Source: an uncultured Sphingorhabdus sp. | GTDB taxonomy: Bacteria > Pseudomonadota > Alphaproteobacteria > Sphingomonadales > Sphingomonadaceae | Assembly: GCA_947501885.1 (NCBI GenBank) | Contig: CANMXN010000001.1 | Coordinates: forward strand, 1,860,001 to 1,924,000 | Direction: 5' to 3' | Length of the DNA: 64,000 nucleotides | Shown: positions 1 through 64,000 of the stretch, piece after piece | Numbering within the stretch: the first letter of the stretch is position 1 | Layout of the letters: the number at the start of each line of letters is the position of its first letter | The notes under the pieces: generated by a model | The model's database searches: none | What the model saw: only the letters and a program-made list of their open reading frames with translations | Told to the model about the DNA's origin: nothing | Position numbers and translations under genes: made by a program

Positions 1-9
1 GAAGAAGAT

Positions 10-543
10 ATGGACGCACAAGTTGATGAAACGCTTAAAAATATTGATAGCATTGCGGACCGTCATAATCTTAGCGGACAAGACAAGGTCGAACTCACAA
101 CATTATTGATGGCCTATCAACAAGCAGAGACACCGCAAGAAAAAGCGGAAGTTCTAACGAAGATTGCAGAAAAAAGCCCTGAAGTTGGTCGTGAAATAGC
201 ACAAGACGCTGCATCAAAAAGCGAAATCCGCAAACAAAGTGAATTGACTAATGATGAGGAGCAAGATTCCATTTCGGTTAGAAAAGAAAATCCCTCAGAA
301 GTTAAACAAGAACAACAGCAATTCGCTGAGCAAAACGGATATTCAAGTATTGAAGCCGCTAATCTTGCTGAAAAAGCTGTTGCCATAACCTCTAATAAAT
401 CCGTCGGAGATAATCCTTTTGCAAATATATCGAATGTAAGTTCTGAATTTAACTCAAATGCATCTGGTATAGAGGTTGCTGAAATTGCGCCTCAAAATAT
501 AGCTGATGCACAAATTAACGCGCCCATCTTATCGAATGGATAA
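10..543 (+). CDS. Hypothetical acidic protein, possibly 5'-truncated by window edge
   Basis: I do not recognise this 177-residue protein. It is rich in Glu, Gln, Asn, Ala and Ser. It has a predicted helical N-terminal half (about residues 1-90) and a low-complexity tail, with no signal peptide or membrane segment. The frame is open back to base 1, so the true start may lie outside the window; the ATG at 10 is only the first one visible. Its 3' end overlaps the stop of the convergent lipoprotein gene by 15 bp. No function is proposed. Confidence 0.55.
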   Translation: MDAQVDETLKNIDSIADRHNLSGQDKVELTTLLMAYQQAETPQEKAEVLTKIAEKSPEVGREIAQDAASKSEIRKQSELTNDEEQDSISVRKENPSEVKQEQQQFAEQNGYSSIEAANLAEKAVAITSNKSVGDNPFANISNVSSEFNSNASGIEVAEIAPQNIADAQINAPILSNG

Positions 544-1059
544 AGTTGCAACTCGTTGTGGAAAGGCCTCCTTATAAGCTGCAAGCCCTGCGTTGCGCAT
601 ATCTTCTCTAACTTTATCGGCGTGGTTAAGTCCCCAATGGCTGTCTGTTCTGGGCGTCGACCCTGCATAGACTTGCATAACAGCATCGCCATCTAAATTA
701 TTATGATCGGGTGCTAAAACAAATGCTGTTGGGATACCCATATCAATTAAATCAAGCGCAGCTTTATAGGCTTCTGCTTGTATGGTACGGTTTCCGCCCC
801 ATACAACAATTGCAACTTTATCCTTTGAAGCAAATGCTGCCAATCTTCTTGCGACAGGTATAGTGTCATCTTCTGCACCAATATATTGAATCGACAATTT
901 TGTTGCTTGCATGCTTGGGGCAGAGCCAGTGCTTTCATTGGCCGTCGCTGTATTGGCCTCTGATGCGGCGGAATCTTCGGCAGCACATGCGCTAAGCGGC
1001 GTTGCAACCATGGTTGCACCGATAAATGCGCTTAATGCTTTTTTGGCCCATGATGTCAT
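529..1059 (-). CDS. Putative lipoprotein of unknown function
   Basis: This is a 176-residue protein read from the ATG at 1059. I chose that start because GGGG lies just upstream and because it places a lipoprotein signal peptide at the N-terminus: Lys6-Lys7, a hydrophobic stretch, then LSAC with the lipidated Cys at residue 25. A longer reading from 1098 would bury the signal. After the Cys comes a Ser/Thr/Ala/Glu-rich linker (about residues 26-50), then a compact globular domain of about 120 residues that I cannot assign. It is probably anchored in the outer membrane facing the periplasm. Its 3' end overlaps the convergent upstream gene. Confidence 0.65.
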   Translation of the reverse strand: MTSWAKKALSAFIGATMVATPLSACAAEDSAASEANTATANESTGSAPSMQATKLSIQYIGAEDDTIPVARRLAAFASKDKVAIVVWGGNRTIQAEAYKAALDLIDMGIPTAFVLAPDHNNLDGDAVMQVYAGSTPRTDSHWGLNHADKVREDMRNAGLAAYKEAFPQRVATLSIR

Positions 1060-1099
1060 AATTCTACCCCTTAAAACTTTGTATCTTTGCGCCGACAAT

Positions 1100-1278
1100 A
1101 ACGACCCTTTTTGTCACGGTCAATATCGCGTTGCTTATTTCTCGTCTTGGCTGATCATTATCAGCACTGCGCATATGCATTAACATACTATTTTCATGCC
1201 ATAAATTCAAGTTTTATCGCCCTATCCCAATGGCACCAACATTTTGTCCGTTCATACGACTTGACAAAAAGGGTCGTT
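1100..1278. repeat. 17-bp inverted repeat pair flanking a 145-bp gene-free segment
   Basis: The 17 bases at 1100-1116 (AACGACCCTTTTTGTCA) recur as an exact inverted copy at 1262-1278. The 145 bp between them (1117-1261) lie between the divergent lipoprotein gene and the serine recombinase gene and hold no convincing gene. Inverted copies beside a serine recombinase could be crossover sites of an invertible segment, resolvase binding sites, or ends of a small decayed element. The arms themselves are not palindromic, unlike classical hix sites. Confidence 0.6.
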
Positions 1279-1335
1279 TTTGACAATTGGCACTTGTTTC
1301 ATGTCCCCTAACAGAGAGCCTGCGCAGCCATTGCT

Positions 1336-1899
1336 ATGCATAAAAATAAGCGCATCGGATATGCTCGCGTCAGCACAGATGATCAAAACCTAGACTTACA
1401 AATTAACGCGCTTAAAGAAGCGCGCTGCGATCATATATTCACCGATCATGGCATATCAGCGATTGCCAAAAAGCGTGATGGCTTCGATGCGGCCATCGGA
1501 TCGCTTAAATCGGGTGATATATTCACCATCTGGAAGATGGATAGAGCATTTCGTTCTCTACGTCATGCTTTGGATATATTTGATTATTTTGAGAATGAGA
1601 ACATAGAGTTTCATGTGCTAACCGAGGGCATTGATACCACAACGCCGATGGGCAAATGCTTCTTTCAAATCCGTAACTCTTTTGCAGAATTAGAACGTAA
1701 TCTTATATCGGAACGCACCAAGGCTGGATTGGCGGCGGCGCGTTTGCGCGGTAAACGCCTTGGACGCCCTCCAAGTCTGTCTACGCAGCAGATAGTGGAG
1801 ATTAAAGCGCGGTGCTTGGCTGGTGAAAGCATGGCTATGATTGCCGATATATGCAGGTTAAGTACACGCACATTATACCGCGCGATAAGCAAGTCATAA
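1336..1899 (+). CDS. Serine recombinase, resolvase/invertase family
   Basis: At 187 residues it has the usual size of small serine recombinases (Tn3 resolvase, Hin/Gin). The N-terminal catalytic domain starts with IGYARVSTDDQNLDLQ, where the Ser of RVS is the nucleophile that attacks DNA. The conserved block around residues 118-140 (FAELERNLISERTKAGL) is present. The C-terminal 45 residues form the DNA-binding HTH after the GRPP linker. The protein should cut and rejoin DNA at paired sites, giving inversion or resolution. It lies just right of a 17-bp inverted repeat, which may be its target. Its end is 9 bp from the convergent gene at 1909. Confidence 0.9.
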   Translation: MHKNKRIGYARVSTDDQNLDLQINALKEARCDHIFTDHGISAIAKKRDGFDAAIGSLKSGDIFTIWKMDRAFRSLRHALDIFDYFENENIEFHVLTEGIDTTTPMGKCFFQIRNSFAELERNLISERTKAGLAAARLRGKRLGRPPSLSTQQIVEIKARCLAGESMAMIADICRLSTRTLYRAISKS

Positions 1900-1908
1900 T
1901 GTAGTGCT

Positions 1909-2205
1909 TTAAAACAAATCATATTGCCTAATTTTTTCGCTATATTTTTGCCATTCTGGCTTCTTAGCTTCCTTATCGAGCCATGTCATAACGAACGCTA
2001 TCGCATCACCGCCTTGCGCCTCTATATGGCCAGACTGATGATAATGGGATAGATAGCCTGTTTCTGTAATGGGCAATGGCGCAGCCTTTGGCGATATGGA
2101 CTTAATCTCTAGCCAAGCAATCATACCAAACTCTAATGGTTTATAGGTCACTTCTATCTCTATGTTCTGCCATGTAAGCTTATGGGTTTGCATTGTCTTA
2201 TCCAT
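1909..2205 (-). CDS. Conserved hypothetical protein of mobile elements
   Basis: A 98-residue protein read from the ATG at 2205 (MDKTMQTHKLTW). This start sits one base after the ardA stop (TGA-T-ATG), which points to translational coupling; a start at 2238 would overlap ardA by 32 bp. I recall similar small proteins next to antirestriction genes on alphaproteobacterial plasmids and islands. They share the MQTHKLTW start, the ISPxxAPLPxTETGYxSH core and a C-terminal WLD...W motif. No biochemical role is known to me. Being cotranscribed with ardA suggests it acts early after DNA transfer. Confidence 0.7.
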   Translation of the reverse strand: MDKTMQTHKLTWQNIEIEVTYKPLEFGMIAWLEIKSISPKAAPLPITETGYLSHYHQSGHIEAQGGDAIAFVMTWLDKEAKKPEWQKYSEKIRQYDLF

Positions 2206-2206
2206 A

Positions 2207-2722
2207 TCAATGCGCCCAAAAGACATGCACTTGGTCATGCCCTGTCTCTATGGTCATCACATCACCCATTGCCATGTCACGCGCCATAGCGTCATAATCT
2301 ATATAATAGGCTAGATTGTCGGGAATATCCTGACCGCTTTGCTCGGTCATCTCACGGGCAAAATCAGATAGGCTTTCATATTCCCCCGCATAATGATCTT
2401 CTATGGCTTTTTGAGCATCATCTAAATTACTATAATAAGATAATAACTCAGCGCCCAATGCCCCATGTTCTGATATAAAAGCCGCTATCTTGGAAACTTC
2501 ATCAAAACCCTCATATTCAGATATGGAATATCCTTCAAAGCCTTCATAGTCATGGATTGCCCATTCCTCTGCGCCTGATATGGGCGAAGCATTGAGCATG
2601 TCTTTTACTTCATCATAGATTGCATAAGCATCTTGGTTCGCATCGATCCACGCCCCATGCAATATCCCATTATTATAAGCTGCTAGGCACGCCACATATA
2701 TTCTGATTTCTCCATTTATCAT
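2207..2722 (-). CDS. ardA: ArdA-family antirestriction protein
   Basis: ArdA proteins mimic bent B-form DNA and block type I restriction enzymes, protecting incoming mobile DNA. This 171-residue protein matches the family in size (about 165-170) and strong acidity. It has the typical opening IRIYVACLAAYNNGILHGAWIDA and the Asp/Glu-rich centre (AIHDYEGFEGYSISEYEGF). The start at 2722 is preferred over the ATG at 2734 because GGAGG lies 5 bases upstream of it. It is followed by the small gene at 1909-2205, one base away. It belongs to the accessory region left of the conjugative element and is probably a remnant of another mobile element. Confidence 0.9.
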   Translation of the reverse strand: MINGEIRIYVACLAAYNNGILHGAWIDANQDAYAIYDEVKDMLNASPISGAEEWAIHDYEGFEGYSISEYEGFDEVSKIAAFISEHGALGAELLSYYSNLDDAQKAIEDHYAGEYESLSDFAREMTEQSGQDIPDNLAYYIDYDAMARDMAMGDVMTIETGHDQVHVFWAH

Positions 2723-3062
2723 TTCTTCCTCCATTGGGTTTGAGTTTCAAACAAGAGCTTTTGCTCTGCTCATGAAACTCTGCCCTTCGGCGAGAATGGG
2801 TGTGCAAACGGCAGTGTAAAAATCGCGTCTCGGGCGGTGCGGGCGCAGGGCATACTGAGTAACAGGATGGCCGAGCCACGGGAGAGCGTCTATTTTTATC
2901 GAAGTGCGCTGAGGGCAAAGCCCTAAGTCTTTAATCTTGCATCAGGGATCAAAGCCGTATGGCCGAAACAATGGCTCGGTTCACGCGAGCCCGTAAAGAT
3001 GCCAAAGAAAATTAGAAAAAATTACTATCTACTCACTATCATCTGGTTTAGGTAGATAAAAC
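2723..3062. other. Gene-free region between ardA and GHKL ATPase, with hairpins
   Basis: These 340 bp hold no gene I can support. The stretch is more GC-rich than its neighbours and contains short inverted repeats: AGGGC-AAA-GCCCT at about 2912-2924 and GGCTCG/CGAGCC at 2974-2992. Read on the minus strand it contains CCATCCTGTT near 2860-2870, which fits the P-type relaxase nick consensus YATCCTGY. AAGTGCGC occurs near 2902, resembling the core of Q-type transfer origins. It must include the divergent promoters of ardA and the ATPase gene, and might be a decayed transfer origin. Confidence 0.35.
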
Positions 3063-5042
3063 ATGGTCAAATTGCATACTGATACTTTGATAAAACCTGA
3101 TATGAAGGCGGTGCTAGAACGCACACATATTAGTGCCGATTTATATGGCTTCTTACTACCAATCTTAGAGGCTGTCTCAAATGCAATGCATGGCATTGAG
3201 GCACGCTTTAAAAGCGACGCTGAAACAAATGGAGAAGTTGAAATCTCCATTACTAATCTGAACGATCCAAAGAATCTTTTGATTGGAATTACTGATAACG
3301 GAATTGGTTTGAATGACGAGAATTACAATTCATTTAAAACACCTTTTTCTGGCTTGAAGTTGAAACAAAAAGGGCGTGGTTTCGGACGTTTCATAGCTTT
3401 TAAAGTATTTTCAAGAATTCTCTACTCGTCGCGCTATGAGGAAAAAGCTAGCGAAAAGGTTAGAACATTTCGCTTCGACATCACCAAACAGAATGAACTG
3501 ATCTATCATGATGGTGATCCTGACTTCAAACATAACGGATTGAGAGTTGAGTACGATTCCCCCCTTGAGAATTGGAGCAATGAAATTGGTGGTTTAACTA
3601 AGGAAGATGTGTCTGATGCAATAGGCAGTCATTTTTTACCTTTCTTCCTGTATAAATGGCTACCAAAAATTACGATTAAATATGATAACGATGCCCCAGA
3701 GGATATCACTAGCCACTTTAGAGATATTTTCGTTGAGTCTGAATCAGGTACGATTACTTGTCAGATTGAGGGTAAGGAAGAGCAGATTGAATATTCGCTC
3801 ACAAAAATTCCAAAAACGAGATCATTCAAAAACCACTGCCTATTATTCGCAGCAGCAGATCGAATCGTAGGTAAACCCCGCGACCTGACCAATATCCTCG
3901 GCCAACCTCACTTTACTGACGCAAACGACAAAAATTATATTGTCATAGCTGTTGTACGAAGCGCCGCATTTGAAAGTCGTCTGAATGATGCTCGAACGGG
4001 CATAACTCTGAGTCCGAAGGTGATCGAGGAGATCGTCGGCGCCGTGAGCAATGTAATTCAAAAGGGCGAAAAGACTCAGGTCGATAAAATCAAGAAAACA
4101 CAAGCAAGGCGGCTGGACGAAGCCCTGAGAGAAAACCCGATTTTACGCATAGGTCTGAAAGGGCAATCAATTTCAGACTACGTGTCAGGAAAACCCAATA
4201 ATTGGACTAATCAGCAATTCGTTTCTGATCTAGCGATTCATAGATATCGGGCCTCACGAGATCTTAGCAAAGAAATTGCATCTGCGGCACAAAGCTCAGA
4301 TGAGTATACTGAGAATATTCGCGATATTGTTAAAAAGATTGATGACAACAACAAGGAGGCGCTCGCCGAATACGTCGTTCATCGCAAGAAGGTTATCGAG
4401 CTAGTTGAGGCCGCAAGGAGGTACGGGGATGATGGAAAACACGCACCTGAGGACGTGATCCATGATCTCGTTTTCAAACGTTTCTCCGATAGCGTAAAAA
4501 CTGATTACTTCGAACATAACCTCTGGTTGATTGATGATGCACTGGCATTTTTGCCTTATGTGTCTAGCGACCGAACAATGCATGGAGGAAGGAGAAAGAA
4601 GGGCAACAAGGTCGCTGATCTAGCATTCTTTGATGAAAGCCTTGTTCTTGGTGATAACGATGGTACGACCATAACTATTATTGAGTTTAAGAGGCCAAGC
4701 CGAGACGATTATAGATTCGGTAACGATAAGAGTGACCCAGTGTTGCAGGTTATTAACACCCTTGAGCAAGCAACTCAATCCGGCGGAATTTCGAAGACCG
4801 ATGGTACCCACTTTGCTTTTGATGGCGTGGTGAGAAGGTTTGCCTATATCATCGCAGATATTACACCAACTTTAAAAACTGTCTTAAGAACGCATGATTT
4901 CAAAAACGATTGGAATCCCAAAATATTTTGCCGCTATCGCGATAATGAAGAAATATTCATACAAGCTATGGGCTATGACACTCTCGTAGAGAACGCAAAG
5001 AAGCGCAATCAAGCATTTTTCAGCGTTCTATTTGATGAGTGA
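3063..5042 (+). CDS. GHKL ATPase fused to a PD-(D/E)xK-like nuclease domain
   Basis: A 659-residue protein. The N-terminus is a GHKL (Hsp90/MutL/MORC-type) ATPase: N-box Glu36...Asn40 in LEAVSNAMHG, G1 box DNGIG at about 78-82, and a glycine-rich lid GRGFGRF at about 104-110. A middle region (about 330-480) is helical. The C-terminal domain has an Asp in KVADLAFFDE (about 515) and IIEFKRP (about 540), matching the D...ExK core of restriction-type nucleases. This suggests ATP-driven dimer clamping that controls DNA cleavage. It stands alone between ardA and recombinase genes, which fits anti-phage or anti-plasmid cargo. I cannot match it with certainty to a named defence family. Confidence 0.75.
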   Translation: MVKLHTDTLIKPDMKAVLERTHISADLYGFLLPILEAVSNAMHGIEARFKSDAETNGEVEISITNLNDPKNLLIGITDNGIGLNDENYNSFKTPFSGLKLKQKGRGFGRFIAFKVFSRILYSSRYEEKASEKVRTFRFDITKQNELIYHDGDPDFKHNGLRVEYDSPLENWSNEIGGLTKEDVSDAIGSHFLPFFLYKWLPKITIKYDNDAPEDITSHFRDIFVESESGTITCQIEGKEEQIEYSLTKIPKTRSFKNHCLLFAAADRIVGKPRDLTNILGQPHFTDANDKNYIVIAVVRSAAFESRLNDARTGITLSPKVIEEIVGAVSNVIQKGEKTQVDKIKKTQARRLDEALRENPILRIGLKGQSISDYVSGKPNNWTNQQFVSDLAIHRYRASRDLSKEIASAAQSSDEYTENIRDIVKKIDDNNKEALAEYVVHRKKVIELVEAARRYGDDGKHAPEDVIHDLVFKRFSDSVKTDYFEHNLWLIDDALAFLPYVSSDRTMHGGRRKKGNKVADLAFFDESLVLGDNDGTTITIIEFKRPSRDDYRFGNDKSDPVLQVINTLEQATQSGGISKTDGTHFAFDGVVRRFAYIIADITPTLKTVLRTHDFKNDWNPKIFCRYRDNEEIFIQAMGYDTLVENAKKRNQAFFSVLFDE

Positions 5043-5370
5043 ACTCTTATCATAGACGTGTGTCAGAAATAATCGAGCTAGTTTTAACCAATGTGGTATC
5101 AAGGTCGTTTTCAGCAATGTTCAGAGTGTTTCCATATATTTAGTGTATTGTTGATCCTTACTCAATTATCTGCCCTTTGAAAGCCTGCGCACGTGCGCCT
5201 TATCGAAGGTTGGTTCTAGCCAATATCATCCCTTAAAACATCAAGCCTAAAGGCTTCTCCACTTATCTTCGACGTTTCGATCCAAGGTGAATGATGTCAG
5301 GTCGATCTTGTCTGTCTCTGTCCCTATCGAAGGCCGCAATGGTGCGGGCTTCCAAAAAAGGGAGAATGAC
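5043..5370. other. Gene-free spacer
   Basis: This is an AT-rich stretch of 328 bp after the ATPase gene. A frame opening at 5287 runs into the small gene starting at 5371, but its first 28 codons look unlike protein and have no ribosome binding site. I see no repeat, terminator hairpin or RNA gene here. The promoter of the 55-aa gene probably lies in it. Confidence 0.4.
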
Positions 5371-5538
5371 ATGAAACATCAATTTAACATGGCCGCACTA
5401 GCCAAATTATCAGAACAAGAATTATGTACTCTAAAAGCTAATCTCAAAGCACAGTTTCATTCAGCGAGTTCTTCCGCCGAGAAAACAGTGATCCTATCAA
5501 ATATTAGAATGATCGATATGAGTTTGGCTCATAAATAA
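5371..5538 (+). CDS. Small hypothetical protein (55 aa)
   Basis: It is read from the ATG at 5371, preceded by GGGAG about 6 bases upstream; an in-frame ATG at 5287 has no such signal. The 55 residues (MKHQFNMAALAKLSEQEL...) look like two amphipathic helices with a repeated Leu/Ala pattern, and no cysteine-based or membrane motif. I do not know its function. It is on the same strand as the two genes that lead to the large serine recombinase. Confidence 0.5.
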   Translation: MKHQFNMAALAKLSEQELCTLKANLKAQFHSASSSAEKTVILSNIRMIDMSLAHK

Positions 5539-5904
5539 AAGTAAAAAGACAGCTAAAATCTGTTTCATAGTAAAATTAAGAAAGTGTTAACTTTGAGATG
5601 ATGTAATGAAGTTATACATGATTTGTGATCATTTGACGCTCGTGTGAGGCATAGCGGTTAAGTAACATAGATTACACAAATGATCAGTGGGGGCAGATTG
5701 GACCTGACTATTTTGGACATAAGAGTTTCAGGCCATCTCAAACAAGCTAACATTATTAGAGCATTTCAGAATTGCGCATTGCATAGATTAGTAATGCATA
5801 GATAGGGCACATATGTTTCCTATCCATAACCTCCATTTTCAAACATATCTTTGGTAACCATGCCTCAAATATATCTGCCTTTGCAGATTGAAAGGAGCAT
5901 GCAA
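5539..5904. other. Gene-free spacer with short repeats
   Basis: 366 bp, AT-rich, with no supported gene. Near 5775-5805 the segment GCATAGATTAGTAATGCATAG repeats GCATAGAT-type words closely. I see no clear terminator. It probably holds the promoter for the 5905-7744 gene pair. Confidence 0.35.
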
Positions 5905-6177
5905 ATGGATGGTGATGATTTTAATAAAGCGGCTAAGAATGGAGCGCAGCCATGCGCTTCTGACTATATGGATATGCTGGATGATGATTTATCTGAAGAA
6001 CAGAAATTAGAACTATTGGAAACACTCTTTAATATCATGAAGTCTTTCGTCATGATGGGTTATGGCATGGAAGCTGTGGATAGATTGGTTCAAGAGTTTC
6101 AAAAATGTAATGAAGATAATCTGCATCTGATAGATTCGGATAATAAAACCGCTCATAAGGAGTATGACCATGAATAA
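5905..6177 (+). CDS. Small hypothetical protein upstream of large serine recombinase
   Basis: A 90-residue acidic helical protein, read from the ATG at 5905 because AAGGAG ends 7 bases before it; the ATG at 5899 is only one base from that signal. The sequence (MDGDDFNKAAKNG...) has an acidic DDDLSEEQK stretch, then a hydrophobic helix rich in Met (about residues 43-58). No family is recognised. Its last codons overlap the start of the large serine recombinase, so the two are translationally coupled. It may assist the recombinase, for example as a directionality factor, but that is inference from position only. Confidence 0.55.
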   Translation: MDGDDFNKAAKNGAQPCASDYMDMLDDDLSEEQKLELLETLFNIMKSFVMMGYGMEAVDRLVQEFQKCNEDNLHLIDSDNKTAHKEYDHE

Positions 6178-7744
6178 AGTTCAATATGCGCTCATTTATT
6201 GCCGCGTGTCATCAAAACGCCAGACTATTGATGGTAGTGGTTTAGATTCACAAGAGCATCGCTGTCGCCAATATGCGCTAGGTAAAGGCTATGAAGTCTT
6301 AGAAGTATTTCCTGATGATGTGTCGGGCGGCGGTGACTTTATGAAGCGTCCTGGCATGGTAAAGCTTTTAAATTTCTTATCGCAGCATCCTGATGAGAAT
6401 ATGGTTGTTATATTTGATGATCTGAAACGCTTTGCTCGTGACACCATTTTTCACTTCAAACTTAAGAAGACCTTGGCGCAATATAATGCATTGCCAGAAT
6501 GTCTAAACTTTCGCTTTGAAGATACGCCAGAGGGTGAATTTGTTGAAACCGTTTTTGCAGCACAAGGTCAATTGGAGCGATTGCAAAATAGACGCCAAAC
6601 CGTTCAAAAGATGAAAGCCAGATTGGAACAAGGCTATTGGGTATTTCATGCCCCTGTTGGTTATGCTTACAAGAAAACCGCCGAGCACGGTAAATTACTG
6701 GTGCGCAATGAACCGCTAGCAACTATCGTGCAAGAAGCCCTTGAAGGTTATGCTGCTGGTCGCCTTCAAACTCAGGCCGATGTGAAGCGTTTTTTAGAAG
6801 GTTATCCTAACTATCCTAGGGACAGATATGGTGAAGTACGCTATCAACGTGTGACCGATGTTCTTACCAGACTTGTTTATACAGGCCGCATTCAAAATGA
6901 AGAATGGGATATATCCATGCGTAAAGGCAAGCATGAAGGGCTTATCTCTTATGAGACATATCTCAAGATACAAGAGCGGCTTGCTGGCAAGCCATTGGTG
7001 AAAACACGCCCTGATGTAAAGGAAGACTTTCCTTTACGCGGTTTTGTAATGTGCGGTGACTGCGATCGGCCTTTAACGGCCTGCTGGTCGAGAGGTGGAA
7101 GCGGCAATAGACACGCTTATTATCTATGCCAATATAAGCATTGTGAAAGCAGAGGTAAGTCCATCCGCCGTGATGTGATGGAGCAAGAGTTTGAAGCCAT
7201 TCTTGCCTCATTAGAGCCAACAACGCAGCTTTTTGGCGTGGCGTCCAAGATGTTTAAAGACCTGTGGGACTATCAAGGTAAGCAATCGTTACAAATGGTG
7301 GAAGCTATGAAGAAGGAACTTCACAAGGTCGAAAAGCAGATTGAGACATTACTTGATCGTATCATCAATGGGGATAGCTCCAATCTAATTACTACTTATG
7401 AAACCCGCCTGACCAAGCTAGAGAATCAAAAGCACATATTGGCTGAAAAATGCGCTAACAAGGGCAATTCTGGCAATAGCTATGAGGAGATGTTCGAACG
7501 CGCTATGACATTTCTTGCAAACCCGCATAGGATATGGGCTAAGGGTACATTTCAAGAGAAGAGAACAGTGCTAAAATTGACCTTTTTGGACAATTTGGCC
7601 TATAGCCGTAAAACAGGGTATCGAACGCCCAAAACTACTATACCTTTCAAGGTCTTAGATGATTTTTCTAACCTCAAAAGCAGAATGGTGCACCCAAGAG
7701 GATTCGAACCTCTGGCCTCTGCCTTCGGAGTCAGTAAGTACTGA
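6170..7744 (+). CDS. Large serine recombinase (site-specific integrase type)
   Basis: A 524-residue protein read from the ATG at 6170, which has AAGGAG 7 bases upstream. The N-terminal resolvase domain (about 5-150) has IYCRVSSKRQ with the nucleophile Ser and a SGLDSQEHRCRQYA helix. A recombinase domain follows, then a zinc ribbon CGDCDRP...YLCQYKHC (about 293-325) and a coiled coil (about 376-427). This is the layout of phage and ICE integrases, which join att sites directionally. The final codons (HPRGFEPLASAFG) are the antisense of a tRNA-Arg 3' half, so the natural C-terminus has been altered by the neighbouring element's insertion. Without that insertion the frame would run 16 codons further across the tRNA. 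Confidence 0.88.
   Translation: MNKVQYALIYCRVSSKRQTIDGSGLDSQEHRCRQYALGKGYEVLEVFPDDVSGGGDFMKRPGMVKLLNFLSQHPDENMVVIFDDLKRFARDTIFHFKLKKTLAQYNALPECLNFRFEDTPEGEFVETVFAAQGQLERLQNRRQTVQKMKARLEQGYWVFHAPVGYAYKKTAEHGKLLVRNEPLATIVQEALEGYAAGRLQTQADVKRFLEGYPNYPRDRYGEVRYQRVTDVLTRLVYTGRIQNEEWDISMRKGKHEGLISYETYLKIQERLAGKPLVKTRPDVKEDFPLRGFVMCGDCDRPLTACWSRGGSGNRHAYYLCQYKHCESRGKSIRRDVMEQEFEAILASLEPTTQLFGVASKMFKDLWDYQGKQSLQMVEAMKKELHKVEKQIETLLDRIINGDSSNLITTYETRLTKLENQKHILAEKCANKGNSGNSYEEMFERAMTFLANPHRIWAKGTFQEKRTVLKLTFLDNLAYSRKTGYRTPKTTIPFKVLDDFSNLKSRMVHPRGFEPLASAFGVSKY
7686..7730 (-). pseudogene. 3' half of disrupted tRNA-Arg(CCG), left attachment site
   Basis: On the minus strand this reads anticodon loop CTCCGAA, stem GGCAG, variable loop, T-arm AGAGG-TTCGAAT-CCTCT, acceptor TGGGTGC, discriminator A and CCA. 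The 5' half is missing here. It is found at 46795-46833, beyond the other end of the conjugative element. Joining 7686-7730 to 46802-46833 gives a perfect 77-nt tRNA whose anticodon stem CTGCC/GGCAG and acceptor stem GCACCCA/TGGGTGC pair fully. The fragment therefore marks the left element/chromosome junction. It also overlaps the last codons of the large serine recombinase. Confidence 0.93.
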
Positions 7745-7955
7745 GTCACGGTAAGTCACGCAAAGTCACTAAGTCTCTGATTCAGAAATAATTTCTTTGT
7801 ATTTCCAACTGTCCGAATACTGGGTTTTCACTGTATGGTGTTACCTATGTGTTACCTTTTTGGAATCGGACAGTCGAGTCAGAGCGTGTTATTTGAAAAA
7901 GGTAACACATCTTCCGCAAAGCGTTGATTTATCAGCGAAATTGGAGGAGTGCAAA
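7744..7955 (+). promoter_or_regulatory. Left-end integrase arm-type repeats and integrase leader
   Basis: AGTCAC occurs at 7744, 7754 and 7764, exactly 10 bp apart, just inside the left crossover core; this is the spacing of arm-type sites on one DNA face. Further in, GTGTTACC occurs at 7838 and 7849 and inverted at 7900-7907. Both direct copies lie inside a 9-bp inverted repeat, ACTGTCCGA (7808-7816) / TCGGACAGT (7866-7874). A 21-bp block at 7837-7857 recurs identically at 46667-46687 near the right end, in the same orientation and at nearly the same distance from the core. These are probable integrase/excisionase binding sites and the int promoter region. Confidence 0.6.
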
Positions 7956-9245
7956 ATGAAGCGTACTGTTAGGCTGACGTCTAAGGTCTTAAATACATAC
8001 CAACCTAATACCTCAGACCTCATCCTGTGGGATGAGTCCCCAAAAGGGTTTGGAGCGCGGTTTTATGCGAATGGAAAAATCGCCTTTATCGTCCAGCGTC
8101 GTATCGGGTCTGGGCGTGGCGCAAAGCAACGCAAAATCACCATCGGGCGTTATCCGGAAGTCAGTCTTGTCCAGGCCCGTAAGATGGCGCTTGATGCCAT
8201 TGCCAAGATGCAATTCGGCAATGATGTTGTAAGGCAGGAGCGCGACCGCATCGCAGCGGAGGAAGCTGCAAAAATTGCAGAGCTGACAGTTGCTGAACTG
8301 TGCGACCTGTGGCTTGAAACTGATGCCAAACGGTCGCGAATGCGTGGTCCCCGTTTTGGCACGCTGCGCAGTGAAGCCAATCTCAAATACAGTATTTCGC
8401 AGGTTGAACGACACATTAAACCGACCGTTGGCCACATTAAGATCAGCAAGCTGACAAGAAAAGATATTGAACGTATGCGCGATGATGTCTCGGTCGGCAA
8501 AACGGCGGTGGATGTGAAAACAAAGAAACATGGCCGCGCCAGGGTGACCGGCGGCGAAGGTACAGCGGGAAAAACCGTTCGCACCTTATGCAGTATCTTA
8601 AACTATGCCATTCGGGAAGAACTGCTGGCGGTTAATCCGGCCGCCGGTGTGCGGATACCTTCCTGCCGTAAAATCGAGCGCTATCTGACCAAGGCTGAAC
8701 AGGCCAGACTTGAAGCCGTCCTGTGCAATATGGAACAGGAAGCAAAATATCAGAAGGGTTGCGCCATCATCCGGGTGCTGATGCTGACCGGTTGCCGCCG
8801 TAATGAAATTGAATCGCTGAAATGGTCGGAGATCGACTTTGAACGCGGCTTTGTTTCCTTCGGAAAATCGAAAACCGGGGCCAAGGTGATACCTTTTTCC
8901 AGTGCTGCGCTGGACATCATCGCCGTGCAACCGCGCCTGATGAATTGCGATTATGTGTTCCCATCACTCAAGATAAACGACTGGTACAAGGGTTTGGCAA
9001 AAATCTGGGCCGAAGTCAGAAACCGCACCGGCCTCCACGATGTCCGTATTCATGATCTTCGGCATAATTTCGCGAGCATCCTTGCATCAAACGGCGCAAG
9101 CCTGCCGATGATCGGAGCCATGCTCGGTCACACCCAGGCGGAAACTACGGCGCGCTATGCCCATCTGACCAATCACACGCTTTCTAATCTGGCTGAACAG
9201 GCGGCGGAATTGCTAAGGGAACGTAGTTCGGAAAAACCGAGCTGA
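7956..9245 (+). CDS. int: Tyrosine recombinase (integrase) of the ICE
   Basis: A 429-residue integrase of the P4/tRNA-targeting type. The ATG at 7956 is chosen because GGAGGAG lies 6 bases upstream; the frame is open back to 7797 but the extra residues look non-coding. An N-terminal DUF4102-like arm-binding domain (about 5-95, with DESPKGFGARF and ITIGRYPEVSLVQAR) precedes a core-binding domain. The catalytic domain has Arg in TGCRRNEI (about 279), Lys in GKSKTGAK, HDLRHNF (about 365), LGHTQ (about 390) and the Tyr nucleophile in ARYAHL (about 400). It should recombine the anticodon-loop core with the same core on the circular element. It is the left-most gene, beside attL. Confidence 0.95.
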   Translation: MKRTVRLTSKVLNTYQPNTSDLILWDESPKGFGARFYANGKIAFIVQRRIGSGRGAKQRKITIGRYPEVSLVQARKMALDAIAKMQFGNDVVRQERDRIAAEEAAKIAELTVAELCDLWLETDAKRSRMRGPRFGTLRSEANLKYSISQVERHIKPTVGHIKISKLTRKDIERMRDDVSVGKTAVDVKTKKHGRARVTGGEGTAGKTVRTLCSILNYAIREELLAVNPAAGVRIPSCRKIERYLTKAEQARLEAVLCNMEQEAKYQKGCAIIRVLMLTGCRRNEIESLKWSEIDFERGFVSFGKSKTGAKVIPFSSAALDIIAVQPRLMNCDYVFPSLKINDWYKGLAKIWAEVRNRTGLHDVRIHDLRHNFASILASNGASLPMIGAMLGHTQAETTARYAHLTNHTLSNLAEQAAELLRERSSEKPS

Positions 9246-9255
9246 ACATAAAAAA

Positions 9256-9283
9256 AACCTCCGCCTATTGGGTGCGGAGGTTT
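9256..9283. terminator. Bidirectional rho-independent terminator
   Basis: The arms AAACCTCCGC (9256-9265) and GCGGAGGTTT (9274-9283) form a 10-bp stem with an 8-base loop. A runs precede it and T-rich bases follow, so it can act in both directions. It lies between the end of int (+) and the end of DUF736 (-), two convergent genes. Confidence 0.85.
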
Positions 9284-9310
9284 CGTTATTGGAGTGGAAG
9301 ATATTTTTAG

Positions 9311-9622
9311 TTACTCGCGTTTGAGACGTGACCAAACTAAATCCGCGCGCCCATCATGCTCAAACAAAGCGGCATTCACTGGTGCGGGGAAACATGGGTC
9401 GTCTAAAAGCACACGAATATAAGGTTTGGGGTTATCGCCTTTTGACTCATCGCGCCAAGCGACGCCAAGATCGCACTGCCCGGTTTTGATAAAGAAATCC
9501 GGTGACCCTTCGCCTTTCTTATCGTCATTAACAACGAAACGCACTTTCCTTGCGATCAGGGTTGTAGAAATCGTGCCCTCGTAGCCATCATTGACGGGAC
9601 GAAACTGTCCGATGGTTGCCAT
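9311..9622 (-). CDS. DUF736 family protein
   Basis: A 103-residue protein with the DUF736 pattern: opening MATIGQFRPVNDGYEGTI, a DFFIKTG...LGVAWRDESKGDNPKPYIRVLLDDP core, and a C-terminal basic segment after LVWSRLKR. DUF736 proteins are common on alphaproteobacterial plasmids and ICEs and have no established role; a single-strand or nucleic-acid binding fold has been suggested by their size and strand-rich pattern. It is the last gene of the minus-strand trb operon. A second, divergent DUF736 copy is at 28918-29241. Confidence 0.88.
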   Translation of the reverse strand: MATIGQFRPVNDGYEGTISTTLIARKVRFVVNDDKKGEGSPDFFIKTGQCDLGVAWRDESKGDNPKPYIRVLLDDPCFPAPVNAALFEHDGRADLVWSRLKRE

Positions 9623-9647
9623 AGGTCTGCTCCTTTACTGCTATAAA

Positions 9648-9875
9648 TCAGGATGATTGCGCGGCTCTCACAGCCTTTTTGAACCCGCTATCGGAGGCAA
9701 TGAAGGCGCGCAGCATGAATGGAATGAGCGCCGGAACACTCGCCTTTTCGCCGTAGGTCTGTTCGTAAATTGCGGCGTAGGTTTTCAGGTCGTTTTCCAA
9801 GTCAGGCTCAACGCTAATCGTATGTTTAACAGGCGTGGTATCGGGCAGTTTCCCGATTTTGAGTGATTGGGTCAT
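9648..9875 (-). CDS. DUF2274 family protein
   Basis: A 75-residue protein starting MTQSLKIGKLPDTTPVKHTISVEPDLENDLKTYA, which is the DUF2274 signature. Members nearly always lie directly downstream of trbI in trb-type conjugation operons, as here (3-base gap to trbI). The KLP...ISVEPDL...Y pattern is reminiscent of ribbon-helix-helix proteins, so DNA binding or transfer regulation is possible, but the function is not established. Confidence 0.88.
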   Translation of the reverse strand: MTQSLKIGKLPDTTPVKHTISVEPDLENDLKTYAAIYEQTYGEKASVPALIPFMLRAFIASDSGFKKAVRAAQSS

Positions 9876-9878
9876 GGG

Positions 9879-11087
9879 TCAACCTTCGTAAGGGTGTAGA
9901 ACAAGATCCTTGTTCACGATGACATTAAGCCGCCATCCGGGGCGCACACGGATTGTTGGCTGCACATTAAGCTGGCGATTGACGATGCGTTGGCCGGCCT
10001 GATTGAATGTGCGCTGTCCCCCATCGCGGATAGCTTCAACGATGTCGTTCTCATTGGAATCGCGACCAAGTTCGCTTCCGACCGAAAGAACGGTTGAAAG
10101 GACTGCTGCGCCAAACAAGCGAAGTGTGTGATTGTCCACGCGGTCTTTCAGTCCAGCAAATCCGGAAAGATCAGTGCCGGGTAGGTTTTCCAATACCAAG
10201 GAGGTGCCGTCTGGTCTGATGATGCGGCGCCATGTGACCAACGCGCGCGATTGGCCGAAGGCAATCACGCTGTCATATTGACCGATCAGGCGAGACCCTT
10301 GGGGTATGAGCAAGTGCTGGCCCGTTGTCGTGTCATGAACATTCTGCGTGACCTGCGCGATGATCTGCCCTGGTAAGTCCGAATTAAGACCTGTGACAAG
10401 ACTTGCTGGAATGATCGTGCCTGCCATCACCTGATACGGCGACACAGGGGTTTGGAGGCGGTTTGGGTTGTAGATTTCCGCATCGACATCGCGTGTTAAA
10501 AACGCCTCTTTTCTGTCTTGCCGATTTTGGTCAAATGGCGTCTGCGATGGCGCTCCGCTTGGAGCCTGAGCTTGCAATGGCAATGCATTGAATTGGTCAA
10601 GCGAGGGTGTAAAAGGTGGTATTACTGCTGCCCCGGTTTGAGTGGCACGGTTATTGTCATGCTGAACAAAAAATAGCGGTGCGCCAAGGGCGGCATCAAC
10701 CGGGGCCGGTTGTGCGGTGGTCTGCGTAGGTGCGCCTTGATACCGAAATGGATTCTCCTGCGGTGTATCCAATGAAGACGGTTGTTCAAGAAATGCTGGC
10801 CCAAGGTCCCCCGGCAAAGGTGGGCCAAGTTTCGGTTTAATGTCTGAATATTCAGCGGGCATGGCCGTGATCTGATCCGGCAGGATGTTGCGGTTGGTTT
10901 TGTAAAGTTCCGGTGATGCACCAGCATTCGATCCATCATCGTCGCGAAAGGCAATGGCTGCGGCGCTCAGAATGAATAGTCCGGTCGCCCCGCAAATTGC
11001 GATGAGAGCCTTGCGGTTAAAGCGTCTGACGGGCCTTGGTTTTGCGCGAATGGCAAGGCGATTTACTTCTTCCTTATCCTGATTCAT
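9879..11087 (-). CDS. trbI: Conjugal transfer protein TrbI (VirB10-like)
   Basis: TrbI spans the inner membrane and reaches the outer-membrane core complex of the type IV secretion channel, like VirB10. This 402-residue protein has a short cytoplasmic tail, one membrane helix (about residues 27-47), and a Pro/Gln-rich periplasmic linker (about 55-215). The conserved C-terminal VirB10 domain includes VMAGTIIPASLVTGLNSDLPG, LIPQGSRLIGQYDS and a hydrophobic helix near RLFGAAVLSTVLSVG. Its start overlaps the trbG stop by 4 bases (ATGA), indicating coupling. Full length for the family. Confidence 0.94.
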   Translation of the reverse strand: MNQDKEEVNRLAIRAKPRPVRRFNRKALIAICGATGLFILSAAAIAFRDDDGSNAGASPELYKTNRNILPDQITAMPAEYSDIKPKLGPPLPGDLGPAFLEQPSSLDTPQENPFRYQGAPTQTTAQPAPVDAALGAPLFFVQHDNNRATQTGAAVIPPFTPSLDQFNALPLQAQAPSGAPSQTPFDQNRQDRKEAFLTRDVDAEIYNPNRLQTPVSPYQVMAGTIIPASLVTGLNSDLPGQIIAQVTQNVHDTTTGQHLLIPQGSRLIGQYDSVIAFGQSRALVTWRRIIRPDGTSLVLENLPGTDLSGFAGLKDRVDNHTLRLFGAAVLSTVLSVGSELGRDSNENDIVEAIRDGGQRTFNQAGQRIVNRQLNVQPTIRVRPGWRLNVIVNKDLVLHPYEG

Positions 11088-12103
11088 GCGTCGTCCTTTG
11101 CTACGCGGGTTTTACGCGCGCTTTTGGGTTCTTTGCGCAAAATGCGGACAACACTTTGGTCTTTCTCTCCCAGCCTCAATTCAGCCGCTCCAAAAAGACG
11201 GTCCACGACATAATAGGAGCCATTGATACGATAATTCACGAGCTGGCTTTGACCATTGCGTCCGACAACAAAGAGCGGTGGGGCCTCACCTTGGTCCAAT
11301 CGCGCTGGAAATTGGATAAATACTTTCCGGCCATCATCGAAGGCACGCAATGGCCGCCAATGCGGGCGGTCGCCTTTAATCTCATATCGGAAGTTCAAAC
11401 GATCAACCTGCAAACGACGCTCAACGGTTTGAGCGGCGTCTTTCGCACGTTTGGATGATTGAGCGCGCTGCCGCACCAATTCCTCATGCGGGTAACGCCA
11501 GGACACAGCGGCCATATAGGTTTCGCGAAACGATTTCAGTTCCACATGATATGTGCGTTTCGATGTTGTGATTATCAGATTGGTGGTGAGGCTCGGTGCA
11601 ATTGGCTTGATAAGAATATGCACCTGTTCCTTGTCCCCCACACCGGAAACCGTGTCGCCCAATATCCAGTTGACGGTATCACCAGCCGAAACGGACATGA
11701 GTTCTTCGCCGGGTTGAAGGGCGATGTCGGTGACTTGCTTGGGAGCAGAGTAAACCTGATAGAGCGCGCCGACCGTGTAGGGATAAATCTGGATAGCATT
11801 GATAAAGCTATCCTGATCTGGCTCGATTGCTGCGGTGGCATTTGCTCGATCTATCGCTAGGTCTGGTCGGAGCTTCGGAACAGACGCAACTTTGCGGTCT
11901 TCAATTGGTTTTAGCTGTCCGGGCAAAGCCAGCGGCTCAATCCGCTCAAGCGGCGCGGTATCAACGGTTGTCTCACTCGGCGAATAGACCGCTTCAATAA
12001 AATCTGCATCATCGAGGTTGAAGTCGGTTATTGTTTTGGCCCCAAGCGTTGTGCATGCGCCAAGTGCGGTGGTTAGCGATAGGATCATGAAATTCTTGAA
12101 CAT
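11084..12103 (-). CDS. trbG: Conjugal transfer protein TrbG (VirB9-like), lipoprotein
   Basis: TrbG is the VirB9-type component of the outer-membrane core complex. This 339-residue protein starts with a lipoprotein signal (lipobox LGAC, Cys17), unlike many VirB9 proteins, which have a plain signal peptide. An N-terminal VirB9 domain contains IYPYTVGALYQVYSAPKQVTDIALQPGEEL and VSAGDTVNWILGDTVSG. The C-terminal domain holds RYEIKGDRPHWRPLRAFDDGRKVFIQFP, typical of the family. It lies 2 bases after trbF and overlaps trbI. Confidence 0.94.
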   Translation of the reverse strand: MFKNFMILSLTTALGACTTLGAKTITDFNLDDADFIEAVYSPSETTVDTAPLERIEPLALPGQLKPIEDRKVASVPKLRPDLAIDRANATAAIEPDQDSFINAIQIYPYTVGALYQVYSAPKQVTDIALQPGEELMSVSAGDTVNWILGDTVSGVGDKEQVHILIKPIAPSLTTNLIITTSKRTYHVELKSFRETYMAAVSWRYPHEELVRQRAQSSKRAKDAAQTVERRLQVDRLNFRYEIKGDRPHWRPLRAFDDGRKVFIQFPARLDQGEAPPLFVVGRNGQSQLVNYRINGSYYVVDRLFGAAELRLGEKDQSVVRILRKEPKSARKTRVAKDDA

Positions 12104-12105
12104 GA

Positions 12106-12795
12106 TTATTCTCCTCGGATGAGGTCTTTCGACCAGTTGATGCCGTGGACGTAGATACCGAGCGGGTTCTGGTGCAGCGTTTGCTCATCCGTTGGCGTTT
12201 TAAGAATGATGGAAAGGTTGGCGGTGTAGGTATTGGTGGTGAGCTTCACGCCATCGCGAAAAGCAGTCTCTCGCCAGCGCAAATCAAAACTGTCGTCTGA
12301 AGACCGAACAACGCTGGCGATTTGAACGGAAACGGAGCGATGCCCGACATCTTGAAACGGGTCGTTATCGCGCGCGTATTCGTTGAGCGTAAGTGCGGCT
12401 TGATCGGTCGCGAAGTGATAGGCCGTGGTCCAATTCTGACGGAGAACGATTGGATCAATCGAGACTGAGCGCACCTTTTTGATAAACTCGGCGAGCTGGT
12501 AGCCAATCTGTGCGTCCGTCGGCTTATAGTTTGCAACAGTTGGCGCGACCGCGCGAACCGAGCCGTTTTGTTCCAATTCGACTACATAAGGAGTAATGAT
12601 GCTCTGCGATGACCGCCAGACAAAAGCGGCGGACATGGTAATTGCGAACAGCAAGGACAAAATGGCGATCAACCGCCAGTTCTTGGCCTGAACACGAGCC
12701 GATCCGATACGCTCATCCCATGTTTGCGCAGCCTTTTGATAAGGCGTTACCGGCGCTTCTGTTCGTCCATATGCGGTTTGATTGCGCTTCCACAT
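12106..12795 (-). CDS. trbF: Conjugal transfer protein TrbF (VirB8-like)
   Basis: TrbF is the VirB8-type inner-membrane assembly factor. The ATG at 12795 is preferred over 12810 because GGAG lies 8 bases upstream, partly inside the end of trbL. The 229-residue protein has a short cytoplasmic tail (TPYQKAAQTWDERIG), one membrane helix (about 40-60), and a periplasmic NTF2-like domain. That domain includes YVVELEQNGSVRAV, WTTAYHFATDQAALTLNEYARDNDPF and WRETAFRDG. Gene order trbL-trbF-trbG is standard. Confidence 0.93.
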   Translation of the reverse strand: MWKRNQTAYGRTEAPVTPYQKAAQTWDERIGSARVQAKNWRLIAILSLLFAITMSAAFVWRSSQSIITPYVVELEQNGSVRAVAPTVANYKPTDAQIGYQLAEFIKKVRSVSIDPIVLRQNWTTAYHFATDQAALTLNEYARDNDPFQDVGHRSVSVQIASVVRSSDDSFDLRWRETAFRDGVKLTTNTYTANLSIILKTPTDEQTLHQNPLGIYVHGINWSKDLIRGE

Positions 12796-12799
12796 GAAG

Positions 12800-14134
12800 T
12801 TACTCCTCATCCTGTTTCAGTCGCGGGCCATCTCCTGAACCACCTCTATCTCCATCGCGTAGAGTGGAGGTGGCGGCGAGACTGGCATCGCGTTGCAATT
12901 GATTGCGGTTGGCTTTCTTGGCCCAATCTGGTTGGCCATTGGCTGGGGCAGCAGCAGACGATCCGGACTCACCGCCGGAGATCTTGCCTCCTGTCGCTGT
13001 GATCGCACCGCGACTGCCGGACTTGAACGATTGTTTAACCGGATCAGTGACTTTGGCGGCGGCGGATTTGGCGGCATTGGCGACCGATCCCGCGCCTGCA
13101 TGGGCAACAGCGCCGAGACCGGATGTAGCACCCTTGATGCCGCCTTGCCCGGATGCGGCTTTACCCATTGAATAAGACATCGCCGCACCACCAGCCATTG
13201 ATGACCCAGCCTTTACGGCTCCGACCGCACCGCGCGTTGCGACCGAAGCGGCAGCTCCACCAACGCTGGCACCGGCAAACCCTGCCGCACCCGCACCGAC
13301 CGCCGTTCCAACAGCCGCGCCCGCACCAAGTTGAGGAGCGCCAGAGACAAGACCGGTTGCGATACCAGGGCCGAATATACCAAGCGCGAGAAGTGCAAGC
13401 GATGCGAGTATGACCGCTGCGGCATCTTGGAGTGTTATGTTTCCGGGGGTGAAGCCTGTAGTGACGTTGCCAAAGAGTGTTGAACCGATACCGACAATGA
13501 TAGCTAACACCATCAGTTTGATGCCGGACGAAATGACATTCCCTAGCACTCGTTCTGCCAGGAAAGATGTTTTGTTCCACAGTGCGAACGGCACGAGGAC
13601 AAAGCCAGCCAATGTCGTCAGCTTGAACTCTATGATCGTAACGAAAATCTGGATCGAGAGGAAAAAGAACGCAAAGAGCGTAATCAGCCAGGCGAGGCCA
13701 AGAATCGCAATGGTCACGATATTCACGAAAAACGCAACGGGGCCAGAGAGGTCTGCAATCTCATCGAGCAATGGGTGCGCGGCAGTAAAACCAGTGCTTG
13801 CGACAAAACCGGGACGTAAGAGATCAGCCGCCGTGATCGTGCCGCCCGTGGCGTTCAATCCAAGCTGGGCGAAACTCTCAAAGATAATATTCGCCAGCAA
13901 TGGAAACTGGTTCAGTAGCAAGGCGAAAAAGCCAATATATAAGACCTTCTTCAAAAACCCGACCACAATGTTGTCGAGATTGCCAAAGGCCCAAAACAGT
14001 CCTGCAAGCACGATGTCGATGGTCACCAGTGCTGTTGTCAGGAATGCAACATCAGGAGCGAGCAACCCAAATCCACTGTCGATATAGGTCGAGAATGTCT
14101 GGAGGAATTGATCTATAATACCGAGGTCATTCAT
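12800..14134 (-). CDS. trbL: Conjugal transfer protein TrbL (VirB6-like)
   Basis: TrbL is the polytopic inner-membrane channel component (VirB6-type). The 444-residue protein has an N-terminal LGIIDQFLQTFSTYIDSGFG motif and about six hydrophobic segments within residues 25-275. A long Ala/Gly/Ser-rich tail (about 270-444) ends in a charged stretch. The low-complexity tail explains the many antisense open frames in this area, which I regard as shadows. It ends 4 bases before trbF. Confidence 0.93.
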   Translation of the reverse strand: MNDLGIIDQFLQTFSTYIDSGFGLLAPDVAFLTTALVTIDIVLAGLFWAFGNLDNIVVGFLKKVLYIGFFALLLNQFPLLANIIFESFAQLGLNATGGTITAADLLRPGFVASTGFTAAHPLLDEIADLSGPVAFFVNIVTIAILGLAWLITLFAFFFLSIQIFVTIIEFKLTTLAGFVLVPFALWNKTSFLAERVLGNVISSGIKLMVLAIIVGIGSTLFGNVTTGFTPGNITLQDAAAVILASLALLALGIFGPGIATGLVSGAPQLGAGAAVGTAVGAGAAGFAGASVGGAAASVATRGAVGAVKAGSSMAGGAAMSYSMGKAASGQGGIKGATSGLGAVAHAGAGSVANAAKSAAAKVTDPVKQSFKSGSRGAITATGGKISGGESGSSAAAPANGQPDWAKKANRNQLQRDASLAATSTLRDGDRGGSGDGPRLKQDEE

Positions 14135-14155
14135 GGCCGCTCGCTCCTGAAAGTC

Positions 14156-14878
14156 TTAGTTGCGGGAATAGGCAGATGAACCGCCGACAAAACGCGAGTG
14201 TCGAACTTTGGCAGCCCGTTCGATCTGCAGGCGACGGGCGCGTTCAAGCGTCTCCGCCCGGAATTGCGATGCGGTCAATTCCTGCAATTGCATGGTTTGT
14301 TTTGCAGAGAGCGCCAAAATCTGATTGCCCGCTTGGGCCGCCGCGAGATTGCCTCCTGCACCTTGGCTTTCGCGCATTAGTGTATCGAGTACGGAGGTAT
14401 CTGCGCGCACAGTTTCCGCAATTTTGGATTGCATCAACAGCGCGTCATGCAGAGACGAACGCGATGTCTTCCACAGGCTTTCAGCATTTTGAATGATCTG
14501 GTGGCTGGATAGCGCCGCGTAATCTTCCGGGTACTTTGTTTTGAAGACTTGATCGGCTTTCTGCACTTCAAACGACATGGCCTTCGCCTGGTCCGTCAAA
14601 GTCGATATTTCTTGCAACAGCCTGTTCAAATGCTGGCGGGAGTCAAAATCCAGCTTGGTCAAATCCTTGACCTGATTGACGATCATGTCAGCTTCATTCT
14701 GAAGCTGCTTGATCTGATTGTTGACGGTTTGCAGCGTTCGCGCGGCGGTCAGCAGATTTTGCCCGTAATTGGTCGGGTCAAATACCACCCCACCAAACCC
14801 AAAGAAGGCGTGGGCAGGTTGAAGGGGTGCGACCCCCATTAAAACGATCATGAGTATTGAAATTAGTCTTCGGCGCAT
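14156..14878 (-). CDS. trbJ: Conjugal transfer protein TrbJ (VirB5-like)
   Basis: TrbJ is a periplasmic, pilus-tip-associated VirB5-type protein. The ATG at 14878 is chosen because it opens a clean signal peptide (MRRRLISILMIVLMGVAPLQ, cleavage likely after PAHA); reading from 15037 would overlap trbE by 175 bases. The 240-residue product contains VVFDPTNYGQNLLTAARTLQTVNNQIKQLQNEA, typical of TrbJ, followed by long helical segments. Its start lies inside the last codons of trbE (16-base overlap), so translation is coupled. Confidence 0.92.
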   Translation of the reverse strand: MRRRLISILMIVLMGVAPLQPAHAFFGFGGVVFDPTNYGQNLLTAARTLQTVNNQIKQLQNEADMIVNQVKDLTKLDFDSRQHLNRLLQEISTLTDQAKAMSFEVQKADQVFKTKYPEDYAALSSHQIIQNAESLWKTSRSSLHDALLMQSKIAETVRADTSVLDTLMRESQGAGGNLAAAQAGNQILALSAKQTMQLQELTASQFRAETLERARRLQIERAAKVRHSRFVGGSSAYSRN

Positions 14879-17316
14879 AGCGCATCTCCTTTCTCTTGTT
14901 GGGGGTGCTCGGAAATGAGGTCTGCGGCCCAGCTCAGGCCGCGCGCTTCCAGCCAACGTTCCGCAAAGGCTCCATTCGGATTGTCGGAAGCAATCTCGGC
15001 AATCGCGTTCAAATCGTCTTTGGAAGACGCGCCGCAAAAGGCGAGAGCAACCGGCCCAAGCGATAAATCAAACAGCCGGTTGCCGTTTCGGGACTGGAAG
15101 TAGTAATCGCGCTTGGGTGTCGATTGCGCGATGATTTCGACCTGCCGGTCATTAAGGCCGAACCCTGTATAGGCTTTGCGCTGTTGAGGCTCTAAGGCTC
15201 GGTTATTGGGCAGAAAAATACGCGACGGGCACGATTCAATGATCGCAGGCGCAATGCCACTTGTGGCAATGTCACTGAGAGACTGTGTGGCGAAAACCAC
15301 GGAAACGTTCTTCTTCCGCAAAACCTTGAGCCATTCACGGATGCGGTTTGCGAACATTGGGTCATCAAGAAACACCCAGGCTTCATCAAGAATGAGCAAG
15401 CTCGGCTTTCCGTCAAAACGATCCTCCAGCCGATGAAAGAGATAGGACAGCACGGGCGGCACCAAAGATTTTTGGTGCATCAACTCTTCCATCTCAAAAC
15501 ACTGCCAATCATTCGATCCAATGCTTTCGTGGTCAGCATCCAACAGTGATCCATGCGCGCCTTTTAGCGTGTATGGTTCGATGGCTTGCCTGAGACGGTT
15601 GGATTGCAGCAACGCGCTCAATCCGGTCATCGTGCGTTCGACTTGCGGTGCGGTGGCAAGCGAACTTAATGCAGTCCAGATCGCTTCCTTGGTTTCAGGC
15701 TCAATCGTTATCCCTTCGTGTGATAACAGCCCACACAACCATTCAAGCGCCCATGCTCGCTCCGTATCGGAATCTATTCTGGCGAGGGGTTGGAAGCATA
15801 ATCCATGATCGCCTCCCAATTGGAAGTGCTCTCCGCCAACGCCCAAAGTCGCAGCAGTGGCCGATCCGCCCTTGTCGAATATGAAAATCTGCGCGTCCGT
15901 GTAGCGTCGGAACTGCAAGGCCAGCATCGAGAGCAAAACAGATTTGCCCGCGCCCGTTGGCCCGACAATCAGAGTGTGTCCGACATCACCTTGATGGAGC
16001 ACCACCCGGAATGGCGTTTGCGAGGCGGTCGTCGCATAAAGAAGCGGTGGCCCTTGAAGGTGCTTGTTCTGAGCTGGACCCGCCCATACAGCCGATAGCG
16101 GCATCATGTGCGCGAGATTGAGCGTGTGGACGATGGGTTGGCGGACATTTGCGTAGGCATGCCCCGGAACAGTGCCTAGCCAGGCATCAATCGCGTTGAC
16201 CGTTTCCTTGATGGTCACATAGCCCCGACCATTCACGATCCGCTCGACTTCGCGGATCATATCATCTGCAACGGTCGCAGATGGCGACTGAACGACAATG
16301 GCTGTGGTCAGATACCCAAATCCAACGTGATCCGCGCCAAGGGATTGCAGGGCTGCGTCCGCATCTGCGGCTTTATTGTCCGCATCGGTATCAACCAAAG
16401 GCGACGCTTCATTCGTCATCATCTCGCGCAGAAGCGACATGATGGATTTTCTTTTGGCGAACCATTGCCTCCGATAACGGGTCAAAACCTTGGTGGCGGC
16501 AAGCTTGTCCATAGGTAGGTAGCGCGTCACCCAACGATACGAAAAGCCGAGATTGTTTAGATCATCCAACAGACCGGGTTCGGTCATGGGTGGAAAACCC
16601 TGAATGGTGACGACGCGCAAATGCTGGTCATCCAAAACAGGTTCAAGACCCCCTATTAAAGATGCACCGCCTAGAACGGCATCCAGATAGCATGGGGATT
16701 GTGGCGCTTTGACGGGATGACGACGACCCGACACACAGTGTTGGAGATAGGTCAAAGTTTGTTCGTCGGTCAGAAACCTCGCATCAGGAAAGATGGTCTC
16801 AAAAAGAGAAAGGGCTTTGTCCGTCTCTTGCAGGAACCGGGCAAGATAATCACTCGCTCCGATTTGCTCTTCATCATCTGGGCGTTCAATCAGGGCCTCT
16901 TCAATTCTCCCAACGGAGTCAGCGGGCGGCAGATATGAAAAGGTGAGATAAAACCGGCTTTCAAAGAGCAAGTCACTGGCTTGTCTGCCTTCGAAAAGTG
17001 AACGGCGTTCTTCGTCAATGATCCATGCAACTTTATCCCGCCATTCGCTCGTTGGATATTCAAGAGCTGGCGCACGCGCGGCTTCAAAGTAGAGGGCCCA
17101 GGATGAACCAAATCGTTTGAGGGCATTGTTGATCCGGGCACAAATGGAAACCAACTCTTCGCCGGTTGAACTGTCCAAATCTGGTCCGCGAAACTCAGCG
17201 GTGCGTTGAAAACTTCCATCCTTGTTCAAAACTACGCCGGGGGCGATGAGGCAGGCCCACGGCAGATAGTCGGCAAGGCACTGTGGAGCAGCCTGATATT
17301 CTGAGAGATTCATCAT
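14863..17316 (-). CDS. trbE: Conjugal transfer ATPase TrbE (VirB4-like)
   Basis: TrbE is the large cytoplasmic ATPase that powers pilus assembly and transfer, like VirB4. It is 817 residues, full length for the family. The N-terminal domain has the CagE/TrbE/VirB4 pattern (DYLPWACLIAPGVVLNKDGSFQRTAEFRGPD). Walker A GPTGAGKS is at about 450-458 and Walker B LLILDEAWVFLDD at about 640-650. The sensor stretch VVFATQSLSDI follows. Its start overlaps the trbD stop (ATGA) and its end overlaps the trbJ start. Confidence 0.95.
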   Translation of the reverse strand: MMNLSEYQAAPQCLADYLPWACLIAPGVVLNKDGSFQRTAEFRGPDLDSSTGEELVSICARINNALKRFGSSWALYFEAARAPALEYPTSEWRDKVAWIIDEERRSLFEGRQASDLLFESRFYLTFSYLPPADSVGRIEEALIERPDDEEQIGASDYLARFLQETDKALSLFETIFPDARFLTDEQTLTYLQHCVSGRRHPVKAPQSPCYLDAVLGGASLIGGLEPVLDDQHLRVVTIQGFPPMTEPGLLDDLNNLGFSYRWVTRYLPMDKLAATKVLTRYRRQWFAKRKSIMSLLREMMTNEASPLVDTDADNKAADADAALQSLGADHVGFGYLTTAIVVQSPSATVADDMIREVERIVNGRGYVTIKETVNAIDAWLGTVPGHAYANVRQPIVHTLNLAHMMPLSAVWAGPAQNKHLQGPPLLYATTASQTPFRVVLHQGDVGHTLIVGPTGAGKSVLLSMLALQFRRYTDAQIFIFDKGGSATAATLGVGGEHFQLGGDHGLCFQPLARIDSDTERAWALEWLCGLLSHEGITIEPETKEAIWTALSSLATAPQVERTMTGLSALLQSNRLRQAIEPYTLKGAHGSLLDADHESIGSNDWQCFEMEELMHQKSLVPPVLSYLFHRLEDRFDGKPSLLILDEAWVFLDDPMFANRIREWLKVLRKKNVSVVFATQSLSDIATSGIAPAIIESCPSRIFLPNNRALEPQQRKAYTGFGLNDRQVEIIAQSTPKRDYYFQSRNGNRLFDLSLGPVALAFCGASSKDDLNAIAEIASDNPNGAFAERWLEARGLSWAADLISEHPQQEKGDALCAED

Positions 17317-17564
17317 GCGAGATACCCCTTGTGACGAACATGGCGGATCAGGACTTCGACGAATTGGTGATCGCGTTTGGCCGCGAACACGCAGGCGCTA
17401 TGAGCGACCACCCAATAGAGAATGCCGAAGTGCCAAAGGTGGAGACCAAGCCCAATCGCTGCGGCAATGGTTCCATTCATGATGGTTGCGGCACGGGGTG
17501 CGCCACCCATCAGAATAGGTTCGGTCAAGGAGCGATGGACCGGGATGGAGAAGCCTTCAGTCAT
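17313..17564 (-). CDS. trbD: Conjugal transfer protein TrbD (VirB3-like)
   Basis: An 83-residue inner-membrane protein of the VirB3 type. It contains the family pattern IPVHRSLTEPILMGGAPR near the N-terminus, followed by two membrane segments within residues 28-65. It overlaps trbC by one base (TAATG) and trbE by four bases, as in other trb operons. Confidence 0.92.
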   Translation of the reverse strand: MTEGFSIPVHRSLTEPILMGGAPRAATIMNGTIAAAIGLGLHLWHFGILYWVVAHSACVFAAKRDHQFVEVLIRHVRHKGYLA

Positions 17565-17893
17565 TAGATGAGAGCCCCGCCGCCGAAGGAAAAGAAAGAC
17601 AGGAAGAAGCTGGTGGCGGTGAACGCAATCGACAGACCAAAGACGATCTTCAACAGATTGCGCATGCCGCTGCCCATATCGCCAAAGGCAATGCCAAGCC
17701 CGGTGACTACGATGGCGATAACGCCAATCCCTTTTGCAACATCACCTTCAATGGAGGTGACGATTTGTTGGATTGGCCCCTCCCAGGGCATTCCCGAACC
17801 CGCTGCGAAGGCTTGTCCTGAGAACAGGAGAAACACTAGTAACGTAAACGCGATGTAGTGAAGAGATCGGATGGTATCGTAGGTGCGAGACAT
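17564..17893 (-). CDS. trbC: Conjugal transfer pilin TrbC (VirB2-like)
   Basis: The 109-residue pilin precursor has an N-terminal signal region (LHYIAFTLLVFLLFSGQAFA), with likely cleavage before AGSGMPWEGPIQ. Two hydrophobic segments then form the hairpin of VirB2-type pilins (about 53-75 and 85-105), including GIGVIAIVVTGLGIAFGDMG. It should assemble into the conjugative pilus after processing, possibly helped by the TraF peptidase encoded at 26426-27157. Confidence 0.93.
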   Translation of the reverse strand: MSRTYDTIRSLHYIAFTLLVFLLFSGQAFAAGSGMPWEGPIQQIVTSIEGDVAKGIGVIAIVVTGLGIAFGDMGSGMRNLLKIVFGLSIAFTATSFFLSFFSFGGGALI

Positions 17894-17895
17894 AG

Positions 17896-18903
17896 CTAGG
17901 CTCCGTTGTTTGATGATGATTGAAGAGAGAGGATGTTTGTCGGGGCGTCAGCGACATCACAGGTGACGTAACCTTGCCCGCTGTCCTCGATGCCGGTGAC
18001 ATGTCGGATGGAGTCGATGCGGCGCGCATTTCCGCGCCCTGAAATGAAAACCACAAGGTCAATGGCTTGCGCGATCAAAGTGCGCGGAATGTTTGCCGCG
18101 ACTTCACCGACCAATTGTTCAAGGCGGTAAAGCCCGCCAATGGCGTCATTGGCGTGAATGGTGCTGATCCCGCCCGGATGTCCGGTGTTCCACGCTTTCA
18201 GCATGTCTAAGGCTTCTGGACCACGCACTTCTCCAACCACGATCCGGTCTGGCCGCAGCCGCAAGGTCGATTTCACAAGGTCAGCCATAGAAACGTGAGG
18301 AAGGCGCGTGCGCAGGGCGACTTGATCTGGCGTGGCGCACTGCAATTCACGGGTGTCTTCGATGATGAGAATCCGGTCGCCGGTTTCTGCGACCTCATTC
18401 AACAGCGCATTGGCGAGTGTTGTTTTGCCTGAGCCTGTGCCGCCAACTATCAGGACATTCTTTCGTTCGCGCACGGCGGTTTGAAGGTGATGACGTTGCA
18501 CCGCTGACAGCGTTTTCGCGCTCACATAATCATCGAGTGAGAAAATTTTGGCGGCGGCTTTGCGGATTGAGAAGCAAGGCGCGGTCGTCACTGGTGGAAG
18601 GACGCCCTCAAAGCGCTCGCCTGCACCGGGCAGTTCTGCACTGACAATAGGCGCCGTTGCTGTGACCTCAGCTCCGATGTGGCTGGCAACCAACCGAATG
18701 ATCCGTTCGCCCTTATCGGGAGACAGCCGGGTCTCTGTGCATTGGCGACCTGTTCCGTGGCGGTCGAGCCAAAGCCATCCATCAGGGTTGACCATAATCT
18801 CCACAACCGCAGGATCGGCGAGTGCGGCTTGAATGGTCTCTCCCATTGCCGTTTTGAGCATAGATTGCGTGCGCAGGAGAGATTCTTGATTACGCTGGGG
18901 CAT
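17896..18903 (-). CDS. trbB: Conjugal transfer ATPase TrbB (VirB11-like)
   Basis: TrbB is the hexameric traffic ATPase of the secretion system. The 335-residue protein has an N-terminal domain with [16 protein letters not shown], Walker A GGTGSGKT at residues 154-161, an Asp box [10 protein letters not shown] (about 180-190), and the His box [12 protein letters not shown] (about 245). Its start overlaps the upstream ribbon-helix-helix gene by 14 bases and it ends 2 bases before trbC. Confidence 0.95.
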
Positions 18904-19399
18904 CGGCGTCCTCCGTCTTTGTAGGACGCTCAGGCTTAGGCTCGTGCAGCCGCGCTAATTCGTCTTCCGTAAAAAATTTCGAGCCGTCCGCAAGCTGATC
19001 TTCCATCCGATTAAAAAGAATGGGTTCGCCGTCCTGGAGAATGGATTGGAGGCTGTTCAAATAGGTCTCAAACCGGGAATGGCCTTCGGCTTGAGCCGAT
19101 TTCCTGTCGGCCTCCGAGACTTGGGGAATGACTGTCAGAAAGTAGCGAACAAATAAGGCGAAGGCCTCTGCGGCAATGATCTGCCTGCGCTCCAATCCTT
19201 CAATTTGCCGAGAGAGGCGGTCCAGACGCCGGATGAGCGCTGCATCGCGTTTGTCATCATGTTCGTGGCTAAAGAACGCGGCCAGTGCTTGATTTACGAT
19301 GTCGGATTCTGTGCGTCCCGGTTTAAGTTTCGCCGCCTGTAAATGCGCGAACACCGATGGTTTCAAATAAGGGTGTATGCGAGGGTTTGACGACGCCAT
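18890..19399 (-). CDS. Ribbon-helix-helix (CopG-like) protein between traG and trbB
   Basis: A 169-residue protein with an N-terminal strand-helix-helix (RIHPYLKPSVFAHLQAAKLKPGRTESDIVNQAL) that fits the CopG/Arc fold. A helical, acidic tail follows. Genes of this kind regularly sit between traG and trbB in alphaproteobacterial conjugation operons and are annotated as CopG-family regulators. It may autoregulate the transfer operon; no target site is evident. It starts 2 bases after traG. Confidence 0.8.
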   Translation of the reverse strand: MASSNPRIHPYLKPSVFAHLQAAKLKPGRTESDIVNQALAAFFSHEHDDKRDAALIRRLDRLSRQIEGLERRQIIAAEAFALFVRYFLTVIPQVSEADRKSAQAEGHSRFETYLNSLQSILQDGEPILFNRMEDQLADGSKFFTEDELARLHEPKPERPTKTEDADAPA

Positions 19400-19401
19400 A
19401 A

Positions 19402-21429
19402 TTAGAAATCCAACAGGTCAAAATCGGGCGTGCCCCGATCCAGCCCATAAGTTTTGTTAGCGATGGTGGCGCGGCGTACGAGATCGGCAGCACGCTTGGC
19501 GGCAACGTCATCTGCATCACCCGGCTCGACATTTTGTTCGTTTTCAGCGGATTTGGTTGTTTCCTGCTGCGGAGCGTCGATGTCGTGCTTGAGGTCTTTG
19601 CCACCGTCATCGCTGCTGGCGGCTACTGCATCGAGTTTAGCAAACAAGCGATCATCGACGGCACAGGTATCTTGGCCCCAATCATCCAGGCGTGGGGATG
19701 GACGGTCGCCATAGGGATGATCGGGGCCTGTCAGCGCGGGAGGGGAGAAAACGCGGCTGACAAAATTCTGGTCTTCAAAATAGCGCAGCTTCTTTGCTCG
19801 GACCGGCGAAGAACCAGAGACGAGAATAATCTCATCATCCGGTGGAAGCTGCATGATTTCGCCGGGGGTTAGAAGTTGGCGGGCGGATTCTTGGCGAGAG
19901 ACCATGACATGACCGAGCCACGGCGCGAGTCTGTGGCCCGCATAATTGCGCACGGAACGCATCTCGGTCATTGATCCGAGGGCGTCAGAAATTCGTTTGG
20001 CGGTTCGTTCGTCATTGGTCGCAAATGCGACGCGCACATGACAATTATCGAGAATGGAGTTGTTCGGGCCGTAGGCTTTTTCAATCTGATTGAGTGATTG
20101 CGCAATCAAGAAGGCCCGCAATCCATACCCCGCCATGAATGCGAGCGCGCTTTCAAAGAAGTCGAGCCGTCCGAGTGCTGGAAACTCATCAAGCATCAAC
20201 AGGACACGGCGGCGTTTCTCAGAGGTGGCCTCGTCATCAAGCTTTTCGGTTAGACGGCGGCCAATCTGATTCAGGATTAGTCGAACAAGCGGCTTGGTGC
20301 GCGATATGTCAGAGGGCGGAACAACCAGATAAAGTGAGATTGGTTTTTCACCTTCAATCAGGTCGGCAATGCGCCAATCGCAGGAAGCTGTCACCTCGGC
20401 CACCGTTGGGTCACGGTACAACCCCAAGAAACTCATCGCTGTTGACAGGACGCCTGAGCGCTCATTTTCAGACTTGTTCAAGAGTTCACGCGCTGCTTGC
20501 GCGACAACTGGATGAGTTTGGGGATCACCCCCTTCGGGGCCGAGGTGGTTGGTACTCATCATCACCCATAAAGTGCGCTCAAAAGAGCGGCTGGGATCAG
20601 ACAAGAAACTGGCGACGCGGGCGAGCGTCTTTTCTTTCTCCGCATAAAGAACGTGAAGGATCGCGCCGACTAGAAGAGCGTGGCCGGTTTTTTCCCAATG
20701 GCTGCGACGTTCAAGAGCGCCTTCTGGATCGACCAGAATGTCAGCAATATTCTGGACATCGCGAACCTCGTTACGGCCTTTGCGCACCTCCAACAGCGGA
20801 TTGTATTTTGCGCTTAACGGATCGGTCGGATTGAACAGAAGGCAGTGAGAAAAGGTTGAACGCCAGCCTGCCGTTAATTGCCAGTTCTCACCTTTGATGT
20901 CGTGAATGACCGCGCTCTCGCCCCAGCTCAAAAGCGTTGGCACAACAAGGCCCACACCCTTGCCCGAACGCGTCGGCGCAAAGGCCATAATATGCTCTGG
21001 TCCAGAATGACGAATGTAAGTGCGCTTGAGTCTTCCGAGAAACACGCCTGTTCTGGTGAGCAGGCCCGCGCGTTTCATGGTGCGCTTTGTGGCCCACTCG
21101 GACGACCCGAAGGTGGTTAGCTTCTTTGCACGTCGCCCGCGCCAAACGGACAGCAAGGCTGCCATGATGATACTGGCGAAGGTGGCCCCGACAACAATCT
21201 TGCCGCCCGTTCTGAATATCTCAGGCGCGTAAGCGTGAAAGGCATACCACCATTCGAAGAGACGCCACGGATAGTAGATGGGAATGTCGAGGACATAGAA
21301 CCATGCCGTTCCAAGATAAGGGTCGTAGCTAAACTGTGCGGCGACCCATTGGGTCGCGAACCAGATGCCACCAGCAATGGTGGCAAGCACTGAAAGTATG
21401 TGACCGTATAATATGCCCTGTGGCGACAT
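19402..21429 (-). CDS. traG: Type IV coupling protein TraG (VirD4-like)
   Basis: TraG links the relaxase-DNA complex to the secretion channel and is a hexameric membrane ATPase. The 675-residue protein has N-terminal membrane segments (about 8-30 and 76-96). It has Walker A APTRSGKG at 151-158, Walker B LLMLDEFPALGRLDFFE near 410, and the IAQSLNQIEKAYG motif. The C-terminal ~130 residues are acidic and poorly conserved. It heads the minus-strand transfer operon (traG-copG-trbBCDEJLFGI-DUF2274-DUF736). Confidence 0.95.
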   Translation of the reverse strand: MSPQGILYGHILSVLATIAGGIWFATQWVAAQFSYDPYLGTAWFYVLDIPIYYPWRLFEWWYAFHAYAPEIFRTGGKIVVGATFASIIMAALLSVWRGRRAKKLTTFGSSEWATKRTMKRAGLLTRTGVFLGRLKRTYIRHSGPEHIMAFAPTRSGKGVGLVVPTLLSWGESAVIHDIKGENWQLTAGWRSTFSHCLLFNPTDPLSAKYNPLLEVRKGRNEVRDVQNIADILVDPEGALERRSHWEKTGHALLVGAILHVLYAEKEKTLARVASFLSDPSRSFERTLWVMMSTNHLGPEGGDPQTHPVVAQAARELLNKSENERSGVLSTAMSFLGLYRDPTVAEVTASCDWRIADLIEGEKPISLYLVVPPSDISRTKPLVRLILNQIGRRLTEKLDDEATSEKRRRVLLMLDEFPALGRLDFFESALAFMAGYGLRAFLIAQSLNQIEKAYGPNNSILDNCHVRVAFATNDERTAKRISDALGSMTEMRSVRNYAGHRLAPWLGHVMVSRQESARQLLTPGEIMQLPPDDEIILVSGSSPVRAKKLRYFEDQNFVSRVFSPPALTGPDHPYGDRPSPRLDDWGQDTCAVDDRLFAKLDAVAASSDDGGKDLKHDIDAPQQETTKSAENEQNVEPGDADDVAAKRAADLVRRATIANKTYGLDRGTPDFDLLDF

Positions 21430-21868
21430 GGAGTGACCTCAATTTCGATGAGATCAGGATGAGCCAAGATCAAGCGTTCCGTATAGTGAGGAAAGCGGGT
21501 AGAAATCTGAATGAAACCAGTGGGTTTGTTCTGAATTTAAGGTGAGCGGGATGTCTGGAGTGCTATGGTGATCTATGGGGCATTTCATGGTGTTGAATCA
21601 CGAGACCTTGGGTGAAAATCTAAGGATTTCTGGAGATCATATCGCCCGATTGGTCATATCCGTTTATCTTTAGGGCCGTCTATGCAAGCGATTCTCGTTC
21701 TTGAGAGGCTATTAAAATATCATATGTGATATGAAATATAAGAATAATCGCGATTAAATATCACTTATGATCTCTTTTTGCACAAATGCTCTTGAAATCT
21801 TATCACCAAATTAATATCATTTATGATATGAAAACTGATAAAACATACCAAAAGCTATCACAGGTGAT
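21430..21868. other. Divergent regulatory region between traG and hipB
   Basis: 439 bp without a gene. The half nearest hipB is strongly AT-rich and contains four operator-like palindromes, listed separately. The traG promoter must lie here too, read leftward; I cannot place its boxes with confidence. Confidence 0.5.
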
Positions 21869-21870
21869 AT
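21717..21870 (+). promoter_or_regulatory. Four HipB-type operator palindromes
   Basis: Four 16-bp near-palindromes of the form ATATCA-NNNN-TGATAT occur at 21717-21732 (ATATCATATGTGATAT), 21758-21773, 21814-21829 and 21855-21870. Start-to-start spacing is 41, 56 and 41 bp, close to whole helical turns for the 41s. The last copy overlaps the hipB start codon at 21869. This fits cooperative autorepression by the HTH antitoxin, as known for hipBA of E. coli, where HipB binds four operators. Confidence 0.75.
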
Positions 21871-22207
21871 GATGAAGCTTTCTAAATTTGTGCCAGAGGA
21901 TGAAATCCTCAAGGAGTTTGCAAAGCGTCTTGCAAGGATGCGCAAGGCGCAAGGCTATTCTCAAACCGAATTTGCAAAGGAAGCCGGCATTGGTGTCGCC
22001 ACACTGCGCCGCATCGAAGGTGGCCAGGACAGCCAGTTTGAAACATGGCTGAAAATTCTGAAAGCCTTGGACCGGGTAACTGCCCTCGATGCGCTCCTGC
22101 CGGAAACATTCAATTCTCCAATGGCGGAAGCCCTCGCTGGGAAATCTCGAAAGCGCAAAAAGTCATCTACCTCCTCTGGCATCGTATGGGGAGATGAAGC
22201 CCAATGA
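21869..22207 (+). CDS. hipB: HipB-like XRE-family antitoxin
   Basis: A 112-residue DNA-binding protein with a Cro/CI helix-turn-helix at about 18-72 (RLARMRKAQGYSQTEFAKEAGIGVATLRRIEGGQDSQF), followed by a basic Ser/Lys-rich tail. Its gene overlaps hipA by 4 bases (ATGA), the usual antitoxin-toxin order. It should neutralise HipA and repress the operon through the four upstream palindromes. An in-frame ATG at 21872 is an equally possible start. Confidence 0.88.
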   Translation: MMKLSKFVPEDEILKEFAKRLARMRKAQGYSQTEFAKEAGIGVATLRRIEGGQDSQFETWLKILKALDRVTALDALLPETFNSPMAEALAGKSRKRKKSSTSSGIVWGDEAQ

Positions 22208-23502
22208 GTACGGCGACCGTCAAATTGTGGGGTACCACCATTGGATACGTCTCAATGGATCATGGCGAACGCTATGCACGATTTGAATATGATCCTGCAT
22301 TTGCGGAGTTAGGTGTAGAGCCCGCCCCGATACATATGCCCGTTCGCAAGGGTTATATTTATCAGTTTGAAGGGCTGCATCCCAGATCATTTCATGGGCT
22401 TCCCGGCATGATCGCCGACAGCCTTCCCGACAAATACGGCAACAAACTTATTGATGTCTGGCTCGACCAGACCGGACGAGACCCAACGGAGTTTAATGCT
22501 GTTGATCGTCTTTGCTACACCGGCACGCGGGGCATGGGCGCGCTGGAATTTGAGCCAGTCATCGAAACTGACGCAACGAAAGACAAGCGCCTTGAAATCC
22601 GCGATCTCATCAATCTCGCATCAATGGCCTTTGCAGATCGAGAAACACTCAACACCAAACTTACACCGGGCAAGGAAGAAACCGCTTTGCTGGATATTCT
22701 CAGTGTTGGGACATCAGCGGGCGGCGCTCGGGCGAAAGCCGTTATTGCCTATAATCCAGAAACAACAGAGGTTCGGTCCGGGCAGCTAGACTTGCCATCC
22801 GACTTTGAACATTGGCTGATTAAGTTTGACGGCGTTGCTTTCAGTGGAGATTGGGGCGTAGCCGACCCGTCTGGTTACGGTCTTCTGGAATATAGCTATC
22901 ACCTTATGGCGAAAGCCTGTGGCATCAACATGATGGAAAGCCGCCTGTTCAGTGAGAATGGCCGCAATCATTTCATGACAAGGCGCTTTGATCGTGACGA
23001 ACACGGCGGCAAGAAATTTGTTCAGACTTTCGCCGCCGCCGCGCATTTCGATTACTATGAAAGCGGCGCTTATTCCTATGAGCAGCTCTTCACAACCATG
23101 CGTAAGCTGGACATGCCGCAAGGTGCGATTGAAGAGCAGTTTCGCCGCGTGATCTTCAATGTGGTCGGTTGCAATCAGGATGACCATGTGAAGAACTTTG
23201 GCTTCATGATGGATCGCCAAGGCAATTGGGACATCACACCTGCCTATGATCTTTGTCATGCCGAAGGCAGCGACTTCACAAGATTCCACCAGTTAAGCAT
23301 CAACAGCAAAACAAGCGACTTTACCGTCGAAGACCTCAAACATCTTGCCAAGTTTGCTCGGCTGCCGCGCAACCGCGAGAAGTTCGTCCTCGAACAGACC
23401 GTTGAGGCCTTCTCAACATGGCATGAAACGGCGAAAGAGCTGGATATACCCAAGACGTTACAGGAACACGTCTCACGCACCCTCCGCCTTTCGTGGTCAT
23501 AG
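22204..23502 (+). CDS. hipA: HipA-like serine/threonine kinase toxin
   Basis: HipA toxins phosphorylate translation factors such as glutamyl-tRNA synthetase and cause growth arrest. The 432-residue protein has the N-terminal HipA domain (VKLWGTTIGYVSMD) and the GMIADSLPDKYGN motif. The ATP-binding loop SVGTSAGGARAKAVIAY comes next, then EHWLIKFDG and the catalytic/Mg block NQDDHVKNFGFMMD with DITPAYDL. All expected kinase residues are visible. It lies with hipB as cargo between traG and the relaxase and may stabilise the element. Confidence 0.92.
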   Translation: MSTATVKLWGTTIGYVSMDHGERYARFEYDPAFAELGVEPAPIHMPVRKGYIYQFEGLHPRSFHGLPGMIADSLPDKYGNKLIDVWLDQTGRDPTEFNAVDRLCYTGTRGMGALEFEPVIETDATKDKRLEIRDLINLASMAFADRETLNTKLTPGKEETALLDILSVGTSAGGARAKAVIAYNPETTEVRSGQLDLPSDFEHWLIKFDGVAFSGDWGVADPSGYGLLEYSYHLMAKACGINMMESRLFSENGRNHFMTRRFDRDEHGGKKFVQTFAAAAHFDYYESGAYSYEQLFTTMRKLDMPQGAIEEQFRRVIFNVVGCNQDDHVKNFGFMMDRQGNWDITPAYDLCHAEGSDFTRFHQLSINSKTSDFTVEDLKHLAKFARLPRNREKFVLEQTVEAFSTWHETAKELDIPKTLQEHVSRTLRLSWS

Positions 23503-23842
23503 GCTCTATGGAAACCCAGCTATCTACTCAAAGGTTGGTCCAGTTGCCGTTGGAAGTGAATCACGTGACCACTCTAAAACGCCCATAAAATGGGATCTGG
23601 TTCAATTTTGGAATTGAGCGCCATGGCTAAATATGTCACAAACCTTGTATCGAGCGTTGTGCTCGACATGGAGCTTTAATGTCTACGATTGCGGGAAGCC
23701 GCTAGTCCTGAACACTCAGGACTCTTTGATTTGAGAACCAGTGTAGCCGCGCTGCCCCTTTCGGCTGCGTTGTGCAATGGTCTCAATTTCCAAAAATTCC
23801 CAGCCCAAGGCGGTGTCATCATCGAATGGCATATAAGACCTT
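23503..23842. other. Gene-free spacer between hipA and acetyltransferase
   Basis: 340 bp. A minus-strand open frame crosses it (23716-23973) but overlaps the acetyltransferase start and has no family resemblance. I see no hairpin or repeat of note. It could hold a decayed gene. Confidence 0.35.
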
Positions 23843-24334
23843 GTGGGCAAATCGAAAGACAAAACATTGACCAAAATATTGAATATTCGTCCTGCGACAA
23901 AGCAGGACATCCCCACAATCGGAACCATCGCTGAACAAACAGACCTGTTTCCACCTGACATGTTGGAAGACATGATGGATGGGTATCTCAGCCAAACCTC
24001 AACCGATATTTGGTTTGTAGGTGAGCTGGATCAGGGTGTTATCGCATTCGGCTTCTGTGAACCCGAACGCATGACCGACGGAACATGGAACCTCCTCGCG
24101 ATTGGTGTCCTTCCAGAACACCAAGGCCAAGGTCACGGCGCTGAAATTATGCGTTACCTTGAGTCGAGGCTGCAAGGTGAAGGCCAGCGCGTTTTGCTGG
24201 TCGAAACTATGGGGACACCAGAGCTAGCGTTGACGCGAGAGTTCTACCTGAAAAACGGCTATACGGAAGAAGCCCGCATTCGTGAGTTTTACGAGGCAGG
24301 TGCTGATAAGGTCGTTTACTGGAAGCATCTATAG
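23843..24334 (+). CDS. GNAT-family N-acetyltransferase
   Basis: A 163-residue acetyltransferase starting at GTG 23843; a TTG further in is possible because the recognisable fold begins at LNIRPATKQDIPTIGTIAEQT. The acetyl-CoA binding motif is IGVLPEHQGQGHGAEIMRYLE (about 89-108, R/Q-x-x-G-x-G/A). It is followed by TREFYLKNGYTEEARIREFYEAGADKVVYWKHL, typical of GNAT C-termini. The substrate is unknown. It sits after hipBA and ends in a strong hairpin terminator. Confidence 0.85.
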   Translation: MGKSKDKTLTKILNIRPATKQDIPTIGTIAEQTDLFPPDMLEDMMDGYLSQTSTDIWFVGELDQGVIAFGFCEPERMTDGTWNLLAIGVLPEHQGQGHGAEIMRYLESRLQGEGQRVLLVETMGTPELALTREFYLKNGYTEEARIREFYEAGADKVVYWKHL

Positions 24335-24341
24335 CTAAGCC

Positions 24342-24367
24342 GAGTGGGCCGTTTATGCGGCCCACTC
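24342..24367. terminator. Hairpin terminator between GNAT gene and relaxase gene
   Basis: GAGTGGGCCG (24342-24351) and CGGCCCACTC (24358-24367) form a perfect 10-bp stem with a 6-base loop, followed by ATTTGAATTT. The convergent relaxase gene ends at 24492, so the structure may serve both. Confidence 0.75.
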
Positions 24368-24491
24368 ATTTGAATTTCAGCCAGACTGAATTTCATGGAA
24401 TTGAACTTTGAACCGGCCAAACTTCTAACAAGTTTATGTGGCTGGGGCATAAACTTACTATAAGTTATCGTTGTGCTCGCTAACGTCGGCA

Positions 24492-26429
24492 TCATTCAAT
24501 TCCGCGTCCGCGTGTGAGTGTCCAAGAAATCTGTCGTCCCCGGATCATCCCGCTAATCTGTTTGCCAATGTTGCGGTCCATCACTTCGCGCCACGGCACG
24601 AGGGAAAAGTCCTTGGCCCTTTCAATCACCGCATAACGTCCGCTCGCCCGGTCGATCCGCTCCACATACTGACCGCTGATCCGGCCCGATTGCGAGGCAT
24701 GGGTGAAGGGTTTGCCGAGTTTCTGCGCAAGGGTTTTGGCTGCGTCCTCAAGGTCACGCCGTTCCAATGTGGCGAGCACTTTGTCGTCGATCTTTTGGCC
24801 CGCCTCTTTCAAAATGCCTTGGCGCTGGAGAAAGGCGCGCCGTGCAGCCCGTGCCTCTTCAATCTCGCTGCCAAATCCGCGCGTCTGCGATCTGTCAGCA
24901 TAGTCGCGCAAATGTTCGTCCAGCCAGGTCGCGCCAATGGCGTTGCGCATGGCAGGCAGATTAAGGCGCGAGGCCATTTCAAGCTGAACGGGTTTGCTGC
25001 GCGTCGTCTCAAATTCATAGGCGGCGGCCTTTTCGAGATAATCAGGCGGAATGCGCCATGTACCATCGGAGTTTCTGGCAACCGATACGCCCGCCTTGCG
25101 CATGGCTTCCAAGCGGCGAACATGCGCCTTGATAAATTCAGGATTGGTGCGCGGGGCGCCCTCAAGATGGCGGGTGGGGCTGTAAATCCCGCGATGCTTG
25201 CTGGCGATCTCATGGATGGTGCGATCTGACGGGCGTGCTGTGTGAGACGCAGGATGCGCTGTCACAATCATGCCCTTTTCAATTCCGGTCAGTCGGTCGC
25301 TTGGCCCGATATTCACATAGGCGACTTTTCCATCCGTGGCGTCGATCACCACATAGGCTTGGTCGCGCACATCGTCCGCCACGCCTTGCGCGATGATTTT
25401 GCCTGTCAGGGCTTTCGCCTTCGGGTCGCCCGGATCAAACAGGCTGGTGCTGGTCATCAAGCGGTCATGGCCCGTCTCATTCATGGCCCGGTGCATAGCT
25501 TTGATAATATCACCGCGTTCGCCCATGCGTTTGAGCGCATCCGCTGCATTCGAATCAATTCGCCATTCTGAACCGCCCAAAGGTTCGGCCAACCCCAATT
25601 TGGCAAGCTGCTCCATGCGCGCTTTTTCAAGCTGGCGCTGCCAGACCTGCCCGCTGGGAACGGGTTTGGCGAGGTCCAATGTTCCGTCACGCGACCGTCG
25701 CAACAAGCCTCGGTCAAGATCGGTAAGGCGTTCGACCTGCACCATGCGCTGCATCCGCTGGCGGTGTTCCAGCTCACTCACTGGCCCAAGTTCAAGAGAG
25801 ACAAGCTCTTGCGCACGTTCGCGCAGCCCGCGTGAAATATAATCGCGGGGGATTACGAGGTCTTTGCCATCTTCGCGCGCACCGCGCATGACGATATGCA
25901 CATGCGGCTGGCCCGTATCATAATGGTTGGCCGCCACCCATTCGAGGCGCGTTTCCAAATCCTTTTCCATCTGTCTCATAAGATCCCGCGTGAAGGCTTT
26001 CAGATCGTTCATCTGGTCGGCATCTTCTGGCGAGACGATAAATCGAAAATGGTGGCGGTCATCTTCCGCTCGCGCGATCAAATCCTCTGCGTCCAAATCG
26101 TGGGCAGCATCGGTGTAAAGTTGGGCCTCGCGTCCTTCTTCACCCGCTCCGTCACGTTCAATGTAATTCAAGTGGCGGCGTAAAGGCGCTGTGCCATGCA
26201 CGGTCATCTTATGAATGGAGGCTTTGACCACGACCCGGCGATGATAGTGGCGGGCCGCGCTGCGCTGCGCCCGTCCGCTGCCGCCCCGACCCGACCCGTT
26301 GGCGCGTGAGATGCGACGCGCGCCTTTGCCGACTTTCTTGAAGAATGACTTCATCCGCGCGTGTCCAGACGCCGACCGGATACGTCCCAGCTTCACCTCA
26401 AAGGGCGGTTCTGATCCCCCCTTGCTCAT
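24492..26429 (-). CDS. rlxS: Relaxase/mobilisation nuclease (VirD2-like, DUF3363, RlxS type)
   Basis: The relaxase nicks the transfer origin and leads the strand into the recipient. The ATG at 26429 is chosen because it overlaps the traF stop (ATGA); the frame extends to 26564 without a better signal. The 645-residue protein has a basic N-terminal region and HLNYIERDG (about 88-96, candidate catalytic Tyr). The metal-binding His motif HYDTGQPHVHIVMRG (about 168-182) follows. The long C-terminal part belongs to DUF3363 (DRLTGIEKGMIV, ITKHRGIYSP-like block). It is cotranscribed with traF and DUF2840. Confidence 0.93.
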   Translation of the reverse strand: MSKGGSEPPFEVKLGRIRSASGHARMKSFFKKVGKGARRISRANGSGRGGSGRAQRSAARHYHRRVVVKASIHKMTVHGTAPLRRHLNYIERDGAGEEGREAQLYTDAAHDLDAEDLIARAEDDRHHFRFIVSPEDADQMNDLKAFTRDLMRQMEKDLETRLEWVAANHYDTGQPHVHIVMRGAREDGKDLVIPRDYISRGLRERAQELVSLELGPVSELEHRQRMQRMVQVERLTDLDRGLLRRSRDGTLDLAKPVPSGQVWQRQLEKARMEQLAKLGLAEPLGGSEWRIDSNAADALKRMGERGDIIKAMHRAMNETGHDRLMTSTSLFDPGDPKAKALTGKIIAQGVADDVRDQAYVVIDATDGKVAYVNIGPSDRLTGIEKGMIVTAHPASHTARPSDRTIHEIASKHRGIYSPTRHLEGAPRTNPEFIKAHVRRLEAMRKAGVSVARNSDGTWRIPPDYLEKAAAYEFETTRSKPVQLEMASRLNLPAMRNAIGATWLDEHLRDYADRSQTRGFGSEIEEARAARRAFLQRQGILKEAGQKIDDKVLATLERRDLEDAAKTLAQKLGKPFTHASQSGRISGQYVERIDRASGRYAVIERAKDFSLVPWREVMDRNIGKQISGMIRGRQISWTLTRGRGIE

Positions 26430-27157
26430 GCAGGGTTCCGTGACGTTGCGGGATAATTCGGGTAAGGAGCGCTCCCCAGAACCGCAGTGATACCGGGCCT
26501 TTCCGCAAAAATGGAAGCGCCCCCATAAAAGCGCATAGCGCTCCCAAAAAAGATGTGCAGACAAGGGAATAGCCCCAAAGGGGCGCTTCTCGCTTTTATC
26601 TTGCCATCCGCGCCTTTTCCCCGCGCCCTGCCATCTCCCGCTTCTTCCAGTGTTTCCGAACCGCCCAGATATTCGACAACGCCAAGGATGTTGTCTTTCT
26701 CAACTGGACCAAAATACCGGCTATCCCAGGAGTTCTGCACATGGGTTGAGACAAGGAAATACTGGTTTTCAGCGAGGGTTATGCAGCCTCTCCATACGGG
26801 CATGAGCCGCCCAAATGCGTCCTGCGCTTGGGTGCGAATATCAGGACGATTTGGGGCTGTCACACGCCCATTTTCGGAGCAGATTTCGTCCCCCGCCGTC
26901 GCCCAAACGGTTTTGAGAAGGGGTACATGAGAGGGCAGATAATCCCGTGTAGCAGCCATGTTTCGCGCATTTTCCGGCGCGAAAGCGGCGACTATCACGT
27001 CACGATTTATCGCTTTGTTTGGCGTTAAACGATACCATCCAACAGGTGCGCTCGCGGTCTGATTGTAGAAAACATAGGGCGTTGCAGGTTTGAAAATATC
27101 GACCAGAGCAAAGACGCAAATCAGCCCAGCAATAGCCCCAATGATACGCGATTTCAT
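26426..27157 (-). CDS. traF: TraF-like S26 signal peptidase for conjugation
   Basis: TraF peptidases process the conjugative pilin, which in RP4 cyclises TrbC. The 243-residue protein has an N-terminal membrane helix (about 5-22), the nucleophile Ser36 in TASAPVGWYRL and the general-base Lys82 in PLLKTVWATAGDEIC. The terminal DSRYFGPVEKDNILG box is also present. Residues after about 175 form a low-complexity extension that runs to the relaxase start and is longer than in RP4 TraF. Both ends overlap neighbouring genes by 4 bases. Confidence 0.92.
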   Translation of the reverse strand: MKSRIIGAIAGLICVFALVDIFKPATPYVFYNQTASAPVGWYRLTPNKAINRDVIVAAFAPENARNMAATRDYLPSHVPLLKTVWATAGDEICSENGRVTAPNRPDIRTQAQDAFGRLMPVWRGCITLAENQYFLVSTHVQNSWDSRYFGPVEKDNILGVVEYLGGSETLEEAGDGRARGKGADGKIKARSAPLGLFPCLHIFFGSAMRFYGGASIFAERPGITAVLGSAPYPNYPATSRNPA

Positions 27158-27615
27158 GGCAACTCTCCTGCGAAACTGGAGGCTTGCAAAGGCGAAAAAC
27201 CATGTGGATCGAAGCTGACAGCGAGTCGATTATGCAGATGTCGCCAATAGGCATCCGTCACATGGGACAGTCCGCCTGCGTCCTGTTCCAACGTGTCCAG
27301 GTGATCGAATGCGCGCTGGGTTCGGGTTGTTCCGCGCGTTGCTAGCAGAATATCAGCGCCGGGCATGACACCGGGAACGGTGGAAAGCGCCCCGCTTTCA
27401 ACGCTGCGTAATACAAACAATCGCCAATCCTGTGTTCCGAACCGATTTGCGCGCCAGCGGATATATCCGAACACCGAACCGGGCGCGAAGGCAACCAATT
27501 TACGCCGCCAATCAAGTCGCGCTTCAGTCAATGGCGCACCAAATCGAAGGCGATGATTGATCCGTTTTTTGCGATAGACGACCTGAACGGCGGTGAGATT
27601 ACGCACCTGTGCCAT
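27154..27615 (-). CDS. DUF2840 family protein
   Basis: A 153-residue protein read from the ATG at 27615 (MAQVRNLTAVQVVYRKKRINHRLRFG), with AGGA about 8 bases upstream; starting at 27657 would overlap the HTH gene more deeply. The core FAPGSVFGYIRWRANRFGTQDWRLFVLR and the C-terminal DPHGFSPLQASSFAG are DUF2840 signatures. Such genes lie just upstream of traF in alphaproteobacterial ICEs. Function unknown. Confidence 0.88.
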   Translation of the reverse strand: MAQVRNLTAVQVVYRKKRINHRLRFGAPLTEARLDWRRKLVAFAPGSVFGYIRWRANRFGTQDWRLFVLRSVESGALSTVPGVMPGADILLATRGTTRTQRAFDHLDTLEQDAGGLSHVTDAYWRHLHNRLAVSFDPHGFSPLQASSFAGELP

Positions 27616-27832
27616 AGTCACTATCCTGATCGTAGGAAGGTCCGTGACCGCAATCACGGCTGCGCGACCACCCCTCCAAATCCTTGATATGGTAAATCAC
27701 TTTGCCGCCATGTTTGCGCCAATGCGGGCCTTCTTCGCGCCACCGCATATTGTTCAAAGTGCGTTCTTCAAGCCGGAGATACTTTGCAGCTTCGGCAGCG
27801 GTCAGATAAGGGCTTTGTAAGTTTTCGGACAT
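27599..27832 (-). CDS. AlpA/MerR-type helix-turn-helix protein, possible excisionase or transfer regulator
   Basis: A 77-residue protein with the short winged HTH of excisionase/AlpA proteins: YLTAAEAAKYLRLEERTLNNMRWREEGPHWRKHGGKVIYHIKDLEGW. It starts the small operon HTH-DUF2840-traF-rlxS, so it may control transfer genes or act on attachment sites. It overlaps the following DUF2840 start by 17 bases. Confidence 0.85.
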   Translation of the reverse strand: MSENLQSPYLTAAEAAKYLRLEERTLNNMRWREEGPHWRKHGGKVIYHIKDLEGWSRSRDCGHGPSYDQDSDYGTGA

Positions 27833-27920
27833 AAATTCCTCCTATATGCTTACGTGCGAACACAGTTTTGCACCGTGTTTCTGCGGGAAATTCAGCCGGA
27901 ATTACGAGGAATTGTGAAGG

Positions 27921-27948
27921 CACGAAAACGCAACGTCGCGTTTTCGTG
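27921..27948. repeat. 11-bp inverted repeat downstream of DUF2285 gene
   Basis: CACGAAAACGC (27921-27931) and GCGTTTTCGTG (27938-27948) are perfect inverted copies with a 6-base loop. It lies between the end of the DUF2285 gene and the HTH gene start. It has no T-run, so it is either a weak terminator or an operator upstream of the HTH operon. Confidence 0.55.
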
Positions 27949-27968
27949 ACGTAAGATTAAACCTCATA

Positions 27969-28796
27969 TTAAAGGTTTTTCTTGGTCAGAAACGACTTGT
28001 AATCACCACCAATAAGGCGGTCTGCGCGTGCAAGAGTGCGTTTTATCTGCGCCTTTAAAGCACGGTCATTAACACCCCAATCAGCATCCACACGCGCCTT
28101 GCCGACAATCGCTTCTGCTATGTCTCTTAGATCACCTTTGGGGCGTTCAAAACCGTTTCGAATGTCGAAGGCAGTCAGAGCATTAATGAGTGAATTAGAA
28201 TTATGTCGTCGCCCGATTAAGGAAAGTTGGCCGTTATTGGAGCGGTACAGTGAGAGAAGTTGTGCCGCCGTATCAAGCCGTCTGCGCATATATCGGGCAT
28301 TATCAATGCGAATACCGATCTCGGCATTTTCGCCTGGAGGCAGGTCAGTATCGCAAAACAATTGAATCCAGAAACGATGCCCATTGAGAACAATGTGACG
28401 AACACCATCAGCCGTGTCGAGGATGATACGCCGCGTCTTCAAGGCGGACAGAATAATTGTTTCCTCCTGTCTGGGAAGGTTCGCTTGACTGTTGCCAATC
28501 TCGGTAAGGCGCACGCGAACCGCTCCTGCCAGCAGTCGTGGAGACCAGAAGACATTGGCGTCGATTGCTGGTTTTTCAGGGTCGGCGAAGGTGAGTAATC
28601 CCCATTTTTCTGCCTTGGGAATGGATTGTGTCAGCCGCAGAAAAGATGCGCCACTTGAGAGAATGAATGGCGATGGCAGAATGTCGGATGCACGCAAACA
28701 GTCACGCTGATATTCAGCGTTTCGCCTCAGAAATTCCCATGCCCAGGCTGCGTTGGGCATGCGTTCTGGTAAAGTATGTTCACTTGCACCACCCAT
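27969..28796 (-). CDS. DUF2285 (DUF6499-type N-terminus) replication/regulator-like protein
   Basis: A 275-residue protein. The N-terminus NAAWAWEFLRRNAEYQRDC is the DUF6499 pattern; the C-terminal half (from about 165, ARYMRRRLDTAAQLLSLYRSNN through the end) is DUF2285. Proteins with this layout are found near repA/parA positions of Tn4371-like ICEs and are annotated as regulators or replication-linked proteins. Role unproven. It is monocistronic, with an AT-rich promoter region upstream (28797-28860). Confidence 0.82.
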   Translation of the reverse strand: MGGASEHTLPERMPNAAWAWEFLRRNAEYQRDCLRASDILPSPFILSSGASFLRLTQSIPKAEKWGLLTFADPEKPAIDANVFWSPRLLAGAVRVRLTEIGNSQANLPRQEETIILSALKTRRIILDTADGVRHIVLNGHRFWIQLFCDTDLPPGENAEIGIRIDNARYMRRRLDTAAQLLSLYRSNNGQLSLIGRRHNSNSLINALTAFDIRNGFERPKGDLRDIAEAIVGKARVDADWGVNDRALKAQIKRTLARADRLIGGDYKSFLTKKNL

Positions 28797-28880
28797 AACC
28801 CTTATACTTTGCAGTAAAGTAGTAAATAAATAAAAATCGCCTACAAATAAGTGATTGATGTGAATTGAATATTAATAATT

Positions 28881-28917
28881 CTCTGCCCGGTAGAGGTCCG
28901 GGCAGAGATTATCCTGT
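28881..28917. terminator. Hairpin after DUF736 gene, next to a nick-like sequence
   Basis: CTCTGCCCGG (28881-28890) and CCGGGCAGAG (28898-28907) form a 10-bp stem with a 7-base loop. On the minus strand it follows the DUF736 stop (28920) and precedes AATTATT, so a terminator is the simplest reading. The adjoining TATCCTGT (28910-28917) fits the P-type nick consensus YATCCTGY, and nick sites often lie beside inverted repeats. Confidence 0.6.
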
Positions 28918-29241
28918 TTAATCTTGCGGGTTCCAGAGGATCGCAAACTCTTCGCCATCGGTATCATTGACCCGTCCGAGATTTGCATAAACCTTGCGCG
29001 GTCCGATCATTGGATGGGCAAGTGTGAGTGAGATATATTCCTTACCGCTTGCTTTTCCGACGCGTGTCCAACCGCCGCCAATCTCGCCGTGATTTCCCGC
29101 ATAGATGCGAAAGTCAGGCTGTTTGTCGTGCGTTTTGGCTTCATTCGGAGCAATCCGAACGCGGGTGCTAAGACCCATAGCGAGAACGCCTTCAAAGTTT
29201 CCGTCTTCATTTTGTGATACATATCCAAGTGCTTGTGCCAT
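28918..29241 (-). CDS. DUF736 family protein (second copy)
   Basis: A 107-residue DUF736 member (MAQALGYVSQNEDGNFEGVLAMGL; DFRIYAGNHGEIGGGWTRVGKASGKEYISLTLAHP; C-terminal NLGRVNDTDGEEFAILWNP). It is clearly diverged from the copy at 9311-9622. It is preceded by a 580-bp gene-free region with strong secondary structure and followed by a hairpin, so it appears to be a single-gene unit. Its high conservation in conjugative elements suggests a useful role, but none is established. Confidence 0.88.
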   Translation of the reverse strand: MAQALGYVSQNEDGNFEGVLAMGLSTRVRIAPNEAKTHDKQPDFRIYAGNHGEIGGGWTRVGKASGKEYISLTLAHPMIGPRKVYANLGRVNDTDGEEFAILWNPQD

Positions 29242-29822
29242 TGTTTAAGTCTCCATTTTGTGATGTCGCCGGGAGCCAATCCCCCGGCTGACGCCGCCCG
29301 TAAAAACAGGAGGCAGACGGACTTGAACCCTTTCGGGGCGCAGGCTTGCCGGAGCACTCGGTAGCCGGTCTTTTTTGCTGCGCGAGGAGGCGTGGCACAC
29401 GCCGGGGAAAAAAGATCGGCGGACGAGTTTCCAGTCCGGCGGCTTCCTGTTTAGGGCTTCAAAGGTGTCTGTCCGAGGGCATTGGCCCCATTGCGCGTCA
29501 CTCTGATCTGGAGACATCAATCGGCATAAATCACTGGATTAGATTCTCAAAACTACGGAAACTATGACTGTTCCCGCTTTTTGGGGGCTTTCATTCGCAT
29601 TGCTCAGATTGACGTTGAACACCACGACTAAACACTGATTTGAAAAGCAAGCAAAGTTGGAAACCGATTGGAAGGCTTGAACACGATTTCGGAAATACCG
29701 GTAAAAAGTGACTCCGCCACGCCCTTTTTCGGAGCGCAGCGGAGTGGAGATCGCTGGTGGACGACCTCAAAAGCAGTCCGGCGAATGCGGAGACGATGAC
29801 CGTCAGACTACAAAGATCAATC
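29242..29822 (-). other. Structured gene-free leader upstream of DUF736
   Basis: 581 bp with no supported gene. On the minus strand, upstream of the DUF736 start, it can form several hairpins: GCCGGG/CCCGGC (29268-29273 with 29283-29288), and a 13-bp stem (29364-29376 with 29408-29420, one G-U). The latter encloses a smaller hairpin, GCGTG/CACGC (29390-29402). Such length and structure suggest a leader RNA, a transfer origin or a protein-binding region. I recall similar sequence before DUF736 genes on related plasmids, but this is from memory. Confidence 0.45.
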
Positions 29823-31589
29823 TCAAGCTGCCTTCGCTTCCTCGGCAGAGTTCATTATTTCAGCGACTTCCTTGTCCAGAACGGCTGGCAAGCATCCATC
29901 ACGGTTCAGATAATGCCGTGCTGGAATTTGCATCCAATGGGGTCGCCAGTCCGACGCAGCCTTTTTCACGCCATGTCCCGCTATGCGATTGCGGATAATC
30001 TCTTTCTGCACCTTTCCAGTGTCGGTGAGAGCGGCATCCGCGCAAGATTTTCCGGCAATGTCTTTTACCAGTGCATTGATGACTGTTTTGTCGCGCAACA
30101 GGTCAAAGAAAGCATCATCGGGTTGCCAGAGCGCGGTCATGTCAACGGGAATAGCATAAGTCAGAGCCTCTACTGCGCGGCTTCCTGCGGCAAGGCTCAT
30201 GCCCATCGCCAAGGTCAGAGTCCGCATGACGGTTGCGTCATCGACCTGCATCAAGGTTGAAAACACGGTGATTACGTCATCGCTGGTGAGATGTTTCGCA
30301 GAACCGTATTCATGGCTTGGCAAAGACAGGCCCAGAAGCGCAAATACTTCGGCGCGTTCCTTCTCAAACCGGACTGCACCTGCACTTGCTGCAACGCTTT
30401 CGCTGGTTGTGTCTTTGCGAGAGGTCGTTTTCTGCGCATCAATCCACCAATTGTCCGCATTTGTCAGCATGTGGGCAACCGCAAGGCGCAAAGCAACTGC
30501 GGGATGGTCAATCAGGCTAGCGCGAATAGCCGCGTGGCGATGTAAGCTGACATATTCGGTAAGCGGACCGGATAATTCTGGCTTGGCCTGTGGTTTGGCT
30601 TTCTCGTCGTCATTCCCGCCCAAAATGGCCTCAATCTTCTTGATGTCAGCATTGGAAAGATACGCTTGATGAATTTCGACGCTGCCATCATGGCCAGCGG
30701 CGATAAACACTTTGCCGCCTTGCTTTTGGCTACGTTCCCCATATTCCCATCTGGGAAAATGGTCGCCGCGTTCCAGCAGGATAACATCGGACCAGCCTGA
30801 CTGTTTGAGTTCTGTAACCGTTTCGGCAATGGCGGTGTTCTGGTGTTCCCAAAACAAATCAGGGTCTTGAAAATAGCCGCTTTCTCCAAACAGGTCCGTG
30901 ATGATAGCGCCAGAATAGGTTTCGAGATCAAACATGGCGGCATCGGTTTTAATCCGCGCGCCACCTGTCAGCCATGCTTTTAGCTGCTCTCCCTGCGGGG
31001 CATAGTCATCGCCGTGATAGAGTACCAGCCAATCAGCTTGCTGGTCAGCAGTCGCCAGAGTGAGGGCGCGAAGCGTGTCCGCTCTGATTTCTTCAACCTC
31101 ATAGAGTTCAAGAATTTCGGGTAAGAGTGCTGCCAGCGCGAGAGTCTGACGGACTGATAACTCCGTCACACCAAAAGTTTCGGCAATATCGCCTGTTGTT
31201 TGTCCTGCATCTGCCAAGCCCTTGAAGGCGGTGAAGCGTTCTGTTGTGGTGGCAGGAAGTCTTGCGACATTCTCCAAAAGAGAGGCTTCTCGGGCGGCTT
31301 TCACGTCCCCGCTTTGCATAATCAGGCACGGGGCTTTGACGGTTTTGCCAGTGACTTTGGCTTTCTTTTTCAGTGCAAAGTAACGGCGGCGTCCGGCGAT
31401 GATGCCCCATCCTTTCCCTTCTTTGCGCACCAATAAGGATTGATTTATCCCTCCTTTCAATATGCTTGGGTAAATATCATCAATGTTGGGCGCGCCTTTA
31501 CCGTGACGCATATTCAGCTTGCTGACGTGCATATCGGCGATGGGCAGGAAGCGGGTTTGTTGCTTTGTCGTTTGTTGTGTTGTGGTCAT
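29823..31589 (-). CDS. parB: ParB/RepB/Spo0J family protein (ICE type)
   Basis: A 588-residue protein, about twice the length of plasmid ParB. The N-terminal ParB/sulfiredoxin-like domain (about 12-115) includes LNMRHGKGAPNIDDIYPSILKGGINQSLLV and the CTP/phosphate-binding-type GWGIIAGRRRYFALKK. An HTH follows (about 145-170, TTGDIAETFGVTELSVRQTL). The C-terminal 350 residues are of a type found in ICE/plasmid ParB-like nucleases and have no recognised motif. No parA partner is seen in the window, so it may regulate or protect DNA rather than partition it. It follows ardC and a 70-aa gene in one operon. Confidence 0.88.
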   Translation of the reverse strand: MTTTQQTTKQQTRFLPIADMHVSKLNMRHGKGAPNIDDIYPSILKGGINQSLLVRKEGKGWGIIAGRRRYFALKKKAKVTGKTVKAPCLIMQSGDVKAAREASLLENVARLPATTTERFTAFKGLADAGQTTGDIAETFGVTELSVRQTLALAALLPEILELYEVEEIRADTLRALTLATADQQADWLVLYHGDDYAPQGEQLKAWLTGGARIKTDAAMFDLETYSGAIITDLFGESGYFQDPDLFWEHQNTAIAETVTELKQSGWSDVILLERGDHFPRWEYGERSQKQGGKVFIAAGHDGSVEIHQAYLSNADIKKIEAILGGNDDEKAKPQAKPELSGPLTEYVSLHRHAAIRASLIDHPAVALRLAVAHMLTNADNWWIDAQKTTSRKDTTSESVAASAGAVRFEKERAEVFALLGLSLPSHEYGSAKHLTSDDVITVFSTLMQVDDATVMRTLTLAMGMSLAAGSRAVEALTYAIPVDMTALWQPDDAFFDLLRDKTVINALVKDIAGKSCADAALTDTGKVQKEIIRNRIAGHGVKKAASDWRPHWMQIPARHYLNRDGCLPAVLDKEVAEIMNSAEEAKAA

Positions 31590-31607
31590 AGTGATGTCTC
31601 CTTTTTA

Positions 31608-31820
31608 CTAGTCTTTGATGAGGTCGGTTAAGTCGAGTTGCGCACGGCCGGCCTCATCAAACAGGCCGTGGTCACAAGATTTCTGAATGGCGGTCGGGTT
31701 TCGCTTTGGGCGCATGGGCTGCGCTGCTAAAACGGCAAGGCGGTCGGCAAGCGTGATGGGGCGTACCCCGTCAATCAGCGTTTGCTCGCCTTGCTCGGTT
31801 GTTTCTGACGCGCGGGTCAT
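31608..31820 (-). CDS. Small hypothetical protein between ardC and parB
   Basis: A 70-residue protein (MTRASETTEQGEQTLIDGVRPITLADRLAVL...). Its start overlaps the ardC stop (ATGA) and it ends 18 bases before parB, so it is very likely a real operon member. It contains VRPITLADRLAVLAAQPMRPKR, possibly a short helical peptide with a basic patch. Function unknown. Confidence 0.7.
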   Translation of the reverse strand: MTRASETTEQGEQTLIDGVRPITLADRLAVLAAQPMRPKRNPTAIQKSCDHGLFDEAGRAQLDLTDLIKD

Positions 31821-32776
31821 GCCGCCAATGCCGCAAGCGGGGTTTCCGGTTCTCGATTTTCAAAAGCCAGAATGTAGTCAGCAGCTTTGCTGGCAAGTGA
31901 CGCCGCTTTGAAAATCGCGCGTTTGTCTTCTTTCAGGGCTTGCAGCCAGTTGGCGATATAGTCCGCATGGCGTACGGTTGGGATAATGTTTTGGGCAGCG
32001 CAGACAAAAGCGCTCGCCATTTCTGCGACAAGTTCCTCGCGGGCGTAATCCTTAGTGCCTTTGCTGGTGGTCAGGCTCCGGTCAAGGCGGGATTGGTGGC
32101 CCGTCCAGTGGCCAAGCTCGTGAAAACAGGTTCGGTAATAATTTATCTGTTCGCGGAAAGCAGGTTGCGGCGGCACCTGAATAAAATCTTCGCTCGGCAC
32201 GAAAAAAGCTCTGTCGCCGCCAGTGCGAAAATCGGCTCCGGTGGCTTCAATAAGCTGTTCTGCGCGGGGGATGATTTCGCGTTCGGGCAAAGGCTGCGGA
32301 TTGGCCAAAAATTCATCGGGCAAGCCTTCACACTGGTCAGCATTAAAGACAGTGTAACGCTTCAAAAAGCCAACTCGTTGTGGGTCGTCTCCTGTTTGCT
32401 GCGCTTTTTCTGCCTCGGCTTTGGGTATGAATGTATCGGCGTAACAGATGGCAGTGCCACGCTCGCCCTTTCTGACACATCCACCAAGCGACAAGGCTTG
32501 TTTGAAGGTTAGCCAGTGTTGGGTGGTTCTCGCGGTTTCGATGGCCGCTCCCCAAAGCAGCAAAATGTTGATACCCGAATAGGTGTTACCGGTGGCGGCA
32601 TTTTTCGGGAGTCCCATCGGAGTCTTGATATGGTCGCGTCCCCAAGGCTGAACCCAAGGCACTGTGCCAGCCTCAAGCTGCGTGATAATCTTGTCTGTAA
32701 CGTCTTGGTACAGGTCGCGGCGGGTTTCGCCCCCGCGCTGACCTCTTGCACTTTGCTTGCGGTTCTTGGTGGTCAT
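31817..32776 (-). CDS. ardC: ArdC-family antirestriction protein (ssDNA-binding plus zincin domain)
   Basis: ArdC proteins protect incoming single-stranded DNA and inhibit restriction. The 319-residue protein has the N-terminal ArdC domain (RRDLYQDVTDKIITQLEAGTVPWVQPW; PKNAATGNTYSGINILLLW). The C-terminal metallopeptidase-like domain has FHELGHWTGH (HExxH, about 218-227) and a downstream Glu in REELVAEMASAF. It is read leftward as the first gene of ardC-orf70-parB. The large gene-free region upstream (32777-33479) should contain its promoter. Confidence 0.93.
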   Translation of the reverse strand: MTTKNRKQSARGQRGGETRRDLYQDVTDKIITQLEAGTVPWVQPWGRDHIKTPMGLPKNAATGNTYSGINILLLWGAAIETARTTQHWLTFKQALSLGGCVRKGERGTAICYADTFIPKAEAEKAQQTGDDPQRVGFLKRYTVFNADQCEGLPDEFLANPQPLPEREIIPRAEQLIEATGADFRTGGDRAFFVPSEDFIQVPPQPAFREQINYYRTCFHELGHWTGHQSRLDRSLTTSKGTKDYAREELVAEMASAFVCAAQNIIPTVRHADYIANWLQALKEDKRAIFKAASLASKAADYILAFENREPETPLAALAA

Positions 32777-33080
32777 GTCTCGTCTCCTGTTCTGCCCCTG
32801 TCACCAGTTTCCCCCGGGCGGGAGGGGGTGGGCGGCAGGAACGCCGCGCAGGCGTGGGGCATCAGGGCCAAGGCAGCTTGCTGCCGGTGGGCAAGTTTCT
32901 TGGTAGGAGAGCTTTGACGACTTATACGGATAAAAACCCAAGAGGCTTGCGCATGGGCCGCCCCGCGCCAGCGTGGCTGACGCCCACACCCGACCGCCTG
33001 GGGAAACCCCCAAAAAGTCGCGCGTCAGCGCGTCCGCTGATTAAAAACGAAATTGTATCAGCTCAAATCACGCGCATACC

Positions 33081-33279
33081 AAATCGGGTATTATTGGGTA
33101 ATTGTGGGTATTTTTTGCGGTTATACGAATACGCAAGCCGAGGCGTAGCCGAGGGAAGGATCGTCACCTCCCCAAGACCTGATTCATCAGGGCTTGGGGA
33201 GGTGCGTTTACGCACCGAGTAGAGCCCGGTCGCGGCCTGCCGCGATGCGCCCAGATAATAAATCGGGTATTATTGGGTA
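33081..33279 (+). repeat. Iteron-like GGGTA repeats in two clusters
   Basis: Cluster 1 has GGGTA at 33086, 33096 and 33106, exactly 10 bp apart. Cluster 2 has it at 33265 and 33275. The 20-base word AAATCGGGTATTATTGGGTA is identical at 33081-33100 and 33260-33279. The spacing of one helical turn suggests a protein-binding array. Confidence 0.7.
33165..33204. repeat. 40-bp near-perfect palindrome
   Basis: The left arm CACCTCCCCAAG (33165-33176) pairs with CTTGGGGAGGTG (33193-33204), and inside it CCTGAT pairs with ATCAGG around a 2-base centre; the only mismatch is A/G. It is overlapped by a second inverted repeat, GGTGCG-TTTA-CGCACC (33201-33216). It lies midway between the two GGGTA clusters. 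No T-run follows, so a terminator is unlikely; a binding site (for example for ParB or the relaxase) fits better. Confidence 0.7.
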
Positions 33280-33479
33280 TTTCCCTGCCCCCAACACTAC
33301 TGGAAACAATCTTTTTCCCTCTCATAAGCACAAACCATCAGTCTGCTTATTATTTCAAAATACATATCTTCTATTCAACGGATAAGTATTCACAGATGAA
33401 TTTTTAAACAAAAGCAATTCAAACTTGTAGCTTGGCTAATTTTCCCGTATTTTCTCACGAATCCTTTTAGAGGTGATTC

Positions 33480-33662
33480 ATGACAACCGACATCATGACG
33501 ATCCGCGAAGTCGCTGAGTATCTCAAGATCGCGGAGAAGACAGCTTATCGCCTCGCGGCAGAGGGCGAGTTGCCAGGGTTCAAAGTGGGCGGGAGCTGGC
33601 GCTTCCGGCAGGCGGACATTGATAGGTGGATAGACAAGGGAGCAAAAAAGAATGACGACTGA
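33480..33662 (+). CDS. Excisionase-like helix-turn-helix protein, first gene of defence operon
   Basis: A 60-residue HTH_17/excisionase-type protein (MTIREVAEYLKIAEKTAYRLAAEGELPGFKVGGSWRFRQADIDRWI), with a good ribosome binding site. Proteins of this kind often head defence operons, where they probably regulate expression, although they are labelled excisionase. It could instead serve the element's excision, but it lies far from int and next to the defence genes. The vestigial reading frame at 33652 overlaps its last codons. Confidence 0.85.
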   Translation: MTTDIMTIREVAEYLKIAEKTAYRLAAEGELPGFKVGGSWRFRQADIDRWIDKGAKKNDD

Positions 33663-33765
33663 GTATCACGCAAAACTGTTTGCGCATGAGCTGAGCCGTC
33701 GGCATTCCGTTGGCGATTCAGAAAAACTCGCCAGCACCCATGATAGCTCGACCGATGGGGTGTAG
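33652..33765 (+). pseudogene. Vestigial N-terminus of a second SNF2-type helicase
   Basis: A 37-codon frame (start MTTEYHAKLFAHELSRRHSV, then GDSEKLAS...) overlaps the HTH stop by 11 bases, as a coupled gene would. It ends at TAG just before the real helicase start. From memory, the opening TEYHAKxxAHELxRR...DSxEKLA is the N-terminus of a different, ~1000-aa RapA-like helicase that is commonly found at this position with DUF4391, Mod and Res. It therefore looks like the stub of a replaced gene. It could still make a short peptide. Confidence 0.55.
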
Positions 33766-33767
33766 GA

Positions 33768-36700
33768 ATGCAAATCATTGACAACATAAACAACTTGCTA
33801 GGAGAAGATCTTCGCTCCAATCTAAATAAGGGATCGAAGCTCAAAATCGCGGCCTCTTGCTTTTCGATATTTGCGTTCCAAGCCTTAAAAAACGAGTTAG
33901 AAAAGATTGATGGTCTCGAGTTCATCTTCACAGCTCCGACTTTTGTCCCGGAGGGAGTAACTGATAAATTCAGGAAAGAACGAAGAGAATTTTTCATCCC
34001 CAAAGTTCAGCGCGAGCGTAATCTGTATGGATCAGAGTTTGAGATACAGCTTCGCAACAAGTTGATGCAGCGGGCGGTTGCGAGGGAGTGCGCTGAATGG
34101 ATACGCAAAAAGGTAGTATTTCGTTCAAACAAAACTCAAGCGCCTATGCAGCAATTTGTTTGCGTAGAGAATACCTCGAATCAGGTTGCTTATATGCCTG
34201 TGAACGGTTTTACGGCCGTCGACCTCGGCCTACAAAAAGGAAACGCTGTATCAAATATCGTCAATCGTTTAGATGGCGTGCCATACACAAACACCTATCT
34301 TGATCTTTTTAATCAAATCTGGGCTGATCCTGACAAGCTAGAGGATGTTACCGAGGCGATTTGCCAGCATATTGAGTCGGTCTATCAGGAGAACTCTCCG
34401 GAGCGGATTTATTTCCTGATCCTATACAACCTTTTCAATGAGTTTCTTGAAGAGATAGATGAGGACGTTCTTCCAAATGATCGTACCGGATATCTCGACA
34501 CTGCGGTATGGAACAAGTTGTTCAACTATCAGCGAGATGCCGCCACGGGTATCATCAATAAGCTGGAAACCTATAACGGCTGCATACTGGCGGATAGCGT
34601 TGGTTTAGGAAAGACATTTACAGCGCTCGCAGTCATCAAATATTACGAACTCAGAAATCGAGCTGTTCTGGTGCTGTGTCCCAAGAAGCTCGCCGATAAC
34701 TGGTTAAACTTTAACAGTAATCTCAAGACCAACCTGTTTGCCAAAGATCGTTTTAATTACGATGTGCTATGTCATACGGATCTGTCGAGAGTAAGCGGTG
34801 ACTCATTTGGCATTCCTCTAAATCGTGTAAATTGGGGAAACTATGATCTCGTCGTAATCGACGAATCTCACAATTTCCGCAACAACGACATCTACAAGGA
34901 TAAGGAAACTCGCTATCAGAAGCTCATGAACCAGGTCATACGCGCAGGCGTGAAGACCAAAGTTCTGATGCTGTCTGCAACACCCGTCAATAACAGATTT
35001 ACAGACCTTAGAAACCAACTTGCTCTCGCATATGAGGGTGAATCGGAAGCTCTAAGCGAGAAACTAAAAACCAGTTCCAGTGTCGAAGGGATTTTCCGGC
35101 GAGCGCAGACCGCATTTAACACTTGGTCAAAACTGCCGCCTGATGAAAGAACAGCATCCGCCATCTTGAAGATGCTGGATTTCGATTTTTTCGAACTCTT
35201 GGATAGCGTAACAATCGCGCGTTCGCGTAAACATATTGAGACCTTTTACGATACATCTGACATCGGGAAATTCCCGGAGAGAAAAAAGCCGCTATCATTT
35301 CGTTGTCCGTTGACCACGCGCACAGATGTTATGGGGCTAAACCAGATTGTTGCGCAGCTAACTATGCTGAAGCTCGCGGTTTATGCACCTCTTAGCTATA
35401 TATTGCCCAGTCGTGTCGCAAAATATGAAGCGCTCTATGACACTGAAGTCGGCGGTGGCAAAGGGCGGCTAAAGCAAGTTGACCGTGAGCGCAGCCTCCA
35501 AGCTCTAATGACTACCAATCTTCTCAAAAGACTTGAGAGCTCAGTTGAAGCATTCAGACTCACTTTAGGCGCACTTAAAGAAAACCTTACCGGAACCCTG
35601 GACGCGATTGCCGACTTTGAACGCTCAGGCGGCGCAATCGAAATAACCGACTACACGGCCAACCCTTCGGATTTCGATCCAGACGATGATGATTTGGGCG
35701 GCCTTGGAGACTTTACAGTTGGTAAGAAGGTTCAAATTAGTCTTTCAGATATGGATGTTCAGTCATGGCAGCATGATCTGAAAGCCGATCTCGAACTTAT
35801 CGACACGCTGCTGGCCTCAATGGAGATGATCCGCCCAGAAGATGACGCCAAACTTCAGCACCTGAAAGCCCATATCCACGATAAGATTGAAAACCCGATC
35901 AATGGCACTAACCGCAAGGTGCTCATTTTTACTGCTTTTGCTGATACGGCCAATTATCTCTACAACAACATTGCTGCTGACCTTCGTAAAAGCAATGCTC
36001 TGCATACCGCCAGAGTCTCAGGATCGGACACGCCTAAAACAACTATAAAGAAGGCCTACGACTTCCAATCAATCCTGACCTTGTTTTCGCCGCGTGCGAA
36101 AGAAAAACATCTCATTATGCCTGATGATGATAATGAGATCGACATCCTCATTGGTACTGATTGCATATCCGAAGGTCAGAATCTTCAAGATTGCGACTAT
36201 CTTATCAACTACGACATCCATTGGAATCCGGTCAGGATAATTCAGCGCTTTGGTCGGATTGACCGCATTGGTTCAACCAATGACCAAATTCAGCTTGTCA
36301 ATTACTGGCCAGACATCACGCTCGACGAATACATAAATCTCAAGGAGCGTGTCGAGAATAGAATGATGATCGCCGATGTGACCGCCACAGGCGATGATAA
36401 CGTGCTTACGGCGAAGAGTAGCGAGATTGCTTACCGTAAAGAGCAGTTAAAAAGGCTTCAGGATGAAGTGATCGAACTGGAGGATGTGAAGACAGGCGTC
36501 TCTATTACTGATCTTGGCTTGAATGACTTCCGCATGGACCTGCTGAATTATGTTAAGGAAAATGGCAATCTTCAGCACATGCCTAATGGCCTTCACGCTG
36601 TTGTGCCTGCTGACCTCGATATTGGGCTTCTGCCAGGCGCTATATTCGCGCTTCGTAACATTCATCACGGCGTAAGCATCAATCAGCAGAACCGCTTGCA

Positions 36701-37043
36701 CCCATATTATCTGGTTTACATTTCCAATGAAGGTGAAATTGTCGTCGACCACACCGAAGTAAAACGTCTACTCGATTTGGTTCGCACAAGTTGCAAAGGC
36801 CGCGCCGAACCTGTCGTGGGGGCTTGCAGTATTTTCAATGAGCGCACTGATGATGGCCGTAATATGGAGCAACAATCAGAGCTACTGAGTTCCGCCATTC
36901 GGTCAATGATTGACGTAAAAGATGAGAAAGACTTAGACAGCCTGTTTACAGGAGGCCGAACAACGGCACTTGTAAACACGATAGCCGGCCTTGATGATTT
37001 CGAGCTGATCGCTTTCTTGGTGATAGAAGGAGGCGGTTCATGA
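33768..37043 (+). CDS. SNF2/DEAD-type helicase with PLD-like N-terminal region
   Basis: A 1091-residue superfamily 2 helicase. The N-terminal ~250 residues (KLKIAASCFSIFAFQALKNEL...) resemble the PLD-like domain of such helicases, but I see no HxKx4D motif, so it is probably non-catalytic. Walker A is ADSVGLGKT (about 277-285), motif II VIDESHNFRN (about 363), motif III MLSATPVNN (about 402). The second RecA domain has QRFGRIDRIGS (about 825). It likely translocates on DNA and assists target search or remodelling for the RM system. Its stop overlaps the next start (ATGA). It replaces the vestigial helicase just upstream. Confidence 0.88.
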   Translation: MQIIDNINNLLGEDLRSNLNKGSKLKIAASCFSIFAFQALKNELEKIDGLEFIFTAPTFVPEGVTDKFRKERREFFIPKVQRERNLYGSEFEIQLRNKLMQRAVARECAEWIRKKVVFRSNKTQAPMQQFVCVENTSNQVAYMPVNGFTAVDLGLQKGNAVSNIVNRLDGVPYTNTYLDLFNQIWADPDKLEDVTEAICQHIESVYQENSPERIYFLILYNLFNEFLEEIDEDVLPNDRTGYLDTAVWNKLFNYQRDAATGIINKLETYNGCILADSVGLGKTFTALAVIKYYELRNRAVLVLCPKKLADNWLNFNSNLKTNLFAKDRFNYDVLCHTDLSRVSGDSFGIPLNRVNWGNYDLVVIDESHNFRNNDIYKDKETRYQKLMNQVIRAGVKTKVLMLSATPVNNRFTDLRNQLALAYEGESEALSEKLKTSSSVEGIFRRAQTAFNTWSKLPPDERTASAILKMLDFDFFELLDSVTIARSRKHIETFYDTSDIGKFPERKKPLSFRCPLTTRTDVMGLNQIVAQLTMLKLAVYAPLSYILPSRVAKYEALYDTEVGGGKGRLKQVDRERSLQALMTTNLLKRLESSVEAFRLTLGALKENLTGTLDAIADFERSGGAIEITDYTANPSDFDPDDDDLGGLGDFTVGKKVQISLSDMDVQSWQHDLKADLELIDTLLASMEMIRPEDDAKLQHLKAHIHDKIENPINGTNRKVLIFTAFADTANYLYNNIAADLRKSNALHTARVSGSDTPKTTIKKAYDFQSILTLFSPRAKEKHLIMPDDDNEIDILIGTDCISEGQNLQDCDYLINYDIHWNPVRIIQRFGRIDRIGSTNDQIQLVNYWPDITLDEYINLKERVENRMMIADVTATGDDNVLTAKSSEIAYRKEQLKRLQDEVIELEDVKTGVSITDLGLNDFRMDLLNYVKENGNLQHMPNGLHAVVPADLDIGLLPGAIFALRNIHHGVSINQQNRLHPYYLVYISNEGEIVVDHTEVKRLLDLVRTSCKGRAEPVVGACSIFNERTDDGRNMEQQSELLSSAIRSMIDVKDEKDLDSLFTGGRTTALVNTIAGLDDFELIAFLVIEGGGS

Positions 37044-37720
37044 CGGCTTTCTTTGAATACCCGCAAGGCGCTTCGTTCGGAAGGGTCTTACCCAAAACCA
37101 AGATTTACGAACACGCGAAGGCAGGCGCCAGATTAAAGCAAGCCTTTGTCGATCAGGTTGAGCAGATTGTCTGGCAATATAAGCTCGCCCCTGAGACCAT
37201 CAATCTTAGCGCAACGAAGTCGATCAAGGAAATACAGATATTCTGTATCAGGCTCCGAGGCGCGGAGTTGAGTGAAGATGTGTTATCAGCAATCGACAAG
37301 GCAATCGCGTTCCCGATCATCTTTGAGCTGACCCATGCGGGCAAGCGCAAGGTGATTGCATCCTACAAACGGGCCAATACAGCGGACAGCACCAAATGGG
37401 TTGTCAGTGAATATTTCAGCACTGACTGGGAAGCTGATGATTTGCCTCGGCAAGCGCTCCCGTCTGCCCTTAATCTTGGTGTGCTCTATGAGAAACTTCT
37501 GAGCGCACTCATTCCAACCTCCAAAACTGAAGAGCCTATGGCGCAACGTGTTGAGCGCATGGAGGCGATACGGGCGAAACAACGTGAAGCTGGGCGAATA
37601 AAGGCGCGTCTTGCCCGTGAAAAACAATTCAACAAACGTGTTGAGATTAACGCAGAGCTGCGAGGGGTAACAAAGGAGCTTGAAGTATTAAACGGGGGGA
37701 TAGATGGCAAAACTGAATGA
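37040..37720 (+). CDS. DUF4391 family protein
   Basis: A 226-residue protein matching DUF4391 in length and pattern (FFEYPQGASFGRVLPKTKIYEHA; FVDQVEQIVWQYKLAPETINL; AIPF-type IIFELTHAGKRKVIASYKR; C-terminal long basic coiled coil). Members occur with a helicase and type III Mod/Res genes, so they are thought to be part of the same defence apparatus; the biochemical role is not known. It overlaps both neighbours (4 and 17 bases). Confidence 0.88.
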   Translation: MTAFFEYPQGASFGRVLPKTKIYEHAKAGARLKQAFVDQVEQIVWQYKLAPETINLSATKSIKEIQIFCIRLRGAELSEDVLSAIDKAIAFPIIFELTHAGKRKVIASYKRANTADSTKWVVSEYFSTDWEADDLPRQALPSALNLGVLYEKLLSALIPTSKTEEPMAQRVERMEAIRAKQREAGRIKARLAREKQFNKRVEINAELRGVTKELEVLNGGIDGKTE

Positions 37721-37988
37721 GCCATATCAACTGGTCGAGGTTGAAAGTTATCGTCCAGATCATACAAGTGGATTACACGGGAAAATTCATATTCGCCCCT
37801 GTGCTGGTCAAGGCTTCGCCGAAAATTTGCATGTAGAATGTTCCAAGAAGCTCTCACGGGAATATCCTGTTGGCTCAAAGTTCCGCATCAGGGCAAAGTT
37901 AACTGACCGCGAAGGCGGAGGCGAATTTTTATACAGTTATTTCGGATGGAAATTTGAAGTCTTGTCGAAGGGGAAAGAACGAAAATGA
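37704..37988 (+). CDS. 94-aa protein of unknown function in defence operon
   Basis: A 94-residue protein (MAKLNEPYQLVEVESYRPDHTSG...). It appears strand-rich (GKIHIRPC, GFAENLHVEC, KFRIRAKLTDREGGGEFLYSYFGWKFEVL), suggesting a small beta-barrel such as an OB fold, which is inference. It overlaps DUF4391 at its start and mod at its end (ATGA), so it is under strong coupling. I do not recognise a family. Confidence 0.8.
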   Translation: MAKLNEPYQLVEVESYRPDHTSGLHGKIHIRPCAGQGFAENLHVECSKKLSREYPVGSKFRIRAKLTDREGGGEFLYSYFGWKFEVLSKGKERK

Positions 37989-39928
37989 AAAAAATGAAGA
38001 TGCACAGCCCCAATTTGACGGACGAAAACATCCTCAAGATTCGTGAGCTCTTTCCGGGGTGCGTGACAGAGGCCGAAGATCAAAATGGTAAGCTGCGTCT
38101 GGCAGTGGATTTTGACCAGCTCCGCCAAGAGCTGAGCGACCATATCATTGAAGGCCCGCAAGAGCGCTATCACCTCAACTGGCCGGGTAAACGCGAAGCG
38201 CTGGTCACCGCAAATGCCCCCATCGCCAAAACCCTTCGCCCTGTGCGAGAGGAAAGCGTGGATTTCGATACCACCAAAAACCTGTTTATCGAGGGCGATA
38301 ACCTTGAGGCTTTGAAACTGCTGCAAGAGACATATCTTGGCAAAGTCAAAATGATCTATATCGACCCGCCTTATAATACGGGTAATGACTTTGTGTATGA
38401 AGATGACTATTCTAAAAATACGGCAGAGTTTCTGAAACGCTCGAATCAAAAGGATGAATTTGGGAATAAACTCGTTGCTAATTCAGAAAGTAACGGCCGC
38501 TTTCACTCCGATTGGTTAGATATGATCTATCCTCGTTTGCGACTTGCTCGCAATCTTCTTGATGACGATGGCGTTCTGGTAGCCTCGATTGATGAGAATG
38601 AGATTGTTAATCTTCGGAAAGTTCTGGATGAGGTTTTTGGAGCAGGAAACCTTTTATTTCAAATAACCTTACTTTGCAATCCAAAGGGCCGGTCCCAAGA
38701 CAAGTTTGTAGCTAACTGCCATGAATACATTGTTGGGTATTCAAAAATTCAATTGAATAAAGGTGATCTCAATATCCCGAAGGATGACGAGGAGATTGCG
38801 AAAAATTACAAACTCAAAGATAAACGTGGAAGATATCGTGAATTAGAACTTCGAAACACGCATCGTGAATTTGGAAAACATAACAGAAAAAATCTCTATT
38901 ATCCTTTTTACGTGGACAGAGATGGAAGCGTTTTCCTTGACGAGGCTAATGGCCGCAAGACTGTATATCCTAATTGGGACGATGGTTTTGAGGGGTGTTG
39001 GACATGGGGAGTCGACAAAGCGCGCAATCAAATTGATGAACTTGTGGCCAAAGAAGTGAAAGGTAATTGGAAGGTATACAGAAAAAATTATGCTAAAGGG
39101 GACGATGGAGAAGCAACTAAGCAAGTAAAATCCATTTGGACGGAAAAGTGTTTTCACACAGAAAAAGGACAGTCTGCTTTTAATGAACTATTCGATACAA
39201 AGGAAAAGATTTTTCAGTCGCCTAAATCGGTAGATACAATAAAACAGTTGCTGTTAATGGCTTCGGAGAAAAGCTCAATTATTCTCGATTTTTTTGCTGG
39301 ATCTGGCACTACCGCCCACGCCGTTTTATCTCAAAACGCATCTGAGGGCGGTAATCGAAAGTTTATCCTTGTTCAGATAGATGAGTCCACTGCTTCAGAT
39401 TCCGAAGCAAATAAAGCAGGATATCCAACAGTTGCGGAGATTTGCAAAGAACGTATCCGCCGCGCGGGTCAGAAAGTTCTCGAAGGTGAATGTCATCCCG
39501 ATTGGAATAAGGATGTCGGCTTTCGTGTCCTGAAAATTGATACCAGCAATATGGCTGATGTGTATTACACACCCAATGCTGTAGATCAAAAAGACCTGCT
39601 CGCCAGTGTTGAGAATATCAAACCAGGCCGTGATAACCCTGAAGACCTGTTATTTCAGGTGTTACTTGATTGGGGTGTTGACCTGACACTGCCGATTGAA
39701 AAACGCGATATTCAGGGCAAATCTGTCTTCCTTGTGAATGAAGAGCCTTATGACCTTATCGCTTGCTTTGATAAAGGTGTGACCGAGGGTCTGGTCAAAG
39801 AACTTGCGAGCCATCAGCCTATGCGCATGGTGTTCCGTGACAATGGCTTTGCCTCTGACGCTGTGAAAATCAATGTTGAACAGATTTTCCGCCAGCTTTC
39901 TCCCGCAACCGACGTGAAGTCAATTTAG
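37985..39928 (+). CDS. mod: Type III restriction-modification DNA methyltransferase (Mod)
   Basis: Mod recognises the target and methylates adenine N6 on one strand; it also guides Res. The 647-residue protein has a conserved N-terminal stretch (HLNWPGKREALVTANAPIAKTLRP) and catalytic motif IV IYIDPPYNTGNDFVY (DPPY at about 127-130). A variable target-recognition region follows (about 215-400), and the SAM-binding motif I DFFAGSGTTAHAV is near 433-445. The IV-before-I order is the beta class, as in other type III Mod proteins. The recognition-region codons are more AT-rich than the flanks, as is usual where specificity is swapped. Confidence 0.94.
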   Translation: MKKMKMHSPNLTDENILKIRELFPGCVTEAEDQNGKLRLAVDFDQLRQELSDHIIEGPQERYHLNWPGKREALVTANAPIAKTLRPVREESVDFDTTKNLFIEGDNLEALKLLQETYLGKVKMIYIDPPYNTGNDFVYEDDYSKNTAEFLKRSNQKDEFGNKLVANSESNGRFHSDWLDMIYPRLRLARNLLDDDGVLVASIDENEIVNLRKVLDEVFGAGNLLFQITLLCNPKGRSQDKFVANCHEYIVGYSKIQLNKGDLNIPKDDEEIAKNYKLKDKRGRYRELELRNTHREFGKHNRKNLYYPFYVDRDGSVFLDEANGRKTVYPNWDDGFEGCWTWGVDKARNQIDELVAKEVKGNWKVYRKNYAKGDDGEATKQVKSIWTEKCFHTEKGQSAFNELFDTKEKIFQSPKSVDTIKQLLLMASEKSSIILDFFAGSGTTAHAVLSQNASEGGNRKFILVQIDESTASDSEANKAGYPTVAEICKERIRRAGQKVLEGECHPDWNKDVGFRVLKIDTSNMADVYYTPNAVDQKDLLASVENIKPGRDNPEDLLFQVLLDWGVDLTLPIEKRDIQGKSVFLVNEEPYDLIACFDKGVTEGLVKELASHQPMRMVFRDNGFASDAVKINVEQIFRQLSPATDVKSI

Positions 39929-39946
39929 GGTCAGCGGGGTTAGCTT

Positions 39947-42900
39947 ATGAAACTCAAGTTTAAGGTTCAGGACTATCAGACAAGTGCCGTAGAAGCTGTT
40001 GTGGATTGCTTTGCCGGGCAACCTTTCCGTAGCGGTCTGTCCTACCGCATGGACCCTGGCACAAAAAAGCAGGCTTCACTTGATGAACATGGGTTTAAGA
40101 ATGAAGACATACGCCTGACAGATGGGCAACTGCTAACAAATATCCAAAACGTGCAGAAGCGTCAGAACCTTACGCCGGCGCGTTCACTGATTGATTTCAC
40201 GGAGGTTGACCGCAAAGGCCAGGTTAAGCCGAAGGCGAAAAGCTACAAGCCGGGGGCCAAACTCAATCTCGATATTGAAATGGAAACCGGCACCGGCAAA
40301 ACCTATTGCTACATCAAGACCATTTTTGAGATGAATAAGCGATATGGCTGGTCAAAGTTCATCATCATGGTGCCGAGTATAGCCATTCGTGAAGGCGTTC
40401 AAAAATCTTTCCAGATTACGGCGGATCATTTTACCGAAGGCTACGGAAAGAAAGCACGGTTTTTCATATACAATTCCAAGAGTTTGCCTGAGCTGGAGAG
40501 TTTTTCTTCTGACGCTGGAATCAATGTGATGATTATCAATATTCAGGCGTTTAATGCTCGAGGTGCTGACAATCGCCGGATATATGATGAGCTGGACGAC
40601 TTTCAATCGCGTCGCCCGATTGACGTTATTAGCAAAAACCGGCCGATCCTCATCTTGGATGAACCTCAAAAGATGGAAGGCAAGGCCACGCTCGATGCTT
40701 TGCCAAAGTTCAATCCGCTAATGATCTTGCGATATTCTGCAACACACAAAACCAATCATCTCAAAGTTCATCGGCTGGATGCGCTAGACGCTTATAATCA
40801 GAAACTCGTAAAAAAAATTGCCGTTCGCGGAATCCAGACACGCGGCCTCGCTGGAACAAACGCCTATCTCTACCTCGAAGGCATCGACATCTCGAAAAAA
40901 GCGCCAGTCGCACGAATTGAGATGGAAGTGAAGCTGAAGTCTGGAGAAATAAAACGACAGATACGCCGACTCGAATTTGAACGTAACTTATATGATGAGT
41001 CCGGTGGTCTCGATCAATATCGCGGCTTCATCATTTCTCAAATCGATTATAATCAAGACACTGTCGAGTTCACCAATGGAGTTGTCTTGCAAGCTGGCGA
41101 GGCAACCGGTGATGTGAATGAGAAAGATATTCGACGTATCCAAATTCGCGAAACCATCAAAGCTCACTTTGATAAGGAAAAGCAACTTTTCTCTCAGGAC
41201 ATAAAAGTGCTTTCCTTATTTTTCATCGACGAAGTCGTGAAATACCGTGATTACGATCAGAATGACGACAAAGGCGATTATGCGCGTGTCTTCGAAGAGG
41301 AATACGCTCTCTTGAGAGAGGAATATCTCTCTGAGCTAGTGATAGATAATGAGCAATATCGGGAGTATCTGGCGGGCATCGAAGCAGGTGATACCCATAA
41401 AGGGTATTTTGCCATCGACAAAAAAACAAAGCAGATGAAAGACCCAAAAGCTGCAACGAGGGGTGAGAATGCAGGGCTTTCAGATGATGTGGATGCGTAT
41501 GACCTGATCCTTAAAGACAAAGAACGTCTTCTGGCGTTTCATGAACCAACGCGATTTATATTTTCTCACTCTGCACTCCGCGAGGGATGGGATAATCCTA
41601 ATGTTTTCGTCATGTGTATGCTTAAGCATAGCGATAACACGATTTCACGTCGCCAAGAGGTGGGTCGCGGGCTACGCCTCTCCGTTGACCAGCATGGCGA
41701 ACGTATGGACCTACCTGCTGTGGTTCACGACATAAATGTTCTGACCGTCATTGCCAGCGAGAGCTACAAAGACTTTGTATCAGGGCTTCAAACTGAGATT
41801 GCTGAGACATTGTCAGCCCGTCCTCGCAAAGCTAATGAAGAATATTTTGTAGGCAAGGTTGTCGAAACTTCGGATGGCCCAATCGAAGTTACGCCCCAAA
41901 TGGCAAAGCAGATATATCGCTATTTGTTGAAGAACGATTACACAGATGATGATGACAGCATTACGGAGGTTTATCATACAGCGAAGGATGCTGGCGAGTT
42001 GGCGAAGCTTCCAGATGAGCTAGAAGCATATACTGATCAGGTTTTTGAGCTGATCGACAGTGTTTTCGACGATAGTAAATTGCCAAAAATCGACGATGGA
42101 CGGAAACCAAAAACCAATCCACTCAACGATAATTTCGACAAGAAAGAGTTTCAGGAACTCTGGTCCCGGATTAACCGTAAAGCTGTATATCGCGTGGACT
42201 TCGACTCAAGGGAGCTGATTAAGAAAGCGATTAGCGCGTTAGATAGTCAATTACGCGTGACACCACTTCAATACACCGTTCAGACTGGCGAGCAACATGC
42301 AGCGGTCACTGACGATCAGTTGAAAACGGGTGACAGCTTCAAACTAACTGACACCACTACGGAAACAGGTGGCTCCGTCCACTCTGATGTAACCTATGAC
42401 CTGATAGGTAAAGTTGCCGAGAATGCCCATCTGACCCGCAAGACGATAGCGGAGATATTGTCTGGCATAGAGCCAGCAATATTTGAGCAGTTTCGAATGA
42501 ATCCGGAGCACTTTATCGCCGAAGCATCACGTTTGATAAGCGAACAGAAAGCGACGGCAATCATCGAGCAACTTTCCTACGATGAGGTGGAGGATCAGTT
42601 TACCACCGATGTATTTACCGCAGCGCAAACAGGTCAAGATTTCTCGCGCGCAACCCGAAAACTCAACAATCATGTCTATGATTATTGCGTTACGGATTCC
42701 GATGTTGAGAGGCGTTTTGTGGAAGAACTCGACACGAGCGCAGAGGTGGTTGTGTACGCAAAACTTCCGGGTGGATTCCTTATTCCTACACCAGTCGGTG
42801 ATTACAATCCTGATTGGGCGATTTCTTTTAAGCATGGCAGCGTTAAGCACGTCTATTTCGTAGCAGAGACAAAGGGCTCTATGTCCTCCATGAAGCTTCG

Positions 42901-43042
42901 AGAAATAGAGAAAACCAAGATTGAATGCGCACGAAAGTTCTTCACTGAGCTAAATGAGAAAATTATATCAGAGAAGGTCAAATACGACGTAGTCACTGAT
43001 TATGCCAAATTGATGGATTTGGTGAGCGAGGTGGCGGTGTGA
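39947..43042 (+). CDS. res: Type III restriction endonuclease subunit (Res)
   Basis: Res is the ATP-dependent translocase-nuclease partner of Mod. The 1031-residue protein has Walker A METGTGKT (about 111-118), motif [13 protein letters not shown] (about 236), motif [10 protein letters not shown], and motif [14 protein letters not shown] (about 565). A C-terminal PD-(D/E)xK nuclease has YNPDWAI (about 952) and FVAETKG (about 973). All parts look intact. It starts 18 bases after mod. Its TGA overlaps the GTG start of the SIR2 gene (GTGA). Confidence 0.94.
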
Positions 43043-44457
43043 GTGATTTCAGCAACTACAAACTTCTTTCTCCGGATTCTGCGAGCGGCAGCCAGGATTT
43101 ACTCGCAGGAAAAAACCAAGAAGAAGGTCTACGCCGTATTCAGGCACTGTTAGCAGATTGGCTTCGTATGGAAAGCGTAGTTGTTCTGACGGCTGCCGGC
43201 TGCTCGGTGGGTGCAGGTGGACGGCTTATGGCTGGTCCTGAACAAAATAACCTAGAGTGTTTGGTACTTGATGCGGTGGAACAATGTCAGCTATCCGAAG
43301 ATGCTAAAAAGATCATAAAGTGGAAAAAAGCTAACGATTTTGGGCAAGGCAATTTTGAAGATTGGCTTAGTTATTTGTTCAACGCATCCGGTCTCGCAAG
43401 TTCTGAAAACTCCCCAATAGATACGGTGGCTTGGAAAAGACATATTGAAGACGAGAATACTGAAGAAGATTCGGAGCCGCTAACATTAAGCAAAGAAGAT
43501 GAGCAGAATCTTTGCAAATGCCTTGAAAGAGCAATTTATGCGGAATGCGCGCTTCAACTAGACCGAAAAGAGTTATCCGGAGACTCGTCAGACGCCTCAT
43601 CGGGTCATATCCCGTTTTTGGCAAAACTTATTGCGCGCGATACAAATCTTGGACGCACACATCTATTCACTCTCAATTACGACACTTTGTTTGAGCAGGC
43701 TTTTGAAGAATTGGGAATCCAGTATTTTGATGGATTCTCAGGGAAAGCATCGGCGCGCTTCGATCCGGCTGTTTACGGGTTGGACATTTACTATCCGGGG
43801 GACGTAGCCGAAGGGCGCGTCCGCCGGTTCGATAAGTTTCTTCAATATTATAAACTCCACGGATCATTGCATTGGTATGTTGATGGGAGTGGGATCTATC
43901 GTGCGCAGCACAGGGATTTGACCTTTGCAGATGAATATCGGGCGAGTGACGCCGCTACAAAAGCCGTGAAACTTCAATCTGATGAATACAAACATATCGG
44001 GCCATTTGGAATCCTCCCAACATCGCAAAAATTTATGCAGACGCTTGATATGCCGTATGCACATTTATTTAGACTGTTCCATGCACGTTTGAACCAGCCG
44101 CAAACATTCCTGCTAGTGCTAGGCTACGGATTTGGTGACGACCATGTGAACCGGATTATTGAAACGGCCTTGATGAATCCTTCGCTTGTAATGCTGGTTG
44201 TCGAACCGAATCCGAACAGTCAGATAGTTGAACGAATTAGTCGATACCAAAATCTCGGCCAAAGAGCGTTCGTTCTGACAGAACGACTTGAAGAAGGCGA
44301 AAATTGCACATATCAGACTGCCACGTTTGCGGATTTTGCCCAAAACGTAATGCCAGATGTGCAATGGTTAGAAGATTTCAAACAGCTACGCAGGTTTGAG
44401 GAACAGATAAGAAAAGCTGAGGATACGTCGCCGAGTGAGCCAACGGGTGATACCTGA
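43039..44457 (+). CDS. SIR2-family protein (probable NADase effector of a Nezha-type system)
   Basis: A 472-residue SIR2 protein starting with GTG 43039 inside the res stop. The nucleotide-binding motif is [14 protein letters not shown] (about 47-61), the catalytic Asn lies in [11 protein letters not shown] (about 208-218) and the His in YKLHGSLHW (about 269-277). The [13 protein letters not shown] motif (about 360) is typical of defence SIR2 proteins. In SIR2-HerA (Nezha) systems this subunit degrades NAD+ or DNA on phage infection. It is followed at once by HerA (TGATG overlap). The tight link to type III RM genes is unusual. Confidence 0.9.
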
Positions 44458-46514
44458 TGGAGCAGCCGCGCGTTATAGGTCACGTGGTCTCTGTAAACGG
44501 TTTTCGCTTGAAAGTCGAACTATCCACTGAAGCAAAATCGTCATCCCGAGCCACACCTGATGGAGTGCAACGAGCCGTTGCAATCAACTCTTTTTTGACT
44601 TTCGATCTGGGTGCCGGCACCCATGCGATTGGTATTTTGAGTGATCTTGAAGCTAGAGAAAGTTATGATCCATCAACGAATGAAGAACTGTCTTTAGAAC
44701 TGACAAAACCTCGAAGGATTGCGGCAGTCCAACTCCTTGGAACGGTCAAACAATTCGGAAAGAGTGAATGGAAGTTTGATGCGGGTATTACCATTCTTCC
44801 AACGCTTGATACGCCTGCCGAGGTTGCTAATCCCGAAGTCCTTTCCGGGATTTTTGAACATCCCCCATTGAGAAACAAGCCAAAAGATTGGGGTGAAGGC
44901 GATTTTGATTTTCCGCTTGAGATTGGGCATCATTCGGGCGACGAAAATACAAAAATCAAGGCATCCTTTAACGACCTGTTTTCGAGACCATTGGCCGTTG
45001 TAGGCAATACAGGTTCGGGGAAGTCATACACCGTTGCCAGCCTTGTCCGAGGCATTCTTGAGAATGACAAAATGCAGCGTGATGATGGCGCTGACCCCCA
45101 CATCTTCATTCTCGATATTAACGGTGAGTATGCGAACGCATTTTTGAGCGACGATCAAGCAAACTACCAGAGAGAACCGAACAAACTTTACTTGAATGGA
45201 GAAGAGTTTGGACTGCCAACCTGGTTGATGAATGGTGAGGAAATCTGCGATTGGCTTCAAGCATCCGAGGCGACGCAGGAACCTGTATTGAAAGATTGGT
45301 GGGCGATTGCAAAAGCAAATCCGACTGATGCAGGCTCTTATGATCCGTTGCAAATTGCATTGCAAAAAATTGATCATGCTTTGGCATTCTTAGATGATAG
45401 CCATTTCGCTGCAGGAGGGAACTTCGAGCACCAAATAACATTAGCCCGTCAATATACTGAAGGTATTGATTGGGATGCATTCTGCAATGCAATTTCATGG
45501 ACGGATGATAATTATAAAAAAATTAGCAATGACAGAGAAGTTCGTGATCGCCTTGGACAGATTAGAACAGAGTTACTCACGAACATATCAGAACGACAAA
45601 ATGAAGGTGTGAACTTTGCAAAATCGGCAGATGCACCACGTTTCGTTCCAATCCATGAGTTTCGTGATCCAAATCTCGTGGACCGTTCCACCGATCAAGA
45701 CAGTAGCAAGAAAATAGATCAATATTTGCTGACGCTTAAACTAAGAATGCGCACTCGGCTCGATGATCGCAGGTGGCAGTCCTTTTTCAGTTTTGAGGAC
45801 CAAAATATCCGGTCATTTCAGGAGTGGATGCACAAACTTGGTGTCGGCCAAAAATCGGCTTCGCGGGTTTCTGTTCTTGATATGTCGATGTTGGCGTCGG
45901 AAGTTTTGCCGTTCGCTTGCGCTCTGCTGGGGCGTTTGTTTTTAGAGACGAGAGAAATGCTAAAACCAGACGTTCGGAGCCAATATCCTTGGTTGCTTAT
46001 CCTGGAAGAGGCTCATAACTACGCGCGACCTCCACGCACCCATGAAGACCGAGGACAAAGTCTTTCTCGTAGATCGTTTGAACGTGTTGCAAAAGAGGGC
46101 CGAAAGTTTGGCCTGTCACTTATTGTGGCCAGTCAACGGCCTAGCGAGATCAGCCCTACGATAATAAGCCAATGTGCAAATTTCTTCTCGCATCGGCTTC
46201 AGAACCCTGATGATATTGACCACTTCAGACGAATTATTCCCAAACAGGCCCAGAGGTTGCTAGATCAGGTAACAGTTCTAGCTGCCGGGGAGGCAATTCT
46301 ATTTGGTAGTGCCTTTCATATTCCAGCGCGCGCCCAAGTGCGATTGCCTTCAAAAGAACCTTGGAGTGCTACTGCTGCGCCTTATGTAGACTGGAGCAAA
46401 GACACAGTTTTCCCATTAGCAGATGTCGTTGATAGTTGGGGTATTTCTGAGTCAGAAAGCCAAGAACAGCAAAACGCGGGCGAACCCGACCTAGATGACG
46501 AGATACCATTTTAG
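44457..46514 (+). CDS. herA: HerA-like ATPase (DUF87), partner of SIR2
   Basis: A 685-residue hexameric translocase. An N-terminal HAS-barrel-like domain (IGHVVSVNGFRLKVEL... and a long beta-rich part to about 160) precedes the RecA core. Walker A is VVGNTGSGKSYT (about 181-192) and Walker B LLILEEAHNYAR (about 511-522). The sensor SQRPSEISPTIISQCANFFSHRL follows. Together with SIR2 it matches the Nezha two-gene defence type, in which HerA forms a ring with SIR2 subunits. It is the last gene of the operon and lies 65 bp from the element's tRNA. Confidence 0.92.
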   Translation: MEQPRVIGHVVSVNGFRLKVELSTEAKSSSRATPDGVQRAVAINSFLTFDLGAGTHAIGILSDLEARESYDPSTNEELSLELTKPRRIAAVQLLGTVKQFGKSEWKFDAGITILPTLDTPAEVANPEVLSGIFEHPPLRNKPKDWGEGDFDFPLEIGHHSGDENTKIKASFNDLFSRPLAVVGNTGSGKSYTVASLVRGILENDKMQRDDGADPHIFILDINGEYANAFLSDDQANYQREPNKLYLNGEEFGLPTWLMNGEEICDWLQASEATQEPVLKDWWAIAKANPTDAGSYDPLQIALQKIDHALAFLDDSHFAAGGNFEHQITLARQYTEGIDWDAFCNAISWTDDNYKKISNDREVRDRLGQIRTELLTNISERQNEGVNFAKSADAPRFVPIHEFRDPNLVDRSTDQDSSKKIDQYLLTLKLRMRTRLDDRRWQSFFSFEDQNIRSFQEWMHKLGVGQKSASRVSVLDMSMLASEVLPFACALLGRLFLETREMLKPDVRSQYPWLLILEEAHNYARPPRTHEDRGQSLSRRSFERVAKEGRKFGLSLIVASQRPSEISPTIISQCANFFSHRLQNPDDIDHFRRIIPKQAQRLLDQVTVLAAGEAILFGSAFHIPARAQVRLPSKEPWSATAAPYVDWSKDTVFPLADVVDSWGISESESQEQQNAGEPDLDDEIPF

Positions 46515-46578
46515 ATAAGATGAAGATGACTCGACAGACCTGAGCGTTCTATCTCAAGATCGAATTTGTTTAGAAAGA

Positions 46579-46655
46579 TGGCGGTCCCGGCGCGATTCGA
46601 ACGCGCGACCTTTCGCTTCGGAGGCGAATACTCTATCCAGCTGAGCTACGGGACC
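46579..46655 (-). tRNA. Complete tRNA-Arg(CCG) carried by the element
   Basis: On the minus strand it folds into a full cloverleaf: acceptor GGTCCCG/CGGGACC, D-arm GCTC/GAGT, anticodon stem TTCGC/GCGAA with loop CTCCGAA (anticodon CCG at 46621-46619), and T-arm GCGCG-TTCGAAT-CGCGC. The discriminator is G and CCA is encoded. Length is 77 nt. It lies inside the element, 138 bp from the right core, and its body differs from the disrupted host tRNA-Arg(CCG). It probably supplies the CGG-decoding tRNA lost by insertion. Confidence 0.95.
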
Positions 46656-46666
46656 GTTTGATAATC

Positions 46667-46687
46667 GGTGTTACCTATGTGTTACCT
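46667..46687 (+). repeat. Right-end copy of the 21-bp integrase-arm repeat
   Basis: This block (two GTGTTACC words 11 bp apart) is identical to 7837-7857 near the left end, in the same orientation. Its inner distance to the core (107 bp) nearly equals the left one (106 bp). It is 11 bp upstream of the element tRNA's 5' end. It is a probable integrase or excisionase binding site. Confidence 0.7.
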
Positions 46688-46794
46688 AGCGATTTGCAGC
46701 AAGTTATTTCCGAAATGCTGACTTTTTACAAACCTTTGAAACAGAACTCCTTTTTGTCTTCTTTTATCACCCAAATTCACGCTTGACATCCTGC

Positions 46795-46833
46795 TTCGGA
46801 GGGCAGCGCTCTATCCAGCTGAGCTATGGGTGC
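46795..46833 (-). pseudogene. 5' half of disrupted tRNA-Arg(CCG), right attachment site
   Basis: On the minus strand it reads acceptor GCACCCA, D-arm GCTC-AGCTGGATA-GAGC, stem CTGCC and loop CTCCGAA. It is then followed by GCAGGATGTC, which cannot pair correctly with the stem or supply a T-arm. The matching 3' half is at 7686-7730. The gene is thus broken, not restored, by the insertion. Confidence 0.93.
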
Positions 46834-47174
46834 TTGCGGCGGCGTAATTAGGCCGCCATTGGCACGGCCTTAGCAAAGCCTATTCGTGCGCGCTAGTATG
46901 TTTTTATGTAGATATTTGTGTTTATCATTTTGTCTCTCTGGGGCAAGAATGTTTCCATGAAAGACGCAGCAATGTTACAATATAAGCTGTATCGGAATTC
47001 TATTATTACAGCCTATCAAAGCTGATAATAGTGTTGATTATAAAAGCATCATATTTGCCAAAATACGCCATGAGCAACCATTGCAAGATACCCCAAAATA
47101 GCATAAAAGCGCCTCAATATTATATAGGAATCATCGGTGTAGACATAATATGCACCTAAGAATTGGAGATTATC
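46834..47174. other. Chromosomal intergenic region right of the element
   Basis: 341 bp, AT-rich, with the promoter of the split tRNA gene (reading left) and of the aldehyde dehydrogenase gene (reading right). A TTGGAG ribosome binding site is at 47163-47168. I see no gene or strong repeat. Confidence 0.45.
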
Positions 47175-48593
47175 ATGGGTGTAGAATCAGCAATCGAACC
47201 GAGCGCGGAATTTACCGAAATTGCAGCATTGGTGGAACGTTCGCGTAAAGCGCAAGAGCAAATTGCAGACTATAGCCAAGAGCAAGTTGATGATTTAATC
47301 CGTGCGATGGTCTGGGCCGTTGCTGAGGAAAAAATAGCTGAGAAAATTGCCCAGCATACGGTGGAAGAAACCCAGCTTGGCAATTATGATGGCAAATATC
47401 TGAAAATTTTCCGTAAAACGCGTGCGACATTATTCGATATTATCAATGATAAATCTGTTGGTATTATCGAAGAAGACCCCGTTCGTAATATTGTTAAAAT
47501 CGCTAAGCCTATGGGGGTTATTGGTGCGCTATCACCTTCCACCAACCCAGAGGCTACACCCGTGATTAAAGCGATCTCCGCCGTTAAAGGGCGTAATTCC
47601 ATCATTATTGCGCCGCACCCCCGCGCAAAACTAACCAATAAATTAATCTGCGATTTGATGCGCGATGCCATTGTGAAAATGGGTGCACCAGCCGATTTGG
47701 TTTTGAGCATCGACATTCCATCGGTTGAAAAGACCAATGAATTGATGCGCCAATGCGACCGCGTACTGGCAACGGGCGGCGGTGCTATGGTGCATGCCGC
47801 CTATAGCAGCGGCACACCAGCATTGGGCGTGGGCGTGGGTAATGCGGTTATCACGGTGGATGAAACCGCGGATTTGGATGATGCGGCAGAGAAAATACGG
47901 ATTTCCAAAACGCTTGATCTAGCGGCGAGCTGTTCGTCCGATAATAGCGTGATTTTGGTTGATGCCATTTATGATGAAATGTTGGCCAAATTAATCGCTA
48001 AGGGCGGCTATGTTTTGAGCGATGAAGAGAAACAAAAATTCCAAGATGTGCTGTGGGTTGATGGGCATATCAATGCCAAAGTGGTGGCGCAAACGCCGCA
48101 ATTCATAGCGGGGATGGCCGGGTTTACCGTTGCCGATGATGTGCAATTTTTTATCATCCCTGAAACGGGTTATGGCCCAGAGCATCCTTTTTCAGGAGAG
48201 AAAATGACGGTGTCGATGGCGCTGTATCGTGCGCGCGATTTGGATCATGCGATTGCGCTGACCAATAATATCCAAGCCTATCAAGGGCAGGGGCATAGCT
48301 GCGGTATCTATTCTCAGTCAGATGAAAATATCATGAAACTCGCCAATGTGACGCGCACATCGCGGGTGATGGTCAATCAACCACAAGCAGCATCAAACAG
48401 CGGCAATTTGTGGAATGGTATGCGCCAGACATTTTCGCTGGGTTGCGGCAGTTGGGGCGGCAATGGCACCAATAATAATATCACATGGCGCGATCTAATT
48501 AACGAGACTTGGGTGTCAAAGCCGCTGGCTGTGAATAAAGAATTGCCCAGCGATGAAGAGCTATTTGGCGATGTGATGCAAAAGCTTGCTTAA
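47175..48593 (+). CDS. CoA-acylating aldehyde dehydrogenase (sulfoacetaldehyde/acetaldehyde dehydrogenase-like)
   Basis: The ATG at 47175 is used because TTGGAG lies 6 bases upstream; the TTG at 47163 is part of that signal. The 472-residue protein belongs to the acylating branch of aldehyde dehydrogenases (EutE, AdhE N-terminus, SauS). It has PMGVIGALSPSTNPEATPVIKAI, the nucleotide-binding CDRVLATGGGAMVHAAYSSGTPALGVGVGN block, and the catalytic Cys in LAASCSSDNSVI. It lacks an alcohol dehydrogenase domain. The C-terminal SLGCGSWGGNGTNNNITWRDLIN resembles sulfoacetaldehyde dehydrogenases. It converts an aldehyde plus CoA and NAD(P)+ to an acyl-CoA; the exact substrate is not resolved. Confidence 0.82.
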   Translation: MGVESAIEPSAEFTEIAALVERSRKAQEQIADYSQEQVDDLIRAMVWAVAEEKIAEKIAQHTVEETQLGNYDGKYLKIFRKTRATLFDIINDKSVGIIEEDPVRNIVKIAKPMGVIGALSPSTNPEATPVIKAISAVKGRNSIIIAPHPRAKLTNKLICDLMRDAIVKMGAPADLVLSIDIPSVEKTNELMRQCDRVLATGGGAMVHAAYSSGTPALGVGVGNAVITVDETADLDDAAEKIRISKTLDLAASCSSDNSVILVDAIYDEMLAKLIAKGGYVLSDEEKQKFQDVLWVDGHINAKVVAQTPQFIAGMAGFTVADDVQFFIIPETGYGPEHPFSGEKMTVSMALYRARDLDHAIALTNNIQAYQGQGHSCGIYSQSDENIMKLANVTRTSRVMVNQPQAASNSGNLWNGMRQTFSLGCGSWGGNGTNNNITWRDLINETWVSKPLAVNKELPSDEELFGDVMQKLA

Positions 48594-48599
48594 TTACTG

Positions 48600-48740
48600 A
48601 TGGGCATAATTTATAACATATATTGGGTTTGTGATTATGCTGAAGATCAGGCTTATTCTCTTGGTGTTTTGGGCTTTACCGTAATTACTGATGCGAATAT
48701 TTGTTCTGGCAATAAGCGGGATGTGACAGGAGCAAGATGA
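48600..48740 (+). CDS. Possible 46-aa ORF coupled to the deacetylase gene
   Basis: This short frame (MGIIYNIYWVCDYAEDQAYS...) ends with TGA overlapping the ATG of the deacetylase (ATGA). No good ribosome binding site precedes it and no family is recognised. The word TAATTACTGATG occurs at both its start (48591) and inside it (48680). It may be only a leader frame. Confidence 0.25.
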   Translation: MGIIYNIYWVCDYAEDQAYSLGVLGFTVITDANICSGNKRDVTGAR

Positions 48741-49720
48741 TAAAGGGTTTTTCCTTATTCGCTGCCTTAATGGTGATGACGTCCTTTGCCGTAAATACTA
48801 ATATTAGTGGTAATGACGGACATAGTAATACTCCGCATGATGTGAAAAAAATAGCGCTTAGCTTTGATGATATCCCAAGACACAAAGGGGCATTTTTAAC
48901 GCGCATTGAACGGCGTGAGAAGTTGATTAATGGTCTGCAAGAAGGCGAGGTTGACCAAGCCGTATTTTTCCTCAATCCCGCGCGCATAGATAAAGATGAA
49001 TTTAAAGAGATACATCTCGCCAATATTGATGCTTATGTGGATGCGGGTCATGTCCTGGCTAATCATACCGCCGATCATGTCAGGCTTTCTGATATGAGTG
49101 CAGAAGAGTTTTTGACGGATATTGATGCTGCGGAAAAATGGCTCAAACCAAAGGCTGCTTATCGCCCTTGGATGCGCCATCCTTATCTCGATGAAGGAAA
49201 AGGTGATAAGGCCAAGCGTGATAAGGTTCGGGCAGGGCTGAAACAAAGAACATTGCTCAACGGTTATGTTACGGTGGATTCGTCCGATTGGTTGATTGAT
49301 AGTCTTGCGCATGATGCGGTGAGAGCGGGTAAGGCGTTAGATATGAAGGCCTTGGGTAATTTGTTCGTGGAGTCACATGTGCAGTCGGCGAATTTTGCTC
49401 ATGGTCTTGCGATGAAGACATTGGAGCGTGCGCCCGTGCAGATGATGCTATTGCATGAAGCTGATGTGACAGCTCTTTATATTCTAGATCTCGCTAAAGC
49501 CTTAAAGGCGGATGGATGGGAGATTGTCTCAGCCGATGAAGCTTATGCTGATCCGCTGATAGAGATACAAGCTCAAAATGCTTATGCAGCAGGGACATTG
49601 CTAGAAATGCTGGCCAGCGATAAAGGCATAGCTGCGCCGCGCTGGTATGAGCGTAACACTCCAAAGATTATGAAAAAACTATTTAATGAACGTGTCTTGC
49701 ACGAGGAAAGTAAAGAATAA
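48737..49720 (+). CDS. Polysaccharide deacetylase family protein (NodB-like), exported
   Basis: A 327-residue protein with an N-terminal signal peptide (MIKGFSLFAALMVMTSFAVN). The NodB domain has motif 1 LSFDDIPRH (SFDD, about 42-45), motif 2 LANHTADHVRL (HTxDH, about 104), and RHPYLDEG. Such enzymes remove acetyl groups from peptidoglycan, chitin or other N-acetyl sugars in the periplasm. Unexpectedly, its TAA overlaps the ATG of the acyl-CoA dehydrogenase gene (TAATG). Substrate not known. Confidence 0.85.
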   Translation: MIKGFSLFAALMVMTSFAVNTNISGNDGHSNTPHDVKKIALSFDDIPRHKGAFLTRIERREKLINGLQEGEVDQAVFFLNPARIDKDEFKEIHLANIDAYVDAGHVLANHTADHVRLSDMSAEEFLTDIDAAEKWLKPKAAYRPWMRHPYLDEGKGDKAKRDKVRAGLKQRTLLNGYVTVDSSDWLIDSLAHDAVRAGKALDMKALGNLFVESHVQSANFAHGLAMKTLERAPVQMMLLHEADVTALYILDLAKALKADGWEIVSADEAYADPLIEIQAQNAYAAGTLLEMLASDKGIAAPRWYERNTPKIMKKLFNERVLHEESKE

Positions 49721-50865
49721 TGAGCAACCAATTTGCATTGAACGAAGATCAACTTGCCATTCAGGAAATGGCGCAAAAATTTACGGCTGATGAAATTACA
49801 CCCTTTGCGGCTGAATGGGATGAAAAGCATATTTTCCCGCGTGAGACGATTCAAAAAGCGGCGCAGCTTGGTTTTGGCTCTATCTATGTGTCCGAAGAAA
49901 GCGGCGGTATTGGACTAGGGCGTTTGGAAAGCGCGCTTATCATGGAGGCGATGGCCTATGGCTGTCCATCTACATCGGCCTTCATTTCGATCCACAATAT
50001 GGCGAGTTGGATGATCGATACATTTGGCTCGCAAGCGGTGAAGGATAGATATCTGCCTGATCTTATTGGCATGGATAAAATCGCGTCTTATTGCTTGACC
50101 GAAGCTGGCGCTGGATCGGATGCGGCATCGCTCAAGACGAAGGCGGTGTTAGATGGCGATCATTATGTCGTGAGCGGTTCCAAGCAATTTATCTCGGGCG
50201 GCGGTGAAAATGAGATTTATGTGGTAATGACCCGTACGTCCGATGATGGGGCGAGCGGCGTTACATGTTTAGTGATTGAAAAGGATATGGACGGCGTGTC
50301 GTTCGGTGCTAATGAGAAAAAACTTGGCTGGCATTCGCAGCCCACGGCGCAGGTAAATTTTGACGAAGTGCACGTTCCTGTGGCCAATCGTGTTGGCGGC
50401 GAGGGCGAGGGGTTTCGTATCGCTATGGCGGGCCTTGATGGCGGGCGCCTCAACATTGGTGCGTGTAGCCTGGGTGGTGCACAGCGCTGTCTTGATGAGG
50501 CGATTGCCTATACCAAGGAGCGCAAGCAATTTGGCAAAGCGATTTCCGATTTTCAAAACACGCAATTCACATTGGCCGATATGGCAACCGATTTGGAAGC
50601 ATCGCGCGCCTTGCTCTATTTAGCGGCGTGCAAGGTGAATGAAGGTGCGTCCGATAAAACACGCTTTGCGGCGATGGCGAAACGGCTTTCTACAGATAAT
50701 GGTAGCAAGATTGTGAATGATGCGTTGCAGCTTTTTGGTGGATATGGATATTTGCAAGATTATCCGATTGAGCGATTCTGGCGTGACTTGCGTGTACACT
50801 CTATTTTGGAAGGGACCAATCAAGTCATGCGTATGATTGTTGGTCGGGATTTGTTGCGGCAATAG
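49720..50865 (+). CDS. Acyl-CoA dehydrogenase, probably isobutyryl-CoA dehydrogenase
   Basis: A 381-residue flavoprotein with ASYCLTEAGAGSDAASLKTKA, the ERKQFGKAISDFQNTQFTLADM block, ALQLFGGYGYLQDYPIERFWRD, and ILEGTNQVMRMIVGRDLL. In this branch the catalytic Glu is the one in LEGTN. It is followed by 3-hydroxyisobutyryl-CoA hydrolase, enoyl-CoA hydratase and 3-hydroxyisobutyrate dehydrogenase genes. It therefore most likely oxidises isobutyryl-CoA to methacrylyl-CoA in valine breakdown. Confidence 0.9.
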   Translation: MSNQFALNEDQLAIQEMAQKFTADEITPFAAEWDEKHIFPRETIQKAAQLGFGSIYVSEESGGIGLGRLESALIMEAMAYGCPSTSAFISIHNMASWMIDTFGSQAVKDRYLPDLIGMDKIASYCLTEAGAGSDAASLKTKAVLDGDHYVVSGSKQFISGGGENEIYVVMTRTSDDGASGVTCLVIEKDMDGVSFGANEKKLGWHSQPTAQVNFDEVHVPVANRVGGEGEGFRIAMAGLDGGRLNIGACSLGGAQRCLDEAIAYTKERKQFGKAISDFQNTQFTLADMATDLEASRALLYLAACKVNEGASDKTRFAAMAKRLSTDNGSKIVNDALQLFGGYGYLQDYPIERFWRDLRVHSILEGTNQVMRMIVGRDLLRQ

Positions 50866-50912
50866 CAGAATCACCCTATAAGACATATTCTCTCCAACAA
50901 ATTGAGTATATT

Positions 50913-51971
50913 ATGACTCCTGACTTATTGATTCACACAAAAGATTTCGCAGGCCATATCAGCCTGAATAGACCCAAAGCCATTCATGCACTTAACCTTG
51001 ACATGTGCCTTGGTATGACCTCTGCTTTGCAAGGGTGGACCAATGATGATGCTGTTGCTGCGATCATAATTGATCATAGCGAGGGGCGCGGTTTTTGTGC
51101 CGGTGGTGATATTCGTATGCTTGCACAGAGCGGCGCTAAACAGGGTGCTGAAAAGGGTAGAGAAGCCCGTGAATTCTTCTTTCATGAATATCAACTCAAT
51201 CATTTGATGTTTGAATATAACAAACCAATTGTGACCTTTATGGATGGTATCACTATGGGCGGCGGTGTTGGTATTTCGATGCCAGCAAAGTTTCGTGTGG
51301 CAACTGAAAACACCCGTTTTGCTATGCCAGAAACAGGTATCGGATTATTCCCAGATGTTGGCGGCGGTTGGTATTTACCGCGCTTAGAAGGGCGCGTTGG
51401 GCAATTTCTGGCGCTAACGGGTGCACGGCTTGATGGTGCAGAATGTCATGCTCTGGGAATAGCGACCCATTATCTACCGAGCGAGAATATTGCAGAAGCG
51501 AAAGAACGTATTGCCCAGAACCCTGGGCGCATTATGGGCATATTAGGGGATTTGTCGATTACCCCACCTGACGCTAAGATTATGGAAAACATTGATAAAG
51601 TAAACAAGCATTTTGCTTTTGATAGCTTTGAGGAAATATTGGAATCGCTCGAAAATGGTGTCAGTGATTGGGCTGCGACAGAGCGCGATACTCTGGGCAC
51701 AAAATCCCCGCAAACCTGTAAAGTGGCTTTGCGTCAATTGGCCGAAGGCGCGCAGATGAAAAGCTTTGCTGATCAGATGAAACAAGAATATGCCATAGGT
51801 GCGCATGTTGTTTCTATGCATGATTTTTTAGAAGGTGTACGTGCTTTAATTATCGATAAAGATAATGAACCAATATGGAAGCCCGCGACCCCGCAAGAGG
51901 TAAGTACGGAATGGATTGATGCCATATTTGAACCTCTTCCCAAGGATGAGGAATGGAAGCCCTTAAAATAA
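50913..51971 (+). CDS. 3-hydroxyisobutyryl-CoA hydrolase (HIBCH-like)
   Basis: A 352-residue crotonase-fold protein, longer than hydratases and with the HIBCH-type C-terminal extension. The oxyanion-hole segments are GRGFCAGGDIRML and MDGITMGGGVGIS. The MPETGIGLFPDVGGGWYLPRLEG block has the catalytic Glu and Asp of hydrolases. It releases 3-hydroxyisobutyrate from its CoA ester, the third step of valine degradation. Confidence 0.92.
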   Translation: MTPDLLIHTKDFAGHISLNRPKAIHALNLDMCLGMTSALQGWTNDDAVAAIIIDHSEGRGFCAGGDIRMLAQSGAKQGAEKGREAREFFFHEYQLNHLMFEYNKPIVTFMDGITMGGGVGISMPAKFRVATENTRFAMPETGIGLFPDVGGGWYLPRLEGRVGQFLALTGARLDGAECHALGIATHYLPSENIAEAKERIAQNPGRIMGILGDLSITPPDAKIMENIDKVNKHFAFDSFEEILESLENGVSDWAATERDTLGTKSPQTCKVALRQLAEGAQMKSFADQMKQEYAIGAHVVSMHDFLEGVRALIIDKDNEPIWKPATPQEVSTEWIDAIFEPLPKDEEWKPLK

Positions 51972-51982
51972 AGGATGAATTG

Positions 51983-52759
51983 ATGAGTGATTATGAAACA
52001 ATTTTGGTCGAAAAGCGTGATGCTGTTACGCTGATAAGGCTTAATCGTCCGAAAGCACTTAATGCATTGAACAGTCAAGTTCTTGCTGACTTAATCGATG
52101 CTTTTAAAGCCTATGACCAAGATGAGACGCAGCGTTGTGCAGTGCTTACGGGTAATGAAAAAGCTTTTGCGGCTGGGGCTGATATTAAGGAAATGCAATC
52201 GCAAAGCTTTGCCGATATGTATGGCAGTAACTTTTTTGCGGGATATGAACAGGTAACGGCAACGCGCAAGCCTTGGGTAGCTGCGGTTGCGGGTTATGCG
52301 CTTGGCGGTGGATGTGAATTGGCAATGATGGCGGATATTATTGTGGCAGCAGATAGCGCCAGATTTGGTCAACCTGAAATCAATTTGGCGGTAACCCCTG
52401 GTATGGGTGGATCGCAGCGTCTAACCAAAGCAATCGGTAAAGCTAAAGCGATGGAAATGTGCTTGAGCGGGCGGATGATGAAGGCCGATGAAGCGGAACG
52501 TAGCGGCCTAGCTGCCCGTGTTTTTGCCGCAGATGTGATGCTCGATGAAGCGCTGAAAATGGCCACAGAGATTGCATCAAAAGCACCATTAGCGGCTATA
52601 GCTGTTAAAGAAATGGTCAATAAATCACAGGAATTGTCATTGCGCGAAGGAATTGATTTTGAGCGCCGCCTATTCCATGGATTATTCGGTAGCCAAGATC
52701 AAAAAGAAGGCATGGCGGCTTTTGTTGAAAAACGCGAAGGCCAATGGACGGGTAAGTAA
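51983..52759 (+). CDS. Enoyl-CoA hydratase (short-chain, crotonase-like)
   Basis: A 258-residue protein read from the ATG at 51983 with AAAGGA 7 bases upstream; the open frame from 51953 overlaps the hydrolase gene. It has EKAFAAGADIKEMQ, VAAVAGYALGGGCELAMMADI (first Glu) and FGQPEINLAVTPGMGGSQRL (second Glu), so both catalytic glutamates of true hydratases are present. It hydrates methacrylyl-CoA (or crotonyl-CoA) in the valine operon. Confidence 0.93.
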   Translation: MSDYETILVEKRDAVTLIRLNRPKALNALNSQVLADLIDAFKAYDQDETQRCAVLTGNEKAFAAGADIKEMQSQSFADMYGSNFFAGYEQVTATRKPWVAAVAGYALGGGCELAMMADIIVAADSARFGQPEINLAVTPGMGGSQRLTKAIGKAKAMEMCLSGRMMKADEAERSGLAARVFAADVMLDEALKMATEIASKAPLAAIAVKEMVNKSQELSLREGIDFERRLFHGLFGSQDQKEGMAAFVEKREGQWTGK

Positions 52760-52813
52760 AACAGAAGCATTGCAATAAACCAGCAAGTGAAGCGGTCTCA
52801 ATAAGGAAGTGAT

Positions 52814-53686
52814 ATGAAAATAGCGTTTATTGGCTTGGGTAATATGGGCGGCGGTATGGCCGCTAATCTGGCCAAGGCTGGCCATGCGGTCAATGCATTT
52901 GATCTATCGGACGATGCTTTAGCCGCAGCCAAAGAAAGCGGATGTATGCCATTCTCTGCTGCTTGTGATGCTGTTCAAGGAGTAGATGCGATTGTTTCGA
53001 TGCTGCCCAATGGCAAGATTGTTGATGCTGTGTATCAAAGCGATGTATTTGGTCATGCGCCAGAAGGTGCATTGCTGATTGATTGTTCAACGATTGATGT
53101 AGGTACAGCCAAATCGGTTGGAGCAGCAGCCACGCAAGCGGGTTATATGATGGTTGATGCCCCTGTTTCGGGCGGCATTGCTGCCGCCAATGCTGGCACG
53201 TTGGCTTTCATGGTTGGTGGTAGCCAAGAGAGCTTTGCCCGCGCTGAAGCTATTTTATCCGATATGGGCAAAGCGGTCATTCACGCGGGTGATAATGGCG
53301 CGGGGCAATCGGCTAAAATATGCAATAATATGCTGCTCGGGGCGTCAATGATTGCGACATGCGAAGCCTTTATGATGGCGCAGAAACTGGGATTAGACCC
53401 GCAAAATTTTTATGATATTAGCTCGGTTTCTTCTGGACAAAATTGGTCGATGACCAGCTATTGCCCATTGCCTGGTGTTGGTCCAACATCGCCTGCGGAT
53501 AATGACTATCAAGGTGGATTTGCGGCTGCTTTGATGCTCAAAGATTTACGTCTTGCAATGGAGGCCGCGAACCAAACGGGAGCGGATACGCCTATGGGTG
53601 CAAAAGCAGCACAGCTTTATGAGCAATTTGTAGAGGCAGGGCATGCGGGTTCGGATTTTTCAGCGATTATTAAGACGCTGGAATAG
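52814..53686 (+). CDS. mmsB: 3-hydroxyisobutyrate dehydrogenase
   Basis: A 290-residue NAD-dependent dehydrogenase. It shows the dinucleotide-binding motif IGLGNMGGGMAANL (6-19), the substrate loop DAPVSGGIAAANAGTLAFMVGG, and the catalytic Lys in AKICNNMLLG. It oxidises 3-hydroxyisobutyrate to methylmalonate semialdehyde. The next enzyme, MmsA, is not in this window. Its end overlaps the convergent desaturase by 17 bp. Confidence 0.93.
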   Translation: MKIAFIGLGNMGGGMAANLAKAGHAVNAFDLSDDALAAAKESGCMPFSAACDAVQGVDAIVSMLPNGKIVDAVYQSDVFGHAPEGALLIDCSTIDVGTAKSVGAAATQAGYMMVDAPVSGGIAAANAGTLAFMVGGSQESFARAEAILSDMGKAVIHAGDNGAGQSAKICNNMLLGASMIATCEAFMMAQKLGLDPQNFYDISSVSSGQNWSMTSYCPLPGVGPTSPADNDYQGGFAAALMLKDLRLAMEAANQTGADTPMGAKAAQLYEQFVEAGHAGSDFSAIIKTLE

Positions 53687-54695
53687 CCTCTGTAGTTTTT
53701 TCACCGCTTCTTAATTGTTGCATAGCCTCGCCAACGGTTACATTAACGCTGCGATAGACATCATCATCGGGCAATTGCGCCATTAGAGCTTCATGCGCTT
53801 TTTCTAACCCATGATAGGGCAATGTTTGTACCAGATGATGCAAGGCATGATAGCGCAAACCAACGGGCGCGAGCAGCCCACCGAAGAAGCGGTTGCCGAT
53901 GAGATTAACGCTATCAAGCAATTGTGCCTCGCGCGACACGCTTTGCCTATCATAATTAATATAGCGGTGCGCCACCAATGTGCGTATGCCATTAATGACC
54001 ATAGATAGGATCACAAGTAGCAAAATCTTGAACGCGGTTAGCAGTGGTACAAACCCGCTTATAATAGCAGCAAGATAGATATACAGTAAAAGGGTTGCCA
54101 TGATGATTGCGGCTTGATCAAACTGGGTCGGTTTTTGTTTTCCTGTAGGAATATAATCCCAATTGATTACCAATGCAGTGCCCTTGCCTTGCATCAGGCG
54201 ATTACCCAATGATGGGAATATCCAAATGATAGGATTGAGCAGCATCCGCAGCGCTACCATCGATATAGGACCGATCACATGACCGTTCACAAAATGGGCA
54301 AGACCTAGTAAAGAACGGTTATGGATGGGTACATATTCTGGGTCTTGTACGGTGGCAAAACTATCAGGCATATGATGTTCTAAATGGGCATCGTAAAGAT
54401 GTGAAGGTGATAATATCGGGATACCAAATAAGATGTTCCATCCTGCTTTAAAGGCCATTTCAGATTTATTGCGGCGATTAAAATGGACAATTTCATGCAT
54501 GAAACTGCCGCAGCGATAGGCGGCGAAAACTCCGACAATTAAACCTATAATTGACCATGCAAGAGTTGCAAATAACCATGTCGCCATACCCGCAGCAAAG
54601 AGCGACCATGTAAATAAGAAGTCGGCCCAATATTGCGTCATATTACGCGGCATGAATGGCTTGGTCAATTTGATATAGGATGCTTGTCTATACAC
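53670..54695 (-). CDS. Membrane fatty acid desaturase family protein
   Basis: A 341-residue membrane protein with three His clusters: HEIVHFNRR (about 67), HLEHH (about 103) and YHALHHLVQTLPYH (about 285), the di-iron ligands of the family. At least four hydrophobic segments are visible. It likely introduces a double bond or hydroxyl into a lipid or carotenoid-like substrate; the exact one cannot be told. It converges on and slightly overlaps mmsB. Confidence 0.87.
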   Translation of the reverse strand: MYRQASYIKLTKPFMPRNMTQYWADFLFTWSLFAAGMATWLFATLAWSIIGLIVGVFAAYRCGSFMHEIVHFNRRNKSEMAFKAGWNILFGIPILSPSHLYDAHLEHHMPDSFATVQDPEYVPIHNRSLLGLAHFVNGHVIGPISMVALRMLLNPIIWIFPSLGNRLMQGKGTALVINWDYIPTGKQKPTQFDQAAIIMATLLLYIYLAAIISGFVPLLTAFKILLLVILSMVINGIRTLVAHRYINYDRQSVSREAQLLDSVNLIGNRFFGGLLAPVGLRYHALHHLVQTLPYHGLEKAHEALMAQLPDDDVYRSVNVTVGEAMQQLRSGEKTTEAIPAS

Positions 54696-54969
54696 GATCC
54701 AAATGGCTCCAGAGATATGTTAAAAAGGGCGCTAAGCGTCAATTGTGGCAAGTATAGGGAATTGCTGTAACAATAGAAAGGCAAAAGCTTTGATCAGCCT
54801 AAGCGAGACAATCATTCATTAATGTGAAATGCTGATATTATTTGGGGTCAGGCTTTTCAATATTTTTGATAGGCTGAAATGAACCAAGGCCGCAATTCCC
54901 AAATGTGCGCAGAGCAATACCAACAGTTTCCAGTGACGATATGCGATCACCTCTATCAATATAGTATGA

Positions 54970-55392
54970 TTATTTCTTTTTCTTCACTTTTTCAATTTCT
55001 TGAAACTTCCCAAAGTTACAGGTAGCTCGGGTTTCTATGCGGCCTGCGGTGGTGCGCAGAACTTTAAATATATCAACATGACATAAAGACGTGCCGCGAA
55101 TGGTATAGGTGATGGGATCACCTTTGCTAAGGCCAGGGCAAGAACGGTCTAGGGTATTGCGATATGTTTTCCCGCCAAGCATGCGAAATTCAATAGTTTG
55201 ATTATCCAATACTTGTGTGGATTGGATATTGCGCGGTTTTACGCAGTTTTCTGGTTTTCCTATCAAGAGAATCTCTTCGCTTTTTTTCTTATTATTTTTG
55301 GGATTGTCGCTGTCTTGTGCACTAAGGCCAATTGTTGTTATTGATGCTATCGCAGCCAATGTTATGGCAGAGCTTTTTACTATAAAACGCAT
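54970..55392 (-). CDS. Exported hypothetical protein, DUF6491-like
   Basis: A 140-residue protein with a signal peptide (MRFIVKSSAITLAAIASITTIG, cleavage near LSA-QD) and four cysteines (NCVK, RSCPG, LCHVD, TCNFG) that could form two disulfides. The pattern Cys...NIQSTQVLDNQTIEFRMLGGKTYRNTLDRSCPGL...GTSLCHVD recalls DUF6491 proteins of sphingomonads and xanthomonads. It ends in a Lys-rich tail. Periplasmic, role unknown. Confidence 0.7.
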   Translation of the reverse strand: MRFIVKSSAITLAAIASITTIGLSAQDSDNPKNNKKKSEEILLIGKPENCVKPRNIQSTQVLDNQTIEFRMLGGKTYRNTLDRSCPGLSKGDPITYTIRGTSLCHVDIFKVLRTTAGRIETRATCNFGKFQEIEKVKKKK

Positions 55393-55551
55393 ATCATACT
55401 CCTAATTTAACTTCAGCTTAGTTTAGACATAAGCCGAGTCTTGTAATTTATTACACTATGTCTTGCGCTGTGATGAACAAAATTCAAATATTAAATCTGT
55501 AAACCTTGCTTAGGCTGGCTTTGCTATCCCATTCTTTGGTGGATAATCGTC

Positions 55552-56217
55552 CTATTTTTGAGCTGATGTTTTCTTCAACATAGGGTCTAGTGTTTTCTTT
55601 TTAAAGCGGCATAAATCACTTACAGGACATCGCCAACATTCTGGAGTACGGGCCTTACATATATAACGGCCATGCAGGATGAGCCAATGATGTGCTCCCA
55701 CACGAAATGGCTTCGGCGTTTGTTTGTCGAGCTTTTTCTCTACAGCATCAACATTTTTGCCAACCGCTAACCCAGTGCGGTTACCAACGCGGAAAATATG
55801 CGTATCAACCGCAAAAGTTTCTGCTCCAAAGGCGCAGTTCATCACAACATTGGCGGTTTTGCGACCAACACCAGGTAAGGCGTTTAATTTATCTCGATCG
55901 GCGGGAACCTCGCCGCCATATTCATCGACCAATATTTGCGATAGCGCGATCACATTTTTGGCTTTGTTATTATAAAGCCCGATGGTTTTGATATGCTCTT
56001 TCAATCCATCCAGACCAAGCGCAACCATCTGTGCTGGCGTTTTAACGCTTTCAAATAATGTTTTGGTGGCTTTATTAACGCCGACATCGGTGGATTGTGC
56101 GCTGCACGTTACCGCCACTAATAGCTGATAGACATTGCCATATTCCAGCTCTGTCTCTGGTTCGGGATTATCCTCAGCCAAGCGTCTATAGAACTCAAAA
56201 ATATCATCTTTTTTCAT
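55552..56217 (-). CDS. nth: Endonuclease III (DNA glycosylase/AP lyase)
   Basis: A 221-residue base-excision repair enzyme that removes oxidised pyrimidines. It has the HhH motif LNALPGVGRKTANVV with catalytic Lys120 and FAVDTHIFRV with Asp138. The C-terminal [4Fe-4S] motif CKARTPECWRCPVSDLC has C-x6-C-x2-C-x5-C spacing. Full length. It is divergent from the gene at 56307. Confidence 0.96.
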   Translation of the reverse strand: MKKDDIFEFYRRLAEDNPEPETELEYGNVYQLLVAVTCSAQSTDVGVNKATKTLFESVKTPAQMVALGLDGLKEHIKTIGLYNNKAKNVIALSQILVDEYGGEVPADRDKLNALPGVGRKTANVVMNCAFGAETFAVDTHIFRVGNRTGLAVGKNVDAVEKKLDKQTPKPFRVGAHHWLILHGRYICKARTPECWRCPVSDLCRFKKKTLDPMLKKTSAQK

Positions 56218-56306
56218 ATGGATTGAATATTTTTACCATGCTGTTAACCTACATCTAATAAAATTTATGTAATGATATTGTATATTAGTTGAGGAGTCTA
56301 TTGTTT

Positions 56307-56684
56307 ATGGCAGATTATGATGATCTTTTCACAATTGAAACAAAGCCAGAAGAGGCCTTTATTCACATTGTGATTAAAGGGTTTTTTAACACCGAAAGCT
56401 ATGCGCAATATAAATCAGATACTACAAAAGCTATTCAATCTGTTGAAAAGGGTAACAGAAGCGTCAGAATTTTAAATGATTTAACAGAGTGTAGTGTGCA
56501 ATCTCAGGATATTGCGAAAGACAATGAATGGATGCAGCCTCTTAAAAAATATGTTAAAAAAAATGCTGTTGTTTTAAACAGTGTTATTCATAAGATGCAG
56601 CTTCAACGTTCAGTATCTGGTGATACGGTGCGTTATTTTGATACGATGGAAGCCGCCCAAGAATGGTTAGATGAGAAGGATTAA
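56307..56684 (+). CDS. Hypothetical protein, possibly STAS/SpoIIAA-like
   Basis: A 125-residue protein read from the ATG at 56307 (MADYDDLFTIETKPEEAFIHIVIKGFFN), with GAGGAG about 10 bases upstream. The alternating strand/helix pattern (AFIHIVIKG; SVRILNDLTECSV; TVRYFDTMEAAQEWLDE) suggests a SpoIIAA/STAS-type fold; the ending is typical of that group. It may be soluble. Function unknown. It overlaps the dapB stop by 4 bp (convergent). Confidence 0.7.
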   Translation: MADYDDLFTIETKPEEAFIHIVIKGFFNTESYAQYKSDTTKAIQSVEKGNRSVRILNDLTECSVQSQDIAKDNEWMQPLKKYVKKNAVVLNSVIHKMQLQRSVSGDTVRYFDTMEAAQEWLDEKD

Positions 56685-57412
56685 AGCCCCAAGACAGCCT
56701 TCATGTCATAACGGCCCTTGGGTTGCCCAGATAACCACAATGCCGCTTTTACCGCGCCGCGTGCAAAAATCATCCGATCCTCTGCTCGGTGCGATAGGGT
56801 GATGCTCTCGCCCTCGCTTGCCAATATCACGCTATGATCGCCCGCCACCGATCCGCCGCGCAAAGATGCAAAACCAATCGCGCCTTTTTGGCGTACTCCC
56901 GTGATGCCATCGCGCCCGCGTTCAGAGTTTTGCGTTAGATCAATTTGCCGTCCCTTGGCCGCTGCCTCGCCTAATAAGAGGGCTGTACCCGATGGCGCAT
57001 CGACCTTATGACGATGGTGCATTTCCACTATTTCTAAATCCCAATCTTCGTCCAATCGGCTGGCAGCTTCTTGCACCAAATGGCTGAGCATATTGACGCC
57101 CAGCGATGTATTGCCCGTTTGCAGCACTGCTATTTCGCTTGCTGCATCATCAATTAGGAAATGATGCCGTTCTTCGAGGCCCGTTGTGCCAATGACGATG
57201 GGTTTGTTCGCTGCTACGCACGCATCCAATGTAGCCTCTAAAGCATGGGGTGATGAGAAATCGACCAGTGCATCGCTTGTAGAAATTAGCGCGCTGACAT
57301 CATCGCCTTGGTCAACGCCGCCAGCCAAATCTTGCCCTGCCTCTGCTATGGCAGCGGCAATCGCTTGCCCCATGCGGCCTTTGCTTCCAATAATACCGAT
57401 TGCGCTCATCAT
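56681..57412 (-). CDS. dapB: 4-hydroxy-tetrahydrodipicolinate reductase
   Basis: A 243-residue enzyme of lysine/diaminopimelate synthesis. It has the NAD(P)-binding motif IGIIGSKGRMGQAI (4-17), VIGTTGLEE, and the signature EMHHRHKVDAPSGTALLLGEAAA, in which His and Lys are catalytic. The size is normal. It is divergent from the sirtuin gene with only 50 bp between starts. Confidence 0.95.
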   Translation of the reverse strand: MMSAIGIIGSKGRMGQAIAAAIAEAGQDLAGGVDQGDDVSALISTSDALVDFSSPHALEATLDACVAANKPIVIGTTGLEERHHFLIDDAASEIAVLQTGNTSLGVNMLSHLVQEAASRLDEDWDLEIVEMHHRHKVDAPSGTALLLGEAAAKGRQIDLTQNSERGRDGITGVRQKGAIGFASLRGGSVAGDHSVILASEGESITLSHRAEDRMIFARGAVKAALWLSGQPKGRYDMKAVLGL

Positions 57413-57462
57413 TTCCTCATTTCGCTCTTGCCAAAAGGCTTTTTCACTGTTTGACTGCCCTT

Positions 57463-58176
57463 ATGCAAGAAATCAACACTATTGTCATTTTAACGGGGGC
57501 TGGCATTAGCGCCGAGAGCGGTATCGACACGTTCCGATCTGAGGGCGGCCTGTGGGAGCAGCATAAGGTAGAGGATGTCGCCACGCCAGAAGGGTTTGCG
57601 TGTGACCCTGATTTGGTGCTGCGATTTTATGATATGCGGCGCGAGGCTATTCAAAAAGCGCAGCCCAATGATGCGCATAAAGCTCTGGCGCGTTTGGAAG
57701 AGGGTTTGAAAATGCAGGATAAAAACCTGCTCATCGTGACGCAAAATGTCGATGATCTGCACGAACGCGGCGGCGCAGATAATGTGCTGCATATGCATGG
57801 ACAGCATTTAACGGCATGGTGCACCGCCTGTGACGGGCGGCCCGAATGGCGCGGCACATTGATTGAACGGCCCGCTTGCCCACTATGCGGAGAGGCTGGG
57901 CATTTACGACCCGATGTCGTGTGGTTTGGTGAAATGCCCTATGAAATGGAGCGGATATATGCCGCTCTGTCCATTGCCGATTTATTTGTGAGCATTGGAA
58001 CGTCGGGCGCGGTCTATCCAGCGGCTGGCTTTGTGCGCGAAGCACGCGGCCAAGGCATTAAAACGATGGAGCTTAATCTGGAACCATCACAAGGCAGTCA
58101 TTTTTTTGATGAAGCCCGCTATGGTAAGGCTAGCGAAATTGTTCCCGCTTGGGTGGATGAGGTCTTGGCGCTTTGA
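57463..58176 (+). CDS. cobB: NAD-dependent protein deacylase (sirtuin, class III type)
   Basis: A 237-residue sirtuin read from the ATG at 57463. Motifs: LTGAGISAESGIDTFR, TQNVDDLHERGG, catalytic His in LHMHGQH, and zinc Cys pairs CTAC and CPLC. The FYDMRR element supplies the Tyr-x-x-Arg that in class III sirtuins (SIRT5, CobB) binds succinyl/malonyl groups, so desuccinylase activity is likely. This housekeeping sirtuin is unrelated in role to the defence SIR2 protein at 43039. Confidence 0.93.
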   Translation: MQEINTIVILTGAGISAESGIDTFRSEGGLWEQHKVEDVATPEGFACDPDLVLRFYDMRREAIQKAQPNDAHKALARLEEGLKMQDKNLLIVTQNVDDLHERGGADNVLHMHGQHLTAWCTACDGRPEWRGTLIERPACPLCGEAGHLRPDVVWFGEMPYEMERIYAALSIADLFVSIGTSGAVYPAAGFVREARGQGIKTMELNLEPSQGSHFFDEARYGKASEIVPAWVDEVLAL

Positions 58177-58214
58177 TTTAATAGGTGATGCTCATAGAGC
58201 GGTTATTTATAATT

Positions 58215-58625
58215 TTATAAATTGCCAATAACAATCATATAGCCAATCCAACCAATAGCCCAAGCATAGCTGATCCAAGTACCAATAACGCCCATAGAGC
58301 GTGGTGCAGGGGGCTTGCCTTCGGCATGTTTCATATTCAAACCAATAATATGTCCGATACGCGCGGCCATGAATAAGGAACATAGGGCCATCAACATCAG
58401 ATGATTGGCATTGGAAAGTTCTAATAATGCGGCCATGATCAGGAAGACAGGAGCATGTTCAGTCAAATTACCATGGCTACGAGTGGCTGCGGTTAAGGCA
58501 CCGTCATCGGTGGCATTACCAAAGGCATCACCCGTTCTAAAACGTTGTTTGACCGTCATAATAGCGGTTAATAATAGTAATAATGCGCAAATAGCAGCGG
58601 TCAAAGCGGTGACTGGTAGTGACAT
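58215..58625 (-). CDS. MAPEG-family membrane protein
   Basis: A 136-residue protein with four hydrophobic segments (about 5-25, 60-75, 78-98, 115-135). It has the MAPEG pattern RFRTGDAFGNATDDGALTAATRSHGNLTEHAPVFLIMAALLELS. Relatives are glutathione-linked membrane enzymes; in bacteria the substrate is usually unknown. It is the last gene of the minus-strand run from ccdA. Confidence 0.85.
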   Translation of the reverse strand: MSLPVTALTAAICALLLLLTAIMTVKQRFRTGDAFGNATDDGALTAATRSHGNLTEHAPVFLIMAALLELSNANHLMLMALCSLFMAARIGHIIGLNMKHAEGKPPAPRSMGVIGTWISYAWAIGWIGYMIVIGNL

Positions 58626-58657
58626 AGATATTCTCCCCTAGTCAGAGAATCTAGGCT

Positions 58658-59416
58658 TTAACCACAGCTAGTGCAAGCTTTATCCTTGGGTAGATTGATT
58701 GTGCGCATCGCGGGCTTAAGGCCATCAAATATTTGCAATTTACCGATTTGATTCTGACCAAACCCCGTCAACACGCGGATGGCCTCCATCGCTGCAAAGC
58801 TGCCCATTAATCCAACCATTGCACCCAATACGCCTTGCTCTGCACAATTGTCGCAATCATCAGGATCATGAGCATCACCAACGAAACAGCGATAGCAAGG
58901 GGCTTCATTCTGCCAACCGTAAAATGTACCTATTTGGCCATGAAATTGACCAATGGCGGCGCTGACAAGCGGAATTTGTAACTTAACTGATATATCGCTC
59001 ACAATAAGGCGCGTGTGGAAATTATCCGTGCCGTCTATGATAGCATCCACACCTTTTAAGAAAGCCGCACCTTCACGATGCTCCTCGGTTATGCGCATTT
59101 GCAGAGCGTTAATTTCTATATCAGGATTGATTTTTTGTACAGCAATTTTAGCAGCTTCAACTTTGGGCTTATCAATATCATCATCGCTATATAATATCTG
59201 CCGCTGTAGGTTGGATAAGGACACTATATCATCGTCAATGATGGTAATGGTTCCAACGCCAGCTGCTGCACAATATTGCAAGGCTGGACAGCCAATACCG
59301 CCCATACCGATGATGGCAACATGGCTGGCGCATATTGCATTTTGCCTCGCTCCGCCAATTTCATGTAGCACCAAATGGCGGGCATAGCGGTCTAATTGAT
59401 CGTCAGTTAAGGCCAT
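58658..59416 (-). CDS. moeB: MoeB/ThiF/HesA-type adenylyltransferase
   Basis: A 252-residue E1-like enzyme that adenylates the C-terminus of a ubiquitin-like sulfur carrier (MoaD or ThiS). It has GMGGIGCPALQYCAAAGVGTITIIDDDIVSLSNLQRQILY (ATP site, with Arg and Asp), a zinc site CYRC...CTSCG, and TDNFHTR. It overlaps the dut stop by one base (TAATG). Whether it serves molybdopterin or thiamine cannot be told. Confidence 0.9.
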   Translation of the reverse strand: MALTDDQLDRYARHLVLHEIGGARQNAICASHVAIIGMGGIGCPALQYCAAAGVGTITIIDDDIVSLSNLQRQILYSDDDIDKPKVEAAKIAVQKINPDIEINALQMRITEEHREGAAFLKGVDAIIDGTDNFHTRLIVSDISVKLQIPLVSAAIGQFHGQIGTFYGWQNEAPCYRCFVGDAHDPDDCDNCAEQGVLGAMVGLMGSFAAMEAIRVLTGFGQNQIGKLQIFDGLKPAMRTINLPKDKACTSCG

Positions 59417-59865
59417 TATACTCCCGTGGATCCGAAACCGCCGCTGCCTCTTTCGGTATCGTCAAGGCTATCTACTTCATTCAGATTGGCGCGTTGCACG
59501 GGGGCCGCAATAATTTGTGCGATTCTATCGCCTTTGTTGATTTGGAAATCATCTTCACCCATATTGATCAATATCACCTTAATCTCGCCGCGATAATCGC
59601 TGTCGATTGTGCCGGGCGTATTGAACACGGTAATGCCGTTTTTGAAGGCCAAGCCAGAACGGGGGCGTACTTGAATTTCATATCCTTCGGGAATAGCAAA
59701 AGCAAAACCCGTGGCAATGGCGGCGCGGCGGCCTGTGCGCACAACTGTGCTTTCTGCGGCGCAAATATCCATGCCCGCAGCGCCAGCGCTTTCATAGCTA
59801 GGAACCGATAGGCCTGCGCCATTAGGAAGCCGTTTTACGGCAATGTTAATAGGGTCAAAGGACAT
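59416..59865 (-). CDS. dut: dUTP diphosphatase
   Basis: A 149-residue trimeric dUTPase with all five motifs: AGMDICAAE (1), RPRSGLA (2), [11 protein letters not shown] (3, catalytic Asp), GDRIAQII (4) and [10 protein letters not shown] (5, near the C-terminus). It keeps uracil out of DNA. It overlaps coaBC by 11 bp. Confidence 0.96.
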
Positions 59866-61117
59866 TGGCTATTTTCTCCATAATAGTCTGGGCGACTCTT
59901 TCTTTGGTCGCATGGTCAATATTGTCTTCGCCATCGGCCGTAATGATATGGACATCATTATGATCGCCGCCCATCACGCCTTGGCCATTGGTGGTGGATA
60001 CATCATTGGCGATAATCCAATCACACCCTTTGCGCGATAATTTGGTGCGCGCATGCTCCAGAACATTCTCAGTCTCCGCTGCAAAACCGATAAGGAGTTT
60101 GGGGCGTTCTTTATGTTGCGATAGCTCTGCTAAAATATCTGGGTTTTCAATCAACTGTAGCGGTGCAATGGCATCGCCATCTTTCTTTATCTTTTGCTCT
60201 GCATTATTGGCAGCACGCCAATCTGCAACCGCGGCCACCATGATAGCGCAATCGGCGGGCAGAGCATCATTCACAGCACTTTGCATTTCCAATGCGCTTT
60301 CGACATCAATGCGCTCTACGCCTGATGGTGTGGGTAGGCTCACTGGCCCAGCGATTAGCGTAACTTTTGCGCCCATTTTGGCAGCGGCATCGGCGATAGC
60401 GAACCCTTGTTTGCCGCTAGAACGGTTGGCAATATAACGTACGGGATCTATGGCCTCGCGCGTTGGTCCTGCGGTGATGAGGATATGTTTGCCCGCTAAG
60501 GCTTGGTTATTTGTGATTGTTTCTTGCACATTGCTCTGCGTGGTTGGGGATTGGCCTTGGCAGAGAGTTGCATCGAATTTTACGCCCAATTGTGTGCAAA
60601 TTTGCTGGGTAATTTCGGAGGGTTCAGGAAGCCTGCCCGGGCCAAATTCACCGCACGCCATAGCACCGCTATCGGGCGTCATCACCATAACACTATCTTC
60701 GCGCAGTTGCTTGATATTACGCTGCGTTGCGTTGTGGTTCCACATGCGCACATTCATGGCGGGTACGGCCAAAACAGGCTTATCAGTAGCCAGCAATATG
60801 GTGGTGGCCAGATCATCGGCGATACCAGCGTTCATCTTGGCTATAAGATTGGCGGTTGCGGGGCAAATCACAATAAGGTCGGCTTGGCGTGATAATTGGA
60901 TATGGCCGATTTCGCGCTCGTCTTTTAAGTTAAACATATCGCCGTAAACATGGTCCTCGGTCATCACACCCAATGAGAGCGGCGTGACAAATTCGGCTGC
61001 GCTTTTCGTCATTACGGCGCGCACCGCAATATCATGACGCCGCAATATACGCACCAATTCGAGCGATTTATAAGCGGCAATTCCGCCTGATACAATGAGG
61101 AGTATTTGTTTTTTCAT
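59855..61117 (-). CDS. coaBC: Bifunctional phosphopantothenoylcysteine decarboxylase/synthase
   Basis: A 420-residue fusion for coenzyme A synthesis. The N-terminal CoaC flavoprotein has [35 protein letters not shown] (His), [10 protein letters not shown] and [12 protein letters not shown]. The C-terminal CoaB (from about 205) has [28 protein letters not shown] and VAAVADWRA. It starts one base after the ccdB stop, so an essential gene follows a toxin gene directly. Confidence 0.95.
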
Positions 61118-61118
61118 A

Positions 61119-61412
61119 TTAATATCCGCTCATCAGCATATCCAATGCGCTGGTAATTTCATAGCTATGATTAGATATATTGCATATATATTCGCCCATA
61201 TCATATTTACTCACAGTTGCAGCAAATTGCGTATACATAACATATTCTCTGCCATTAATTTCAAAAATTGGGTTAAGGCGCTCGGCAACAGTGGGGAATG
61301 ATAATCTGTCAAATAGCGGCACCATAAAGCGCGTATTGAGAGATTCTAGAAGATCCGCTTGGCAGTCTAACAATAAACCATCGTCATTTTTATAAATATC
61401 GAAGCGTGCCAT
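61119..61412 (-). CDS. ccdB: CcdB-like gyrase-inhibiting toxin
   Basis: A 97-residue protein that follows the CcdB pattern: ARFDIYKNDDGLLLDCQADLLESLNTRFMVPLFDRLSF, then LNPIFEINGREYVMYTQFAATVSK, and the C-terminal SALDMLMSGY (the F-plasmid protein ends NLMFWGI). CcdB poisons DNA gyrase. The C-terminal Trp important in the F protein is replaced, so potency is uncertain. It overlaps ccdA by one base. Confidence 0.85.
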   Translation of the reverse strand: MARFDIYKNDDGLLLDCQADLLESLNTRFMVPLFDRLSFPTVAERLNPIFEINGREYVMYTQFAATVSKYDMGEYICNISNHSYEITSALDMLMSGY

Positions 61413-61660
61413 TAAAACTGTCTATGCTTGGCAAGAGGCACACCATTTTTATTCACATATTGATTAGAGGCCTCAATGGCCTCTTTATTATCTTGGAGCC
61501 ATTGTTGTTCGAGCGCATTTTTAACGGCTTGATTGAGGCCTTTTTCACACGCCCTTGATACATTGATGCCCAATGATTTGGCATTATCAACCAAATCGCA
61601 TGGTAATGTGACGTTGGTTGCCTTTTTGCTGTTCTGGGCTGCTTTGTTCATCCTATTCAT
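61412..61660 (-). CDS. ccdA: CcdA-like antitoxin
   Basis: An 82-residue protein with an N-terminal ribbon-helix-helix (KATNVTLPCDLVDNAKSLGINVSRACEKGLNQA). The disordered CcdB-binding tail is WLQDNKEAIEASNQYVNKNGVPLAKHRQF, which fits the family ending GLPLAxxRxF. It should repress the operon and neutralise CcdB. An inner ATG at codon 4 is a possible start. Confidence 0.87.
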   Translation of the reverse strand: MNRMNKAAQNSKKATNVTLPCDLVDNAKSLGINVSRACEKGLNQAVKNALEQQWLQDNKEAIEASNQYVNKNGVPLAKHRQF

Positions 61661-61713
61661 GCGCTACTCCAATGCGCATAATATATGCGTATATTAGGCA
61701 ATATGTCAAACTA

Positions 61714-63201
61714 TCAATGTCCAATAACGCCAAGGCTTTTGAACGGCTTTTCATGATCGCTATATTTTTCAACCAATGTCGCGCTAGCTTCATTCATGCC
61801 GATGATTTCAACTTGCTTGCCTTCATTTTTGAGGCGTTCGGCAATTTTGTCTAATATGCCCGTTGCGGAAATATCCCAGAAATGCGCATCGTGAATGTCG
61901 ATGATGACCTTGTCGATATTTTCTTCGTTAAATTCCATCGCTTCATACATCATATCAACCGAACCAAAGAATATTTGCCCGCCAAAAATATAATGGTGAG
62001 TTTTGTCTTCGATATAATCTTTGATTGTGACCAATTGGCGCACTTTATACGCAAAGAATATACCGCTGAGCAATACGCCCGTTAGCACACCGATGGATAG
62101 ATCATGCGTCCACACCACCATGATGACCGTTGCTACCATTACTACGCTCGATGGCCATGGATGATGGCGGATTTCGGTAAAGCTCTGCCAGCGAAATGTG
62201 CTGATCGATACGAATATCATGATAGCGACTAAGGCGGGCATGGGGATTTGCGCAACCCAATCGCCCAAAGCAACGATAAGGATGAGCAACATGACGCCCG
62301 CTACAAAGGTGGATAGCCTTCTGCGGCCGCCCGATTTAATGTTAATCACCGATTGGCCGATCATAGCGCAGCCGCCCATACCGCCGATGAATCCTGTCAC
62401 AAAATTGGCAATACCTTGGCCATATGTTTCGCGCTTTTTATCGCTGCGGGTTTCGGTCATATCATCAACAATCGATGCGGTAAGGAGGGATTCGAGCAGA
62501 CCAACCGCTGCCATTGCTAATGAATAAGGTGCGATTATTTGCAAGGTTTCCCATGTGATTGGGATTTGCGGAATATGAAACCAAGGAATAGTTTCGGGCA
62601 ATTTACCCGTATCACCCACTGTGGTCACATCCAATTTGAAATAGATGGAAACCGCAGCGATGAGGACGATCGCTACCAAAGGTGCTGGCACGGCCTTGGT
62701 TATATAGGGTATGCCGTATATCATGGCGAGACCAGCAGCCACCATAGCATAGGTAGTGATCGTAAAATTATCGCCCATTAATTGCGGCAATTGCGCCATG
62801 AATATGAGGATAGCCAGCGCGTTCACAAATCCTGTTATCACGCTGCGTGAGACAAAGCGCATGAGTAAGTCGAGCCGTAAGAGGGCTGCAATAGATTGAA
62901 ATATACCCATCAATATGGTGGCAGCAAAAAGATATTCAGGCCCATAATCACGCACCAATGGCACCACCAACACGGCTATTGCGGCCGTTGCGGCGCTAAT
63001 CATTCCAGGGCGTCCGCCGATGATAGAAATGATGACGGCGATAGAGAAGCTTGCGTAGAGGCCAACGCGCGGATCAACACCCGCGATGATCGAAAATCCA
63101 ATCGCCTCAGGGATAAGTGCTAAGGCGACGACAAGGCCTGATAAAAATTCAGCCTTGGGATTGGATAACCAATCGCGTTTAAAATCACTATGAATTGCCA
63201 T
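61714..63201 (-). CDS. SulP-family anion transporter with STAS domain
   Basis: A 495-residue transporter with about 11-12 membrane segments (residues 17-385). It has the SulP signature in [36 protein letters not shown], and [32 protein letters not shown]-terminal STAS domain (about 400-495) includes [20 protein letters not shown]. SulP proteins move sulfate, bicarbonate (BicA) or other anions. Being divergent from an alpha-carbonic anhydrase gene suggests bicarbonate here; this is inference. Confidence 0.9.
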
Positions 63202-63382
63202 GCTGTTTTGCCCTCATATTTATGTGCTAATATTTTGCAATGCACAATATTAAGCTCGCTTTACGGACCCGATATATAAGGTCAAGAAAATTCATATTTT
63301 GCTTGTAATAAGATTAAATCACTCTTATTATAATTTTGTCTCATTTATTAGACACTTCTAATGATTAGAAAGAGAGAATATT

Positions 63383-64000
63383 ATGAAAGTTTTACGTAAG
63401 TCAGCATTTTTATGTGCCGCAGCATCACTTGCAATAGCAGGCTGCTCACAAGATGCAGATTCCCCCGAAGAAATAACCTCAGAAACAACCGAAGAAACCG
63501 CTTCAGAAACAACCGAAGAAACCGCCGCGGAACCAGCCGCTTGGGGCTATAGTGAAGCTGATGGTCCTGCGGTTTGGGGGGATTTGAGCGAAGATTATGC
63601 GACATGCAAAACAGGCAAAGAGCAATCACCGATTGACTTGCCTGCGGCTTCTGATGCCAATATCGTGCAAGTGACTACCAATTATGGTGAAGGGGCAGCT
63701 AAGATTGTCAATAAAGGTTATACTGTCCAAGCCGATTTTGAAGCTGGCTTCACAATGACCTCAGGTGAAAATGAATATGGTCTGATTCAATTCCATATGC
63801 ATACACCATCTGAAAATACTGTTGCGGGTAAATCCTATCCTTTAACCGCACATTTTGTACATGCCAATGAAGCGGGTGAATTGGCTGTTTTGGGCATTTT
63901 GTTCGAAGAAGGCGACGCCAACGCGCAGCTTCAATCTATGCTTGATAATCTTGATGGCAGCGCTGATATAGATGCAGCCGCTATGCTGCCTAGTAGCTTA
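63383..64000 (+). CDS. Alpha-class carbonic anhydrase, lipoprotein (3' end outside window)
   Basis: The frame is open from the ATG at 63383 to the window edge (206 codons), so the gene is incomplete here. It has a lipoprotein signal with lipobox IAGC (Cys21), then an acidic linker with a duplicated ETTEETA unit, then the catalytic domain. Visible motifs are WGDLSEDYATCKTGKEQSPIDLP, IQFHMHTPSEN (two zinc His) and AHFVHANE (third His). It should interconvert CO2 and bicarbonate in the periplasm. The ribosome binding site AGAGAG lies 6 or so bases upstream. Confidence 0.93.
   Translation, partial: MKVLRKSAFLCAAASLAIAGCSQDADSPEEITSETTEETASETTEETAAEPAAWGYSEADGPAVWGDLSEDYATCKTGKEQSPIDLPAASDANIVQVTTNYGEGAAKIVNKGYTVQADFEAGFTMTSGENEYGLIQFHMHTPSENTVAGKSYPLTAHFVHANEAGELAVLGILFEEGDANAQLQSMLDNLDGSADIDAAAMLPSSL

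Follow-up and report, generated by a model that had tools for sequence, protein, structure and literature searches.

A type III restriction–modification operon with a SIR2–HerA pair in an apparently exchangeable slot, carried on an integrative element of an uncultured Sphingorhabdus

Results

Organization of the operon

The window, i.e., the whole 64,000-nucleotide stretch of uncultured Sphingorhabdus DNA analyzed here, contains eight ORFs on the plus strand between positions 33480 and 46514. These encode, in order, an HTH protein, a helicase, a DUF4391 protein, a 94-aa protein, the Mod and Res subunits of a type III restriction–modification (R-M) system, a SIR2-family protein, and a HerA-type ATPase (Table 1). 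An earlier note on this DNA had described these genes as joined by overlaps or short gaps, and both the coordinates and all five overlaps agree with the ORF read-out: 4 bp (ATGA) for helicase/DUF4391, 17 bp for DUF4391/94-aa ORF, 4 bp (ATGA) for 94-aa ORF/Mod, 4 bp (GTGA) for Res/SIR2, with the SIR2 start inside the Res stop codon, and a TGATG junction sharing 1 base for SIR2/HerA. HTH and helicase are separated by 105 bp, and Mod and Res by 18 bp.

Table 1 Features of the operon and of the surrounding island (window coordinates).
Feature	Position	Strand	Evidence
HTH_17 (excisionase-type) DNA-binding protein	33480..33662	+	HTH_17, Pfam E 4e-19
SNF2-family helicase, core gene 1	33768..37043	+	Pfam SNF2/Helicase_C
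DUF4391 protein, core gene 2	37040..37720	+	Pfam E 3.6e-57; 21-row alignment
94-aa ORF, DUF4391–Mod slot	37704..37988	+	ORF read-out
Type III methyltransferase (Mod), core gene 3	37985..39928	+	N6_N4_Mtase; MTase_III 717.4 bits
Type III restriction subunit (Res), core gene 4, full length	39947..43042	+	ResIII and RE_endonuc; REase_III 1128 bits
SIR2-family predicted NAD hydrolase	43039..44457	+	SIR2_2; PADLOC PDLC04085 688.5 bits
HerA-type ATPase	44457..46514	+	HerA central domain; PADLOC PDLC04106 1010.9 bits; PDB HerA proteins
Native tRNA-Arg, 3' piece after split (island left end)	7686..7730	-	100% over 45 bp to intact L244 tRNA-Arg
21-bp direct repeat, left copy	7837..7857	+	Repeat search
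Island tyrosine integrase	7956..9245	+	Phage_integrase E 3.4e-24, Arm-DNA-bind_3; ATG start
Island-borne tRNA-Arg (CCG)	46579..46655	-	76% over 59 bp to same-genus native tRNA-Arg
21-bp direct repeat, right copy	46667..46687	+	Repeat search
Native tRNA-Arg, 5' piece after split (island right end)	46794..46830	-	Within block 46794–46879

The gene identities proposed in that note were borne out by Pfam, PADLOC, and a motif scan, with no Pfam or PADLOC family for the 94-aa ORF at E ≤ 0.001. The HTH protein, matches to which also occur at loci L002, L008, L121, and L123, is likely the operon regulator. The helicase carries Walker A and DESH motifs, and its residues 2–1085 match the PADLOC model C3a139 ‘HKD+Snf2’ at 417.7 bits; Hma membership was ruled out, as the HmaA match is partial and reaches 94.8 bits, with residues 580–838 as its best stretch. 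For DUF4391, the PDB holds no sequence relative up to E 1, and within the literature searched it is listed in one paper. Mod displays DPPY at residue 127 and FAGSG (FxGxG) at 437, and Res combines SF2 helicase motifs with a C-terminal endonuclease domain (RE_endonuc E 4.5e-34). We also ruled out a Res shortened or extended through fusion to SIR2: at 1031 aa, it has the same length as the Res of L112, which lacks SIR2–HerA. SIR2 contains NYD at residue 213 and HG at 274, and HerA contains Walker A at 183 and EEAH at 517; by motif match, both the catalytic Asn and His of SIR2 and the Walker A and B motifs of HerA are thus present.

An integrative element in tRNA-Arg

An integrative element of ~39 kb, lying in tRNA-Arg, carries the operon, and the two pieces of the split native gene set the island ends at 7730 and 46794; block 46794–46879 is 92% identical to L244 over 86 bp. 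The island-borne tRNA-Arg (CCG) likely compensates for the split native gene. The 21-bp direct repeats were set aside as island ends since the split tRNA-Arg is sharper, and their left copy is possibly an integrase arm site.

A type III core with cargo slots

The helicase–DUF4391–Mod–Res set represents a variant form of type III R-M that is both widespread and self-standing. We assembled 54 loci of the window’s Res family, forming two branches, and all four core genes lie within the fetched stretch at 36 of them. SIR2 is present only at the window, L002, and L004; the latter two came from the SIR2 search and were thus set apart in the Res-based count, and SIR2–HerA was found at none of the remaining 51 Res loci, 47 of them with ≥400 bp of right flank. 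Near relatives of the R-M half hold other effectors (L112, Res 84%; L113, 77%), and many further ones hold none.

A known defense family lies directly after Res at 14 of the 50 loci with ≥400 bp of right flank, window counted (11/47 without the three SIR2–HerA loci), while 30 of these 50 slots contain no ORF ≥150 aa; L117, L118, L202, and L216 are omitted from this count. Occupants include AAA_13, giant SIR2, Drt3a, GajA, OLD, GmrSD, Mrr, and candidate defense genes; Pfam was run on three sets of 10 proteins, which took in most of the large slot ORFs. Two further slots lie inside the operon, between DUF4391 and Mod and between Mod and Res. All 10 payload proteins submitted to PADLOC (nine from the slot after Res, one from the DUF4391–Mod slot) matched its families at E ≤ 1e-10. 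Payloads can differ between close relatives: L120 and L121 have Res proteins 93% identical, with PDC-S46 and Drt3a, respectively, as payloads. Along the Res tree, 13 payload changes were counted, within the 12–14 range of 200 shuffles; this tree omits L117, L118, and L128, where Res is partial, L202 and L216, which lie at an edge, and L210, whose read-out is short, and its label ‘none’ also takes in slots with small or unscanned ORFs. Judged from these sequences, the position after Res is exchangeable, and the other defenses found at the place of SIR2–HerA suggest an interchangeable second antiviral line rather than one fixed new machine.

Slots also contain non-defense genes, namely an M1 peptidase (L198), transposase-type genes (L200, L203, and L218), and a secretion gene (L204). 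A Pfam scan returned no family for the proteins of L194 and L205 (slot after Res) and L209 (Mod–Res slot).

Recurrence of the composite

The earlier note had called for a search for the ordered helicase–DUF4391–Mod–Res–SIR2–HerA set. Among the loci examined, outside the window it recurs complete in one other genome bin, L002, and partially in L004, but at none of the 51 other Res relatives. In L002, a gammaproteobacterial bin, the whole gene order recurs with identical Res/SIR2 and SIR2/HerA junctions, and the eight-gene order is thus beyond chance. The composite is 83–93% conserved between L002 and the window (Mod, 60%) and therefore travels as a unit. The 94-aa ORF is kept in L002 at 90% identity; beyond L002, it had no match below E 0.3 among the loci searched. 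Mod is 85–92% identical to its L002 counterpart over residues 1–120 and 82–100% over residues 481–647, and 15–35% per 40-residue step over residues 201–400, its central part being replaced relative to L002. A single fixed eight-gene system was ruled out, being complete only in the window and L002 among the loci seen.

Genomic neighbors of the SIR2–HerA cassette

SIR2 relatives were sought with exact peptides of the window SIR2, and 80 of 114 were kept, so that nearer relatives are favored. A HerA match adjoins SIR2 at 51 of 53 subfamily loci, with none at L048 and L052. At least 13 of 56 subfamily loci have an R-M gene directly upstream of SIR2–HerA, a lower bound because the neighbors of about a dozen loci are unscanned (e.g., L007, L014, L018, L023, L025, L029, L032, L035, L036, L050, and L053). 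R-M genes were recognized by Pfam at 21 loci and, across the full set of loci, by tblastn searches seeded with their R-M genes, and L015 and L045 were excluded for too little upstream sequence. The upstream R-M types comprise III-A, III-B, ISP, MmeI-type, AlwI, XcyI, and HsdS, and 10 of the 13 junctions read as a 4-bp overlap; junction figures exclude L043, L045, L047, L049, and L050, with unaligned SIR2 starts, and L016, which lacks a start codon. On the other side, 52 loci were usable, and none had a recognized R-M gene directly downstream of HerA; a same-strand ORF is present at 24 of these, and this zero is not exhaustive because 10 of the 24 were scanned. The difference between upstream (13/56) and downstream (0/52) gives a Fisher p of 1.2e-4, for loci that are not independent (SIR2 is identical in L028, L030, and L031, and likewise in L020 and L021) and with the same partial downstream scan.

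The association with R-M is concentrated in one part of the subfamily: in clade A, 10 of 16 loci have R-M directly upstream, versus 3 of 40 others (Fisher p 4.4e-5, loci not independent). This clade may therefore hold a specific tie to R-M. At the other six clade-A cassettes, no upstream R-M was recognized, the upstream genes of L007 and L050 being without a Pfam scan. The SIR2 tree, from which 9 of 58 rows were dropped (broken, short, or no start), requires at least four R-M type changes among its 10 R-M-linked rows (the minimum possible with four types is three), and III-A-linked SIR2s do not form one clade (AU p 1.2e-6). In many genomes, the cassette instead follows toxin–antitoxin pairs: a PIN toxin, with its aligned end 2–11 bp ahead of SIR2, at 13 loci, HigBA at three, and HipA at one. 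At L001, long SIR2 and HerA frames persist next to a decayed Res.

Some genes preceding SIR2 are neither R-M nor toxin–antitoxin: a Schlafen AlbA_2 gene 279 bp off (L006), DUF2130 (L019), a weak GMT-wHTH protein (L024), and an RHH protein (L159). A HerA query against viral contigs returned no match, and the best match in a plasmid search with SIR2 was 52%.

Discussion

Relation to known systems

The window pair resembles Nezha/GAO_19: the PDB entry closest to SIR2 is 8j4u (E 1e-30), the SIR2 gene is directly followed by a HerA gene, both proteins match their PADLOC models full-length, and the SIR2 NYD and HG and HerA Walker A and B motifs are all present. It differs in that the window SIR2 belongs to its own subfamily (26–33% identity to the distant SIR2 relatives L054–L080), overlaps the end of an R-M operon by 4 bp, and has the glycine-rich motif TAAGCS where the 8j4u SIR2 has GAGAS. 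Type III R-M systems cleave in an ATP-dependent manner from two inverted unmethylated sites; the window’s Mod and Res show all motifs checked, but window-type operons add an SNF2 helicase and DUF4391 upstream as conserved core, with additional genes between and behind the core genes.

Second defenses within R-M operons have precedents. In the accessible portions of two articles, PrrC is described as a guard, a shutdown effector inside the type IC R-M operon EcoprrI (PMC12707154, PMC3506569). The window operon likewise closes with its effector genes, but with type III rather than type I R-M and a predicted NAD hydrolase rather than an anticodon nuclease, and SIR2–HerA, with its repeated type changes, does not display the stable pairing of PrrC with one R-M family. 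The GmrSD-like TgvAB is a working second defense set into a type I R-M operon of Vibrio VPI-2, according to the available text of PMC11411939; it differs in its host operon type and modification-dependent endonuclease payload, and has no SIR2–HerA. Swapped toxins at R-M loci are already published: Makarova et al. (2012) hypothesized toxin-like domains, Sir2 included, in many R-M systems of types I and III, with repeated displacement (PMC3506569). DUF4391 does not occur in that article, and its accessible part contains no SIR2–HerA behind Res, slots within one core, or partner-switch counts.

Two layers in one operon

We consider it probable that the operon combines two co-expressed but separately working layers in a modular arrangement on an integrative element, with SIR2–HerA as an exchangeable tail cassette. 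This reading draws on gene order, overlaps, motifs, core conservation, payload turnover, and partner switching, all legible in the sequences. The first layer would be a type III R-M system, complete and ATP-dependent, in which Mod would methylate self DNA and Res cut unmodified DNA, probably assisted by the helicase and DUF4391. The second would be a complex of NAD-consuming SIR2 and HerA ATPase with its own means of sensing infection, stopping the cell through NAD loss. SIR2–HerA complexes of relatives deplete NAD when triggered by infection, as reported in the available text of PMC11559045. Placed in an exchangeable slot after Res, on the same message and with stop/start translational coupling, the second layer would be co-regulated and co-inherited with the first yet triggered separately, and together they may cover phages that either alone would miss. 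Several observations weigh against this reading: the enrichment of clade A directly behind R-M, the tight 4-bp overlap at unrelated junctions, the joint conservation of the composite in L002, and the slots after Res that lack an ORF ≥150 aa or hold non-defense genes.

Another reading, which we regard as unlikely, is that SIR2–HerA stays idle or held off as long as restriction functions, and is triggered once R-M is inhibited, saturated, or has cut. The signal would then be common to all R-M types, such as DNA ends, stalled translocation, or anti-restriction proteins, comparable to PrrC for EcoprrI. The enrichment of clade A right behind several R-M types with the same overlap is consistent with this, as are the PrrC precedent and several same-slot payloads from SIR2, AAA_13, and Drt3a, families regarded as shutdown-type defenses. 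However, other cassettes have no recognized R-M or follow toxin–antitoxin pairs, Res is decayed in L001, and specific contact with SIR2–HerA is unlikely since the R-M partners are unrelated proteins. Moreover, a Streptococcus thermophilus sir2/herA pair adjoining R-M genes conferred phage resistance when cloned alone, in the accessible part of PMC11514479; the window’s cassette may be similarly autonomous. The 4-bp overlap at unrelated R-M junctions may signify more than co-expression, and a direct Res–SIR2 trigger is possible but unsupported.

The frequency of self-maintaining upstream neighbors (R-M, VapC-like PIN, HigBA, and HipA), with no R-M recognized directly downstream of HerA within the scan described above, would also fit a cassette without a strong promoter of its own, persisting behind reliably transcribed, hard-to-lose modules without functional synergy. 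Alone, this leaves the preference of clades for R-M or toxin–antitoxin unexplained, and many other same-slot payloads are defense genes, which fits selection for layering; we find it distinctly improbable. Least credible, and disfavored, is chance adjacency within a defense island: defense genes do cluster generally and the exact composite is rare, but the upstream–downstream asymmetry among recognized R-M genes, the 4-bp overlaps, and the recurrence with unrelated R-M types speak against it.

The two-layer arrangement retains part of the earlier note’s proposal that Res and SIR2 work as one system. Their coupling exceeds chance neighborhood, but the idea of one dedicated system is not supported, given the rarity of the complete composite, the other effectors of L112 and L113, the changes of R-M type, the cassettes behind toxin–antitoxin pairs, and the pair persisting in L001. 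Its suggestion that the NADase backs up failing restriction is a hypothesis. That note would have seen merely adjacent systems had SIR2–HerA stood next to this Mod–Res only here and the two halves protected fully independently; L002 is a second instance, yet the pattern points to modular layering.

Implications

More speculatively, clade-A SIR2–HerA might be a general R-M follow-up effector that reads a by-product common to R-M types (e.g., DNA ends or ATP-driven enzymes that have stalled) and spends NAD when cutting starts without clearing the phage; the cutter:killer ratio would then be set by stop/start coupling. We consider this unlikely, slightly more so than the idle-until-failure reading; if true, it would make the clade-A pair a plug-and-play guard usable with types I, II, ISP, and III.

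Overall, the general claim that R-M loci collect suicide genes can here be followed and counted in a well-defined case, in which a single R-M core offers three cargo slots and a single cargo cassette has many R-M hosts. This provides matched natural pairs, i.e., the same core with different payloads and the same payload with different cores, and cross-talk versus a shared message between layers is therefore directly testable. It also suggests a search strategy in which unfamiliar genes in helicase–DUF4391–Mod–Res slots, such as the 94-aa ORF and a 224-aa gene of L004, are candidate new defense genes.

A composite defence operon carried by an integrative element

All eight same-strand genes described in the earlier note were found in the window at the coordinates and with the overlaps it had claimed. 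Motif scans identified Walker A and DESH in the helicase, DPPY and FAGSG in Mod, helicase motifs in Res, NYD and HG in SIR2, and Walker A and EEAH in HerA. The closest solved structure to the window SIR2 is 8j4u, whose SIR2 has GAGAS as its glycine-rich motif vs TAAGCS in the window, while several HerA entries are closest to HerA. The 94-aa ORF, which lies between DUF4391 and Mod and had no family match in domain searches, was present among the searched loci only in the window and in L002, a gammaproteobacterial bin with the full composite; it is a candidate new payload (an extra gene in a slot of the operon) or small regulator.

An integrative element carries the operon as its right-hand cargo. 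In L244, a congeneric genome, the tRNA-Arg (CCG) gene is intact; the window has it in two pieces, indicating an insertion of ~39 kb within the anticodon region. The element carries its own tRNA-Arg, which probably replaces the split native gene, along with a tyrosine integrase adjoining the left end and TrbI/VirB10-type conjugation, ParB-type, and ArdC-type anti-restriction genes; the ArdC-type gene lies alongside the R-M operon. G+C is 0.50–0.56 at 8–34 kb and 0.44–0.48 across the operon. Just left of the island is a large serine recombinase whose frame enters the 3' tRNA piece, and in L244 a sequence resembling an integrase end (judged by eye) lies beside the same tRNA, so that this site may be an integration hotspot.

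Features of the window and of comparison loci (L-numbers, in other genomes or plasmids); products of the eight operon genes are from domain searches, and coordinates without a locus are in the window
Feature	Position	Strand	Remark
Large serine recombinase	6164-7744
tRNA-Arg 3' piece	7686-7730		100% over 45 bp vs L244
Integrative element	7731-46793
HTH protein	33480-33662	+	HTH_17
SNF2 helicase	33768-37043	+
DUF4391	37040-37720	+
94-aa ORF	37704-37988	+
Mod	37985-39928	+	type III methyltransferase; compared with L002:4968-6854
Res	39947-43042	+	type III restriction subunit
SIR2	43039-44457	+	SIR2-like
HerA	44457-46514	+	HerA ATPase
Element tRNA-Arg	46579-46655
tRNA-Arg 5' piece	46794-46830		inside block 92% identical over 86 bp vs L244
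SIR2-HerA	slot after Res		window, L002, L004
AAA_13/PDC-S06	slot after Res		L112, L219, L228
Giant SIR2, N-terminus like pAgo-associated SIR2	slot after Res, L113:2-6760	-	4-bp overlap
Drt3a	slot after Res		L121
GajA	slot after Res		L201
OLD-TOPRIM	slot after Res		L203 (Pfam only)
GmrSD	slot after Res		L206
Mrr	slot after Res		L196 (Pfam only)
PDC-S11	slot after Res		L193
PDC-S46	slot after Res		L120
Schlafen AlbA_2	inside operon		L115
GmrSD	inside operon		L194
AAA_21 + DUF4276	inside operon		L222
UvrD-like genes	inside operon		L222
Fic	inside operon		L202
RhuM	inside operon		L205
Zeta-toxin-like	inside operon		L209
PDC-S46	inside operon		L206
III-A	before SIR2		window, L002, L004
III-B	before SIR2		L008, L123; decayed in L001 (L001:1-938)
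ISP	before SIR2		L011, L042; fragment in L005
MmeI-type methyltransferase-helicase-T5orf172 set	before SIR2		L003
AlwI	before SIR2		L012
XcyI	before SIR2		L034
HsdS	before SIR2		L044
VapC-like PIN	2-11 bp before SIR2 (aligned end)		L017, L027, L028, L030, L031, L037-L041, L046, L048, L052
HigBA-type pair (Gp49 + HTH_37)	72-76 bp before SIR2-HerA (aligned end)		L022, L026, L051

The type III R-M core and its cargo slots

Searches with Res matched 33 of 385 genomes at class level (E ≤ 0.001, a count that takes in weak helicase-only matches), 39 of 398 at phylum level (E ≤ 1e-50), and 132 plasmid records, with 14 fetched from the 60 listed. The Res-family sample comprised 54 loci (35 window-type and 19 of a second branch), among which the window, L002, and L004, a partial composite, came from outside these searches. 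The four core genes, helicase-DUF4391-Mod-Res (a variant of type III R-M, that of the window being III-A), were all in the fetched stretch at 36 of the 54 loci, the others being partly cut by contig ends. The core ranges across Alpha-, Beta-, and Gammaproteobacteria and plasmids of Mycolicibacterium (L228) and Brochothrix (L230); in L230, the gene that separates helicase from Mod carries a hypothetical-protein annotation and matches DUF4391 at 22% identity.

SIR2 followed Res in the window, L002, and L004 only, the latter two having been found via SIR2, and in none of the 51 other loci, 47 of which had ≥400 bp of right flank. The ordered set helicase-DUF4391-Mod-Res-SIR2-HerA, for which the earlier note had suggested a search, is complete only in the window and L002 among these loci and partial in L004. 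The type III R-M half forms a complete, self-standing system.

Extra genes occupied three positions of the core: ORFs ≥150 aa were present between DUF4391 and Mod in 11/39 loci, between Mod and Res in 18/49, and directly after Res in 20/50 (loci with ≥400 bp of flank). After Res, a known defence family was recognized in 14/50 loci, or 11/47 minus the three SIR2-HerA loci, figures that refer to the operons of this Res family. All ten payload proteins submitted to PADLOC, nine from this slot, had matches (E ≤ 1e-10). Counting against a slot for defence genes were 30/50 slots that were empty or held small ORFs only, as well as three non-defence occupants (M1 peptidase, L198; transposase-type nuclease, L200; secretion gene, L204). 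Operon-internal slots also held transposases and genes without family, and L114, L196, and L225 carry genes resembling the L115 AlbA_2 by size and place alone. The giant SIR2 protein of L113, where Res is 77% identical to the window's, is ≥2253 aa long. Payload changes on the Res tree (48 rows) numbered at least 13 vs 12–14 in 200 shuffles, so Res kinship hardly predicts payload; the Res of L120 and L121 are 93% identical and their payloads differ.

The window and L002 share 83–93% identity in the helicase, DUF4391, 94-aa ORF, Res, SIR2, and HerA vs 60% in Mod, where it is 85–92% at residues 1–120, 15–35% at 201–400, and 82–100% at 481–647. The central part of Mod, its putative target-recognition region, looks as if it had been replaced, consistent with a target-site switch.

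Upstream partners of the SIR2-HerA cassette

A SIR2 scan of 84,980 species genomes yielded 114 relatives, 80 of which were kept, including 53 that were ≥50% identical to the window's; with the window itself and four loci obtained through further searches, these 53 gave a sample of 58 cassettes, 56 with upstream sequence. A same-strand R-M gene ended directly before SIR2 in at least 13 of these 56. Ten of the 13 junctions are 4-bp stop/start overlaps (two involving a contig-edge fragment and a decayed gene), and gaps of 84, 107, and 42 bp separate the genes in L004, L034, and L044. Downstream of HerA, 24 of 52 usable loci had a same-strand ORF ≥100 aa within 110 bp, and none of the 10 of these 24 ORFs scanned was R-M (one reverse transcriptase, one SIR2-like, eight without family). 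The 13/56 before SIR2 vs 0/52 after HerA corresponds to a Fisher p of 1.2e-4, a value that ignores kinship and unscanned ORFs. In L046, an MmeI-type set lies on the opposite strand.

R-M was directly upstream in 10/16 loci of clade A, a supported clade of near SIR2 relatives (15 tree rows plus L050), vs 3/40 of the remaining loci. Outside clade A, the place of R-M is often taken by a VapC-like PIN gene (13 loci), HigBA (3), or HipA (1). A conserved ~118-aa partner accompanies the PIN gene in 12 of the 13 PIN loci, and PIN, partner, and SIR2-HerA are a recurrent toxin-antitoxin/cassette unit. A single clade of III-A-linked SIR2s is rejected (AU p 1.2e-6). The ten R-M-linked rows of the SIR2 tree require four or more changes of R-M type, where three would be the minimum; the type of R-M partner is therefore partly inherited and partly switched. 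L004 and L008 group in the HerA tree and not in the SIR2 tree, indicating that the two cassette genes reassorted.

Separate or linked action of the two layers

Campylobacter type I loci contain restriction-linked genes. Toxin-like domains, including Sir2, occur in many R-M loci of types I and III with repeated displacement, according to Makarova 2012 (PMC3506569), and other reports describe demonstrated function for GmrSD-like genes embedded in a type I operon (PMC11411939) and capture of HerA by other defence systems, in an account without SIR2 (PMC10853773). In the literature searched, with most subscription journals outside it, no description was found of cargo slots in a helicase-DUF4391-Mod-Res core or of SIR2-HerA coupled to several R-M types.

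From the coupling of Res to SIR2, the earlier note had proposed one joint system with, for example, the NADase as backup. Separate working is favoured instead. Either half is found on its own, and the R-M partners of SIR2-HerA show no sequence relationship to one another. In L001, the cassette persists next to a broken Res (a decayed type III-B gene immediately preceding long SIR2 and HerA frames), and an S. thermophilus sir2/herA pair adjoining R-M genes was protective when cloned alone (PMC11514479). A guard model, in which SIR2-HerA stays idle while restriction works and is set off when the R-M enzyme is inhibited, saturated, or has cut, nevertheless keeps weight because of the enrichment of clade A behind R-M and the precedent of PrrC-EcoprrI, a studied case (PMC12707154, PMC3506569). 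Most probably, Mod marks self DNA and Res cuts unmarked DNA, while SIR2-HerA, whose translation would be coupled to that of the R-M genes on a shared transcript, forms a second layer acting via NAD loss.
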